Positions 1 through 64,000 of a stretch of 64,000 nucleotides of DNA are shown piece after piece. The DNA is taken from NCBI GenBank assembly GCA_016490735.1, contig JAEMWC010001464.1:18501-82500 (forward strand). Reading direction: 5' to 3'. Position numbers and translations under genes: made by a program. Position 1 is the first letter of the stretch, and each line of letters opens with the position of its first letter. Source of the stretch: Pachyseris speciosa (lineage: Eukaryota; Cnidaria; Anthozoa; Scleractinia; Pachyseridae). The notes under the pieces were generated by a model. It was not told the origin of the DNA, made no database searches, and was given only the letters and a program-made list of their open reading frames with translations.

Positions 1-463
1 GTTTTTTCTTACACGATGCAAAGTTCTGAGAAATGGCATCTATAAAAAAGCATATTAAACAATGGTTATTTTTTAACAAAATATCATGCTGAATTGGTTT
101 GTCTCAAATTAGTTTAGAACAATAACCACTATTGGAAAAGGTGTATAGAAAACACAGTTTTACTAATAAATTTCTCTCATTTGTTGTGTTTTGTTAATGA
201 TCTTTTGATTCAAAGGGTTTATTAAATGGTCAATATGAAATTATGAAGGTTTGTAAATATACAGCAGTTTTTAATTACCAATGAGTGTCATAAAACCAAC
301 TGGCACTTTCAACAAAGTATTCACCTGCTGTCTGGCCAATCAAAACAGATTTAAACCAATCAGAACTCAAAGCAAACACATGTGACTGGCATCAAGCGTG
401 GGAAAACATTTAACCATGTTCTTTTTGTTTCTGATACAGTCACATGTTAAGCCGTAGCCCCTA

Positions 464-690
464 ATGTTAGTCGGCGGGTATAAAGTACAGGTCACATTCC
501 ACAGGTCAACAGACAGGTCACCTGGCTATGGATAAATATAGAAACCCAACAGTGTCTCCTAGCCCTAATCACTATCTAAAATTTTTTACAGATTAAGGAG
601 AAACTGTTGGCTTAGTTACCAATCAATAAAACAGTGAACTGTACCTGTGACCTGTGGAATGTGGGTACTCTATACCCACCTAATGTCAGT
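464..690. repeat. Palindromic MITE-like element
   Basis: An imperfect inverted repeat of about 40 bp is seen at 464-504 and 647-690. Both arms carry the core ACAGGTCAC..TCCACAGGTCA, or its complement, next to a GGGTATA/TATACCC end. A second, inner inverted pair (CCAACAGTGTCTCC / GGAGAAACTGTTGG) lies at about 545-612. No coding potential is seen. The structure suits a small non-autonomous DNA transposon; superfamily unknown. Confidence 0.45.
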
Positions 691-1019
691 GTAATGTTGG
701 TCTAGTAATCACGTCAGGGCTATTATGGTTTTAATTTTACAATTTTTATAAAATCAAATCAAATGAAGAATGATTTATTTCATAAATCATTCACACTTAT
801 TATAAAATATGTAGAGACTTATAACAGTGCTTTCCAAAAACCTTCCAAAGTAGAAGGTGTGCAGTACAGTGTAGAACTGACCAAATCACAGGTATAAATA
901 TTAACAGGTTATGAACCGGTTATGTTCTTTTTTTTTGGACCTCCTGTATGTAGATGGATCTTGGAGCTTGCCAATTTATGTGTGTAAATAATTATTAACT
1001 GTGTTCTGCAATACCTGCA

Positions 1020-1070
1020 TCTTGAATAACATGTATGTATGTATGTGTGTATGTATGTACAGTGTATGTT
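1020..1070. repeat. (GTAT)n microsatellite
   Basis: A short run of ATGT/GTAT tetranucleotides with a few interruptions. The open frame across it is low-complexity and is not a gene. Confidence 0.7.
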
Positions 1071-1329
1071 ACATGAGAGCTTACCCAGAACTCTCCTCTT
1101 GGTGCAGAGTGCATCATTTTTTCTTTGCTCAACTTCTTGAATTTCTGTCAGTAATGTATTTGTTATCTGTTGGTCTGGGTCTTCAATCTCCCTATAAAAA
1201 GCACAACATGACCCATAAAATTAAATCCACTTACATACATGTATAAAAAGGTCTTCTTTAGAAACTTTCTACTTACTTATAAGTAGGATTAAAGCACTGA
1301 CTTAAGCATGCAACAACACTGAGCATAAT

Positions 1330-1530
1330 TCATGCTCCAACCTGGATGGAATGATAGTCCATTGCAAGGCAACCAACGAGAACACTATTTTTGTCAGCTG
1401 GTTTACCTTCTGGTTCAGTGGTGCCCTGGGTGGAGTAAACTCTATTGCATTTACCCTAACATCAAACCACTGACTCTTCAATTAATTTAAGATCAATGCT
1501 CTAACCATGAGACTACTGCACCTCCACATG
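1330..1530 (-). repeat. tRNA-derived SINE, degraded
   Basis: Read on the minus strand, the 5' part (about 1530-1470) resembles a tRNA with an A-box-like GGTTAGAGCATTGATC and a B-box-like stretch around TCAGTGGTTTGATG. It is followed by a body containing the module CAATGGACTATCATTCCATC, similar to a SINE central domain widespread in marine invertebrates. The box matches are imperfect, so it is an old copy. Confidence 0.5.
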
Positions 1531-3250
1531 AATCAGTGGTGCACTTAAATTAAACTCTTGTTGTCAATAGAATTTGAGACAAAACAAAAATGAAAACAAT
1601 ATTTCAACGAAAAATGAAGACAATATTTGAGCAGTGAATCAGTTAACATTCTTTACAGTTAGTGGTTGAAATCACACTGGATACCCCTGTGATATTATGG
1701 TAGGTGGAATGGTGCAAAATTCAAGGAGTCAAAATCGCTTCCAACATCAACAACCAATCTGAAGTTCAACGTTTTCTTTCTATATCAACAATAAAATCCG
1801 TCCAACTTCAAAGGCTAATGCAATAACCAACACTTAAAACACACCTAATTCAGCAACGAAATTAAGTCAACATCAACAACAATTCCTCTTTTCAACATCA
1901 ACAGCGAATCACCTCAAAACCAACATCGAAAAGCTCGAAAGATTTCACAAGATTCACATTTGCCAGCTTCCACTTTTTTAGGAGGTTCGTTGGTTGGAAT
2001 AAAGGGCATTTCTTTCTTTCAAATTGTTTTTAACTTTCGACAGGTCAGTAAATGCCAAAGTTTATTCACGGCTGCTTCTAAATATAATTTTTGTTGGTGA
2101 CATTTTGGATCTGTAGACGCAACTGTTCCCACCGCCAAGTTAAATTTAGGATTGAATTTCATTGGCTTTGAAAACCACAAAGTTGAAATTCTTTATTAAC
2201 GAATCTGTGGCTGATTGGTTAAAAAACCTTGGGTGGCCCCGGTTGAAGTCGTTGCACTGTAAAAACATGTCATATTTTTTTCCCTGTTTACCGTCACTTG
2301 ACTTCAAGGTTGTTGCTCGCAAATAAATTAATTTTACTCTCTTTCAACTTTAAAAGAGCATGTTAAGATCAACAATATATTGATGTACACTGTATGTTGG
2401 AGAGAAAAAAAATTATTTATGCAATTAGTGAGTGCTTGTACTACTACCCTGGCTCCAGAGGCCCGTTGAAAAAAATAAATATCCCTGAAAAGCCAAAATA
2501 GACACCTAGGATATTGTACTACTGACAGTGTTTCCGGACTCGACTGCCAGTAAACAAACGCTGCATAAGTTTTGGCTTCCTTTACATCTCTTGGACTCTA
2601 CATGTATATTTTTTTTAGCCTCAAAAAGGCTTCTCTAGTGTAGACTTCTAAAGAAAAAGAAGACATCAACGCATTCAGGAGTCAATCTCTCCATGTGATA
2701 AATGCTGTGCATGTCAATCCATGACAGTGTCCCTTTAAAAATACTTTTATGTTTAAAACCACTGCAACAAACATAACAACTGACACTGTTAAACACTCAA
2801 CCTTAACCTGCTGAAACTGTAGTGGATTTATCCTGAACCTGAATTCTCCAAGAAAAAGTTGTTTTCCCTTGATTCGCTTCACTGTTCAATGTAATTTTCC
2901 CCTCTGGTTCAAACACATTTGAGGGATGGGATGGAAATGTCTTGGATGGCTGAATGATTCTTGGAGTGTGGGGAGGGGGTGACAATGATGCTGACGTGAT
3001 ACATGTAGTACAGGGGGGTCGCACCACTGAGATACTGTCGCAACGAACAAAGGTGAAAAGCTGAGAAAAATGCAAGAGCCGGCGCGTAATTTGAAATTTC
3101 TTGAAAGAGAAGGGCTTCCAAAACTTCTCTTTTAAAAAATACAATGTGGAATTGATCTAACTTGATGAAAAACTTATCAAACAATTCAGTGTTTACTTAA
3201 CTTAGGACGTTAAAGCTTTAAAACCTACCGATAGATCGGGGTACCTAGTA
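1531..3250. other. No gene recognised
   Basis: AT-rich sequence. Open frames on the minus strand at 2682-3184 overlap in different frames, begin at non-ATG codons and show no recognisable domain. About 1740-1930 is rich in CAACATCAACA-like words. Confidence 0.5.
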
Positions 3251-3562
3251 TTAAATCTTTCGTTTCTTCCCAGAGCTTGTTGGCGATGGCGTACAAAGAG
3301 AGACCTCGCAACTCGGCCTCATTTTAGCATCCAACTCAGCAATCTTCGCCTCCATAATTTTGAAGCCTTCTGTCATCTTACTCACAATATTCTCAAGAAC
3401 TTTGGAGACCGCATCAGCGAATTCACTTTGGTTGCCTTCCAAGAAACAAAGTGAATCATTCACTTCTCCTAACTGCCTAGCGAGCTCCACATTGTCAGTC
3501 TGTTCTAACGTTTCTTTCACTCCTCTAATTCTTGTCAAGATCGTTCTGAACTCCGATCCCAC
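3251..3562 (-). CDS. Small helical protein or terminal exon, hypothetical
   Basis: An open frame of about 103 codons predicts a charged, mostly helical protein. It has heptad-like hydrophobics in the middle (residues about 40-85, ending near EAKIAELDAKM), a Ser/Pro/Thr stretch, and a basic C-terminus GKKRKI that could be a nuclear signal. There is no ATG at the start. The frame is open back to about 3610, and an acceptor-like ACACAG lies directly upstream, so this could be a last exon. It points away from the plus-strand ORF at 3784; about 220 bp separates them and could hold a shared promoter. I do not recognise the family. It could also be part of a transposable element. Confidence 0.35.
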   Translation of the reverse strand: MGSEFRTILTRIRGVKETLEQTDNVELARQLGEVNDSLCFLEGNQSEFADAVSKVLENIVSKMTEGFKIMEAKIAELDAKMRPSCEVSLCTPSPTSSGKKRKI

Positions 3563-3783
3563 TGTGTTTACCCAAATCGAACGCAGATCAAACGCCGCGG
3601 ATAGAATTCAAATGTTTGACAACAACAATATAACAAACGATGTGATTGGTCCATATGCTTTGTGAAAAGGACTACTATTGGCTAGTGAAATTTGTTTTGA
3701 TCAGCGGTCTGCTTTAGCCAAACACACCAAACAGGAGAATTTTCCATACAATTTTCGATCTTTGCTTCGGAGTTCTTTTCAAA

Positions 3784-4750
3784 ATGCCGAAAAGAAGTCC
3801 ACCTCGAAAGCTGAAGAAAAGAAGAAGGCGTCGAATTCTGTGTTCTCGTTGTGGAAGTAGTTATTCTTACTCGGGATCAAGGTCTCATTCTTGTGGAGAC
3901 GCCGTGATCAACAACGCTTCATCCGAACAAGAGGCCGACTTGGAGTTTCACACCAGTGCTGATGGCATATAATAGGGCTGGAATCGGATACCAGCTGCCA
4001 CGAAAAGGTTGATACTGAGCCCCTCTTATCTTCAGACCTCCGTAGGAGATTAGCAGACCGGCTTACAAAACGTTTCAACGAGGAGGACTTACCGTCGATT
4101 GCATTTACCTGTGAACGCACGCGCCCAAAACATGTTTTCACGTGATGTCAAACGTCTGCGTCTCAGGTGTCAAACTTTCAAAGTTTTCCCGCCCAAATGT
4201 GAAGTTCCTTCGGTGTTCTCGTGGTTCAATTCACAGTCAACGCAGCCAAGAAATCTGAGGAAAGTCAGCGAAAATCCGTTCACTGATATCTATGATATAT
4301 ATTGAAAGTAGGACGCCTTTTTGATAATTTCTTCCTTTGTTGTTGACTAAAAACATATCCCTACAAGTAGTGAAACACGAGCTGAAACTTGACATTTGGG
4401 CGGGCAAACTTTAAAGTTTGACACCTGAAATGCAGACGTTTGACGTCAAGTGAAAACATGTTTTGGGCACGTATGTTCAGGGGTAGATGCAATCGACGGT
4501 AGCCCATTTCGATGATGACGATCCAGTGGCTAATGTCACTGACACTGTAGCTGGGGACTCTGTTAGTGAGAACAGGGAGGGATCTGAAGATGACAGCGAT
4601 CCAAGAGGTGATTTTGATTATAACCAACAGCAAGAGCAAGAAATCACCAGCAGTTCGCTGCCATTCTCAGATAAATGCTGTGTGCTTGTTTATTGGTTTT
4701 GTTATTTTTATTTTCCTGGCGGTGTGGATTTTCTGTTTCTGATTCAGCAG
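3784..4750 (+). pseudogene. Broken ORF with C2HC finger, probable transposon remnant
   Basis: The frame starts at ATG 3784. It encodes a very basic N-terminus (KLKKRRRRR) followed by a compact C-x2-C-x11-H-x-C cluster, a candidate zinc-binding finger. The frame stops at 3970. A related-looking charged sequence then continues in another frame from about 3967 to 4130, as if one base were lost near the GG at 3966. Coding is next interrupted by an inverted-repeat insertion (4089-4503) and seems to resume at about 4500-4650 with an acidic, Gln-rich stretch (HFDDDDPVANV, EDDSDPRGDF). The basic finger plus acidic linker resembles N-terminal parts of DNA-transposon proteins. That is inference; no catalytic domain is visible. 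Confidence 0.35.
4089..4503. repeat. Fold-back element inside a broken ORF
   Basis: Inverted arms of about 120 bp at 4089-4212 and 4383-4503 match with few differences, for example CGTCGATTGCAT on the left and ATGCAATCGACG on the right, and ACATGTTTTCAC versus GTGAAAACATGT. The spacer of about 170 bp has no ORF. The coding-like sequence on both sides suggests insertion into the ORF that starts at 3784. Confidence 0.55.
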
Positions 4751-4884
4751 TAGAAATGCTGCTTTAAAAGTCTTCTCTTAAAACGTATCTTTTTATACAT
4801 CATTTTTTATCAGTGTGAATAGTTAGTTGTGTAATATAAAGCACTATGTAAATATTTTTATGTAATGTTTAATAAGTGAGCAGG

Positions 4885-4947
4885 AGTGTTTTATCAAGTT
4901 TAAAACACGAGGCGCAGCTGAGTGTTTTAGAACTTGATAAAACACGA
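4885..4947. repeat. Short palindrome
   Basis: GTGTTTTATCAAGTTT with its inverted partner AACTTGATAAAACAC flanks a GC-rich centre. It may be a hairpin or MITE remnant. Confidence 0.5.
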
Positions 4948-4950
4948 ATT

Positions 4951-5588
4951 GCGAATTCATTGAACGGCTTAAAAAGCATTATTGTACATCTATCCATTCT
5001 TACACTAAAATTTAGATTTTGGGTTATTTTGGCCTAGAAAATTGGATGTAAAATCTAGCTGTGTCTTTATCAGATATAAAGACACTCATTAAAAATTAAT
5101 TTCTTTTGTATTTCCTTCATGAATTATTAATGAGGGTTTTAATATGCTATCAACCTGAATCAGTTTTTGTGGTACTAATGTTAGAGTTCGTATGCAAAAT
5201 CCTTGTCATACTGTTCAGGTGAAACCCATTAAGAACATACTTTGCTGTGGTTGTCTTTGTTTGCTTTTTCATTATATTTTTACAATAATGATTTTCATAA
5301 ATTTCTGCTGTTTAATTTTGTTGCTCCTAGGAGTTGAAGGGTTAAGAATGAGTGAAGGGTATTCTGCAAAAGGGATGTTTATAGCTTTTTTGTTTTTAAA
5401 TCCAAAATATCTCTAAACTCACTTTACTTTGGAATATAGACTGGAAATGAAGTTCTCTTCTTATTTTGCAATTAGAAAGTAAAGCTAGGATCCAAAGGAT
5501 TAGCTTTTGACTTTTCCCAAAAACTCAACAAAAACAAAAGGATGTGATGCATGTTTGATTTCTTTTCTTTTCTTTGAGTTGGTTCAGT
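4951..5588. other. No gene recognised
   Basis: AT-rich sequence with one hydrophobic open frame (5192-5416) that lacks an ATG and any domain. I see nothing else in it. Confidence 0.5.
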
Positions 5589-6147
5589 TTTAAGGTGTCA
5601 GAAATGAAGTTCTGCACTTATCAGGGTTCCAGATAATTAAGTTTGTAAGGCAGGGTGTCAACTAGGAATTCCATCGGGTCAAATTCCCACTGCGCCCACT
5701 AAACCATTATAAACTTTCTACAAAATTGGTTAGGTCATAAAGCTAACCTTACAGACCCCCCTCTTATCTGGAACACTGACTTATTATGTCACCCTGCTGG
5801 CAGAGCCTCTCTTAAACTCTGAAAGAAAGACTCTGCAGAAGTCGAGTCAAGTCTTTATTGAGCATACACTTGTTGTTGCCTGGATATAATTCTGAGCCCA
5901 GGATGAATCGTGTGGGTTCAGTGTCGTGGGCTCAGTTTTGACCTTTGGTTTATCAACAGAATTAAAGTGTGTGGTCAAAAACCAGTTTCACGACAGAAAA
6001 CTGGATTGACTAGCCCACGAGTTGGGGCTGTGGCGACTTGAAAGACATGACTTGATTTCTGCAGAGTCTTTCTTTTAGAGTTTAAGAAAGGCTCTGCTAG
6101 CAGGGTGACATAATAAGAGCAGAACTTCATTTCTGATGCCTTAACCA
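5589..6147. repeat. Long inverted-repeat element
   Basis: The left arm (5589-5620 continuing at 5780-5853) pairs with the right arm (6043-6147) over about 100 bp, for example TTATGTCACCCTGCT versus AGCAGGGTGACATAA. The left arm is split by a second element (5621-5779). The internal region has no ORF. It lies just upstream of the first visible exon of the large gene, so it is probably in an intron. Confidence 0.65.
5621..5779. mobile_element. Nested MITE with CTTA target duplication
   Basis: A 159-bp element with terminal inverted repeats TCAGGGTTCCAGATAA and TTATCTGGAACACTGA (one mismatch). It is flanked by CTTA at 5617-5620 and 5780-5783. The intact right arm of the surrounding palindrome reads CTCTTATTATG at the matching place and shows the empty site with a single CTTA. 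Confidence 0.7.
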
Positions 6148-6289
6148 GTCTGTATGCCAAATTAGAGCAAATTTAGAGAGATTTGGATTTTAAGGCCAAA
6201 AACTGATATATGCCCCTTTTGCAGTATACCCTTCAAATGGTAGGCAGTAATCATCAGACAGTTATTCTAATTTTATTTTTCATTTCCAG

Positions 6290-6472
6290 GCTGATGTGTG
6301 CCCACTGAGTCACTGCTGTCCTGAGGGTACTGGCTATAGGTTTACACATCCTTGTCCTGTGGGATATTACAGGAAACTGTCTGCTGCTGTGTCTGTTCAG
6401 GATTGCAGTGTTTGCTTCTCTGGACACTTCTGTGACGATAGGGGCCTGGCGAATCCAAAAACTTGTCCAAAT
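6290..6472 (+). CDS. Ectodomain exon, Cys-rich repeat
   Basis: The exon runs from TTTCCAG to donor GTAAGA and is 61 codons, phase 0 at both ends. It contains the motifs CCPEGTGYRF, CPVGYY and CSVCFSGHFCDDRGL, which are the spaced-Cys patterns of GCC2/GCC3-type extracellular repeats. It is the first exon of the gene that I can identify in this window; upstream exons must lie further 5'. Confidence 0.75.
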
Positions 6473-9400
6473 GTAAGATACATCATTTACAGCAATTTAT
6501 AACAAAATTTTCCTTCTAGTGTACATGTAGCTTCATTCAGTTCACGGTCTTGGAAGGAAATGGAATGAGAAGAAGGTTGTTTACCATTGACCACAATTTC
6601 CCGGAAATTCTGGTTGGAGTGTAAATGGTAAACATTGTTTTGGTTCGTCCCACTGGAAAATTTCCGAGACAAACGGGAGTTCTGAAAAGGTAGTCCTACA
6701 GTATTTCTGTTTTCCCGGTTTGGACATTCCCAATGGAAATTCATTTACCATTTACAAGTTTCTACGTTTCATACTAGTTTCAGTCCTCTTGGCTTTAGGC
6801 TGAGCAGGAAAGCGTAATCTATCCAATCAGTGAGCGCGACATGACAATCCAGAAATTTTTTTAACAAATGGTAAACAACCGAAATGCCATGGTGCACAGA
6901 ACACATACCTCCTACAAGACTATGAGTCAATGGGTTGAATCTTTATTTTTTAACCTTACACCTTTGGTGGAGTGATACTACCGTTACAGAACGTGTCATT
7001 TTCGAACTGGAAATTTGGTTAGGATTAATCTTAGGTCCACAGGTTTCCTTACCTCTCCCTTCACTTGGTGAGAAATCTACAGTGATCAGCCTTTGCATCT
7101 GGTACATGTGTGTGTACCCCAATCATATTTACCTTGTCCATGGGAAAGAAACTTCTAAAAAGCTAAAATTACAACTGGTCCTAAACTCATTCCAAAAGAA
7201 ATCTGCAGGATTACTGTTTGTTTTTTCACAAGAAAGCTAGTTAATGAACACTTGAACAGCAGGTTGTCTAGTGATGCACTCACTTATTTTATCATTTTGA
7301 AATACAAATGCTTGTAAGATTCACCATTTAATGATCATTTGCATAGGGCTTCCCATTCCAGGTGAACACAGCATTTAGATAGAGGGACACCCAAGTATTC
7401 CAGAAGCACTTAGCTTTTGAGAGAAAATCAGTGAAACTTTCCCTTAACTTGAGAATTTTATGACAGGGCATGGCCTCAAATTGGCCACTATACAATTTCT
7501 CCCTCACAGGTTGTGGTCATCTCTCTTACAAAATATGGTAACAGGGGTCATTTCTGTCCTGGTCATAGGGCTTCTTCTGTCCTACCGGCACCAGTATACC
7601 ACAGCCATGTCCAAGTGGTTACTTTGGTAACTCGTCTGGAGTAAAGAGGAGTGAGGAGTGTACACCATGTCCTGCTGGTTGAAGTACTGCACTGGGTATG
7701 GTCTGACAGAACTCAGTGGACCATGCGATGCAGGTTTCTATTGCAGTGGAAGAGCTTATACATCTGTAAGTATGTGAACTAATTTAGAACAGTGTAATTG
7801 TTTAGTGTCAAAAAGGGAAATATGCTGAAACCTTGGTTGATCAAGAGAAAATTTATTTTGAGAAGAGAAAAGGTGAAAGCAGGTACCGTCAACAGACATC
7901 AGGTGGCTGTTCACTTTTTGTTTTTCATTCAAGATTCAGGCAGTAAAATTTAGTTACATTAAAACCCCCTCTTAAATGGCCATCTATTAAACAGCCACCC
8001 CCTATTGTAGGTGGCAAGTAACGAAAGTCCCAGTGGGGGTTCTTCGATTGTTTTAACCTCTTTTAAGCAGCCACTATCCATATACCTGAGGTTGGCAGCT
8101 TAATAGGGGTTGAACTGTAGTAATTTGTATATTTGACTTCAATCACTTGGTTAGAGTTGATTGTGCCAAGGACCTTTTATCATTTTACTATACTAGGGAC
8201 TTGCTCCTTTATCAGGGTAGAGAGACTTAATGTGTTATTGTATTTGCAGGCACCACCTGAAGGAAGTCTCACAGGAGGCTTGTGTCCGCAGGGAGAATAC
8301 TGTCCACAGGGCGCCAAAACTCCCGAACCCTGCCCTGTAGGACATTACAGTGGCACCAAGGGGAACAAGGAACCTGATGACTGCATCACTTGTGACCCTG
8401 GGTAGGCATAGTGTGAAGAATGCCCAAACGAAGGGAAAATCTTAAGTTGAGGGCCTGATAAATTCTCTCTCAGATTTCATGAGCAGTGCCTTGATGTTCT
8501 TTAGGATAATTCAAACAATGATCCACACCTCAAAAAATTGGAAGATGTGTGGCATATTTTATGATAGGAATCTACACAGGTTTTATTTTATTTATTTATT
8601 TTATTTATTATTATTATTTTTATTTATTTATTGGTGGTTTTCATGTGAGACAAAGAAATGACTTACCATTCAATAAATGACGTCAAGAAAATTATATACA
8701 TGTATATTGTAGAAGAGTAATAAAATAAACAAAGTGCCAAAATTTCATGGCTGTGTGATGTTCCAAACTATTTGGCAAAGGATGCTGGGATAGCCAAATT
8801 TAAAGGACATTCCATTCCGTGCTCACAACTGACAGTTAAGGCAATATTCGTACGATTGAGAAAGTTGCAGTGTTTTGAAGCATGGGAGTCTTGTGTGGCC
8901 GGTTTTGGCCGGCACAGGCACCAATGGGTTAAGCAGCAGTGAAAATAAAGCCTGAGTACAAGCCTGAATTTTTTTGAGGCTTTATTTTCACTGCTGCTTA
9001 AGTAGTGTTCACAACTACGATGATCGTTCACATATTCAAAATGGCATATGACGAAGTGAAGTGGACATGAAGTAGTGTCCTCTCTATTGCATTTCTAGAC
9101 TGTCTGTTTTCTGTGTTTTCAGGTACTATTGTGCTGGTGACACAAATCCTGAACCCACTGGTCCATATTCACCAGGACACTACTGCACGGGTGGGGCATT
9201 TACACCAACCCAGCATATCACACCCAAAGGTCACTTCTCTTCATCGGCTGCTTCTTCCCCTGTCCAGTGCCCGTCGGAACTTATCAGGAGGTACTATATA
9301 TGTCTTGCTGACAACAACAAAAAAGTTGGGGCTAGCACATTGCACATGCACGTACACTATGTTTTGACTTGCTGCTGGAGCGTACATACATTTTCAACAC

Positions 9401-12400
9401 TCTAACTTTTAATGTTGTACATTTGAACATGTTTGTTTTTGCACACAGAGAAGTTATTAGCACACCGATTGGAAACATTTTCTTGGAAAGCCAAGTGGTG
9501 TTAAAAGGTCATTAGACTTGGCTTATTTGAAGGTGACTGCATGTCATAGGTGGAATCGTGGACAAAACTATATATAAGTCACAAGCCAAACAGTACAATA
9601 CAATACAATTTACAATACAATACTTTATTGACAACTCCCCATGGGGGCTTTTCAGTGACAATAGCAATAACAAGAAGACATACATAATAAAAAGACAATT
9701 AAAAAAGGAATTAAAAACTAACTAGAAAGATGAGATAAAGTCTTATCGTAAGAAGTCTTTTTAAAAGATACTTTCTTAAATTGCGCTTAAAATTATTTAG
9801 ACATTGGCTAAGCTTGATTTCGGCTGGTAAATTGTTCCATAAATTAACATTTCTATCAGAAAAGGATTGCTGCCCTTTTTTAGTTTTAAATAATGGAATA
9901 TTCAATTGTTGCGATCTTCTAGTCACCCACCCACTTATATCACCTCTAGAAATGAATTTGTTACTTAGATACTCTGGAGCCATGCCCGCCATACATTTAA
10001 ATGCCATAACTGCATCTCTAAAATATGACTCAACTTCCCCCCTGCCCACGCACACACACACACACACACACACTCCCAAATCAATTCTGTGTTAGTGTGC
10101 AAAGTAGGCGTACTAAGGAAAAAAGCAAGGAGAGGGGCTCCTAAAACAGGCAGCATTTGTGCCATACATCAACATTGAAGAGAGAGAGGGGGGCAGCGAA
10201 AACCTTTTTTTACATTAAGTGTGCTATTTTCTCAAGGCAGGTTTGTCCAAGATTGTGGGTTCACTAAACTAACACAACTGTACAGGATGTAATTATTTCT
10301 TAAATCATGATTAATTCTACAAGATCAACTTAGATTTAAGCATGGGGAGTAGGGAGCCAAACCAGTAACCATTTACCAGAAACCAGCTGTATCTGCCTTA
10401 CTAGAATAAGTGATTGTTTTGACAATCAAACACTTCTCTGTTCTCTCCTTCAGACTGATCGTGCCGAACAATGTACTAACTGCACAGAGAAAAACTTCTG
10501 TGATGAAATGGGGCTTGAATTTCCAAAGACTTGTATTTCAGGCCATTACTGTCCACCAAACAGCATCAAACCCACAGCATGTCCACCACTAAGTATGCTT
10601 AAAGTTGTTTTCTTTTGTAAGAGTACAGATCAGATACAATAAACAACAAGTGAGGATTCTTTGCGTTGGAGAGTCATTTGGTGTTACTGGGATACCGATA
10701 TCAGTTAAACGTTCCCCACAAGTAAATTCTTGAAGGGAGGACAAAACACGATCAATGTAAATCTGATTCTGTGGGACGTAACAGAACCACTAGGGACGTA
10801 GCAAAACTCTGGCTGTGACTGCCCTAGTGTCTGTCCTAATTCGATATTCACTCACATTACGGGGGCACTCATTAGTTACCTCATTAATTGTAAACTGCAC
10901 AAGCAGGCTGGCGAATTCCCCCGGCCAGTGTTGTAAATTATCCCTGAAAAGCCCCGATGGGGAGAGGATAATTAAGAATGTATTGTATTGTATTGTATTG
11001 TATTGTATTGTATTGTATTGTATTGTATTGTATTGTATTGTATTGTATTGTATTGTATTGTATTGTATTGTATTAAAATGGTTTTTCTTTTAGTAGTAAT
11101 TCTTACATCCGTTGTTTTTTCTCCATTGCAAAAAACAGCCACTGAATCTGAAGCCAGACTGGGGTGTGATCTGGGGTATGACCGTGTTCATGCTGGTGTG
11201 CATTATTATGCTGGTCATTGCAGTCATTATCTGGCGCCCTAGGAGCATTGGACGATACCCTATCCGAGCTCTAAGGCCCAAATACGCCGCGCTGGGAGCG
11301 CCCATACCGGTTGTACCTATCCCAGGTGAGTTGAATGCGACTCTTTTTCCTTTTTGCAAATGACATAACACAGAAGATTTCAACATAGTTTGACCCATAA
11401 CGCTATGAGAAAGCAAAACTGGTTTCAGTAGCGCCGAAAAATATGCTCTTAGCTGGTGAAAACGAGACACTTTCAAATTCACAGCGGAAAATTCGGGGAA
11501 TAAGATTCTCTTAAGGTTAAATGCCTGGCAACTTAAATTTGGAGTTAAAATATCCCAACAGATCAGCGTGTAAAAGGCCATGAAACGATATGTGAACACA
11601 GAAAGTAACATTGGGTATTAACTATAAGGCCTAATTTATTTTGTTCGCGTGTTCATTTCATGAACAGACAGGCATGTTTACGTGTGTTATTTTGTTGCGT
11701 GACAGGTATTGATGATCATGTGTATGATCTGGGCCCTCGTGGATCTCCGGAAGGTGCATCTTTTGACTCGCCAAGCGTTGGTTTTGAGCTCGAGAACTTC
11801 AACGTGCGCACATTGTACGACAAGCTAGAAGATCAGACGCTTCACGTGTCATCCCAGCTGGCACGACATCAGGCAGACCTGAGAGCGTTTTATGATCGAA
11901 TCAGTCAGCAAGCGGAGAAGCTGAAGGGAATGTTGGACAGTATGGACGTATCTGCGCTTATTAAAGCAACAAAAGAAGCAGGAAGGGCCAGGGAAGGCGG
12001 TGAGGTAAGACACACTTGGGTAGACGTTGTAAGACCGACAGACAATCAGACAGACAAGACGAACGGAATGACGGAAAGTCAGACAGACAGTTGAACGGGC
12101 AGACAGATATACGAATGGACGAGCGGACGGACAGTCATACAGACAGACGAACGGACTGACAGACAGATAGACGAATGGACGGACGGACGGAATGGACAGA
12201 CAATCAGACGGACGGACGGACGGACACGTAGACAGACAGACGAACGGACAGACAGACAACAGACAACCCTAGGTGCAGACTATGCTGTTGGTGTCAGGTC
12301 ACCTCTACCAAGAGTATTCCTTTTTAGAATGTGTGTTGTTTTGCAAAACCATATTCCACATTTCTTATTTGTAAACCAGAATAGTCCCACTGAAAAGAAT

Positions 12401-15400
12401 GCGCTCAAAGTTTGTGCATTGATGATGAAATTCCATGGTAAACCAATAGAAAACGAAAGGCATGACATCAGTGACAGTATTCCTGAGCAAACTAATATTC
12501 TTTTGAATTGCAGACCTCGTCTGAAGAGCGCCAAGAAAGCGGTGAGGGCGAAGCTGGTAAGAGGTATGGCATGACAGCTGGTGGACAGGTCAGGGAACAG
12601 GAACTGATGGCCAGTCTACAGATGCTTCTAGAGAAGGTGGAAAAAGGACAGTTTGCTACGGGGCCTGATGAGGACAAACGCAGGCCGCTCTGTTGCCTCC
12701 CCATGAAAGAGGGCAAAGCGGCCATTTATTTCAATTACTGTTGAACGACTGGAAAACGATCCGAGGCATGCTCTGGAAGCGATCTAGTTTAGATGGATCA
12801 TAGCTTTGTTTTAAGCGTTCACACTTTTTTTCATATCGTGCTTAGGTCGATCTTAGAACAAGGCCCGCGCAGCAAGTTTGCAATTAGGGGGGGGGGGGGG
12901 GGCTCACTTCGAACGCGTTAGCCTGAGTCAACTAGGGGGGTCCAGGGGCATGCTACTCTGGAAAATTGTTTTTAATTAAAGTCTCATGAAATGGCTGGAA
13001 ATGCATTTAAAACTAACATGGTGTGGTGAAAGTTGTATACTTTCAGCAACAAAATAGCGGTGTTTTAAAACAAGAATAATCAGTTTTTGGTAAAACATTA
13101 ACTAGAAAAGTAACTTCGATTATTTTAGCATTACTTGCTTTTTACTGTTGTGGTGAAGCCCCCAGCCCCTCCCCATGCGCGGTCCCCTTAGAATGGTGTA
13201 AGTAACTTGTTAGTGTGAACGTCCATTAATGTTGTCTTTTGTCCTTTCGTGCGAACTCAGTTGATCACCTTATTGAATGATAACACCAATATGATAACAC
13301 CAAGGGATCCAATCCGATCTCAAAGGGAGTTCGTGTCGCTGGCACGTGTACCCTTTAAGCAGCCTAAGAGGATTTCATCGTTAGAGTCAACTCGGGTTAA
13401 GTCAGAACATGCTCATTGTCTTTCGATGAAGTTGACTTTAGGGATTTATTTAGCTTCGCTAGAGACCTGGCAGGGACACTACAACAGCTTGCACGAATCA
13501 CTGTAGGCCCGTAACTGCAAATCCCACCCCAATGACCACATTGTAGTAGAGATAGATCACCACACCGGGGACTACGTCCCCTACTCCTTTGGAACAGTGC
13601 GTGGCTTCTTTAACGCGCCACACAATCAATTATTAAGAGTTGTAAGGTGGGGCCTACCGTTTATCGTCCTTATCCGAGGAGACTAGAAAGTCTAACCATT
13701 TGCAGGTGTCTTTACAAAGGCAACACTTTCTCGTCAATTATCTGAAGACCCTGAGTGTTTGTCTACGCTGGATGCCAGAGGTCTTCTCGCTCACCAGCGA
13801 CGAGGAGCGTTAGAGCGAATAGTGCTGGTCGCCGCTTCACGACTCGCTTTCGCGGCTTCGCCGCTCAATTCTGGCGCCCCCAACGAGAAAAAAACCTCTG
13901 GCACCCAAGGTAGTGTTTGTCCGGCCGGTGTTTGAACCCGCGACCTCCCGCACTGTAGTCCGTTCATATTGTTCTCTCATCTTGTAGGCCTGGTTTCTGG
14001 TACCAACATCACCCTCCCCGGGTCAAGCATGTTGGTGGTGGGTGGTGGTGCTGGGGGTTTATCCACTACAACCCTCACTCAGCCAGGCGCTAGTCAGACT
14101 GTCGTGGAGGTTCATGCAGGCGAGGCTCCCGGCATGCAATGGCAGGTGCAAGGAACCAGTGACGTCAGCGAATTCTTGCGTAAAATGAACGCAGAGCGCA
14201 TGCACCTTGAGCAGCAGATGGGACGAGAGGAGGAGACCGCTGTGCATAAGCTGCTGAAAGAACAGGTGAGGCTCTGAAAAACCCGGGAACATGGAAATGA
14301 TTGCTATACTGCGAGCAGTCTCTGTTCTTCAAAGTTCTGTAGCGCGCATTTGATCAAGCTAGTGGCGAGCCGCCATCTGTTCTCTAATTTGCATAATTTT
14401 AACTTCCACTCGTGCAGGTTATTTATTTGGAAATGTCTGCTTACAATGGCGTGGTTTAAGACTCTGACGCACAGTCTTTCATGGCTTCTTAATTTAGTGG
14501 TGCGAGCACATACACAGTGCCTTTGCAGTGGTACAGATGCAATATCCAAGATCACTGACTTGATCAGAATTTATAAAGTAAACACGATAGCAGGCAAATT
14601 GATTTTGCACTGATTTACGGAAAGTGGTTCCAGTAATTCATCGTCCAATATTTTATATCTTACGAGAAGTAGATACAAACATTGTGTCACTGTTAAAATC
14701 AAAATTTCTTGCCTGTTAGGAGGTAAAACGCGCCGAAGAGATGAAGAAACTGGCGGAGATATTAGCGGACAAACTATCAGCTGGTGATCTGAGCGAAGAT
14801 GAAATGAAAGCCATCATGGACGATCATGATCGTGAAGTAGCTCAGCTGGAGGGAGTGTTAGCGGCACAGAAAGACAAGCAAATGGCTGCTCTCAGAGACA
14901 AATTGAGGAGACGAAGAGAAGAAAAGGAAGCCGCCTTGCTCAGGAAACAGAAAGAGGAGGTACAGAAATACTGTGGAATTCAGAGTGTGGTTGGCTGTCA
15001 GCTTGGAAAGGAGGTTTTTTTTATTTCAGCTGAATATGGAGCAGTTTTCAATTGCGCGTTGTAAACCAAACCCAAGCAGTTACTGTGGCCGATCACAACA
15101 AACGCAAACAGCGCAATGAACCAATCAGAATACGAAGCAATTACATGTAGCCGGCGCAAAGCGCGGGAAAACGCGCGCGTGTAAGTCGCGACTAATCACT
15201 ATTAGTTAAGCTTCTCATTGGTTAAGAAAGTGGCGCGCGTTTTACTAACCAATCACAGAGCGAAGTCAAGCGAAAGCAAAGCAAACGAGAATTACTTTCC
15301 ACACTCAATTGAAAACCGCTTTAAATAACCTCTAAAAAGTTATTATTTATGAATATTGAACAACATTATAAAACAAACGATTACACTAAATTCGCGTAGC

Positions 15401-18400
15401 CTTCCATTTCGATGGCATCGAAATGTATCAAAGAAAAAAGGACTTCGATAAAAATCAAATTACACTACTTGAATTTTTCTTTTTCGTTTTTCTTTGAAAG
15501 ACATCACATTCAGGCATTGTTGACTCGATGGGAGAGTAGCCTTCAGTAACAGGTTTTTTTGTGGAGGACAAAACACTTGCAGGACTTGCAATGACATTTG
15601 ACAGTAATAGCCTTGCGTTCTTTTCTCGTTCAAAAGGCTGAGAAGTCAAACATTCGTCTTGATGATGTACCACCGCTGGTCAGTGCAGAAGTGATCCTGA
15701 AGACTCAAGAAGGCGTGCAAGGCGTCATTGTCCAGGAGGAGTCTATTGGGCAGGCGCGAGCAGAAGAACAATTGTCCAATGAACAGGCGGATACCTACCG
15801 GCGGCAGATGGGAGACAAGTTCTGTGCTATGGTGGTAAGCTTTTGTGGTGTGAAAATGAACAATCACTCATAACAATTTTATTGTTAGACCTTGACAGCT
15901 TTCTTGATCTGAAGAACGTAAGAAAGGAATTCCCTCCACCCCCGCCCCCCCGACTAGGAGAAACGAGTTGCTTTTGGCGGGAACGAAACCGCGAATATTT
16001 ATCTACTGTCGGGATAAAACCTGTTTATCCTGTTTCACTCCAGGATGACCTTGTTTCTTCCGGTTCTTTGTACGCTGACCAAGCGGAGCAAATCAAACGA
16101 GAGCAAATGGAACTGGAAGAGAAGATGTCACGTGAGCTGGCTCAGCAGCGCGCACAGCAGACGGCATTACTGAAGGAAAAACTGGCACAAAGAAAGAAGG
16201 AACAAATGAGGAAAGTGAAGGAACAACAGCAGCTTGAGAAAGCCCCCTCTTAAATGGCCATCTATTAAACAGCCACCCCCTATTGTAGGTGGCAAGTAAC
16301 GAAAGTCCCAGTGGGGGTTCTTCGATTGTTTTAACCTCTTTTAAGCAGCCACTATCCATATACCTGAGGTTGGCAGCTTAATAGGGGTTGAACTGTAGTA
16401 ATTTGTATATTTGACTTCAATCACTTGGTTAGAGTTGATTGTGCCAAGGACCTTTTATCATTTTACTATACTAGGGACTTGCTCCTTTATCAGGGTAGAG
16501 AGACTTAATGTGTTATTGTATTTGCAGGCACCACCTGAAGGAAGTCTCACAGGAGGCTTGTGTCCGCAGGGAGAATACTGTCCACAGGGCGCCAAAACTC
16601 CCGAACCCTGCCCTGTAGGACATTACAGTGGCACCAAGGGGAACAAGGAACCTGATGACTGCATCACTTGTGACCCTGGGTAGGCATAGTGTGAAGAATG
16701 CCCAAACGAAGGGAAAATCTTAAGTTGAGGGCCTGATAAATTCTCTCTCAGATTTCATGAGCAGTGCCTTGATGTTCTTTAGGATAATTCAAACAATGAT
16801 CCACACCTCAAAAAATTGGAAGATGTGTGGCATATTTTATGATAGGAATCTACACAGGTTTTATTTTATTTATTTATTTATTTATTATTATTATTTTTAT
16901 TTATTTATTGGTGGTTTCATGTGAGACAAAGAAATGACTTACCATTCAATAAATGACGTCAAGAAAATTATATACATGTATATTGTAGAAGAGTAATAAA
17001 ATAAACAAAGTGCCAAAATTTCATGGCTGTGTGATGTTCCAAACTATTTGGCAAAGGATGCTGGGATAGCCAAATTTAAAGGACATTCCATTCCGTGCTC
17101 ACAACTGACAGTTAAGGCAATATTCGTACGATTGAGAAAGTTGCAGTGTTTTGAAGCATGGGAGTCTTGTGTGGCCGGTTTTGGCCGGCACAGGCACCAA
17201 TGGGTTAAGCAGCAGTGAAAATAAAGCCTGAGTACAAGCCTGAATTTTTTTGAGGCTTTATTTTCACTGCTGCTTAAGTAGTGTTCACAACTACGATGAT
17301 CGTTCACATATTCAAAATGGCATATGACGAAGTGAAGTGGACATGAAGTAGTGTCCTCTCTATTGCATTTCTAGACTGTCTGTTTTCTGTGTTTTCAGGT
17401 ACTATTGTGCTGGTGACACAAATCCTGAACCCACTGGTCCATATTCACCAGGACACTACTGCACGGGTGGGGCATTTACACCAACCCAGCATATCACACC
17501 CAAAGGTCACTTCTCTTCATCGGCTGCTTCTTCCCCTGTCCAGTGCCCGTCGGAACTTATCAGGAGGTACTATATATGTCTTGCTGACAACAACAAAAAA
17601 GTTGGGGCTAGCACATTGCACATGCACGTACACTATGTTTTGACTTGCTGCTGGAGCGTACATACATTTTCAACACTCTAACTTTTAATGTTGTACATTT
17701 GAACATGTTTGTTTTTGCACACAGAGAAGTTATTAGCACACCGATTGGAAACATTTTCTTGGAAAGCCAAGTGGTGTTAAAAGGTCATTAGACTTGGCTT
17801 ATTTGAAGGTGACTGCATGTCATAGGTGGAATCGTGGACAAAACTATATATAAGTCACAAGCCAAACAGTACAATACAATACAATTTACAATACAATACT
17901 TTATTGACAACTCCCCATGGGGGCTTTTCAGTGACAATAGCAATAACAAGAAGACATACATAATAAAAAGACAATTAAAAAAGGAATTAAAAACTAACTA
18001 GAAAGATGAGATAAAGTCTTATCGTAAGAAGTCTTTTTAAAAGATACTTTCTTAAATTGCGCTTAAAATTATTTAGACATTGGCTAAGCTTGATTTCGGC
18101 TGGTAAATTGTTCCATAAATTAACATTTCTATCAGAAAAGGATTGCTGCCCTTTTTTAGTTTTAAATAATGGAATATTCAATTGTTGCGATCTTCTAGTC
18201 ACCCACCCACTTATATCACCTCTAGAAATGAATTTGTTACTTAGATACTCTGGAGCCATGCCCGCCATACATTTAAATGCCATAACTGCATCTCTAAAAT
18301 ATGACTCAACTTCCCCCTGCCCACGCACACACACACACACACACACACTCCCAAATCAATTCTGTGTTAGTGTGCAAAGTAGGCGTACTAAGGAAAAAAG

Positions 18401-21400
18401 CAAGGAGAGGGGCTCCTAAAACAGGCAGCATTTGTGCCATACATCAACATTGAAGAGAGAGAGGGGGGCAGCGAAAACCTTTTTTTACATTAAGTGTGCT
18501 ATTTTCTCAAGGCAGGTTTGTCCAAGATTGTGGGTTCACTAAACTAACACAACTGTACAGGATGTAATTATTTCTTAAATCATGATTAATTCTACAAGAT
18601 CAACTTAGATTTAAGCATGGGGAGTAGGGAGCCAAACCAGTAACCATTTACCAGAAACCAGCTGTATCTGCCTTACTAGAATAAGTGATTGTTTTGACAA
18701 TCAAACACTTCTCTGTTCTCTCCTTCAGACTGATCGTGCCGAACAATGTACTAACTGCACAGAGAAAAACTTCTGTGATGAAATGGGGCTTGAATTTCCA
18801 AAGACTTGTATTTCAGGCCATTACTGTCCACCAAACAGCATCAAACCCACAGCATGTCCACCACTAAGTATGCTTAAAGTTGTTTTCTTTTGTAAGAGTA
18901 CAGATCAGATACAATAAACAACAAGTGAGGATTCTTTGCGTTGGAGAGTCATTTGGTGTTACTGGGATACCGATATCAGTTAAACGTTCCCCACAAGTAA
19001 ATTCTTGAAGGGAGGACAAAACACGATCAATGTAAATCTGATTCTGTGGGACGTAACAGAACCACTAGGGACGTAGCAAAACTCTGGCTGTGACTGCCCT
19101 AGTGTCTGTCCTAATTCGATATTCACTCACATTACGGGGGCACTCATTAGTTACCTCATTAATTGTAAACTGCACAAGCAGGCTGGCGAATTCCCCGGCC
19201 AGTGTTGTAAATTATCCCTGAAAAGCCCCGATGGGGAGAGGATAATTAAGAATGTATTGTATTGTATTGTATTGTATTGTATTGTATTGTATTGTATTGT
19301 ATTGTATTGTATTGTATTGTATTGTATTGTATTGTATTGTATTGTATTGTATTGTATTGTATTAAAATGGTTTTTCTTTTAGTAGTAATTCTTACATCCG
19401 TTGTTTTTTCTCCATTGCAAAAAACAGCCACTGAATCTGAAGCCAGACTGGGGTGTGATCTGGGGTATGACCGTGTTCATGCTGGTGTGCATTATTATGC
19501 TGGTCATTGCAGTCATTATCTGGCGCCCTAGGAGCATTGGACGATACCCTATCCGAGCTCTAAGGCCCAAATACGCCGCGCTGGGAGCGCCCATACCGGT
19601 TGTACCTATCCCAGGTGAGTTGAATGCGACTCTTTTTCCTTTTTGCAAATGACATAACACAGAAGATTTCAACATAGTTTGACCCATAACGCTATGAGAA
19701 AGCAAAACTGGTTTCAGTAGCGCCGAAAAATATGCTCTTAGCTGGTGAAAACGAGACACTTTCAAATTCACAGCGGAAAATTCGGGGAATAAGATTCTCT
19801 TAAGGTTAAATGCCTGGCAACTTAAATTTGGAGTTAAAATATCCCAACAGATCAGCGTGTAAAAGGCCATGAAACGATATGTGAACACAGAAAGTAACAT
19901 TGGGTATTAACTATAAGGCCTAATTTATTTTGTTCGCGTGTTCATTTCATGAACAGACAGGCATGTTTACGTGTGTTATTTTGTTGCGTGACAGGTATTG
20001 ATGATCATGTGTATGATCTGGGCCCTCGTGGATCTCCGGAAGGTGCATCTTTTGACTCGCCAAGCGTTGGTTTTGAGCTCGAGAACTTCAACGTGCGCAC
20101 ATTGTACGACAAGCTAGAAGATCAGACGCTTCACGTGTCATCCCAGCTGGCACGACATCAGGCAGACCTGAGAGCGTTTTATGATCGAATCAGTCAGCAA
20201 GCGGAGAAGCTGAAGGGAATGTTGGACAGTATGGACGTATCTGCGCTTATTAAAGCAACAAAAGAAGCAGGAAGGGCCAGGGAAGGCGGTGAGGTAAGAC
20301 ACACTTGGGTAGACGTTGTAAGACCGACAGACAATCAGACAGACAAGACGAACGGAATGACGGAAAGTCAGACAGACAGTTGAACGGGCAGACAGATATA
20401 CGAATGGACGAGCGGACGGACAGTCATACAGACAGACGAACGGACTGACAGACAGATAGACGAATGGACGGACGGACGGAATGGACAGACAATCAGACGG
20501 ACGGACGGACGGACACGTAGACAGACAGACGAACGGACAGACAGACAACAGACAACCCTAGGTGCAGACTATGCTGTTGGTGTCAGGTCACCTCTACCAA
20601 GAGTATTCCTTTTTAGAATGTGTGTTGTTTTGCAAAACCATATTCCACATTTCCTATTTGTAAACCAGAATAGTCCCACTGAAAAGAATGCGCTCAAAGT
20701 TTGTGCATTGATGATGAAATTCCATGGTAAACCAATAGAAAACGAAAGGCATGACATCAGTGACAGTATTCCTGAGCAAACTAATATTCTTTTGAATTGC
20801 AGACCTCGTCTGAAGAGCGCCAAGAAAGCGGTGAGGGCGAAGCTGGTAAGAGGTATGGCATGACAGCTGGTGGACAGGTCAGGGAACAGGAACTGATGGC
20901 CAGTCTACAGATGCTTCTAGAGAAGGTGGAAAAAGGACAGTTTGCTACGGGGCCTGATGAGGACAAACGCAGGCCGCTCTGTTGCCTCCCCCATGAAAGA
21001 GGGCAAAGCGGCCATTTATTTCAATTACTGTTGAACGACTGGAAAACGATCCGAGGCATGCTCTGGAAGCGATCTAGTTTAGATGGATCATAGCTTTGTT
21101 TTAAGCGTTCACACTTTTTTTCATATCGTGCTTAGGTCGATCTTAGAACAAGGCCCGCGCAGCAAGTTTGCAATTAGGGGGGGGGGGGGGGGCTCACTTC
21201 GAACGCGTTAGCCTGAGTCAACTAGGGGGGTCCAGGGGCATGCTACTCTGGAAAATTGTTTTTAATTAAAGTCTCATGAAATGGCTGGAAATGCATTTAA
21301 AACTAACATGGTGTGGTGAAAGTTGTATACTTTCAGCAACAAAATAGCGGTGTTTTAAAACAAGAATAATCAGTTTTTGGTAAAACATTAACTAGAAAAG

Positions 21401-24400
21401 TAACTTCGATTATTTTAGCATTACTTGCTTTTTACTGTTGTGGTGAAGCCCCCAGCCCCTCCCCATGCGCGGTCCCCTTAGAATGGTGTAAGTAACTTGT
21501 TAGTGTGAACGTCCATTAATGTTGTCTTTTGTCCTTTCGTGCGAACTCAGTTGATCACCTTATTGAATGATAACACCAATATGATAACACCAAGGGATCC
21601 AATCCGATCTCAAAGGGAGTTCGTGTCGCTGGCACGTGTACCCTTTAAGCAGCCTAAGAGGATTTCATCGTTAGAGTCAACTCGGGTTAAGTCAGAACAT
21701 GCTCATTGTCTTTCGATGAAGTTGACTTTAGGGATTTATTTAGCTTCGCTAGAGACCTGGCAGGGACACTACAACAGCTTGCACGAATCACTGTAGGCCC
21801 GTAACTGCAAATCCCACCGCAATGACCACATTGTAGTAGAGATAGATCACCACACCGGGGACTACGTCCCCTACTCCTTTGGAACAGTGCGTGGCTTCTT
21901 TAACGCGCCACAGAATCAATTATGAAGAGTTGTAAGGTGGGGCCTACCGTTTATCGTCCTTATCCGAGGAGACTAGAAAGTCTAACCATTTGCAGGTGTC
22001 TTTACAAAGGCAACACTTTCTCGTCAATTATCTGAAGACCCTGAGTGTTTGTCTACGCTGGATGCCAGAGGTCTTCTCGCTCACCAGCGACGAGGAGCGT
22101 TAGAGCGAATAGTGCTGGTCGCCGCTTCACGACTCGCTTTCGCGGCTTCGCCGCTCAATTCTGGCGCCCCCAACGAGAAAAAAACCTCTGGCACCCAAGG
22201 TAGTGTTTGTCCGGCCGGTGTTTGAACCCGCGACCTCCCGCACTGTAGTCCGTTCATATTGTTCTCTCATCTTGTAGGCCTGGTTTCTGGTACCAACATC
22301 ACCCTCCCCGGGTCAAGCATGTTGGTGGTGGGTGGTGGTGCTGGGGGTTTATCCACTACAACCCTCACTCAGCCAGGCGCTAGTCAGACTGTCGTGGAGG
22401 TTCATGCAGGCGAGGCTCCCGGCATGCAATGGCAGGTGCAAGGAACCAGTGACGTCAGCGAATTCTTGCGTAAAATGAACGCAGAGCGCATGCACCTTGA
22501 GCAGCAGATGGGACGAGAGGAGGAGACCGCTGTGCATAAGCTGCTGAAAGAACAGGTGAGGCTCTGAAAAACCCGGGAACATGGAAATGATTGCTATACT
22601 GCGAGCAGTCTCTGTTCTTCAAAGTTCTGTAGCGCGCATTTGATCAAGCTAGTGGCGAGCCGCCATCTGTTCTCTAATTTGCATAATTTTAACTTCCACT
22701 CGTGCAGGTTATTTATTTGGAAATGTCTGCTTACAATGGCGTGGTTTAAGACTCTGACGCACAGTCTTTCATGGCTTCTTAATTTAGTGGTGCGAGCACA
22801 TACACAGTGCCTTTGCAGTGGTACAGATGCAATATCCAAGATCACTGACTTGATCAGAATTTATAAAGTAAACACGATAGCAGGCAAATTGATTTTGCAC
22901 TGATTTACGGAAAGTGGTTCCAGTAATTCATCGTCCAATATTTTATATCTTACGAGAAGTAGATACAAACATTGTGTCACTGTTAAAATCAAAATTTCTT
23001 GCCTGTTAGGAGGTAAAACGCGCCGAAGAGATGAAGAAACTGGCGGAGATATTAGCGGACAAACTATCAGCTGGTGATCTGAGCGAAGATGAAATGAAAG
23101 CCATCATGGACGATCATGATCGTGAAGTAGCTCAGCTGGAGGGAGTGTTAGCGGCACAGAAAGACAAGCAAATGGCTGCTCTCAGAGACAAATTGAGGAG
23201 ACGAAGAGAAGAAAAGGAAGCCGCCTTGCTCAGGAAACAGAAAGAGGAGGTACAGAAATACTGTGGAATTCAGAGTGTGGTTGGCTGTCAGCTTGGAAAG
23301 GAGGTTTTTTTTATTTCAGCTGAATATGGAGCAGTTTTCAATTGCGCGTTGTAAACCAAACCCAAGCAGTTACTGTGGCCGATCACAACAAACGCAAACA
23401 GCGCAATGAACCAATCAGAATACGAAGCAATTACATGTAGCCGGCGCAAAGCGCGGGAAAACGCGCGCGTGTAAGTCGCGACTAATCACTATTAGTTAAG
23501 CTTCTCATTGGTTAAGAAAGTGGCGCGCGTTTTACTAACCAATCACAGAGCGAAGTCAAGCGAAAGCAAAGCAAACGAGAATTACTTTCCACACTCAATT
23601 GAAAACCGCTTTAAATAACCTCTAAAAAGTTATTATTTATGAATATTGAACAACATTATAAAACAAACGATTACACTAAATTCGCGTAGCCTTCCATTTC
23701 GATGGCATCGAAATGTATCAAAGAAAAAAGGACTTCGATAAAAATCAAATTACACTACTTGAATTTTTCTTTTTCGTTTTTCTTTGAAAGACATCACATT
23801 CAGGCATTGTTGACTCGATGGGAGAGTAGCCTTCAGTAACAGGTTTTTTTGTGGAGGACAAAACACTTGCAGGACTTGCAATGACATTTGACAGTAATAG
23901 CCTTGCGTTCTTTTCTCGTTCAAAAGGCTGAGAAGTCAAACATTCGTCTTGATGATGTACCACCGCTGGTCAGTGCAGAAGTGATCCTGAAGACTCAAGA
24001 AGGCGTGCAAGGCGTCATTGTCCAGGAGGAGTCTATTGGGCAGGCGCGAGCAGAAGAACAATTGTCCAATGAACAGGCGGATACCTACCGGCGGCAGATG
24101 GGAGACAAGTTCTGTGCTATGGTGGTAAGCTTTTGTGGTGTGAAAATGAACAATCACTCATAACAATTTTATTGTTAGACCTTGACAGCTTTCTTGATCT
24201 GAAGAACGTAAGAAAGGAATTCCCTCCACCCCCGCCCCCCCGACTAGGAGAAACGAGTTGCTTTTGGCGGGAACGAAACCGCGAATATTTATCTACTGTC
24301 GGGATAAAACCTGTTTATCCTGTTTCACTCCAGGATGACCTTGTTTCTTCCGGTTCTTTGTACGCTGACCAAGCGGAGCAAATCAAACGAGAGCAAATGG

Positions 24401-26823
24401 AACTGGAAGAGAAGATGTCACGTGAGCTGGCTCAGCAGCGCGCACAGCAGACGGCATTACTGAAGGAAAAACTGGCACAAAGAAAGAAGGAACAAATGAG
24501 GAAAGTGAAGGAACAACAGCAGCTTGAGAAAGCAAAGGTAAAACACATCATCGTGGCCAGTTGAGTTGGGGACAGTTACCAGTGATAAGGTGCTTCTCAT
24601 TTCTTCAATAATATTAACCTTTTTGCTATGAGTCGCTTAATTGTATTTTAGACTCATCACTGCAGTGGTTTGGTAAATTAACAATAATAGTTCTCACATA
24701 GTGCTGTGGAAGTTCTTCGTTTACTTTGAAAATTGCTTGGGAATTATCATGGAATGGCTTTGAATTACCTCAATCTTTGCATTGTTTACTTTGTTTTTCC
24801 TTCTAAGCCGTCGATCAACCTTTATCTCAATTTAGACGTTAAAAAATACCAACAGCGGGTTGTAAATTGTCAAGTAATTCATGTAAGGGAGTGTGCAGAC
24901 ATTTAATACGATATCAATATCACGTCACAGATTCTGAACTTGTCACGCAATTCCCTTGCAGGTTATTAGTGAGGGTGGTGACGTGGAAGCGTTACTGAAG
25001 CAACATGGACAAGAGATAGCTGCTTTGGAAGCAAGCTTTGACGCAGAGGAAGCGCGTCATACCGCAGAGATTGTCAAGAAACTCAACGAAGAGCACATGG
25101 ACAACGTGCAACAAACCGACAGAGCTCTACTGGATAAGGTGTGTTTAAAACGTTTTGACTTCGGCTTACAAAGATCATCAGAGTGTTTTCTCTTACCTGT
25201 AAAATTCGTGCAAAGTCCTCTGGCCTATCAAAGTAAACGTGTTTTATAAACAACCAATCAGGGGCAGACACGTGTTAAGGAAACAACCAGGAGCCACGTC
25301 ACCTTACTGTGAGCATTTCAGTTCCCGCGCTTGGTGCACGGTTTCCCGCGCTTGGCACCGGATGCATGGTTTCCCTTGCTTGGCACTGGGTGTTTCATGT
25401 CTTGCTGCGTTTCCCGCCGGGGGATGGTTTTCTTCGCACTTAAAAAATCTCTTCCAACCTTTAGCACCGATTCCTTTTGTTACACAGTCAGTTAATGTAC
25501 ATGTCTGGGCTTTTTTGGTGTAATTTTCGAACGCTTACAAACCTTTAGCCATTGGCCTTTTGTCTAATTAAGTCTCTTACTTCTGTAATACAGGTCACTA
25601 GAGACAATCTTGATGCAGTTTTGCAGCAGCAGATCATGGATCAGTTCAGAAAGGATAACGAAGCGCTGCAAGAACACCTGCAGCAACGAAAACTGAAATC
25701 CCTAGAGGACACCAAGGTAACAGCAGTGTCTGTCTTCATTAGTGTCGCTTCTATTGCCGACGCATAGAGGGTCGTACCTGTTTGGAAAAATGTAACGTAA
25801 ATGCCCCTTAACCGGTTTTAACTTGTTTACCATTTTTCAGGCCAAGCTTGCTGCTCGGCGCGCTCGCCGTCAAGAGGAGGCGCGACGACAGTCAGAGGAG
25901 TCGGCTGCTCAGCGGATACTTGAGGAACAGAGCCAGGCCATCGCGGCCAATAGGCCAGTGGATGCAGATCACGTGATTGTGCCTGAAGTCATTATTCCGC
26001 GTGAAACAGCAGAAGAAGAGGTACGAACTTGAAATTACCATCTTAATGGAAATTGGTGCAAATTTCTTGCTGTATTATTCGAATTTGTTAGTGATTCAGA
26101 GATTTTCTATTCTTCGACTTGTTGTCTTTCGTGTTGTGAACCATTTTCCTCGCTGCAATTCGAGTATTTTCGAATGTTCAGTTCATTGAAGTCACTGCTC
26201 AAGTTCTTTTGCTACGGTGATTCTTTATTTCTTTATGTTCTTTAAAATTCAATCCGTTTGTCAATTGCAGGCGTTACGTAACGAGCAGGAGCGCACATTA
26301 GCTGACATGCGCGAGAGACACGAGCAGGACACACATAAGGTGAATGAGAAGCTAGAACGTGAATTGGTGGCAGAGGAGGAGCAAGCTGTTGAACTGCTGG
26401 AAGCTGAGAAAGAAAGGCGACTCAGAGAGCTGAAGGACAGACACGCGGCAGAATTGGCGGCAAGATCGAAGGACATGTCTCCCGAGGAGGTGCAGCAGGT
26501 AAAATGCCATGCTGTTCGCTAGCTGTTTTCCCTTCCTCCATATAAGTGTAATCTAGTGACTATTTTGTGTTCCCCAGATTCGTTTGTTCGTTTGCTTGTC
26601 TGACTGTTTCTTTTTGTTTTGTTGTTGTTGTTTTTTTTTTTTTGGGGGGGGGTGGGGGTTCACCCAAATATTAAAAATAGTCGCTTGATCACAGTACTCA
26701 AATGAAGAATGATCCTCGCAGTTGTGAACGCAATTTATGCAATTGCGAAAAGAAGCCTGAAAAAAATATATTTAAGGACTTCAACGGGGTTTGAACCCGT
26801 GACCTCGCGATTACCGGTGCGAT

Positions 26824-26864
<41 letters not shown>

Positions 26865-27073
26865 AGGTCAATTGTGGGTTCATATGTTCCCGTGAAAGAA
26901 ATGAGTGTGAATGATATACGAAATGAATCATATATGAACTGCGGAAATGAAATCAAATGAAGAATGATCCTCGCAGTTGTGAACGCAATTTATGCAATTG
27001 CGAAAAGAAGCCTGAAAAAATTCAGGACTTCAACGGGGTTTGAACCCATGACCTCGCGATTTACCGGTGCGAT

Positions 27074-27114
<41 letters not shown>

Positions 27115-27449
27115 AGGTCAATTGTGGGTTCATATGTTCCCGTGAAAGAAATGAGTGTGAATGATATACGAAATGAATCATATATGAACTGCGGAAATGA
27201 AATCAGATGAAGAATGATCCTCGCAGTTGTGAACGCAATTTATGCAATTGCGAAAAGAAGCCTGAAGAAAAATTCAGGACTTCAACGGGGTTTGAACCCC
27301 AGGCTTCTTTTCGCAATTGCATAAATTGCGTTCACAACTGCGAGGATCATTCTTCATTTGACTTCATTTCCGCAGTTCATATATGATTCATTTCATATAT
27401 CATTCACACTCATTTCTTTCACGGGAACATATGAACCCACAATTGACCT

Positions 27450-27490
<41 letters not shown>

Positions 27491-29446
27491 ATCGCACCGG
27501 TAATCGCGAGGTCACGGGTTCAAACCCCGTTGAAGTCCTGAATTTTTTTTCAGGCTTCTTTTCGCAATTGCATAAATTGCGTTCACAACTGCGAGGATCA
27601 TTCTTCATTTGATTTCATTTCCGCAGTTCATATGTGATTCATTTCGTATGTCATTAGCACTGATCACAGTACGTTAGCAAAGCGTCACCCAAAATCTTGT
27701 AGTGAAGTGTTTCAAGTGATTCGTGGAACTGGTGCAAAAACTAGCAAACTACACGTTGCATACGGCTATCCTTAAAACAGTACCACGCTTTCTCCAAATA
27801 CTGCTTTTTTCGAATCCCCCCTGTCCTCTCCCCCTCGGCCATTGTTGAAACATTCGATTGTTGAAGAATTTGTTGCTTTTTGAGACCGTTACAATTCGAA
27901 ATTGCAAAAGAGGTAAGAGGGAATATGGTAACTTATGACCCTCATTGTAGACAGACGGCGTGGGATTTGAGCATTCAGTATCCGATTGGTTTTTCTTTTG
28001 TGAGATTGTAACACTTCAGACATAATTCAAATAATTTCAGTGCTCCACCACGGATGTTTTAATCGTGCTGTAATTTGTCTGCAGCTTTTGGCCACTCACC
28101 AGCAAGAGCTGGATGAAATCATGGAGAAGATGGACACAGAAAGACAACGACAGAACGCTAATCTTCATCAAAAACTGCTGGAGAGAAAGAAACGCAAACA
28201 AGATGCACAGAAACGGAAGCAAGAACGCGAAATGGCTAAGGAACTTCTGGAGCAGCAAAAGGAGCTGGCTGAAGTGCGCTCTGAGCACGTGAGTAGCATT
28301 CGTATTGCACGTGATGTCGTCAAAAAGGCACGTGATGCTAGTGAGATACTATTTAGAAGGGTTTTCAATTGAGTATCGAAAGTAAACTACGTTTGCTTTT
28401 GTTTTGCATTGCTTCGCTCTGTGATTGGTTGGCAAAACTCGCGCCACTTTCTCAACAAATGAGAAGCAAAACCAAAAGCAATGCCGACTTCCACGCGCGC
28501 ATTTTCCCGCGCTTTTTGCTGGTTACCTGTAATTGCTTCGAATTCTGATTGGCTCATTGCACTGTTTCGGTCTGCTGTGACTAGCTGGAGTAATTGCTTT
28601 GGTTTCGGTTTTACGACACTCAATTGAAAACTGCTCTAATAAAGAAACACCGTGTCAGAAGATGGGTAACTGAACGGAATGGCTCAGAATTGCTCTCAAC
28701 CTAATTGAAATGAAGGTAGTTTCTAGCACAGTACTGTAATGTAGAGTACATGATAAGAACAAGAGGAATTTCTGAGAGAGCCTGTAGCTTTCCAGACGCG
28801 GTCTTTGACTGCAGAATGAAACAACAGATGATACAACACAAACAATACCCCCGGCCCTGATAACAAAAGAAGCTACAGGTCACAGGGACCAATGAAAACA
28901 GCGGTCTGGAAGGGGTACTGGATGACTCGAATTTCTCAGTGACCTTACTTTTGCTTTAAATGATACGATGTGCGCGCAATATTTTAACGTTAAAAAAGTA
29001 CGACCTTTATTTTTCGTTAGGTTAAACAAGCTGAAAAACATGCCATGATTGAAGGAATTCGAGAAAATGGTTCTGAAGCAGCCGAGTTTGTTATTAGAAA
29101 GGTAAGAAAGAAACTATTTACTTATAGATGATTCTATTTGACATTGAGGGCGGCGGGGGGGGGGTTGGAAACAGGGTAAACTCCCAAGCAGGGTTGGCGC
29201 AGTGGTGGAGCACTCGCCTTCCACCAATGTTGCCCGGGTTCGATTCCCGGACTCGGCGTCATAAGTGGGCTTAGTTTGTTGGTTCTCTACTCAGCTTAAA
29301 GAGGATTTCTCCGTGTACTCCGCTTTTCCCCGCTCCCCCAAAACCAACATTTAATTTGATTTATTTAGAGTTGATTTGATTTAGTCTCCCAATTAGTAGA
29401 GTATCTGTGCTCGGCTAAATAGATTTGACACTTAAATAAAGTGATT

Positions 29447-29479
<33 letters not shown>

Positions 29480-32400
29480 ATTATTAATCATAATCCCCCC
29501 CCCCCCCCCCCTCAACAGAACGAAAGACCAGACGACAATACTGGGGACTACATCCGCTACTCTTTGCGAACAGTGCGTGGGTTCTGTAACATCCCACAAA
29601 GTTTTTGAAACAAGTGTTGTGATAAGAGACCTATGGTTTTTCGTGCTTATCCGAGAAATAACCGAACACACTATTTTATCAATAGGTTCTTGAAAAGCGT
29701 CACAGCCAAGAGCTGAAAGATTTGGAGCGCATGTTCCAGGAAGAGAGAAAAGTTGCGGTGGACGAAGCGCTGGCGAAGATGGAAGAGAGACACACCCAGG
29801 AAAGCGATGAATTACGCGCACTGAACGAAAAAGAACTGAAAGAACTCGAGAAGCAACAACTAAGTCCAGAAGAGCTGCAACAAAGACGCGCGCAACTACT
29901 GAATCAACAACAACTGCGACAGAGCGCACTGGACAAGAAACACGCCGAACAGCGCAAGCAGATCCAGCATGGTGTATTGTCTGACTGGGAAGTGCGGTTT
30001 GCGCGTGCTAAGCTGGAACTTAAAGAAAAGCATTATCAGGTTTGTGGTCATACGAGCTGTAACCCTTTTCCCCAACCAACCCATTGGAAAACAAAGAGAT
30101 CTGATTGGAAACGTTGAAGGGTGTTAATTTTGACGGTTGCTATGATTATTCACAAACTTTTGAAAATTTTTTTTCTTCATTTCATTACATTTCCGCGGTT
30201 CATATATGATTTATTTCGTATATCATTCACAGTAATTTTTAATTCGGCCAGCCATTGGTTGTAGAGCTTTTTCCTTTTAATAATAACTTTAATAATGGCT
30301 CCTCGTGCAAATTTTGCTGATGAGTTTTTGCTTATTCTTTTCTGTGCTGCGTGTGTGCGCGAGTCACCGTTGGATAGTTTTGTTTCCACGTTGCAGTATT
30401 GATATAATTTCAACAGCCTTGAAGAAGCAACACGCAACCTTTCCTTAAAGAAATCTTTCGAAGGGGAATCCGTGGCCCAGCTCCCACGAATCTCCTGTAG
30501 CCCAGTGGCAGAGCATCCGAACTAGTAATCGGAAGATCATAGGTTTGACTTTTGTTGGAAGAACTCGGGATTTTTTCCGAGTAGGCGTGTATAGAACAAG
30601 TACATCTTTCAAAATACCGTGAAGTTAATCCTTTACTCCCCAAGAGTGACTTATAGATTTTACTCTGTCTAACTCCAGACAATTTTACTCGTCAAAGGGA
30701 AAACCCTTGGGGGTTTAAGGGTTAAAAAAACTATCTCCCTTAACCCTTTCACTCCCAAGAGTGACTTTATAGATTTTACTCTGTCTAACGCCAGACAATT
30801 TTACTCGTCAAAGGGAGATCCCTTAGGGGTTAAAGGGTTAATATCTTTAGCGACAACGTAAGTTATATGAAATCGCTGAATACTGCTAAACCGAATGTCT
30901 CATATCGTTGTCAGTGCCATTTTTCTTCCCTCTCTCCCCTCCCTTAGGAATATGCTGACGCGCTGAATGAGCTGACCCCAGAACAAGCCGAGGAGCACAG
31001 ACGGTCAGTGGAGAAGGCCCTGGCGGCGGCTCGAGAACTTGAAGTAGTGAAGCAGAAGTTGGATGAACAGCGGTTGGAGAACGAAGAGAAGCTCCGACAG
31101 GAAAATGAAGGTTTGTTTGATTTCTTTGTGAGTTTTTTCCAGGCCCATCATTTGGTGAGTGGTCGACAGCAACGCTAATCAAATACAAACTGTTCTTGAG
31201 ACGAATTAAAGGTGTAGCTGTAGGGCTTGTTTACGTAAAAGTGTTAAATTCGTCCCGAGCGTAAGCCCGAGTGCTTCATAGCGTAGCAAAAGAAATAAGA
31301 AACTCCTGAGTGCTCCTTGCAGGCAATTTGAAAGAGACTTCCTAGACCCGTACACTTTAACTACCGAGACGCTTTTGGCTTGAAAGACTGTTGCCCAACC
31401 AATCAATTTCTTAGCCCGCCATGTGAGTCGATCCCATGCCCTTCCGCGCAGTTGGGTGACTTCATGCATATGACTGATTCACGTCCCGCGTACTGCTACC
31501 ATCTTTAATGTTGCTTAATGATAAAGTTAACTAAATACTAAAACATTTTTTTTTTTTGCGTTCTTTAGCTTTTGAAGCTGAGCAGCAGCGGAAGCTGGAA
31601 GAAGAGCTCGCTGTCTTCGACAAACAGCTGGAAGAAGAAGCTGAAGTGGAACAGAAGAAGAATGAGAAAGCGATCCTTGCTCTGAACGCTCGCAAAGAAG
31701 CACTGCTGAAAGAAAAGAAAGCCAAAGTCAAGCAGGAAATCGAGAAAATGAGTAAACAAGGAGCGTCCAAGGATGACCAGGAGGCCATCTTGAAAGAACA
31801 CAGTAAAGACTTGGCAAAACTGATGAACAAGATGGATGCCGACAGAATGAGAATGCAAAGCTCCCTGGAGGAAAGACTAAAGAAAAGACGCGACGCTAAG
31901 CGGCAGGCTAAGGTAATGTCATAGGGCTACTGTGAAATTTACAGTCACCTGTTCTTTTCGTCTTTGCCTCCGTAACAAGCTTTGCGCTTAATAAGTAAAT
32001 TATACCAACTGCATGCTGGCAGAAACAATTCTCCAGTAACATGGAGGGTCCATCAAGAATGATCAGTCGCAACGAGTTTTACTGACCACGCAACACAACT
32101 CCTCACGCTGGCATGAAGAAGGACCGACTACTACTTATGCGCCTATTGACCAACCCCTGACCACTAGCAACACGGGCGCTCTTTGTAGTTAACTCCTTGA
32201 AATAATTGCATTTAAATGCATATAACGAATTGCTTTAAGCAATGCAATTTATACATTGTTATACAACAAAAACTTTGCCATACCAAGACCATGTCTGAAG
32301 TTCTTCAGGGAACGTTTGATGTCAGAATATAAATCAGAGCTGGTGCTTTAAAGTAGGCGATATTGTAAATGCTATAAATTAGAGCCTTCTCATTCTCAGT

Positions 32401-35400
32401 TTATGGAATACGAGAAAGAGAGAGTATGTTAATTCCACTAAATGTTATTTGTTTGTGAAGACGCTACCTAAGCAGTAGGTATTTGTTTGTATTGACTCAT
32501 TCAGGTGGACGAGCTGACAACCAAGAATGAAGAAGAGAAGAAAGAATTTGAGGAGAAAGTTCAATCTGAGAGGGATCGAGTCCAGGCTGAAGAGGTGCTC
32601 GCTTTGAAGGAGAGTATCCATGTAGACAACCTCGTGTCCGCTACGATCGAGTCCGAAGCTGCACCGCCCCCTCCGCCACGAGGGATGCCGGAGAGCTATC
32701 GATTAGCAGCTCCATTAAGCGAGGGCGAACTGGCGTCATTACTGTTGTCGTCACCACTGTACCAGAAGATCGAAGGCATCAAATCTTTGTTGAGTGGAGG
32801 AGCAGGCAAGGGTGGCGCGAACTACAGTGCTCAGGGTAAGGAGTGGGACTGACTTGTCGTGTAACGCAGGGGGATTGTGTTGGAGTATTTGATGTTCTTT
32901 TAAGAACATCAAATAAACTAAAACTAGTCTTGTATGCTAGTCTGAAGGAGATGAAAAATCCAATGGAGATTATTGGGTTGATGATCCGAGATAGGGCAAT
33001 CCTGCTGTTATTGTTGTTCACTTCCAAATTTTGTACCAAACAGAAATTACTGAAACTAACTTTACAAATTTACAGAGCAGCAATTCGACCTTTAAGATAA
33101 GGGGATAAAAATGAAAAATAAATAGCTGCAACCTCTCTGTTGCATAAAGAATTGGAAAAAAAATAATGCGATACATATTGTTGCGAACGATTACTCGGGG
33201 AATCAGCAACTTTTGGATGGCTAAATATCTTACGCACATTGCCCTGTGCCGTACCGTCTTCTTAGCAATGTCTCCCTGTGTAGTTAAAATATAAAACTAA
33301 ACTTTATCTTTGTTTTTCAGCACCTGGGGAAGGTTATATCGACATCAAGGATGACACGCTGTGGGGAGGAGATGATGAACTTGTTCCAGTTGATCTGAAC
33401 ACTCTTCCTGCGCGTGCGTTCGTCACCTACAAGTTTGGTTCGTTCATTGTGGATCTGTTAGCGGTCCATTGCCACCATCTTCCGGTCACGCTCTTGCTCG
33501 CCGACAAACTGCCTCCTAACACGCACCTCCAGAGGAACGCGTATCGCAACTCATTCTTCTTCGACGCCAACAACCGCATCTTGTACGTGCGCGCGGAGCG
33601 AATGGATAACGTTGGAGAGTTTGTGTTGGTCCTGGTTCACTGTTTGTCACACATCGCTTGTGGTGACTTGCGTGACGATTCCCATCCGGGCTTCCTTAAA
33701 GAGTTCCATCACGCCCTCGCCGTCTTGTGCGATGACTTGTTCTTCGCACGTTACAGGCGTTCCTCTGCGCTTGCGCGCACGCTGTCGTCACTTCCGGCAG
33801 ATGATGATCTGGAGAGCGCAAGCCGGATGTTATTGGAGTCCGTATTTGGCGACGCTCATACGGAAGCTGATAAGTCCAACGTTGTTGAAGGACTGCTGGA
33901 TGCAAAACTGCTGCGTGGAGCTAACAAAGATGGCGTCCATTTTACAAATGAGGCAATCGTAGAGCGATTGTCCAAGTATAGCAACTTTGCCGTTGAATCC
34001 AAGCTGCGATCTTTCCTGGGTGATGTTGAAGACAAGGCTACTCAAGCACGCTTACAAGGAACAGAGGAGTTCATTGACAAGAGACTACACGAACTTCAAG
34101 GACCGCAGGCTAAAGAACGACCGATATCGCGCTATGCTCAGTCACGCGGTAATCTCATGTCACGCGGTGTGTCACGGCAGATCTCCCGCGCCATGGCCAC
34201 GTCACGCACTGCTACTGGCTTACCGATCTCTAGCAAATCACCTTCTGTTCGGCCAACGGAGGATGAAGACCTTTACAAGACGTTCCTGCAGGTATGTCAC
34301 ACATGAATTTTACTGCTTCTGTTGAGTTCAGTCGTGCCGTCATGGTTTTCGTTTCATTTCCGAAAATAATTGTCGTGATTTTAGTTCTGCTTTGGTTGCA
34401 AAGTTTCGTAGGTTTTCTAACCATTCAGAAAAAAAATAGTTGTTTGTGTCGTCAAGCCAAGAGCTTACGTGCCTTTTTTCGTCCAGCGCCACTAGATGTG
34501 TGTTTTCCGTCGCTTACCTCCGAATAATGTTTTTAGGTTAGCGGGCGGTCTCACTAGAGCTTTCCGAATCCCGTAGATCACAGTTGATGCTTGGTTGAAC
34601 AGAAAACTGTTGAGTTTTTGCGTGAATGAGAGGATCGTAAGAGGAAGCAAGAAGTTGTCGTGGCCACTGCAGATGCAATAAAACGGCAATCAGCGAAATT
34701 GAATACCAACAAAAATTTGCACCGGTATCGCAGGGTCATGGGCTCGATTCCCCGTACAAGCCTAAATTTTTTCGGGCTTTATTTTGACTACTGCTTAAGT
34801 AGTGTTCATAACTGCGATGATCATTCGCATGTTCATTCTTTAATCTGCAGTTCAAATATATGATTTTCATGTATTCATTCTCACAGAACTCACACACTTA
34901 TAGAAAAGTGTAGAGAACATAGTTCCGGTATCGCAGAGGTCGTGAGTTTGAATACAAGCCTGTATTTTTTTCAGGCTTTATTTTCACCGCTGCTTAAAGT
35001 GTCTATATCGTCTTCTATTTCTTTTGTGGTTCTGGTATATACATAAGGAGTAGATAGCTGTTCAAAAAAATTTTTCGAATTCCGCAGTGGTTTTGCCCTG
35101 AAATCGTCGTTCAAATTTCCCGCTTGAGCCACGCCCATCAAACTTGACCGAGCTAGTAAGGGGCGTGGGTCTGTTCCTGATCTGACGTCACAAACTTATT
35201 TACATCGCATTAAGTCTTTTGTAAACATGCATGCAAAGCAGTTTGTGACGTCAGATCAGGAATATACCCATGCCCCTTACTAGCTCGGTGAAGTTTGATG
35301 GGCGTGGCTCAAGCTGGAAATTTGAAGGACGATTTCAGGGCAAAAACACGGCGGAATTCGAAAAAACCTTTTTGAACAGCTATCTACTCCTTATGTACAT

Positions 35401-35956
35401 ATCAGAACCACCAAAAACCAGAAGACGATATAGACACGTTAAGTAGTGTTCATAACTGCGATGATCATTAGCATGTTCATTCTTTAATCCGCAGTTGAAA
35501 TATATGATTTTTATATATTCATTCTCACTTGTATCTTCATAGGTTCAAGTAGATGATATGGAGGACACTGTAGACGCGTTGAACCAAGAGTTCGCACAGC
35601 TGTCCAGGCAATCTTTAGAGATCACCACAAACCTACGTGAGCTTAAGCAAGAACTGCTAGCTCAAACAGACCTCCTCAGGGAGTCAGCGGAGGGCAGCAC
35701 GGAGCATGCGCAACACAAGAATGCGGTCCGTGAAACCACCACCAAGATTACGACCGCAAAGGCTTCGCTTGAGTCCACAGAGCTGCAAAAGAGCAACTGT
35801 TTAGGGCGGCTGAACCTGTTCAAGAAAAGACTGGAGGAAAAACAAGCTCAGTTAGAACAGCACGCGAGCAAACCAGAGAGCGAGAGAAAACAGCAAGCAG
35901 AGAGAAAACTGCAGTCCGCCATGGGCAAATCAGCAAAGAAGAAAGCAAAGAAGTAA
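6290..35956 (+). CDS. Large membrane coiled-coil protein gene, 5' part missing
   Basis: A multi-exon gene whose 5' exons are not found in the window. Visible parts, in order: Cys-rich repeats with CPxGYY/CPxGHYS patterns (GCC2/GCC3, TNFR-like fold), one transmembrane helix, a Pro-rich juxtamembrane stretch, a very long charged coiled coil, a Pro-rich linker, a conserved globular domain, and a final coiled coil with a Lys-rich tail. Taking one copy of the duplicated block, the exons from the membrane segment to the stop sum to 5019 bp, exactly 1673 codons, with all phases matching. The ectodomain visible here adds about 280 residues. It is probably a type I membrane protein with its coiled coil in the cytoplasm. 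The exon phases are strong evidence of coding. I do not recognise the orthologue. Known issues are the 8.28-kb tandem duplication, two apparent single-base losses in ectodomain exons, and one phase mismatch before the membrane exon. Confidence 0.8.
7569..7765 (+). CDS. Ectodomain exon with apparent 1-base loss
   Basis: After acceptor GGTCATAG the frame reads GFFCPTGT, then CPSGYF and CTPCPAG, typical of the same Cys-rich repeats. It hits TGA at about 7680 in the context GGTTGAAGTAC. With one more G there the frame would continue through the next Cys-rich stretch (GPCDAGFYCSGRAYTS) to donor GTAAGT. The exon is 197 bp; one extra base would give 66 whole codons and keep phase 0. It is either a sequence error or a real frameshift. 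Confidence 0.65.
7953..8122. repeat. MITE-like repeat holding the duplication breakpoint
   Basis: The ends look like inverted repeats: TTACATTAAAACCCCCTC on the left and AATAGGGGTTGAACTGTA on the right. The 5' edge of the 8.28-kb duplication (7965) lies in the run of five Cs inside the left end. The copy at 16243-16400 lacks the first 12 bases because the junction lies there. Confidence 0.5.
8250..10592 (+). CDS. Ectodomain exons, copy 1 (three exons)
   Basis: Exons 8250-8401, 9123-9290 and 10454-10592. The first reads GGLCPQGEYCPQGAKTPEPC and ends in phase 2 at donor GTAGGC. The second begins by completing Gly, then YYCAGDTNPEPTGPYSPGHY. The third reads AEQCTNCTEKNFCDEMGLEF and ends at PTACPPL in phase 1. 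These are GCC2/GCC3-like Cys-rich repeats continuing the ectodomain. In the second exon the usual CPVGTYQ motif is out of frame (TGCCCGTCGGAACTTATCAG), as if one base were missing in the C run at about 9270; with it the exon would end in phase 0 and join the third. The third exon's phase 1 end does not match the phase 0 start of the membrane exon. Confidence 0.7.
8931..9050 (+). repeat. SINE 3' fragment with perfect hairpin
   Basis: A 23-bp perfect inverted repeat (8931-8953 / 8977-8999; one arm is AAGCAGCAGTGAAAATAAAG plus CCT) is followed by TAAGTAGTGTTCACAACTAC. The same tail is seen at 34770-34860, 34950-34993 and 35443-35533, so this is the 3' half of an interspersed SINE family. The second copy is at about 17209-17328. 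Confidence 0.65.
9592..10060 (-). mobile_element. 5'-truncated non-LTR retrotransposon (LINE)
   Basis: The minus strand encodes the C-terminal end of a non-LTR reverse-transcriptase protein. It has the pattern FKCMAGMAPEYLS, then RSQQLNIPLFKTKKGQQSF, WNNLPAEIK and FKRNLRKYLLKRL, ending at the stop at 9711. The short 3' UTR carries CTGAAAAGCCCCCATGGGG and ends in TTGTATTGTA repeats at 9592-9625. The 5' side is cut off near a (CA)n run at 10050-10072. The identical copy is at about 17868-18330. Confidence 0.8.
10700..11074 (+). repeat. Retroelement 3' end with expanded TATTG tail
   Basis: The sequence CCCTGAAAAGCCCCGATGGG at 10942-10961 is followed by 18 exact TATTG units (10981-11070). The hairpin-like AAGCCCC..GGGG and the TATTG tail are the same signals as in the minus-strand LINE 3' end at 9592-9660. 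This is probably a SINE or truncated LINE using the same 3' recognition end. The second copy (18975-19363) has 21 units. Confidence 0.7.
11139..11325 (+). CDS. Transmembrane exon, copy 1
   Basis: After acceptor AAAAACAG the frame reads PLNLKPDW, then a hydrophobic helix of about 25 residues (IWGMTVFMLVCIIMLVIAVI to IW). The stop-transfer sequence RPRSIGRYPIRALRPKY follows, then a Pro-rich stretch (APIPVVPIP). This orientation puts the Cys-rich part outside and the coiled coil inside the cell. Donor GTGAGT follows in phase 1. Other open frames here, including a 173-codon one on the minus strand, are shadows. Confidence 0.85.
11706..12004 (+). CDS. Juxtamembrane cytoplasmic exon, copy 1
   Basis: The exon completes the Gly codon left open by the membrane exon and reads IDDHVYDLGPRGSPEG, then a region predicted to be helical (FNVRTLYDKLEDQTLHVSSQ, LRAFYDRISQQAEKLKGML). 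It is 299 bp and ends in phase 0 at donor GTAAGA. It begins the cytoplasmic coiled coil. Confidence 0.85.
12005..12270. repeat. GACA/GACG/GGAC tetranucleotide-like minisatellite
   Basis: About 240 bp of loosely periodic GACAGACA, GGACGGAC and GAACGGAC words lie directly after an exon donor. The opposite-strand frame rich in Ser-Val-Cys-Pro is a repeat artefact. The same tract occurs at 20294-20559. Confidence 0.85.
12514..12556 (+). CDS. Short coiled-coil exon, copy 1, alternative 3' end possible
   Basis: The exon starts after TTGAATTGCAG and reads TSSEERQESGEGEA, ending at donor GTAAGA in phase 1; this fits exon 13988 exactly. The same frame stays open past this donor with coding-like sequence (REQELMASLQMLLEKVEKGQ) to about 12690. 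A longer alternative exon is therefore possible, but I cannot fix its 3' end. Confidence 0.7.
12557..13503. other. Intron sequence, copy 1
   Basis: After the possible exon extension to about 12690 the sequence holds a poly-G run (12888-12902) and no convincing coding region. An open frame at 13249-13506 has no ATG and no domain. Confidence 0.5.
13504..13975. repeat. Interspersed repeat with tRNA-like end
   Basis: It contains GGGGACTACGTCCCCTACTC, then GTGCGTGGCTTCTTTAACG and a TTATCC-GAGGAGACTAGAAAG block. Its right end, read on the minus strand, has a B-box-like GCGGGTTCAAACAC. A related stretch is at 29520-29670. It looks like a SINE or composite repeat ending close to an exon acceptor. 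Confidence 0.55.
13988..14265 (+). CDS. Coiled-coil exon, copy 1 (Gly-rich start)
   Basis: Acceptor CTTGTAG. The exon completes Gly and reads LVSGTNITLPGSSMLVVGGG, a Gly-rich low-complexity stretch, then the helical VSEFLRKMNAERMHLEQQMG and EETAVHKLLKEQ. It is 278 bp and ends in phase 0 at GTGAGG. Confidence 0.85.
14720..14959 (+). CDS. Coiled-coil exon, copy 1
   Basis: Eighty codons, phase 0/0, between CCTGTTAG and GTACAG. It contains LADKLSAGDLSEDEMKAIMD, then HDREVAQLEGVLAAQKDKQM and LRDKLRRRREEKEAALLRKQ. The plan H-x3-(E/D)-x-A-x-L...MAAL..KL..RR..K returns in later exons (28085, 31569), so the coiled coil is built of related segments. Confidence 0.88.
15041..15319. mobile_element. 279-bp MITE with GTTTTCAATTG ends
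   Basis: Terminal inverted repeats GCAGTTTTCAATTG and CAATTGAAAACCGC bound a body with CCAATCA and GCGCGGGAAAACGCGCG words. The same family occurs at 28358-28636 in the other orientation, and at about 23331-23609 in the duplicate. Target duplication not resolved. Confidence 0.6.
15637..15834 (+). CDS. Coiled-coil exon, copy 1
   Basis: Sixty-six codons, phase 0/0, after TTCAAAAG. It starts AEKSNIRLDDVPPLVSAEVI and has a helical second half (ARAEEQLSNEQADTYRRQMG). Donor GTAAGC. Confidence 0.85.
16044..16253 (+). pseudogene. Coiled-coil exon truncated by the duplication junction
   Basis: This matches the full exon at 24334-24537 (LEEKMSRELAQQRAQQTALL, KEKLAQRKKEQMRK) up to 16242. The sequence then jumps to the start of copy 2. 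The last 4 exon bases and the splice donor are lost, and the frame runs into Pro-Ser-stop at 16251-16253. If used, this copy would end the protein here. Confidence 0.85.
16528..24537 (+). CDS. Ectodomain to coiled-coil exons, copy 2 (ten exons)
   Basis: Second copies of the exons: 16528-16679, 17399-17566, 18729-18867 (ectodomain), 19428-19614 (membrane), 19995-20293, 20803-20845, 22278-22555, 23010-23249, 23927-24124 and 24334-24537. The last is intact here: 68 codons, phase 0/0, donor GTAAAA after LEKAK. I see no coding difference from copy 1, and the apparent single-base loss near the CPVGTYQ motif is present in both. Because phases are identical, an mRNA using exons from either copy and joining exon 24334 to 24962 would keep the frame. 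Confidence 0.8.
17868..18330 (-). mobile_element. LINE 3' end, duplicate copy
   Basis: Copy of the 9592-10060 fragment carried by the segmental duplication. The reverse-transcriptase C-terminal frame ends at 17987. Confidence 0.8.
18975..19363 (+). repeat. TATTG-tailed retroelement end, duplicate copy
   Basis: Copy of 10700-11074, with 21 TATTG units (19255-19359) instead of 18. Confidence 0.7.
23331..23609. mobile_element. 279-bp MITE, duplicate copy
   Basis: Copy of 15041-15319 carried by the segmental duplication. Confidence 0.6.
24962..25138 (+). CDS. Coiled-coil exon
   Basis: First single-copy exon after the duplication: 59 codons, phase 0/0, acceptor CCCTTGCAG, donor GTGTGT. It reads ISEGGDVEALLKQHGQEIAA, LEASFDAEEARHTAEI, and repeats the HxxExAxLE pattern of exon 14720. 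Confidence 0.87.
25594..25716 (+). CDS. Coiled-coil exon
   Basis: Forty-one codons, phase 0/0, after TAATACAG. It reads DAVLQQQIMDQFRKDNEALQ and ends LEDTK at donor GTAACA. Confidence 0.85.
25841..26020 (+). CDS. Coiled-coil exon, Arg-rich
   Basis: Sixty codons, phase 0/0, after TTTTTCAG. An Arg/Glu-rich helix (AARRARRQEEARRQSEES) is followed by a less helical stretch (DADHVIVPEVIIPRE) that may break the coiled coil. Confidence 0.85.
26271..26498 (+). CDS. Coiled-coil exon
   Basis: Seventy-six codons, phase 0/0, after TCAATTGCAG. Highly charged helix: LRNEQERTLADMRERHEQDT, VELLEAEKERRLRELKDRHA, ending SPEEVQQ. Confidence 0.88.
26700..27650. repeat. Cluster of tRNA-derived SINEs, tandem and inverted
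   Basis: Two complete units and one cut unit lie in minus orientation (about 26700-27298). One plus-oriented unit (27299-27650) follows, so the cluster folds back on itself. Each unit has a tRNA-like head with an A box (TAGCTCAGTTGG), a B box (GGTTCAAACCC) and pairable acceptor arms (GGCTTCA / TGAAGTC). A hairpin near CCTGAATTTTTTTTCAGG and an AATTGCATAAATTGCG palindrome follow. Solo tail fragments occur elsewhere, as at 30177-30235. Confidence 0.8.
27468..27541 (+). repeat. tRNA-Thr(GGU)-like SINE head
   Basis: The sequence folds into acceptor, D and T arms of a tRNA, with GGT where the anticodon would be. The position before the anticodon is C instead of the invariant T, and the anticodon stem pairs poorly. 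I therefore call it a SINE head, not a working tRNA gene. Minus-strand equivalents lie at about 26784-26858 and 27026-27101. Confidence 0.6.
28085..28288 (+). CDS. Coiled-coil exon
   Basis: Sixty-eight codons, phase 0/0, after TTGTCTGCAG, donor GTGAGT. It reads LATHQQELDEIMEKMDTERQ, then RQNANLHQKLLERKKRKQDA. It is closely patterned like exon 31569 (H..DLAKLMNKMDADRMRMQ). Confidence 0.88.
28358..28636. mobile_element. MITE with GTTTTCAATTG ends
   Basis: Inverted ends GTTTTCAATTGAGT and ACTCAATTGAAAAC with about the same length as the copy at 15041-15319. It lies in an intron. Confidence 0.6.
29021..29101 (+). CDS. Small coiled-coil exon
   Basis: Twenty-seven codons, phase 0/0, between TTTCGTTAG and GTAAGA. 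It reads VKQAEKHAMIEGIRENGSEA, then FVIRK. Confidence 0.8.
29191..29480 (+). mobile_element. tRNA-derived SINE with (TTG)n tail
   Basis: The head at 29191-29263 has an A box (TTGGCGCAGTGG) and a perfect B box (GGGTTCGATTCC). The body is followed by a (TTG)n tail at about 29449-29479, then an A/T run and a C run (29496-29512). It looks complete and fairly young. Confidence 0.75.
29520..29670. repeat. Interspersed repeat fragment
   Basis: It shares GGGGACTACATCCGCTACTC, then GTGCGTGGGTTCTGTAAC and the TTATCCGAGA block with the repeat at 13504-13975. Confidence 0.5.
29686..30039 (+). CDS. Large coiled-coil exon
   Basis: 118 codons, phase 0/0, after ATCAATAG. Continuous charged heptads: LEKRHSQELKDLERMFQEER, ELKELEKQQLSPEELQQRRA, LDKKHAEQRKQIQHG. 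Donor GTTTGT. Confidence 0.88.
30490..30600 (+). repeat. tRNA-derived SINE fragment
   Basis: A-box-like GTAGCCCAGTGGCAGAGC and B-box-like ATAGGTTTGACTTT, followed by a hairpin CTCGGGATTTTTTCCGAG. Confidence 0.55.
30625..30841. mobile_element. Two tandem TTAA-flanked MITEs
   Basis: Two related units of about 100 bp (30625-30725 and 30740-30841) each begin and end with TTAA. The second has inverted ends TTAACCCTTTCACTCC and GGGGTTAAAGGGTTAA. Their bodies share AAGAGTGACTT and TTTTACTCGTCAAAGGGA. TTAA flanks point to the piggyBac superfamily; this is inference from target choice. Confidence 0.6.
30948..31110 (+). CDS. Coiled-coil exon
   Basis: 163 bp after CTCCCTTAG: EYADALNELTPEQAEEHRRS, then VVKQKLDEQRLENEEKLRQE. 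It ends in phase 1 at donor GTTTGT. Confidence 0.86.
31569..31912 (+). CDS. Coiled-coil exon
   Basis: 344 bp after TTCTTTAG, completing the codon left by the previous exon. It reads FEAEQQRKLEEELAVFDKQL, then EAILKEHSKDLAKLMNKMDA and SLEERLKKRRDAKRQAK. It carries the same segment pattern as exons 14720 and 28085. Phase 0 at donor GTAATG. Confidence 0.88.
31913..32504. other. Intron, nothing recognised
   Basis: No ORF, RNA gene or clear repeat is seen apart from an ATTTAAAT-containing AT-rich stretch near 32210-32250. Confidence 0.5.
32505..32835 (+). CDS. Coiled-coil to Pro-rich linker exon
   Basis: 331 bp after TCATTCAG. The end of the long coiled coil (NEEEKKEFEEKVQSERDRVQ) passes into a Pro-rich hinge (EAAPPPPPRGMPESYRLAAP), then a helical segment (LASLLLSSPLYQKIEGIKSL) and a Gly-rich stretch. 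It ends in phase 1 at GTAAGG. Confidence 0.88.
33321..34291 (+). CDS. Conserved C-terminal globular domain exon, family unknown
   Basis: A single 971-bp exon encodes the main globular domain of the cytoplasmic part. It begins APGEGYIDIKDDTLWGGDDE, continues with a hydrophobic core (FGSFIVDLLAVHCHHLPVTL), then NRILYVRAERMD and FVLVLVHCLSHIACGDL. A second half is predicted helical (VVEGLLDAKLLRGANKDGVH), and an Arg/Ser-rich tail ends YKTFLQ. The VHCLSHIACGD stretch recalls helix-embedded His motifs, but no complete HExxH or other catalytic set is seen, so I assign no activity. GC is higher than in the introns. Start phase and donor GTATGT fit both neighbours. Confidence 0.85.
34716..35533 (+). 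repeat. Two SINE copies, one split by a fold-back element
   Basis: SINE tails with B-box-like GGGCTCGATTCCCCG (34740) and GTGAGTTTGAATAC (34942), each followed by a hairpin near AAGCCTGTATTTTTTTCAGGCTTT. The tail continues as AAGTAGTGTTCATAACTGCG. The second copy is interrupted at its TTAA by the element at 34998-35438 and resumes at 35439. Confidence 0.7.
34998..35438. mobile_element. TTAA fold-back MITE (piggyBac-like)
   Basis: 441 bp made of two 199-bp inverted arms (34998-35196 and 35240-35438) around a 43-base loop. The ends are AGTGTCTATATCG and CGATATAGACACG. TTAA flanks both sides (34994-34997, 35439-35442). The uninterrupted SINE at about 34790 reads GCTTAAGTAGTG and shows the empty TTAA site. 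No ORF. Confidence 0.85.
35543..35956 (+). CDS. Terminal exon: coiled coil and Lys-rich tail
   Basis: 137 codons plus TAA, after TCTTCATAG, phase 0. It reads VDDMEDTVDALNQEFAQLSR, ITTNLRELKQELLAQTDLLR, and ends with MGKSAKKKAKK. No canonical AATAAA lies within 150 bp; ATTAAA occurs near 36476. Confidence 0.88.
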   Translation, partial: VQVDDMEDTVDALNQEFAQLSRQSLEITTNLRELKQELLAQTDLLRESAEGSTEHAQHKNAVRETTTKITTAKASLESTELQKSNCLGRLNLFKKRLEEKQAQLEQHASKPESERKQQAERKLQSAMGKSAKKKAKK

Positions 35957-37414
35957 ACATTTTGTAAAGTTTAGTTAGAATAGCGTAGGCTTAACGAGTT
36001 TTTATCGCTTTGTAGTTTTGTATTATTTATTTGCATTGATTGCAACAAGATATTTAATGAACAAGACTGAAAAAGGAAGTCATTTACAATACTTATTTTT
36101 GCAGTATTTTTGTATAACGGAGACAGTAGCCATAGTAAGTTATGCGCCTGATGTAGAATTTCAAGGCGGTTAAATGATAATTTTTAACACTTTTCAAGCA
36201 TAATAATGAGCTTGCTGAGAAAAAGTCGTGTGAACCTTACATTATTTGCGTACATTTTTATTCGATTGAACTAATTAAGGAGATCCATTAGCGTTTAAGC
36301 AATTTGCAATTTAATGTGAAATCAATAACGTTCACCAAAATGTAAAATAGTTTCGTGGAAATTAAGTATTTCTGACGTGGTACAGTAGTAGTAGTCTATT
36401 TGCAGGAACGAGTCAAGGTGGACTTGTTTTTACTCTAAATATCAGGTGTAATAATTTTTTCATTCCATAGCTTCTATTAAAAAGTATTTTAGTAAAGAAA
36501 GATATGGTGTCATTTTTGACCTGTTGAAAGAGCTCAAGAAATGTCTCGGGCGCAAATCACTTGTGAAAGTTTCATCATATTTAACCACTTATAAAAACTT
36601 CAATTTGCCGAATGACGATCATCCCGTGTAATGCTCAAAACTTTGACATTTTTTGGGCTTTCATTTTAAGAGCATTTGGTGCGTATTGAAAGTCGAAACT
36701 CTTTTGGTGCTCAACGGCTAACTTAAATTTTTGCTAAAAAAAAAAAAAAAAGGGTCCTCCCCGTTGAATAGCCACGCTCGAGAGCACAAATACCAGAAAC
36801 ACCACCCTCGAACAAGCCCCTGGTAACTAGTTACACGGCGAAGAATATATTTAAAAAAAAAAGAATATTTTACAAAATTTAATATTTCCGGAGGCAGCCT
36901 CTCTTCGTCAGAGTGTTACAAATTATGACCTTAAAGCAAACAACGTTACAACTTGAAATAAGTTGCATTTATGTGTAAACTAGACCGAAACCGTAAACAA
37001 TATAACGCAAAATAAAAACCGTTACAATATTAAAATTAAAAAAAATACATAAGTGTTCCATGAAAACAGGAAGAAAGGTATTACATTGCCTCTATTCTAC
37101 CGAAGGGTTTACGAGTTTTACCTCTAGCAATCAAAAATGAAATCCGCATCTGAACAACCCTTGAATTTGTTTTCTCAAATTCTAAGTGTGTATTCAATCA
37201 AGACTGAAATCTACAGGAAGTACATTTTAAACTACACGTATTAAAAGTTATTCATCAACTATTAACGGATGTTTATAAACATTCGTAAAAATCACCATGA
37301 TTTGTAGTTCCAGCTCACAATAAATTGCTTTTCAAGTTTTCAATGAAAGTAAAAAAAAGGTTTTGCTTGCAAAGCATAATCGTCAAAGTTTTTTTCAGGC
37401 CAGAGAGGAATAGA
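35957..37414. other. 3' UTR and spacer before the satellite array
   Basis: AT-rich sequence without an ORF. It includes the 3' UTR of the coiled-coil gene. At 36883-36911, read on the minus strand, CTGACGA...GGAAATA around a GAGG/CCTC stem resembles a hammerhead-ribozyme core as found in Penelope-like retroelements. This is only a weak resemblance. Confidence 0.5.
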
Positions 37415-40400
37415 ACTCATAAATGAATCTAACGGCAACCACATCTGGACGGAATAGAGTCAATCCAGAGCTTATTCTTTACTCATAAATGAATATAGCG
37501 GCAGCCACATCTGGACGGAATAGAGTCAATCCAGAGCTTATTCTTTACTCATAAATGAATCTAGCGGCAGCCACATCTGGACGGAATAGAGTCAATCCAG
37601 AGCTTATTCTTTACTCATAAATGAATCTAGCGGCAGCCACATCTGGACGGAATAGAGTCAATCCAGAGCTTATTCTTTACTCATAAATGAATCTAGCGGC
37701 AGCCACATCTGGACGGAATAGAGTCAATCCAGAGCTTATTCTTTACTCATAAATGAATCTAGCGGCAGCCACATCTGGACGGAATAGAGTCAATCCAGAG
37801 CTTATTCTTTACTCATAAATGAATCTAGCGGCAGCCACATCTGGACGGAATAGAGTCAATCCAGAGCTTATTCTTTACTCATAAATGAATCTAGCGGCAG
37901 CCACATCTGGACGGAATAGAGTCAATCCAGAGCTTATTCTTTACTCATAAATGAATCTAGCGGCAGCCACATCTGGACGGAATAGAGTCAATCCAGAGCT
38001 TATTCTTTACTCATAAATGAATCTAGCGGCAGCCACATCTGGACGGAATAGAGTCAATCCAGAGCTTATTCTTTACTCATAAATGAATCTAGCGGCAGCC
38101 ACATCTGGACGGAATAGAGTCAATCCAGAGCTTATTCTTTACTCATAAATGAATCTAGCGGCAGCCACATCTGGACGGAATAGAGTCAATCCAGAGCTTA
38201 TTCTTTACTCATAAATGAATCTAGCGGCAGCCACATCTGGACGGAATAGAGTCAATCCAGAGCTTATTCTTTACTCATAAATGAATCTAGCGGCAGCCAC
38301 ATCTGGACGGAATAGAGTCAATCCAGAGCTTATTCTTTACTCATAAATGAATCTAGCGGCAGCCACATCTGGACGGAATAGAGTCAATCCAGAGCTTATT
38401 CTTTACTCATAAATGAATCTAGCGGCAGCCACATCTGGACGGAATAGAGTCAATCCAGAGCTTATTCTTTACTCATAAATGAATCTAGCGGCAGCCACAT
38501 CTGGACGGAATAGAGTCAATCCAGAGCTTATTCTTTACTCATAAATGAATCTAGCGGCAGCCACATCTGGACGGAATAGAGTCAATCCAGAGCTTATTCT
38601 TTACTCATAAATGAATCTAGCGGCAGCCACATCTGGACGGAATAGAGTCAATCCAGAGCTTATTCTTTACTCATAAATGAATCTAGCGGCAGCCACATCT
38701 GGACGGAATAGAGTCAATCCAGAGCTTATTCTTTACTCATAAATGAATCTAGCGGCAGCCACATCTGGACGGAATAGAGTCAATCCAGAGCTTATTCTTT
38801 ACTCATAAATGAATCTAGCGGCAGCCACATCTGGACGGAATAGAGTCAATCCAGAGCTTATTCTTTACTCATAAATGAATCTAGCGGCAGCCACATCTGG
38901 ATGGAATAGAGTCAATCCAGAGCTTATTCTTTACTCATAAATGAATCTAGCGGCAGCCACATCTGGACGGAATAGAGTCAATCCAGAGCTTATTCTTTAC
39001 TCATAAATGAATCTAGCGGCAGCCACATCTGGACGGAATAGAGTCAATCCAGAGCTTATTCTTTACTCATAAATGAATCTAGCGGCAGCCACATCTGGAC
39101 GGAATAGAGTCAATCCAGAGCTTATTCTTTACTCATAAATGAATCTAGCGGCAGCCACATCTGGACGGAATAGAGTCAATCCAGAGCTTATTCTTTACTC
39201 ATAAATGAATCTAGCGGCAGCCACATCTGGACGGAATAGAGTCAATCCAGAGCTTATTCTTTACTCATAAATGAATCTAGCGGCAGCCACATCTGGACGG
39301 AATAGAGTCAATCCAGAGCTTATTCTTTACTCATAAATGAATCTAGCGGCAGCCACATCTGGACGGAATAGAGTCAATCCAGAGCTTATTCTTTACTCAT
39401 AAATGAATCTAGCGGCAGCCACATCTGGATGGAATAGAGTCAATCCAGAGCTTATTCTTTACTCATAAATGAATCTAGCGGCAGCCACATCTGGACGGAA
39501 TAGAGTCAATCCAGAGCTTATTCTTTACTCATAAATGAATCTAGCGGCAGCCACATCTGGACGGAATAGAGTCAATCCAGAGCTTATTCTTTACTCATAA
39601 ATGAATCTAGCGGCAGCAACATCTGGACGGAATAGAGTCAATCCAGAGCTTATTCTTTACTCATAAATGAATCTAGCGGCAGCCACATCTGGACGGAATA
39701 GAGTCAATCCAGAGCTTATTCTTTACTCATAAATGAATCTAGCGGCAGCCACATCTGGACGGAATAGAGTCATTCCAGAGCTTATTCTTTACTCATAAAT
39801 GAATCTAGCGGCAGCCACATCTGGACGGAATAGAGTCAATCCAGAGCTTATTCTTTACTCATAAATGAATCTAGCGGCAGCCACATCTGGACGGAATAGA
39901 GTCAATCCAGAGCTTATTCTTTACTCATAAATGAATCTAGCGGCAGCCACATCTGGACGGAATAGAGTCAATCCAGAGCTTATTCTTTACTCATAAATGA
40001 ATCTAGCGGCAGCCACATCTGGACGGAATAGAGTCAATCCAGAGCTTATTCTTTACTCATAAATGAATCTAGCGGCAGCCACATCTGGACGGAATAGAGT
40101 CAATCCAGAGCTTATTCTTTACTCATAAATGAATCTAGCGGCAGCCACATCTGGACGGAATAGAGTCAATCCAGAGCTTATTCTTTACTCATAAATGAAT
40201 CTAGCGGCAGCCACATCTGGACGGAATAGAGTCAATCCAGAGCTTATTCTTTACTCATAAATGAATCTAGCGGCAGCCACATCTGGACGGAATAGAGTCA
40301 ATCCAGAGCTTATTCTTTACTCATAAATGAATCTAGCGGCAGCCACATCTGGACGGAATAGAGTCAATCCAGAGCTTATTCTTTACTCATAAATGAATCT

Positions 40401-43400
40401 AGCGGCAGCCACATCTGGATGGAATAGAGTCAATCCAGAGCTTATTCTTTACTCATAAATGAATCTAGCGGCAGCCACATCTGGACGGAATAGAGTCAAT
40501 CCAGAGCTTATTCTTTACTCATAAATGAATCTAGCGGCAGCCACATCTGGACGGAATAGAGTCAATCCAGAGCTTATTCTTTACTCATAAATGAATCTAG
40601 CGGCAGCCACATCTGGATGGAATAGAGTCAATCCAGAGCTTATTCTTTACTCATAAATGAATCTAGCGGCAGCCACATCTGGACGGAATAGAGTCAATCC
40701 AGAGCTTATTCTTTACTCATAAATGAATCTAGCGGCAGCCACATCTGGACGGAATAGAGTCATTCCAGAGCTTATTCTTCACTCATAAATGAATCTAGCG
40801 GCAGCCACATCTGGACGGAATAGAGTCAATCCAGAGCTTATTCTTTACTCATAAATGAATCTAGCGGCAGCCACATCTGGACGGAATAGAGTCAATCCAG
40901 AGCTTATTCTTTACTCATAAATGAATCTAGCGGCAGCCACATCTGGACGGAATAGAGTCATTCCAGAGCTTATTCTTTACTCATAAATGAATCTAGCGGC
41001 AGCCACATCTGGACGGAATAGAGTCAATCCAGAGCTTATTCTTTACTCATAAATGAATCTAGCGGCAGCCACATCTGGACGGAATAGAGTCAATCCAGAG
41101 CTTATTCTTTACTCATAAATGAATCTAGCGGCAGCCACATCTGGACGGAATAGAGTCAATCCAGAGCTTATTCTTTACTCATAAATGAATCTAGCGGCAG
41201 CCACATCTGGACGGAATAGAGTCAATCCAGAGCTTATTCTTTACTCATAAATGAATCTAGCGGCAGCCACATCTGGACGGAATAGAGTCAATCCAGAGCT
41301 TATTCTTTACTCATAAATGAATCTAGCGGCAGCCACATCTGGACGGAATAGAGTCAATCCAGAGCTTATTCTTTACTCATAAATGAATCTAGCGGCAGCC
41401 ACATCTGGACGGAATAGAGTCAATCCAGAGCTTATTCTTTACTCATAAATGAATCTAGCGGCAGCCACATCTGGATGGAATAGAGTCAATCCAGAGCTTA
41501 TTCTTTACTCATAAATGAATCTAGCGGCAGCCACATCTGGACGGAATAGAGTCAATCCAGAGCTTATTCTTTACTCATAAATGAATCTAGCGGCAGCCAC
41601 ATCTGGACGGAATAGAGTCATTCCAGAGCTTATTCTTTACTCATAAATGAATCTAGCGGCAGCCACATCTGGATGGAATAGAGTCAATCCAGAGCTTATT
41701 CTTTACTCATAAATGAATCTAGCGGCAGCCACATCTGGACGGAATAGAGTCAATCCAGAGCTTATTCTTTACTCATAAATGAATCTAGCGGCAGCCACAT
41801 CTGGACGGAATAGAGTCATTCCAGAGCTTATTCTTTACTCATAAATGAATCTAGCGGCAGCCACATCTGGACGGAATAGAGTCAATCCAGAGCTTATTCT
41901 TTACTCATAAATGAATCTAGCGGCAGCCACATCTGGACGGAATAGAGTCAATCCAGAGCTTATTCTTTACTCATAAATGAATCTAGCGGCAGCCACATCT
42001 GGACGGAATAGAGTCAATCCAGAGCTTATTCTTTACTCATAAATGAATCTAGCGGCAGCCACATCTGGACGGAATAGAGTCAATCCAGAGCTTATTCTTT
42101 ACTCATAAATGAATCTAGCGGCAGCCACATCTGGACGGAATAGAGTCAATCCAGAGCTTATTCTTTACTCATAAATGAATCTAGCGGCAGCCACATCTGG
42201 ACGGAATAGAGTCAATCCAGAGCTTATTCTTTACTCATAAATGAATCTAGCGGCAGCCACATCTGGATGGAATAGAGTCAATCCAGAGCTTATTCTTTAC
42301 TCATAAATGAATCTAGCGGCAGCCACATCTGGACGGAATAGAGTCAATCCAGAGCTTATTCTTTACTCATAAATGAATCTAGCGGCAGCCACATCTGGAC
42401 GGAATAGAGTCAATCCAGAGCTTATTCTTTACTCATAAATGAATCTAGCGGCAGCCACATCTGGACGGAATAGAGTCAATCCAGAGCTTATTCTTTACTC
42501 ATAAATGAATCTAGCGGCAGCCACATCTGGACGGAATAGAGTCAATCCAGAGCTTATTCTTTACTCATAAATGAATCTAGCGGCAGCCACATCTGGACGG
42601 AATAGAGTCAATCCAGAGCTTATTCTTTACTCATAAATGAATCTAGCGGCAGCCACATCTGGACGGAATAGAGTCAATCCAGAGCTTATTCTTTACTCAT
42701 AAATGAATCTAGCGGCAGCCACATCTGGACGGAATAGAGTCAATCCAGAGCTTATTCTTTACTCATAAATGAATCTAGCGGCAGCCACATCTGGACGGAA
42801 TAGAGTCAATCCAGAGCTTATTCTTTACTCATAAATGAATCTAGCGGCAGCCACATCTGGACGGAATAGAGTCAATCCAGAGCTTATTCTTTACTCATAA
42901 ATGAATCTAGCGGCAGCCACATCTGGACGGAATAGAGTCAATCCAGAGCTTATTCTTTACTCATAAATGAATCTAGCGGCAGCCACATCTGGACGGAATA
43001 GAGTCAATCCAGAGCTTATTCTTTACTCATAAATGAATCTAGCGGCAGCCACATCTGGACGGAATAGAGTCAATCCAGAGCTTATTCTTTACTCATAAAT
43101 GAATCTAGCGGCAGCCACATCTGGACGGAATAGAGTCAATCCAGAGCTTATTCTTTACTCATAAATGAATCTAGCGGCAGCCACATCTGGACGGAATAGA
43201 GTCAATCCAGAGCTTATTCTTTACTCATAAATGAATCTAGCGGCAGCCACATCTGGACGGAATAGAGTCAATCCAGAGCTTATTCTTTACTCATAAATGA
43301 ATCTAGCGGCAGCCACATCTGGACGGAATAGAGTCAATCCAGAGCTTATTCTTTACTCATAAATGAATCTAGCGGCAGCCACATCTGGACGGAATAGAGT

Positions 43401-46400
43401 CAATCCAGAGCTTATTCTTTACTCATAAATGAATCTAGCGGCAGCCACATCTGGACGGAATAGAGTCAATCCAGAGCTTATTCTTTACTCATAAATGAAT
43501 CTAGCGGCAGCCACATCTGGACGGAATAGAGTCAATCCAGAGCTTATTCTTTACTCATAAATGAATCTAGCGGCAGCCACATCTGGACGGAATAGAGTCA
43601 ATCCAGAGCTTATTCTTTACTCATAAATGAATCTAGCGGCAGCCACATCTGGACGGAATAGAGTCAATCCAGAGCTTATTCTTTACTCATAAATGAATCT
43701 AGCGGCAGCCACATCTGGACGGAATAGAGTCAATCCAGAGCTTATTCTTTACTCATAAATGAATCTAGCGGCAGCCACATCTGGACGGAATAGAGTCAAT
43801 CCAGAGCTTATTCTTTACTCATAAATGAATCTAGCGGCAGCCACATCTGGACGGAATAGAGTCAATCCAGAGCTTATTCTTTACTCATAAATGAATCTAG
43901 CGGCAGCCACATCTGGACGGAATAGAGTCAATCCAGAGCTTATTCTTTACTCATAAATGAATCTAGCGGCAGCCACATCTGGACGGAATAGAGTCAATCC
44001 AGAGCTTATTCTTTACTCATAAATGAATCTAGCGGCAGCCACATCTGGACGGAATAGAGTCAATCCAGAGCTTATTCTTTACTCATAAATGAATCTAGCG
44101 GCAGCCACATCTGGACGGAATAGAGTCAATCCAGAGCTTATTCTTTACTCATAAATGAATCTAGCGGCAGCCACATCTGGATGGAATAGAGTCAATCCAG
44201 AGCTTATTCTTTACTCATAAATGAATCTAGCGGCAGCCACATCTGGACGGAATAGAGTCAATCCAGAGCTTATTCTTTACTCATAAATGAATCTAGCGGC
44301 AGCCACATCTGGACGGAATAGAGTCAATCCAGAGCTTATTCTTTACTCATAAATGAATCTAGCGGCAGCCACATCTGGACGGAATAGAGTCAATCCAGAG
44401 CTTATTCTTTACTCATAAATGAATCTAGCGGCAGCCACATCTGGACGGAATAGAGTCAATCCAGAGCTTATTCTTTACTCATAAATGAATCTAGCGGCAG
44501 CCACATCTGGACGGAATAGAGTCAATCCAGAGCTTATTCTTTACTCATAAATGAATCTAGCGGCAGCCACATCTGGACGGAATAGAGTCAATCCAGAGCT
44601 TATTCTTTACTCATAAATGAATCTAGCGGCAGCCACATCTGGACGGAATAGAGTCAATCCAGAGCTTATTCTTTACTCATAAATGAATCTAGCGGCAGCC
44701 ACATCTGGACGGAATAGAGTCAATCCAGAGCTTATTCTTTACTCATAAATGAATCTAGCGGCAGCCACATCTGGACGGAATAGAGTCAATCCAGAGCTTA
44801 TTCTTTACTCATAAATGAATCTAGCGGCAGCCACATCTGGACGGAATAGAGTCAATCCAGAGCTTATTCTTTACTCATAAATGAATCTAGCGGCAGCCAC
44901 ATCTGGACGGAATAGAGTCAATCCAGAGCTTATTCTTTACTCATAAATGAATCTAGCGGCAGCCACATCTGGACGGAATAGAGTCAATCCAGAGCTTATT
45001 CTTTACTCATAAATGAATCTAGCGGCAGCCACATCTGGACGGAATAGAGTCAATCCAGAGCTTATTCTTTACTCATAAATGAATCTAGCGGCAGCCACAT
45101 CTGGACGGAATAGAGTCAATCCAGAGCTTATTCTTTACTCATAAATGAATCTAGCGGCAGCCACATCTGGACGGAATAGAGTCAATCCAGAGCTTATTCT
45201 TTACTCATAAATGAATCTAGCGGCAGCCACATCTGGACGGAATAGAGTCAATCCAGAGCTTATTCTTTACTCATAAATGAATCTAGCGGCAGCCACATCT
45301 GGACGGAATAGAGTCAATCCAGAGCTTATTCTTTACTCATAAATGAATCTAGCGGCAGCCACATCTGGACGGAATAGAGTCAATCCAGAGCTTATTCTTT
45401 ACTCATAAATGAATCTAGCGGCAGCCACATCTGGACGGAATAGAGTCAATCCAGAGCTTATTCTTTACTCATAAATGAATCTAGCGGCAGCCACATCTGG
45501 ACGGAATAGAGTCAATCCAGAGCTTATTCTTTACTCATAAATGAATCTAGCGGCAGCCACATCTGGACGGAATAGAGTCAATCCAGAGCTTATTCTTTAC
45601 TCATAAATGAATCTAGCGGCAGCCACATCTGGACGGAATAGAGTCAATCCAGAGCTTATTCTTTACTCATAAATGAATCTAGCGGCAGCCACATCTGGAC
45701 GGAATAGAGTCAATCCAGAGCTTATTCTTTACTCATAAATGAATCTAGCGGCAGCCACATCTGGACGGAATAGAGTCAATCCAGAGCTTATTCTTTACTC
45801 ATAAATGAATCTAGCGGCAGCCACATCTGGACGGAATAGAGTCAATCCAGAGCTTATTCTTTACTCATAAATGAATCTAGCGGCAGCCACATCTGGACGG
45901 AATAGAGTCAATCCAGAGCTTATTCTTTACTCATAAATGAATCTAGCGGCAGCCACATCTGGACGGAATAGAGTCAATCCAGAGCTTATTCTTTACTCAT
46001 AAATGAATCTAGCGGCAGCCACATCTGGACGGAATAGAGTCAATCCAGAGCTTATTCTTTACTCATAAATGAATCTAGCGGCAGCCACATCTGGACGGAA
46101 TAGAGTCAATCCAGAGCTTATTCTTTACTCATAAATGAATCTAGCGGCAGCCACATCTGGACGGAATAGAGTCAATCCAGAGCTTATTCTTTACTCATAA
46201 ATGAATCTAGCGGCAGCCACATCTGGACGGAATAGAGTCAATCCAGAGCTTATTCTTTACTCATAAATGAATCTAGCGGCAGCCACATCTGGATGGAATA
46301 GAGTCAATCCAGAGCTTATTCTTTACTCATAAATGAATCTAGCGGCAGCCACATCTGGATGGAATAGAGTCAATCCAGAGCTTATTCTTTACTCATAAAT

Positions 46401-49400
46401 GAATCTAGCGGCAGCCACATCTGGACGGAATAGAGTCAATCCAGAGCTTATTCTTTACTCATAAATGAATCTAGCGGCAGCCACATCTGGACGGAATAGA
46501 GTCAATCCAGAGCTTATTCTTTACTCATAAATGAATCTAGCGGCAGCCACATCTGGACGGAATAGAGTCAATCCAGAGCTTATTCTTTACTCATAAATGA
46601 ATCTAGCGGCAGCCACATCTGGATGGAATAGAGTCAATCCAGAGCTTATTCTTTACTCATAAATGAATCTAGCGGCAGCCACATCTGGACGGAATAGAGT
46701 CAATCCAGAGCTTATTCTTTACTCATAAATGAATCTAGCGGCAGCCACATCTGGACGGAATAGAGTCAATCCAGAGCTTATTCTTTACTCATAAATGAAT
46801 CTAGCGGCAGCCACATCTGGACGGAATAGAGTCAATCCAGAGCTTATTCTTTACTCATAAATGAATCTAGCGGCAGCCACATCTGGACGGAATAGAGTCA
46901 ATCCAGAGCTTATTCTTTACTCATAAATGAATCTAGCGGCAGCCACATCTGGACGGAATAGAGTCAATCCAGAGCTTATTCTTTACTCATAAATGAATCT
47001 AGCGGCAGCCACATCTGGACGGAATAGAGTCAATCCAGAGCTTATTCTTTACTCATAAATGAATCTAGCGGCAGCCACATCTGGACGGAATAGAGTCAAT
47101 CCAGAGCTTATTCTTTACTCATAAATGAATCTAGCGGCAGCCACATCTGGACGGAATAGAGTCAATCCAGAGCTTATTCTTTACTCATAAATGAATCTAG
47201 CGGCAGCCACATCTGGACGGAATAGAGTCAATCCAGAGCTTATTCTTTACTCATAAATGAATCTAGCGGCAGCCACATCTGGATGGAATAGAGTCAATCC
47301 AGAGCTTATTCTTTACTCATAAATGAATCTAGCGGCAGCCACATCTGGACGGAATAGAGTCAATCCAGAGCTTATTCTTTACTCATAAATGAATCTAGCG
47401 GCAGCCACATCTGGATGGAATAGAGTCAATCCAGAGCTTATTCTTTACTCATAAATGAATCTAGCGGCAGCCACATCTGGATGGAATAGAGTCAATCCAG
47501 AGCTTATTCTTTACTCATAAATGAATCTAGCGGCAGCCACATCTGGACGGAATAGAGTCAATCCAGAGCTTATTCTTTACTCATAAATGAATCTAGCGGC
47601 AGCCACATCTGGACGGAATAGAGTCATCCAGAGCTTATTCTTTACTCATAAATGAATCTAGCGGCAGCCACATCTGGACGGAATAGAGTCAATCCAGAGC
47701 TTATTCTTTACTCATAAATGAATCTAGCGGCAGCCACATCTGGACGGAATAGAGTCAATCCAGAGCTTATTCTTTACTCATAAATGAATCTAGCGGCAGC
47801 CACATCTGGACGGAATAGAGTCATTCCAGAGCTTATTCTTTACTCATAAATGAATCTAGCGGCAGCCACATCTGGACGGAATAGAGTCAATCCAGAGCTT
47901 ATTCTTTACTCATAAATGAATCTAGCGGCAGCCACATCTGGACGGAATAGAGTCAATCCAGAGCTTATTCTTTACTCATAAATGAATCTAGCGGCAGCCA
48001 CATCTGGACGGAATAGAGTCAATCCAGAGCTTATTCTTTACTCATAAATGAATCTAGCGGCAGCCACATCTGGACGGAATAGAGTCAATCCAGAGCTTAT
48101 TCTTTACTCATAAATGAATCTAGCGGCAGCCACATCTGGACGGAATAGAGTCAATCCAGAGCTTATTCTTTACTCATAAATGAATCTAGCGGCAGCCACA
48201 TCTGGACGGAATAGAGTCAATCCAGAGCTTATTCTTTACTCATAAATGAATCTAGCGGCAGCCACATCTGGACGGAATAGAGTCAATCCAGAGCTTATTC
48301 TTTACTCATAAATGAATCTAGCGGCAGCCAAATCTTGACGGAATAGAGTCAATCCAGAGCTTATTCTTTACTCATAAATGAATCTAGCGGCAGCCAAATC
48401 TTGACGGAATAGAGTCAATCCAGAGCTTATTCTTTACTCATAAATGAATCTAGCGGCAGCCACATCTGGACGGAATAGAGTCAATCCAGAGCTTATTCTT
48501 TACTCATAAATGAATCTAGCGGCAGCCACATCTGGACGGAATAGAGTCATCCAGAGCTTATTCTTTACTCATAAATGAATCTAGCGGCAGCCACATCTGG
48601 ACGGAATAGAGTCAATCCAGAGCTTATTCTTTACTCATAAATGAATCTAGCGGCAGCCACATCTGGACGGAATAGAGTCAATCCAGAGCTTATTCTTTAC
48701 TCATAAATGAATCTAGCGGCAGCCACATCTGGACGGAATAGAGTCAATCCAGAGCTTATTCTTTACTCATAAATGAATCTAGCGGCAGCCACATCTGGAC
48801 GGAATAGAGTCAATCCAGAGCTTATTCTTTACTCATAAATGAATTAGCGGCAGCCACATCTGGACGGAATAGAGTCAATCCAGAGCTTATTCTTTACTCA
48901 TAAATGAATCTAGCGGCAGCCACATCTGGACGGAATAGAGTCAATCCAGAGCTTATTCTTTACTCATAAATGAATCTAGCGGCAGCCACATCTGGACGGA
49001 ATAGAGTCAATCCAGAGCTTATTCTTTACTCATAAATGAATCTAGCGGCAGCCACATCTGGACGGAATAGAGTCAATCCAGAGCTTATTCTTTACTCATA
49101 AATGAATCTAGCGGCAGCCACATCTGGACGGAATAGAGTCAATCCAGAGCTTATTCTTTACTCATAAATGAATCTAGCGGCAGCCACATCTGGATGGAAT
49201 AGAGTCAATCCAGAGCTTATTCTTTACTCATAAATGAATCTAGCGGCAGCCACATCTGGACGGAATAGAGTCATTGCAGAGCTTATTCTTTACTCATAAA
49301 TGAATCTAGCGGCAGCCACATCTGGACGGAATAGAGTCAGTCCAGAGCATATTCTTTACTCATAAATGAATCTAGCGGCAGCCACATCTGGACGGAATAG

Positions 49401-50153
49401 AGTCAATCCAGAGCTTATTCTTTACTCATAAATGAATCTAGCGGCAGCCACATCTGGACGGAATAGAGTCAATCCAGAGCTTATTCTTTACTCATAAATG
49501 AATCTAGCGGCAGCCACATCTGGACGGAATAGAGTCAATCCAGAGCTTATTCTTTACTCATAAATGAATCTAGCGGCAGCCACATCTGGACGGAATAGAG
49601 TCAATCCAGAGCTTATTCTTTACTCATAAATGAATCTAGCGGCAGCCACATCTGGATGGAATAGAGTCAATCCAGAGCTTATTCTTTACTCATAAATGAA
49701 TCTAGCGGCAGCCACATCTGGACGGAATAGAGTCAATCCGGAGCTTATTCTTTACTCATAAATGAATCTAGCGGCAGCCACATCTGGACGGAATAGAGTC
49801 AATCCAGAGCTTATTCTTTACTCATAAATGAATCTAGCGGCAGCCACATCTGGATGGAATAGAGTCAATCCAGAGCTTATTCTTTACTCATAAATGAATC
49901 TAGCGGCAGCCACATCTGGACGGAATAGAGTCATTCCAGAGCTTATTCTTTACTCATAAATGAATCTAGCGGCAGCCACATCTGGACGGAATAGAGTCAA
50001 TCCAGAGCTTATTCTTTACTCATAAATGAATCTAGCGGCAGCCACATCTGGATGGAATAGAGTCAATCCAGAGCTTATTCTTTACTCATAAATGAATCTA
50101 GCGGCAGCCACATCTGGACGGAATAGAGTCAATCCAGAGCTTATTCTTTACTC
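37415..50153. repeat. 66-bp satellite array, about 193 copies
   Basis: An uninterrupted head-to-tail array of a 66-bp unit (plus strand: ACTCATAAATGAATCTAGCG, then GCAGCCACATCTGGACGGAA, TAGAGTCAATCCAGAGCTTA, TTCTTT). 12,739 bp divided by 66 is almost exactly 193. Most units are identical. Recurrent variants are GGACGG to GGATGG and GTCAATCC to GTCATTCC; rare 1-bp deletions occur near 47625, 48549 and 48845, and AATCTTG variants near 48330. The leftmost unit is the most diverged (CTAACGGCAACC). On the minus strand each unit encodes the last residues and stop of the ligand gene at 50098-52121. There are no spacers, so it is not a CRISPR array. Confidence 0.97.
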
Positions 50154-52121
50154 CCTTTTTCGATACCAAGACAACCCGCAAGCTCGTGTATTCCACAGGA
50201 ACACAGCAGACCGTCTTAAACTTTTTCTTTTGGTCTTCGGAGATTGGAACGTCATTTAGGTTGGCGAGTTGACGTATCAGCACGTCGTAAGTGACGTAGG
50301 TGTTATCTCTGGCGTCCAGACTGTAGGGACTGTCACATGACCCAGCGCAATGGGCGAACCTTATAGGGCTCCTGGGTGATGTGATGAAGTGTTCCATTCG
50401 CACCAAGGAGAAATTGGCAGGGAAAGAATGGAGCCGACAGTGTGAGTGAGCTGCTGCATACTTAAGATGCGTCAAGTTCAGCAGCGGATCTTCGTGGTCC
50501 TTGTGATGGATTTCGTCTGCTGGCGGATCTTCGTGGTTCTTGAGATGGACTTTGTCTTCTGCTTAAAGAAAAATGTTATTATAGCAATACCCTGTTAAAT
50601 TTCTAGTAAAGTACTATTGGATAAAACACCCTATATAAAAACTGAAAGAAAAGTTTGAAACATTTTGCAATCATGTTGGGGTAAACTACATTAATCGAGT
50701 GAAAAATGCGTAACGGGAAAGACTATCCCGTCCTGGGCGAAATGAAGAACAGATAGTAGTCCTCATAATCAAATCTCATGGAAACGTAGTTTCCCTACGC
50801 AGGGCTCCGTTACAGTGCAGGAGCGGAGAACTGGAAACGAATAATATGTTTTTGTGCTTTGTTCCTTCAAGTTTAAGTGCTTAATTTACCACTATACTAT
50901 TGCAATGTTTGATTCACTTTAAATGGCTGTTAATCCTTTGAAGTATCATTCTTACAACATTTCTTCATAAGGTCGCCCTTTTATCGATAGTCGCTGCTTG
51001 TTTGGCGCTCCGCCACACACGAGCATTAGCCACAGCTGTTTAACCTTCCCCAAAAATCCCATTTAAAAGACGTCTAAACTACATTGACAAAAAAAATTAT
51101 ATAACATTTTGAGCTTTAAGCTTTATTTCACAACTGGTGCATGACTATCAAAATATAATGGCGTTAATTTTTTTAAAGTGAAAGTAATAAGCAAAGGACC
51201 GCCAACGATAATGCTGTAAGTTGACGTAGGATCTACAAGAGATCTAATCAGCCAAAAAATAAATCGGAATATACATGTAACAAGCAAGGCTGATACTACG
51301 AGAGAAAAGTTGTCTTTGCAAGACACCAACATGACCGAGACTCGATAAAGTAGGGCTGCAACCATAGACAGCCGTTTCCTCCTTATTGCGACTCGTCGAC
51401 ATGGTGTAGCAGATTTAAAAAACGCCAACTTCAATGCGAGCGCCAATAAATTGCACTATGAACCCGTTCACGATATCAAGTTCCGTACCTTGGACTCTCT
51501 TGCCATCCAAGCCAGGCGTTGCCACACCACGTAGCCCGGATAGCAAGGAATCCAAGTGTCACGATGGCGTCTCGCAAAGAAAAATGTAGATTGGCCACTA
51601 CCAATTAAAACGCATGGACAAAACCATGCTAAAAAATACACAGCATATTGGATCTGTAAAAGATCTACGGTCCAAAAATACGAGAGAGTGAAAGTAATAA
51701 GCAAAGGATCGCCAACGATAATGCTATAAGTTAACGTAGGATCTACAAGAGATCTAATCAGCCAAAAAATAAATCGGAATATACATGCAACAAGCAAGGC
51801 TGATCCTACGTTAACTTACTGCGCTTAGAGCAACCGGTAAAAAATGAACCATCTGACCTTTTGCTTCTGAACAATTTACAACACAAAAAAGGAAGATATT
51901 TGAAAGACGAAAATTGAGCAAACTTGAAAAATAAAACGATTTCCTTCCTTTGCTATTGATGCGTTTCAAGACAATTGAATTGAATTGGTTGAATTCTAAT
52001 CGAAGGAAAACTTGAACTGATTACCTTGCTGCGTTGGGTGCGGTAGAGTAGGTGACACCAAGGGCGCAGCTTCGCAACAACCGAAAAGAAACAAAATCAT
52101 CAAAATTTTTGCATTTCTCAT
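50098..52121 (-). CDS. Secreted TGF-beta-superfamily cystine-knot ligand (GDNF-like spacing)
   Basis: Two exons: 52121-52025 (ATG to donor GTAATC, phase 1) and 50558-50098 (acceptor TTTAAGCAG). They join in frame to about 185 residues. The N-terminus is a classical signal peptide (MRNAKILMILFLFGCCEA). A short linker follows, with a 39-bp internal duplication giving HEDP twice and an N-glycosylation site NLT. The C-terminal domain has the seven-Cys pattern C-x29-C-x3-C-x42-CC-x30-C-x-C, with HCAGSC, CCVPVEY and a final CGCR-stop. FITSP before HCAGSC resembles the WIxAP of BMP-type ligands; TYDVLIRQL and the CGC end also resemble GDNF. No RXXR furin site and almost no prodomain are seen, which is unusual. 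The last 17 codons and the stop lie inside the first unit of the 66-bp array. Expected role: extracellular dimeric signal for a receptor kinase, inferred from the fold. Confidence 0.75.
50559..52024 (-). other. Intron of the ligand gene with a 122-bp direct repeat
   Basis: Nearly identical segments at 51179-51300 and 51688-51810 (about 509 bp apart) lie in open minus-strand frames predicting hydrophobic helices (FRFIFWLIRSLVDPTSTYSI). The frames have no assured start and no family I recognise. They could be remnants of a multi-pass membrane protein or a repeat. Confidence 0.5.
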
Positions 52122-52199
52122 CTTGTACTGGATGGTATATTAGGGTTCCGTTCGCAAGCAGGATCGACACTAGGCTCCAACAGCAGATATTTCTTCTAC

Positions 52200-52215
52200 T
52201 CTTCCTTTTATCTCG
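52200..52215 (-). promoter_or_regulatory. Possible TATA-like box of the ligand gene
   Basis: On the minus strand GAGATAAAAGG lies about 85 bp upstream of the ATG at 52121. Position and sequence allow a TATA-type promoter with a short leader. A short upstream ORF starting near 52231 also precedes the ATG. Confidence 0.25.
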
Positions 52216-52259
52216 TTGCGATTCACCATGTAGGGAGATTTTGACACTGGAAACCACGC

Positions 52260-53720
52260 CCTTCTCTCCAAAAATGGAACTGCTTTAACAAAACAGACAA
52301 CAGCTAGTTTTTGGTAAACAGCAAATCTTCACGTTTCATCAAATCTCTTTATTGACAAAAGGGAGATGAAAGCAAGGCCGACTTCGGATGTTTAACAAAT
52401 ATCAATCTTTCGGAAAAAAATAAAATAAAAAAAAAAAAAATGAAGGAGGAAGATTATGCTTCGTGGGATTCCATAAATGTGAAATCAATCTTGTCTTCAT
52501 GAGATGAGAGTCGCGGCACCATGGACGAGAATCAAATGACGTTCTCTGAATAACTTTTAACAGGGATGGGGATTGGTGGAGAGTCCTTCCGTTTTCTTCT
52601 TCCCTTGCATTCTGTTATTCACTTCTGCTTTTATTTTATTGTTTATAGCTATTTACCGTCTTGAGGCTAAATTAAAGCTTTTCGATACTAATGTTGTTAT
52701 CTTTCCCGAAAACCATTAACTTGAATTGAAGTTCACGCATTCAGAAAAACATTAATAAACTATATTTGGCCATAAAATCTCTTATCTTTCACGTAATTAT
52801 TAGGCGAATAAATTAATTGACGTCCAATTTCAATTTTAGTGTGATGAACGTGTGAACATTTGACATCAAAAAGTATTTTCTACGCGTTGCGTGCCTACCT
52901 GTACGAACATTGAATGTTTGAAAGTGGATTGATTATCAGAAGATAGGCATGGTATTTTATTTTTAATTTCTTTGATCTTTTAACGATAATACTCAACGGT
53001 TTCTTCACGTGGCGTGGCTAGTGTGTTGGAAGACTATCTTGTTTTAAATCTAAACACCTCGTGCACGTTTGACTTATAATAGTCACAAGACACAGCTTAA
53101 TTAATGAAAATTCAAGGGTATCACACACACCATTTGACCTTTCGTTAAACATTTCTTCCATCACTTTGCCACTAGATCGCGATTTTATCTTGGAACAGAA
53201 AATAAACAAATGAGTAGTCCGACTTCAACGAGGCCAATTTCGTGAGTTATTCCGTCTTCGTGGCGCCCAGATCTACAAACATTCTCTATGGAATGTAGAT
53301 TACATTAAACAGGTTCCAAAGCATCAGTAGTCCGTACATCGCTCGCACCCATAAATCGAGATGAGAGTACAAGAAATTAATGAAGCAAAACGTTTCTTGA
53401 ACATGCAGCCTCTGTTGCAACTAAACCCACTGCATTATCAGAACATTTTCTCTCTAACGGTCACAGCGCTACTGAAATGCAATTAATTCCCCTAGAAATC
53501 TCTAAATCTAATCGTGATGGTGTGCGAAAAGCCAGAGAAGCATATTTCATTGATAGAGGTCAAACTCTTGAACCTTAAGGTATCAATAGAAAATAAGAAA
53601 TATAATACCTTTCCTTTTGTTTTCATGTTACGTATCTTTCAAATTTTCAAACTGTAACGTTTTTTATTTTCCGTTGCATTGTTTACCTTTATAATAGTAT
53701 CATATTATATCAACAACTTC
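52260..53720. other. Spacer, no gene recognised
   Basis: AT-rich upstream region of the minus-strand ligand gene with a poly-A run near 52420-52440. Open frames here are short and lack domains. Confidence 0.5.
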
Positions 53721-53832
53721 AGTAGTAATAGGTGCGCTGGTTGAATACCACCTCCGCGCAGCACCCCTCCTCGCTTCGCTCATCGGGGGTGCTGCGCTCC
53801 GGTTGTATTCAACCAGCGCACCTATTACTACT
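53721..53832. mobile_element. Fold-back MITE
   Basis: 112 bp of near-perfect palindrome. Arms of about 48 bp begin AGTAGTAATAGGTGCGCTGG and end with its complement. The loop of about 15 bp contains CTTCGCTCATC. Confidence 0.75.
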
Positions 53833-53953
53833 TAAAAGGAAACCGGAAAGCAAGACAACAGGAAACAAAAAGCCAAGAAAAGAAACAAAGCAAAAATCGA
53901 AACAGCCAGGCACCGCGGGTCGGCCTTTTAGAGAGAGGGGGTGGGTATGTCCA

Positions 53954-54358
53954 ATGGCGTTTGAGGTTGTTGGAAGACTTTATGTTCCCGATCGCGCCTT
54001 TGGGACTTCATTGGGGCCTGAAATTGTTGAACAATATAGAGAATATCAAAAGGAAACAAGAGATTTTTCCTTTTCATTGAGCGCACAAATTGAAAGAATA
54101 CGGAGAATGGTTTTGGAGGGTTATGACCCACATTTTTCTACCTTCGAAGTCTGCAAAAATCAAGTTCTTGAACAAATATAATTGAGTGCCCTGGAAAAGG
54201 CCCTTAAATAATATTTATCCCAAGTTGGTGAGTTTATTAATGACGTATATGTTGAAGGTTCTGAAGCCGTTGAAGCAATATTTCAACAAGATCGCAAACT
54301 ATGTTATAACGAGCCAGAGGTTCTTAGCAACCACAAAAATACCTCTGGATCCCGCTGA
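53954..54358 (+). pseudogene. Intronless ORF with two in-frame stops, virus-like
   Basis: From ATG 53954 the frame encodes 75 residues (FEVVGRLYVPDRAFGTSLGP, then a helical QIERIRRMVLEGYDPHF) and meets TAA at 54179. The same frame stays coding-like through a second TAA at about 54206 to a final TGA at 54358 (FINDVYVEGSEAVEAIFQQD). The upstream leader (53919-53946, GTCGGCCTTTTAGAGAGAG) closely matches the leader of the ORF at 58117. I do not recognise the product. The shared leader links it to the compact ORF cluster at 58.1-59.1 kb. Confidence 0.45.
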
Positions 54359-54673
54359 GATAGGGGGCAATTTGCCACCAATCTCAGCAGGATATCCAGC
54401 TACTCTGAACATTCCAATGTAATCGAATCGCTTCTGGCACTCGTTTCTGTTTGATATGGGGCGTCAATTTTCACGCTTATCTGTCATAATCCTTAAACGT
54501 GAACGTTTATTTATGGCGAGAGTTTAATTAAATTCTATCTTTAGACCTGATGCACACGAAACATGACTGCGGGAAGGGGAAAACGAAACCCAATAGTTTG
54601 TTTTGGTTTTGATGAACTCTTGAGGTAGGCTCACCGGTATTACGGTGGCCCAGAAGGGTCAAACACAAATAAA

Positions 54674-54757
54674 AAAGAAAACACGAGCCTTTGGTTGTAA
54701 TTTAGTGCTATTATAAATAGCACTAAATTACAACCAAAGGCTCGAGTTTTCTTTGTT
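54674..54757. repeat. Palindrome, arms about 36 bp
   Basis: AGCCTTTGGTTGTAATTTAG and its exact complement face each other around TATTATAA. Hairpin-forming; possible MITE remnant. Confidence 0.7.
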
Positions 54758-54790
54758 TCTCTTTCGCATGCAATATCGGAAAAACAATAG

Positions 54791-55016
54791 GGCTGTTTAT
54801 ACGAGAGAAAATAAGCCGCGGCTTACTCTGGCCGCGGCTTACATAAGACGCGAAAGGAACCATTTATACGAGTAAAAACACCAAGCTAGGCCAGGATAAG
54901 CCGCAGCTTGAGAAAGCCGTGAACATAGATTTTGTACCATTTATACGGAGTGTTCGCGTCTTATGTAAGCCGTGGCCAGAGTAAGCCGCGGCTTATTTTC
55001 TCTCGTATAAACGGCC
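54791..55016. mobile_element. MITE with 66-bp inverted ends, TA target
   Basis: Ends GGGCTGTTTATACGAGAGAA and TTCTCTCGTATAAACGGCCC extend to about 66-bp arms. TA flanks both sides, as for Tc1/mariner-type insertions. The centre contains a further degenerate AAGCCGCAGCTTG block. Confidence 0.65.
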
Positions 55017-55018
55017 CT

Positions 55019-55625
55019 AATGTGTTTTGTTTTTGGAGGGAGATATATCTCTTTTGAACGCTAATTAAAATTCGCTCGTATTCCTAAATCAAACATGCTT
55101 GCAATACATGGTAATAGTGAACATATTTGCGAGTAATTTACACAAATCAGTCTGCAATTATTACCCTTCTTGAACACCGTGAAAGTAAATTAACATCACT
55201 GAGCTAAAATAATTCGCTTCAATATGTGATATCGTTGCGTGCTCATGAACAGAACTTTTACTATCCGTACGGTTTCCCTAGGAACTGATAAAATTCTCGT
55301 TGAATAATTCCTCAATAATCTCGGCAAACGTCGAAGTGGAAGTTTCAGTATTCGACTTCCGAAACCGACCTTGGCAGGAAAAGCGAGAACGGCGACTGTA
55401 TCGAAATCATCATTTCAAAATACAACTTCTCCTTTTTCTAATTCTTTCCCGATTGTTAAAATTTGTTTAACTTGGAAAATGCTGGCGAACTGTCGAAGGA
55501 CTAAATTACTCTGAAGGGCATTAAAGTAAGGAAAACGTTCTCGAAAAATACAGTCATCCGAACGCGTTATTGTTCTGCAAAGAAATGTACCAAATGTAAA
55601 ACGTTTTGGTCATTAAACCTGCTTA
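55019..55625. other. Nothing recognised
   Basis: No ORF, RNA gene or repeat structure stands out in this AT-rich stretch. Confidence 0.5.
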
Positions 55626-56954
55626 CAACATTTGCCTAGATTTTTATCTGCACTTCATAAAACTGTTCATGTTATATATCCCAGAAGCACTCAGGCATAC
55701 AGTGATGCCAGGACCTCAACCTGGATGAACCAGAAAAGATATGGAACATTTTCCTAGATTTTTATGTGCACTTCAAAAAACTGTTCATGTTATATATCCC
55801 AGAAGCACTCAGGCATACAGTGATGCCAGGACCTCAACCTGGATGAACCAGAAAAGATATGGAACATTTTCCTAGATTTTTATGTGCACTTAAAAAAACT
55901 GTTCATGTTATATATCCCAGAAGCACTCAGGCATACAGTGATGCCAGGACCTCAACCTGGATGAACCAGAAAAGATATTGAACATTTGCCTAGATTTTTA
56001 TGTGCACTTAAAAAAACTGTTCATGTTATATATCCCAGAAGCACTCAGGCATACAGTGATGCCAGGACCTCAACCTGGATGAACCAGAAAAGATATTGAA
56101 CATTTGCCTAGATTTTTATCTGCACTTCAAAAAACTGTTCATGTTATATATCCCAGAAGCACTCAGGCATACAGTGATGCCAGGACCTCAACCTGGATGA
56201 ACCAGAAAAGATATGGAACATTTTCCTAGATTTTTATGTGCACTTAAAAAAACTGTTCATGTTATATATCCCAGAAGCACTTAGGCATACAGTGATGCCA
56301 GGACCTCAACCTGGATGAACCAGAAAAGATATGGAAAATTTGCCTAGATTTCTATCTGCACTTTAAAAAAATGCTCATGTTATATATCCCAGAAGCACTC
56401 AGGCATACAGTGATGCCAGGACCTCAACCTGGATGAACCAGAAAAGATATATAACATTTGCCTAAATTTTTATCTGCATTTCCAAAACAACCTGTTATGT
56501 TAAATATCTCAGAAGCGCTCAGGCATACAGTGATGCCAGGACTTCAACCTGGATGAACCAGAAAAGATATTGAACATTTTCCTAGATTTTTGTCTGTACT
56601 TCAAAAAACTGTTCATGTTATATATCCCAGAAGTACTCAGGCATACAGTGATGCCAGGACCTCAACCTGGATGAACCAGAAAAGATATATAACATTTGCC
56701 TGAATTTTTATCTGCATTTCCAAAAAAACCTGTTATGTTAAATATCTCAGAAGCGCTCAGGCATACAGTGATGCCAGGACTTCAACCTGGATGAACCAGA
56801 AAAGATATTGAACATTTTCCTAGATTTTTATCTGCACTTCATAAAACTGTTCATGTTATATATCCCAGAAGCACTCAGGCATACAGTGATGCCAGGACTT
56901 CAACCTGAATGGACCAGAAAAGATATAGAACATTTCCCTAAATTTTTATCTGCA
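55626..56954. repeat. 118-bp tandem repeat, about 11 copies
   Basis: Units of 117-120 bp share TGTTATATATCCCAGAAGCA, then CTCAGGCATACAGTGATGCC and AGGACCTCAACCTGGATGAA. The unit contains two small inverted pairs (GGCAT/ATGCC and CCAGG/CCTGG). Units differ by several percent and outer ones are most diverged. No ORF is kept through the array. Confidence 0.9.
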
Positions 56955-58080
56955 AGTTACATATGCTAAATCACTTGAATATTTTACTATTGCTATTTTC
57001 CACGCACAAACAAACACAGAGTCCTAAGCTCCTTGGTTGTTTGAAAAGGCTTTCAGAAGTTGTTTCTGGACGATAATGTATTCTCCGACGATAATTTTCA
57101 ATTTTCAAACTGCCACTATTTTAATGACCACCATCAGTGGAAGGAATAGTCGCCAGATAAAATATTTGTGCTTTGACAGAGAGCAGCTATGTAAAAGATA
57201 TAAGTACCCATATCCAGTTATAAAGACAAAATAAGGAGCCGCCCATTTCCGCGCCCCCTCACCAGCCCGATTTTCATTATCGTGGATCGATGACGAGTGC
57301 GCGCGTATTTCGCGGCTTCATATTTAATTTGCCACCAGATTATAATTAATTTGCCGCCGGAATACACATGAACTTTGCTACATATACATAAATACGCTTG
57401 AACAGAAAGATTACTCTCAACAATTGTCCGAAACCGAAGGAATTCCAACTCAATCAAATCTTACAGAAAATTTACATTAGAATATAATCCCAGGGAAAAT
57501 GTCGTGGGCGATTCCTACCAAACGTACCAATGTAACAAAATCGAAAGTCACGTCGATCTTACCTCTTACGTTCGTATTTCCGCTTTTAAAATTGTCTGAA
57601 GGCGATTTACTTCGGCTTAAAATATAGTTACAACTTACCAAAGTCCATTGCACGTCAATGAAATCACCCGGTAAAACAGAATTTCAGCCTGAGAAGGCGT
57701 CACTCTCTGTAATTTCTGTCCATCACATACCGAGATATGCCGATTATCCCCTCGAAAATCTCAACGAATCGCTAAAGCATAACATTTGACAAAACTAGCG
57801 TTTCATCGTACAAGTAAAACCATAAAATGCCATAAGAACAAGGCGTAAGCGTGCCGCGTGCCGGTAAATTAAATTCTGCCGCTGAAGCGCAAAAACAATT
57901 CTTCTTTCAAGGTGTGCTAAGATGCTCCTTCAGTGAAACCACAAATGGAGTACGTTGACGGCTCTAATGCAGACCTATAACGTCACTCCTTAGAAACCAG
58001 ACGTGGGAGATTTTTTAACTTCCGGTTATCTCTGGCTCGTTATGGTCGGAGTGAAGGAACCCCTTTGAGAGAGGGCCGAC
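56955..58080. other. No gene recognised
   Basis: Open frames at 57037-57457 are short, start at non-ATG codons or overlap each other, and have no domain. The last 60 bp before 58117 form the leader of the next ORF. Confidence 0.5.
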
Positions 58081-58116
58081 AACCGTCGGCCTATTAGAGA
58101 AAGAGGTCGACAGGGT
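58060..58116 (+). promoter_or_regulatory. Conserved leader of the virus-like ORFs, with hairpin
   Basis: GTCGGCCTATTAGAGAAAGA at 58085-58104 matches the sequence before the ATG at 53954 (GTCGGCCTTTTAGAGAGAGG). Both run into GGGTATG and then ATGGCG. AGGGCCGAC..GTCGGCCT can form a hairpin at 58074-58092. It may be a promoter or 5' leader common to the ORF family. Confidence 0.4.
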
Positions 58117-58413
58117 ATGATGGCGACCGACCTGTTGCGTTACAACGAGAGGCAGGCCTTGATAGCCGAGATAGACAGGTGGTTGGGGAATGAATTTGAG
58201 GGTTCCATGGACAAACCACCAATGCGCCACGTGTGCGATTTGTTGAAAAATGACATGTCTCCATGGCGGTATATAATGAAAACAAGGGAAACCCATCTTA
58301 TCGATGAATGCGCGCTCATAGCCCTAAGAGTTCGCTATTCACTTTCACCAGAAGAAAAAGAGTTCATGAAGAAGTGGTTGACAGATGAGGGGTTTTATGA
58401 TACGGTCCATTGA
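58117..58413 (+). CDS. Compact intronless ORF A, paralogue of ORF B
   Basis: 98 codons from ATG 58117 (a second ATG follows at once). Predicted helical and charged: LLRYNERQALIAEIDRWLGN, then HVCDLLKNDMSPWRYIMKTR and SPEEKEFMKKWLTDEGFYD. The next ORF has the same plan (W-L, S-M, L-L..D-S-P, E-K-x-M-K, D-E-x-F), so the two are tandem paralogues. Family unknown. The close packing on one strand, absence of introns and frequent small ORFs look like viral or other foreign DNA. A decayed host family cannot be excluded. Confidence 0.55.
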   Translation: MMATDLLRYNERQALIAEIDRWLGNEFEGSMDKPPMRHVCDLLKNDMSPWRYIMKTRETHLIDECALIALRVRYSLSPEEKEFMKKWLTDEGFYDTVH

Positions 58414-58438
58414 ACTAAGGGGGATACAGGGGAGACCA

Positions 58439-58756
58439 ATGGGTGACGATGATTGGTCGAAACGTTACACCATAAGGCGTAAGTTGATTCTAACAATGAA
58501 CAAATGGTTGAAAGAAAGAGTGGACAAAAATTCTATGGAGAGGTACGCGCCAATGTTATATGCGCATATTTTGTTAGAAAAGGATGAATCTCCTAGGGGG
58601 TTCATCAGGAACACAAAAAGCATTCACAACACCTGTGGTGATTTTTCTTTCAAAGTTTTTAATCGTCTTAAACCTGATGAAAAGGGGTATATGAAACGTT
58701 GCTTGCTCGATGAAAAGTTTTGGGTAAAGGTACGTTGGAGATCTGCAGTGAGATAG
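58439..58756 (+). CDS. Compact intronless ORF B, paralogue of ORF A
   Basis: 105 codons from ATG 58439, only 25 bp after the stop of ORF A. It reads MGDDDWSKRYTIRRKLILTM, then HILLEKDESPRGFIRNTKSI and KPDEKGYMKRCLLDEKFW, matching ORF A block by block at modest identity. It stops at TAG 58754 and the next ATG begins at 58758. The open frame extends upstream to 58385, but ATG 58439 fits the alignment with ORF A better. Confidence 0.55.
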   Translation: MGDDDWSKRYTIRRKLILTMNKWLKERVDKNSMERYAPMLYAHILLEKDESPRGFIRNTKSIHNTCGDFSFKVFNRLKPDEKGYMKRCLLDEKFWVKVRWRSAVR

Positions 58757-58757
58757 T

Positions 58758-58950
58758 ATGGATCTCACGGAGCAGATTTGCGCTCTTCCCCCAGAGTTGC
58801 GCGAAAAAATTGTCACCACCATACCCAAAACCAGCTGAAAGAAAGAAAAAGAATGGGTTGGAACTGGGTTCACAAAGAACTTTTGGCCCCTTTGTATCTC
58901 TTTATGTTTCCAATTTTTTTTTCAACGACGGTTGGTCTTTTGAAGAATAG
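58758..58950 (+). pseudogene. ORF C, LPPELREKI protein with frameshift
   Basis: From ATG 58758, one base after the stop of ORF B, the frame reads MDLTEQICALPPELREKIVT and stops at 58836. Related sequence continues in another frame from about 58835 (MGWNWVHKELLAPLY). The break falls beside ACCAGCTG, where one extra C would keep the frame. LPPELREKI resembles the start of an F-box (LPxELxxKI). ORF D has the same start and the same MGWxxVH block. Confidence 0.5.
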
Positions 58951-58964
58951 CGGCCCCTTAACAA

Positions 58965-59198
58965 ATGGATGCATTGGAAGAGGTCAACCAACTTCCACCA
59001 GAGTTAAGAGAAAAAATCCTCTCTGAAGTGGTCAAACAAAAAGTCAATGACCGAAACAAAATGGGGTGGGCCAGTGTTCATGAGGATATTCATGACATTT
59101 TCGAGGTTCAACCTCCCTTTTGTGCACAACAGGGTGTTTTGTCAAGAATAACAGAATGCAGAAAATACTCTTATAAGGATTTATCGATCGTTAATTGA
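58965..59198 (+). CDS. ORF D, LPPELREKI protein, 3' end replaced
   Basis: It starts MDALEEVNQLPPELREKILS, followed by NKMGWASVHEDIHDIFEV, paralogous to ORF C. After about 59119 the sequence no longer resembles the family and soon enters a LINE fragment, so the C-terminus to 59198 is probably chimeric. Possible F-box-like N-terminus; function not assigned. Confidence 0.5.
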   Translation: MDALEEVNQLPPELREKILSEVVKQKVNDRNKMGWASVHEDIHDIFEVQPPFCAQQGVLSRITECRKYSYKDLSIVN

Positions 59199-59341
59199 GC
59201 CATATATTTCTTATGGTCTTACCGCCTGGGGCCAAGCTGCTAATTGTTATCTGAACAAAGTACTTATTCCGCAAAAAAGAGCTCTCCGTTTAATATACTT
59301 CTCTGACTGCAGAGCTCATGCAGTTCCTCAGTTTCTAAGCT
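59150..59341 (+). mobile_element. Non-LTR retrotransposon fragment (reverse transcriptase C-terminus)
   Basis: Reading from about 59168: IEPYISYGLTAWGQAANCYL, then PQKRALRLIYFSDCRAHAV. This is the conserved thumb-region pattern of non-LTR reverse transcriptases. Only about 60 codons remain. The frame is cut by the Harbinger end near 59345. Confidence 0.75.
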
Positions 59342-59594
59342 CCAGGCCCCGGTTCCTGAAAGGCCGATTAAACTATCCCCAGATTAAGAGTTAAACCAAG
59401 ATTAAATTTCTTATTCCCAGAATAACTAATCGGAGGTTAAAAAGGCGTTCCTGAAAACAGATTTATTCCTCGATTAACTATCCCTCGATTAAAAATGGAA
59501 TAAACCAGTCAGACCAGTTTTTCGAAAATTTGGCGCGAAAATATGTTCCAGTGCGCGCGGGGAAGCAGTCAAGAAAAAGGGAAAAGGAAGAAAA

Positions 59595-60999
59595 ATGGCG
59601 GAAGATGAAGTGACGGAAGTTGAGGTGACAAAGGTCGAGAGGAAGAGGAAAAAAATTTGTCTGTGAACGAAATTTCTGTAATTACAGAGAGTGTTCGTAA
59701 AAATCTAGAAACGATCCATTCTAAGCTGACTAACAGCGTCACGAACAAGAGAAAAAATCAGATATGGGAGGAAATCACGAACGACGTCAACGCGGTGGGT
59801 CAGGCGAACCGCACAGTGCAAGAAGTGAAAGACAAATGGAAAAATCTCCATTCTACTGCGAAGAAGGAGTTTTCATTGTTTAAAAAGGAGAGCAAAAAAA
59901 CCGGAGGTGGACCACAACCAAAGCCACCCTCGCAGTCAAGTGAGCAAATAATTGAAATATTTGAAGATACACTTGCTTTTGCCGGCCTGCGTGGTTTCGA
60001 AACTGGCGGCGACGAAGGAGTTGGTAAGTAGTATGCAAATTTTTATTGTTGCAAAATAAACATCGGTCATGTGATTTCCTTGAAAGTGGTTTTCGAACCA
60101 CCATGTTTAACACTTGTTTACCATTTCTTTAACGGGAAAAGTTTCTGTGAAGCCTGATGCAAACAGTAAAAGATAAGTAACTCGACTTTTAAATAAGCTT
60201 ATGGTTTATTGGAAATTGTTTTAAAGCAAGGAAATGCCAAGTCAACTTTCTACTTGAATTGAATGCGACCGAGAGGTCCTTGTTTTCCACGGTTTACTTT
60301 TGTAAGCTTTCAAAATTTTGCAGATAATTTGTTATGTTTGATATGTCGAAAAAGCCTGTAGTCGTCAATCTTTTGCCAAATTTGTGAAAGTCGCTGTGAC
60401 TCGGAGCTATTACACCCGGCGGCTGTCGTTTACTTAGTACGAAATCTGAAAAAAAAAATAAATCTAGTTTGTTGAATTTGTGTTGGCCATCACTTTTACG
60501 AAAATGTTTCGTGTCCCACAAGTTTGGATACAGACATTCATTTTTGTTCAAACAAGGATGACTTAATTTTGTTGAATTAAATTGGCATATGACCCTTCGC
60601 ACATAGCACATGAACATTTTAAGGGTCTTTCAATTTGCCAAAAGTATGCTTTCTTTTGAAAAGCAGACAAGTGTTTTGTAATGGCTTGTGCTCTGTGATG
60701 TAGTGATATGTTTTAAGCCTTGAAAATGACAGAAACTATCCCTTACAAATATATTAAAATATTTTGCAGAAGACCAGTGTGAAATGAAAAGTGACCCAAA
60801 TGACCAATATGATGGCTCCCTCACAGAGAAAATGTCCAAGCCAAGAAAGAGGCGTGTGAGCAGCGAAGATGTGCTGCAAATGCAGTATAACTGTCTTAGT
60901 CTGCAGAGAGAGAATTTGTTATTGAAAAACAGGAAGCTGACACTACAAGTGCAGCTGTTAGAGCAGCAAGTCCAATCGACAACTTACACCTTATTGTGA
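59595..60999 (+). CDS. Harbinger Myb/SANT-like DNA-binding protein
   Basis: Exon 1 is 59595-60023 (ATGGCGGAAG to donor GTAAGT, phase 1). Exon 2 is 60770-60999 (acceptor TTTTGCAG to TGA). The N-terminus is acidic, then basic (VERKRKK). The DNA-binding domain follows, similar to NAIF1-type Myb domains: ISVITESVRKNLETIHSKLT, IWEEITNDVNAVGQ, VQEVKDKWKNL, with the spaced Trp residues. Exon 2 encodes a basic patch (KPRKRRV) and a C-terminal leucine-rich coiled coil (ENLLLKNRKLTLQVQLLEQQ). In this superfamily the Myb-like partner binds the element ends and helps carry the transposase to the nucleus. The frame breaks at AAAAAAATTTG (about 59653); one more A would restore it. Confidence 0.7.
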
Positions 61000-62734
61000 G
61001 ATATTGTGTTGGAGAGGGGCTTTGAAAAAACACTGACCCCTTACTGTCCCCCCCTATAATGCACTGGAAAATAACAAAATTAAAAGTACGTTGAGGCTGA
61101 ATCAAGTTCGTTGCAAATTGTGGCTTACCTAAATTTCAAAAATGGCGGAAACTTGGCCTGACTGAGGTTCTACTTGCTGACTTGTTTCATCTCAAGTATC
61201 TTGGTTCTCTTCTCCGATAGATGAGCAAAAAATAAGTTGAAGCATCATCAAGTATGTTATAAGTTTCTCTGAAATACCATAACAACAACAAAGATGGGGA
61301 AACGAAACAGTTGGAAGAACACAATCGACAATTGAGCAACAATCAGGAACTATACAGTAACTGGAAGTTGTTCTGCATGGAGCTTAGTGGTTCTAGGCTC
61401 CTCTGTCCATTCTCCATCTTCGCATTAATTTTGTCAATATTTCATTAAGTTTTTGGCCTGATTTCGCATCACTTGATGTTTTGCTGTTACATTTTTGGAA
61501 GCCTCCTCTCATCTTGATTTTGACAAACAGAAAAAATAAATTGGTGCATGACTTGGAACTTCTAAGTTTCAGACAGAGCAGCTTCTGGTTTCTGTGTGAT
61601 GTGTGCATGTCACTCACTTGTGTTTATCTTCAAACTGTTTTCTTTTCTTTTATTTGTTTTTTTATGGAAGCAGGTAACATACCTGATGATGCTTAAATTT
61701 ATTTTGCACTGCTTATCAGGGAAGAGAAGCAGGCACTTCTAATGAAATGCATGTAAGTCAGAAAGAGGGGGGTCAGTGTTTTGTCAAAACCCATTGGAAG
61801 GGGTTATTGTTATGTTAATGTACCATGATAAATAAACCTTGCTGGAAATATGTTTGTCCTTACCTGCATGGTTTAGTGGTATTAACCTATGATCAAATTA
61901 AGGTTAAGTTATAGGTAAATAATTTTTATTCTTTGATCAGCTTTAAGTGCAACAAATGAATCTGGCTTCACAAAGAATGCCAATCAATCACACTGCTGAT
62001 TTTACATTAAATTAAATTAAAGGTGAAGCTGAATTCAGACAACACATGGTCAGTTCTTCAAAAGTAAGCTTCAAGCGTACACGATTTGTTTTGTGTCCCT
62101 CATTTTTCCCGTTTTCTTTGTCACCAAACGTTTTCTAAGAGTACCATCCTTACAGGTAACTTTCAAAATAATGCCCTCTCAAATGAAGGCTAGCATTCAA
62201 ACAATGACCTTGCAGCTACTGAATTCAGTTGTATTTTGGCTTTTCAATTCTTATTAAACAGTTTATATGAATAATAAAATCAATATTACAATGTATCACT
62301 TCATTTTTTACCTTGACAGTACCGGCAAATGCTTCACCGATTTTGGGAGTAGGAGGCTAAGGCATATAACTTACATACTTTACAGTGAGGTTGATTTGTG
62401 GCTCATGCGCGATTATGGTAACACTGAGAAAAAATGGAGCTGGGTTTTTTGAATGAACTGTTGTAAGTTGATTGTCACAAGTAAGGGCAGTTCCTCTCCA
62501 TTTCAAAAATTACACCTTGATTTGTTTTCAACCTGATTCTTCAGGTTGCCCTCATGACAGTTCATTTGAGAAACCAAGCACGGATTGCATTAATGCAGAA
62601 ATCATGCATTTTTACACAGTCAAATACAATTGAAAAAATGCAGCTTCAAAATTTTAAAGCATCCCTGGACACAAGACCTTTGACTTGAAGAAGTCACTTA
62701 TGCTATTCATCTGTCAAAAATCAATATCACATTG
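61000..62734. other. Harbinger interior, no gene recognised
   Basis: AT-rich sequence between the two element genes. Short open frames on both strands have no domain. It may hold UTRs or introns of the convergent genes. Confidence 0.5.
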
Positions 62735-62738
62735 TTAA

Positions 62739-63296
62739 AGTGGTACTACAATCAGAAAATCACTCGTCTTTTTTCTTCAAATTTCGAAAGTGTGTTTGCT
62801 TGACATCTGACTCGCGAAATTTCAAGCTTTAATTTCAAGCAGAAGACTGTTTACTTTGAGTGCAACTTTTTAATTTAACGGTCCGCCATTACTCACGTTC
62901 GTAACTGACCGATTAGGCCTCACAGAACTGGATCCAAGATAAAATGGCGTCATATGCGCACTGGTTTAAAATTGCAGTGTGTGAATGCAGGTTATTAAGT
63001 ATGCAAAACATGAGTTTGATTGTCTGAAAGCTCAAAATTCCCGTGCTGCATACTAAATCAGCCGGGTTTACACACACTGCATTCTTACTGTTGTGAGCTT
63101 TTTATGTCATTTCGTCCTCGATACAGTTCTCTCAAGATTTTGAAGTAAGTAATGGCAGACCGTTAAATTAAAAGTTGCACTCAAAGTAAACAGTCTTCTG
63201 CTTGAAATTAAAGCTTGAAATTTCGCGAGTCCGTTGTTAAGACACTTTCGAAATTTGAAGAAAAAAGACAAGTGACTTTCTGATCATAGTACCACT
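62739..63296. mobile_element. TTAA fold-back MITE, 558 bp
   Basis: Arms of about 155-165 bp begin AGTGGTACTACAATCAGAAA and end TTTCTGATCATAGTACCACT. TTAA flanks both sides (62735-62738, 63297-63300). The centre has a second, degenerate inverted pair (TGTGTGAATGCAGG / CACACACTGCATTC). No ORF. Confidence 0.75.
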
Positions 63297-63706
63297 TTAA
63301 AAAGATGTTGACAATGCTTTAATAATGTATGTTACATACAATGTCATAAGCTAATGCTGTCAAAGAAAAAGTAAAACGAAGTTATTAAAAGTATCGGTAT
63401 TTTACCAGTCACTCTTTCTTGCAACAAAAGAGCTAGTTTTTCATAGGAAAAGGTCATCAAGGTTTTGGGATCCCAATTTGACCAGGCATATGGGTCCCAG
63501 GACCCAGATTGAAAATCCTAGTGCCATCCCTGCCAAGCTCCAGTTTTCACTGTTTTTATTTTTGAATCCATATTAACCAATCATGATGGAACATGACTAT
63601 AGATCTGTCTTAGTCCAGACCTCTTAATTTTACATGTCACAGATGTATTTTATGAAGTCAAAATTGAAATACAGTGAGAAATCAGTTTGATGTGACAGCA
63701 AAATAT

Positions 63707-64000
63707 TTAAAAAAAGGTATTGCAAATATAGTCCCTCACAGCCTTTCCATTTTCTGGGCCATGATAAGGAGCAATGTCTGGCTGGTCTTCATTCTGAAGA
63801 AGGCCATCAATTGGCTCATTCTGAAGTAATGCAATGTTATGTAGCACGGCACAAGCACCAATCAATTGGCAGGTCTTTTCAGGGTTAATCCGTACTTCAG
63901 AGTGAAGCAGATGAAAACGGCGCTTCCACCAGCCAAAGGCTTGTTCGATGGCCACTCTTGTACCCGTGTGGGCTTTGTTGTAGGTCTCCTGTTTTGCAGT
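63707..64000 (-). CDS. Harbinger (HARBI1-type) DDE transposase, C-terminal part
   Basis: A minus-strand frame open to the window edge ends at the stop at 63707. It reads AHTGTRVAIEQAFGWWKRRF, HLLHSEVRINPEKTCQLIGA, then CAVLHNIALLQNE. This is the DDE_Tnp_4 pattern in which the Glu of RVAIEQAFG is the third catalytic acid and CAVLHNI the following helix. The two catalytic Asp residues lie outside the window. The C-terminus ends RDYICNTFF. Confidence 0.85.
   Translation of the reverse strand, partial: TAKQETYNKAHTGTRVAIEQAFGWWKRRFHLLHSEVRINPEKTCQLIGACAVLHNIALLQNEPIDGLLQNEDQPDIAPYHGPENGKAVRDYICNTFF

Follow-up and report, generated by a model that had tools for sequence, protein, structure and literature searches.

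The ligand gene and the array at its stop codon

The window (the whole 64,000-nucleotide stretch of the Pachyseris speciosa assembly analysed here) carries on its minus strand the end of a TGF-beta superfamily ligand gene, followed by a long tandem array. The features of this region are as follows:

50098..50561, minus strand: last coding exon of the TGF-beta superfamily ligand (cystine-knot domain), with a putative 5' boundary
50484..50561, minus strand: second in-frame coding repeat, two 39-bp copies (13 amino acids, ADEVHLKDHEDP-like) directly before the cystine knot
50150..50153, minus strand: GAGT at the gene-side edge of the array; the same four bases close the consensus unit
50098..50100, minus strand: TAG stop codon of the TGF-beta open reading frame
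50084..50149, minus strand: gene-proximal unit, with which the coding exon actually ends (codons, stop, initial 14 nt of the 3'UTR)
37415..50153, minus strand: 66-bp tandem array of 193 units (TRF and unit-by-unit segmentation)
36878..36883, minus strand: first ATTAAA poly(A)-signal-like hexamer past the array, 531 nt beyond it (hexamer scan)
35401..37414, minus strand: 3' flank of the gene past the array, with 96-98% identity at four homologous loci

The assignment of the host gene is based on its last exon, whose 5' boundary was tentatively placed according to the open frame and a candidate AG acceptor near 50560-50564. The open reading frame at 50098-50475 terminates in VKNKLWIDSIPSRCGCR and the stop, and matches the full 104-position Pfam profile PF00019 (TGF_beta) with an E-value of 7.6e-13 (49.6 bits, cut-off 27). 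Among PDB sequences, the best matches are mature BMP/GDF ligands, such as GDF2 (3.9e-05) and BMP2 (7.5e-05). A GDNF-type ligand, the first impression from the residues, was ruled out by these Pfam and PDB matches. The 17 residues of the unit finish in CGCR, and the same motif stands at the same C-terminal place in all six homologous proteins from other sources. A reading of the locus made from sequence alone (hereafter the sequence-only reading) had proposed a cystine-knot ligand with a CGCR end, which these results confirm.

Read on the gene strand, each unit opens with the third base of a Val codon, continues with 16 codons (KNKLWIDSIPSRCGCR) and TAG, and closes with 14 nt of 3'UTR (ATTCATTTATGAGT). 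The gene-proximal unit has this same layout and lies inside the exon, with its stop at 50098-50100; the rightmost unit thus belongs to the exon, as had been claimed. The unit length, 66, is divisible by 3, perhaps by chance. TRF reported 193.1 copies of period 66 at 37415-50153 (99% matches, 0% indels, score 25184), and our own segmentation yielded 193 units, 190 of 66 bp and three of 65 bp, with a mean of 0.22 edits per unit. The earlier count of about 193 uninterrupted copies is therefore sound, although one assembly is the source both for this length and for treating the loci described below as separate; in it, alleles and recent segmental copies are not distinguishable. The middle of the array is its most uniform part (one variant in 24 units in two bins), and the longest run of identical units comprises 31.

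Distribution and class of the repeat

A search of the whole assembly with the unit-unit junction pattern gave 382 matches (94 forward, 288 reverse), while the reversed control pattern gave none. Eleven arrays of 2 to 193 units, all located at the stop codons of TGF-beta paralogs and spread over eight contigs, together contain 382 junctions; the two sets are linked by equal totals and equal strand counts, with individual places listed for the first genome matches. At least two units are present at 11 of 32 exon-bearing loci; single-unit homologues also occur. Neither a C-terminus unlike the unit among the homologous proteins nor an unrelated copy of the unit in the assembly-wide search was seen. 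Together with the shared CGCR end, the agreement of the junction counts supports the proposal that the unit probably came from the gene. The single-unit homologues, the arrays of window-type units in paralogs and the recipient-type flanks around those arrays go beyond what had been read from the window.

The term 'satellite', used in the sequence-only reading, is not borne out here in its centromeric sense. Classical satellite DNA forms very long arrays across heterochromatin, independent of any one gene family. Here the longest array is 12.7 kb and the copies are tied to one family. The unit (66 bp x 193.1, head-to-tail) falls within the roughly 10-100 bp of minisatellites, and copy number differs among homologous loci on nine contigs, alleles and segmental copies being pooled. 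The array is a large minisatellite/VNTR, not a classical satellite.

Type A loci: unit numbers and signs of contraction

The window belongs to paralog type A, defined by its flanks and a shared neighbouring gene. The type A position was found on nine contigs with 193, 31, 41, 40, 21, 28, 1, 1 and 1 units, so that six of the nine carry an array. In an exon tree of 32 of the 33 loci (C393_322k, with a 74-base exon match, was left out), the nine split into a group of five, a group of three and C393_A alone. C393_A has a single unit and an A-type 3'UTR, and its stop is TAA, which is also the stop of those non-A single-unit paralogs that still have one; its 3' flank is only 75% identical to the window over 443 nt. 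With this apparently ancestral stop, C393_A looks like the pre-array state.

The other two single-unit loci, C1147_A and C1027_A, have a junction, TAGATTATTCC, that lacks the unit end and is common to the distal unit of the 28-unit array at C1357_A. These three loci form one group in the exon tree (support 100/96). A deletion scar common to a 28-unit array and two single-unit loci implies that arrays also contract. The neighbouring gene was found on ten contigs. Contig C1739 has this gene together with a portion of the left flank (to window position 36832), and the 5.5 kb read there contain no unit.

Type A units inside other paralogs

A-type units (TAG followed by ATTCATTTATGAGT) are present at four of seven loci of paralog type B. 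The distal copy in three of these arrays is B's own end, TAA or CAA followed by AAAAGTGTCGG, while the fourth is cut short inside the codons. The 5' flanks of all four are 95-100% identical to other B loci and about 70% to A (72% at C393_299k). The 3' flanks of three are 97-98% identical to one another over 901 nt; at C1027_197k the B 3' flank has been lost. Two of the four arrays were scanned in 60-column windows, with values of 0.89-1.00 for B as well as B2 in every window where both were comparable, except at columns 900-960, where B fell to 0.17 (a gap) and B2 remained at 0.98-1.00. Columns 300-360 and 1200-1260 were not comparable, columns 1260-1312 (a ragged end, 0.16-0.18 to B and A2) were not used, and the exon windows separate A from B poorly. 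Gene conversion would be expected to leave a foreign tract enclosed on either side by recipient flanks, and three B arrays show this by flank identity, two of them also covered by the scan. Recipient-type flanks around A-type units show that the array moved between paralogs.

Tandem arrays are natural sites of unequal exchange, and on six contigs that carry both types, A and B loci are separated by about 14 to 31 kb. Unequal crossing-over between them, in place of conversion or circle insertion, might therefore have carried the array. However, a single crossover would leave an A flank on one side and a B flank on the other, and the B flanks on both sides of three of the four arrays would require two crossovers. 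We regard this route as unlikely.

A third gene type is represented by C393_44k, in which a C-like 5' flank (94% identity over 410 nt to C1464_120k) is followed by 19 A-type units. After the last full unit, six of six diagnostic sites are B-like at 68-99 nt, and almost all are X-like from 112 on. Of the 109-nt match to B, about 50 bases are coding, which leaves a short B-like stretch of 3'UTR in a composite locus.

Overall, the non-A recipients have each acquired between 1 and 19 additional full units spanning the stop codon. One of them, C1464_94k, has a native end without a stop (CAA), and its predicted stop is now supplied by the array. The UTR type and one single-unit A locus (C393_A) suggest that transfer ran from A to B. 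The single-unit B loci could be losses, or may never have had an array.

Selection, independent origin and assembly

At the protein level, the first unit is unchanged in nine of the ten arrays with at least four full units (C1027_197k lies outside this set), as against changes in 80 of 383 other units. The probability of such intactness by chance alone is 0.073 for the eight arrays with an intact exon frame, a figure that omits C1218_194k (first unit L>F) and C393_299k, whose exons are frame-shifted. Selective maintenance of first units is only suggested by these values.

The array as a whole could also be under selection, if a long repetitive 3'UTR or a noncoding RNA from it controlled the ligand mRNA. 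On the gene strand, its 12.7 kb contain neither AATAAA nor ATTAAA, and an mRNA ending at the first ATTAAA past it would have a very long 3'UTR; in addition, arrays occur at most A loci. Nevertheless, homologous loci range from 1 to 193 units, and arrays are also found in genes with exon frameshifts or stops (C1218_194k, C393_299k and C1027_197k), which makes such a function quite improbable.

Alternatively, every paralog may have amplified its own final codons, and the arrays would then resemble one another only because the C-terminus is conserved. Over roughly the last 50 coding bases, A and B are indeed nearly identical, and about a third of the exon-bearing loci have at least two units. The 3'UTR piece points strongly the other way: the five non-A arrays together comprise 40 full units (one of them at C1027_197k), every one with the A-type TAG and ATTCATTTATGAGT, whereas B-type AAAAGTGTCGGAAG/AAAAGTGTCGGAGG stands at the three single-unit B loci (one without the last codons) and in the distal copy wherever a B array retains it (three arrays). 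Independent amplification is accordingly very unlikely.

False tandem expansion or false contig duplication is hardly credible: the presence of the neighbouring gene on ten contigs, against one each for the control genes Tfb4 and fibrillarin, does mark the region as unusual, but the 11 arrays differ in length, the ten compared unit by unit differ in their variants, and the nine A-locus stretches contain no N. A polyploid or many-haplotype assembly behind the ten homologous contigs was likewise not supported by the two control genes, few as they are, though haplotypes may still contribute.

Proposed mechanism

We consider it probable that the minisatellite arose from the gene: a tandem duplication would have seeded it, later changes in unit number resized it and ectopic gene conversion spread it, while a restored C-terminus and stop made it tolerable. 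In a type A paralog, the 66 bp between two GAGT motifs (last 17 residues, stop and 14 nt of 3'UTR) would have been duplicated in tandem by slippage or microhomology-mediated repair, with GAGT at both ends as the possible microhomology. From two copies on, unit number may have risen and fallen through unequal exchange or slippage, and the window copy may have undergone a recent burst in the middle of its array. Translation would stop correctly in the first unit, later units being 3'UTR or downstream DNA. Since each intact unit has the C-terminus in frame and a stop, units could be gained or lost without a change in the protein, and such changes would be neutral.

The unit's coding bases, about 50, are identical or nearly so in other paralogs, and the array could therefore serve as the template for repairing breaks there; alternatively, circles of units might recombine into the gene. 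Either route would place A-type units inside B-type genes between recipient flanks, and in a later step an array with a B-like end may have entered the third gene type. More tentatively, the unit may be a self-compatible passenger that enters a paralog via shared codons, replaces its stop, leaves the protein unharmed and spreads by conversion like a homing sequence, with no enzyme of its own.

Comparison with known systems and significance

Minisatellites and VNTRs occur in or beside genes, both in coding sequence and in 3'UTRs. The present array resembles them in its 10-100 bp unit, in copy number that varies between homologous loci and in its exon/UTR position. It differs in that the unit spans the stop and the C-terminal end, so that copy number leaves the protein untouched, in its 193 units (12.7 kb) and in the presence of arrays of one origin in several paralogs. 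Gene conversion among tandem paralogs leaves short tracts of one paralog within another; the same is seen here, except that the transferred tract is a repeat array.

Satellite DNA is reported to arise from rDNA spacers and transposable elements (PMC5615363). A genomic seed followed by amplification and homogenization is common to those cases and to ours; here, however, the seed consists of the terminal part of a protein-coding exon that still has an open frame, and its copies remain at genes of one family. The Sp185/333 immune genes of sea urchins are described as having short GA and GAT tandem repeats around the genes (PMC5103432). They share with the present case the clustering of the family, the location of tandem repeats at genes, segmental duplication and a proposed role for gene conversion, but the repeat described here is the gene's own coding end. 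In a literature search, the matches listed (titles and starts of abstracts, mainly outside subscription papers) included no stop-codon-spanning minisatellite and no satellite seeded by a gene end.

The seeding of tandem arrays is rarely visible directly, and here the seed exon is still open. One assembly shows a single-unit locus of pre-array appearance, an apparent contraction scar and transfers between paralogs that can be read nearly to the base, and a diagnostic UTR piece separates movement of the array between loci from independent amplification. A simple reason is suggested for its expansion: a repeat that spans the stop codon may grow freely, as each unit restores the end of the protein.

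The repeat array and its unit

The type A TGF-beta gene of the window (locus C1464_A; loci are named by contig and locus, with _A marking the type A position) runs directly into a 66-bp tandem array. The features of the window are:

7961-16243 and 16239-24533, left of the array: direct tandem duplication of 8.3 kb, the two copies sharing 99.7% identity across 8299 aligned bases, predicted ORFs duplicated as well
37415-50153: 66-bp tandem array, uninterrupted (TRF: 193.1 copies, 99% matches, 0% indels)
50098-50475, minus strand: TGF-beta cystine-knot ORF (PF00019, E 7.6e-13, full profile covered), ending ...SKKGVKNKLWIDSIPSRCGCR*
50484-50561: in-frame 39-bp (13-aa) repeat in the same exon, directly before the cystine knot
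55627-56954, to the right of the exon with the TGF-beta ORF: 11.2 tandem copies of a 118-bp unit (92% matches)
59657-60031: Myb/SANT-like DNA-binding ORF (PF13873, 1.2e-17), possibly, at a guess, part of a transposon

Segmentation on the gene strand gave 193 units (190 of 66 bp and three of 65 bp). The unit comprises one base of a Val codon followed by 16 codons, a TAG stop and 14 nt of 3'UTR. The ORF ends in the gene-proximal copy, the last one before unique sequence, and its best-matching sequences among solved structures are those of mature BMP/GDF ligands. Both the uninterrupted run of about 193 copies and the identity of the rightmost copy as the minus-strand exon end of a cystine-knot ligand, with its C-terminus and stop, had been proposed in a sequence-only reading and are borne out here. 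In the window array 157 of the 193 units are identical to the consensus, the longest identical run spans 31 units, and variants are rarest in the middle. Edits per unit average 0.22; the five other type A arrays have means of 0.79 to 1.88. The 39-bp repeat is a second VNTR of this gene family: A genes have two copies, and some paralogs have a larger number, such as C1388_144k (L053) with 13 counted by blast.

The gene as likely source of the unit

A search of the whole 984-Mb assembly for the unit-to-unit junction, with 2 mismatches allowed, returned 94 forward and 288 reverse matches; the reversed pattern, used as a control, returned zero. The 33 loci examined hold 382 junctions in 11 arrays, and the genome-wide total equals this in count and by strand (94 and 288). 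All 11 arrays sit at the ends of TGF-beta exons. Matches to a 201-base unit and exon query were confined to the same contigs among the best candidates scored, and homologous proteins from other sources have a CGCR C-terminus in 6/6 cases. Thus, no older, unrelated source copy of the unit was found by either search, in agreement with the earlier view that the gene itself is the likely source.

Distribution among paralogs

The 33 loci lie on 12 contigs, and 32 had enough exon for the tree. Nine were assigned to type A by flanks and position, with a neighbouring gene in common with the window's gene; the exon tree splits them into five (100/97), three (100/96) and C393_A apart. Type B, a second paralog type, comprises seven loci (100/99) with 5' flanks approximately 70% identical to A, and the remaining 16 belong to other types (C and X). 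Arrays of at least two units occur at six of the nine A loci (193, 31, 41, 40, 21 and 28 units), four of the seven B loci and one of the 16 others (C393_44k). The 21 loci without an array carry no more than a single copy of this region, some damaged (e.g. C237_964k, C1218_170k and C393_218k). In this one assembly the neighbouring gene is found on ten contigs, against one contig each for two single-copy controls, and the type A loci may be alleles or segmental copies. Contig C1739 carries the neighbouring gene together with a left-flank portion reaching window 36832, and the 5.5 kb read there (C1739:65501-71000, L072) contains no TGF-beta unit, possibly owing to deletion or rearrangement.

Movement of units between paralogs

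The repeated units at B loci have the stop and UTR of type A. Three B arrays contain 4, 11 and 5 full A-type units, each followed by the gene's native end (TAA or CAA, then AAAAGTGTCGG...). The fourth, C1027_197k (L032, C1027:195955-199134), has one full unit and one truncated; the latter breaks off inside codons into other sequence, which leaves this locus without the B 3'UTR. In the 5' flank, all four arrays are 95-100% identical to other B loci and approximately 70-72% to A. The 3' flanks of the three are 97-98% identical to one another over 901 nt, with no match to A among the matches listed, and that of C1027_197k matches over 43 nt only. An array-free scan of two B arrays in 60-column windows, in which exon windows discriminate A from B poorly, gave 0.89-1.00 to B references wherever both were comparable, apart from one window in which a gap lowers the value for reference B. 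Given the B flanks, A-type repeated units and B-type distal end, the sequences place A-type units inside B genes, with both breakpoints within about 50 coding bases common to A and B.

C393_44k is a second case; a B array may have been the donor. The 5' flank of this locus is C-like (94% to C1464_120k over 410 nt). Past its 19 A-type units and native last codons, 6/6 diagnostic sites are B-like in a short tract 68-99 nt beyond the last full unit, and nearly all sites from 112 nt onwards are X-like. Exact twins of B-locus units are more numerous in the C788_A array than in any other A array (7/11 units of C1218_194k and 5/5 of C393_299k).

Probable origin, growth and contraction

The best supported history is local duplication, then change of size, then ectopic copying or circle insertion. 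C393_A looks like the pre-duplication state: its single unit reads TAA ATTCATTTATGAGT TTTTTCC, with an A-type 3'UTR, which has lost the GTGTCGGAAG stretch of other types, and a TAA stop like that of non-A single-unit paralogs retaining a stop. Since GAGT stands directly before the unit and again in the 3'UTR in most paralogs (GATT on the gene side of C393_A), this 4-base microhomology may have served the first tandem duplication of the unit region.

Unequal exchange or slippage would then have changed array size. The sister loci C1464_A and C1218_A (pair support 96/94) carry 193 versus 31 units, and their exon and intron edge are 98.9% identical across 447 bases. C1357_A, C1147_A and C1027_A form one clade (100/96). 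The distal unit of C1357_A (28 units) ends TAGATTATTCC, without the unit's end, and C1147_A and C1027_A have one unit each with exactly this junction. The simplest history suggested by these junctions is contraction of an array with a damaged distal unit to one unit in two copies, because full units could not arise again from one that lacks its end; alternatively, C1357_A may have regained full units from another array. After such contraction or growth, units may have reached paralogs by repair (synthesis-dependent conversion) or by insertion of unit circles, which yield the same product.

Comparison with known repeats

In size and variability the array behaves as a minisatellite (VNTR). The earlier label of satellite does not hold in the classical sense, because the array is confined to one gene family. 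A review describes satellites that arose from transposons and from the rDNA spacer (PMC5615363). In the sea urchin Sp185/333 family, too, an unstable gene family is combined with tandem repeats, which there are GA and GAT (PMC5103432). No stop-codon-spanning minisatellite was noticed in the literature searched, which does not show absence from print.

Effect on the gene

As long as the first unit is clean, expansion leaves the protein unaltered. In nine of the ten arrays with at least four units, the first unit is unchanged in protein, and 80/383 other units differ in a way that alters the protein or shifts the frame. This suggests constraint on the first unit, with chance alone at 0.073 for the eight arrays with an intact exon frame. 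The native distal end of C1464_94k no longer has a stop (it reads CGC CAA, with the same CAA in single-unit C878_31k), and TAG comes from the first A-type unit. Neither AATAAA nor ATTAAA occurs inside the 12.7-kb window array, the first lying 531 nt past it. Among five single-unit loci checked, the first AATAAA follows the exon body by 172 to 380 nt in C1388_144k, C1464_120k, C393_A and C1147_A, and C1357_84k has none in the stretch examined. Of the four B exons with an array, three are disrupted by a frameshift, two of them also by an in-frame stop; thus, spread needs no working gene. By default, the array is read as a neutral passenger of this TGF-beta family.
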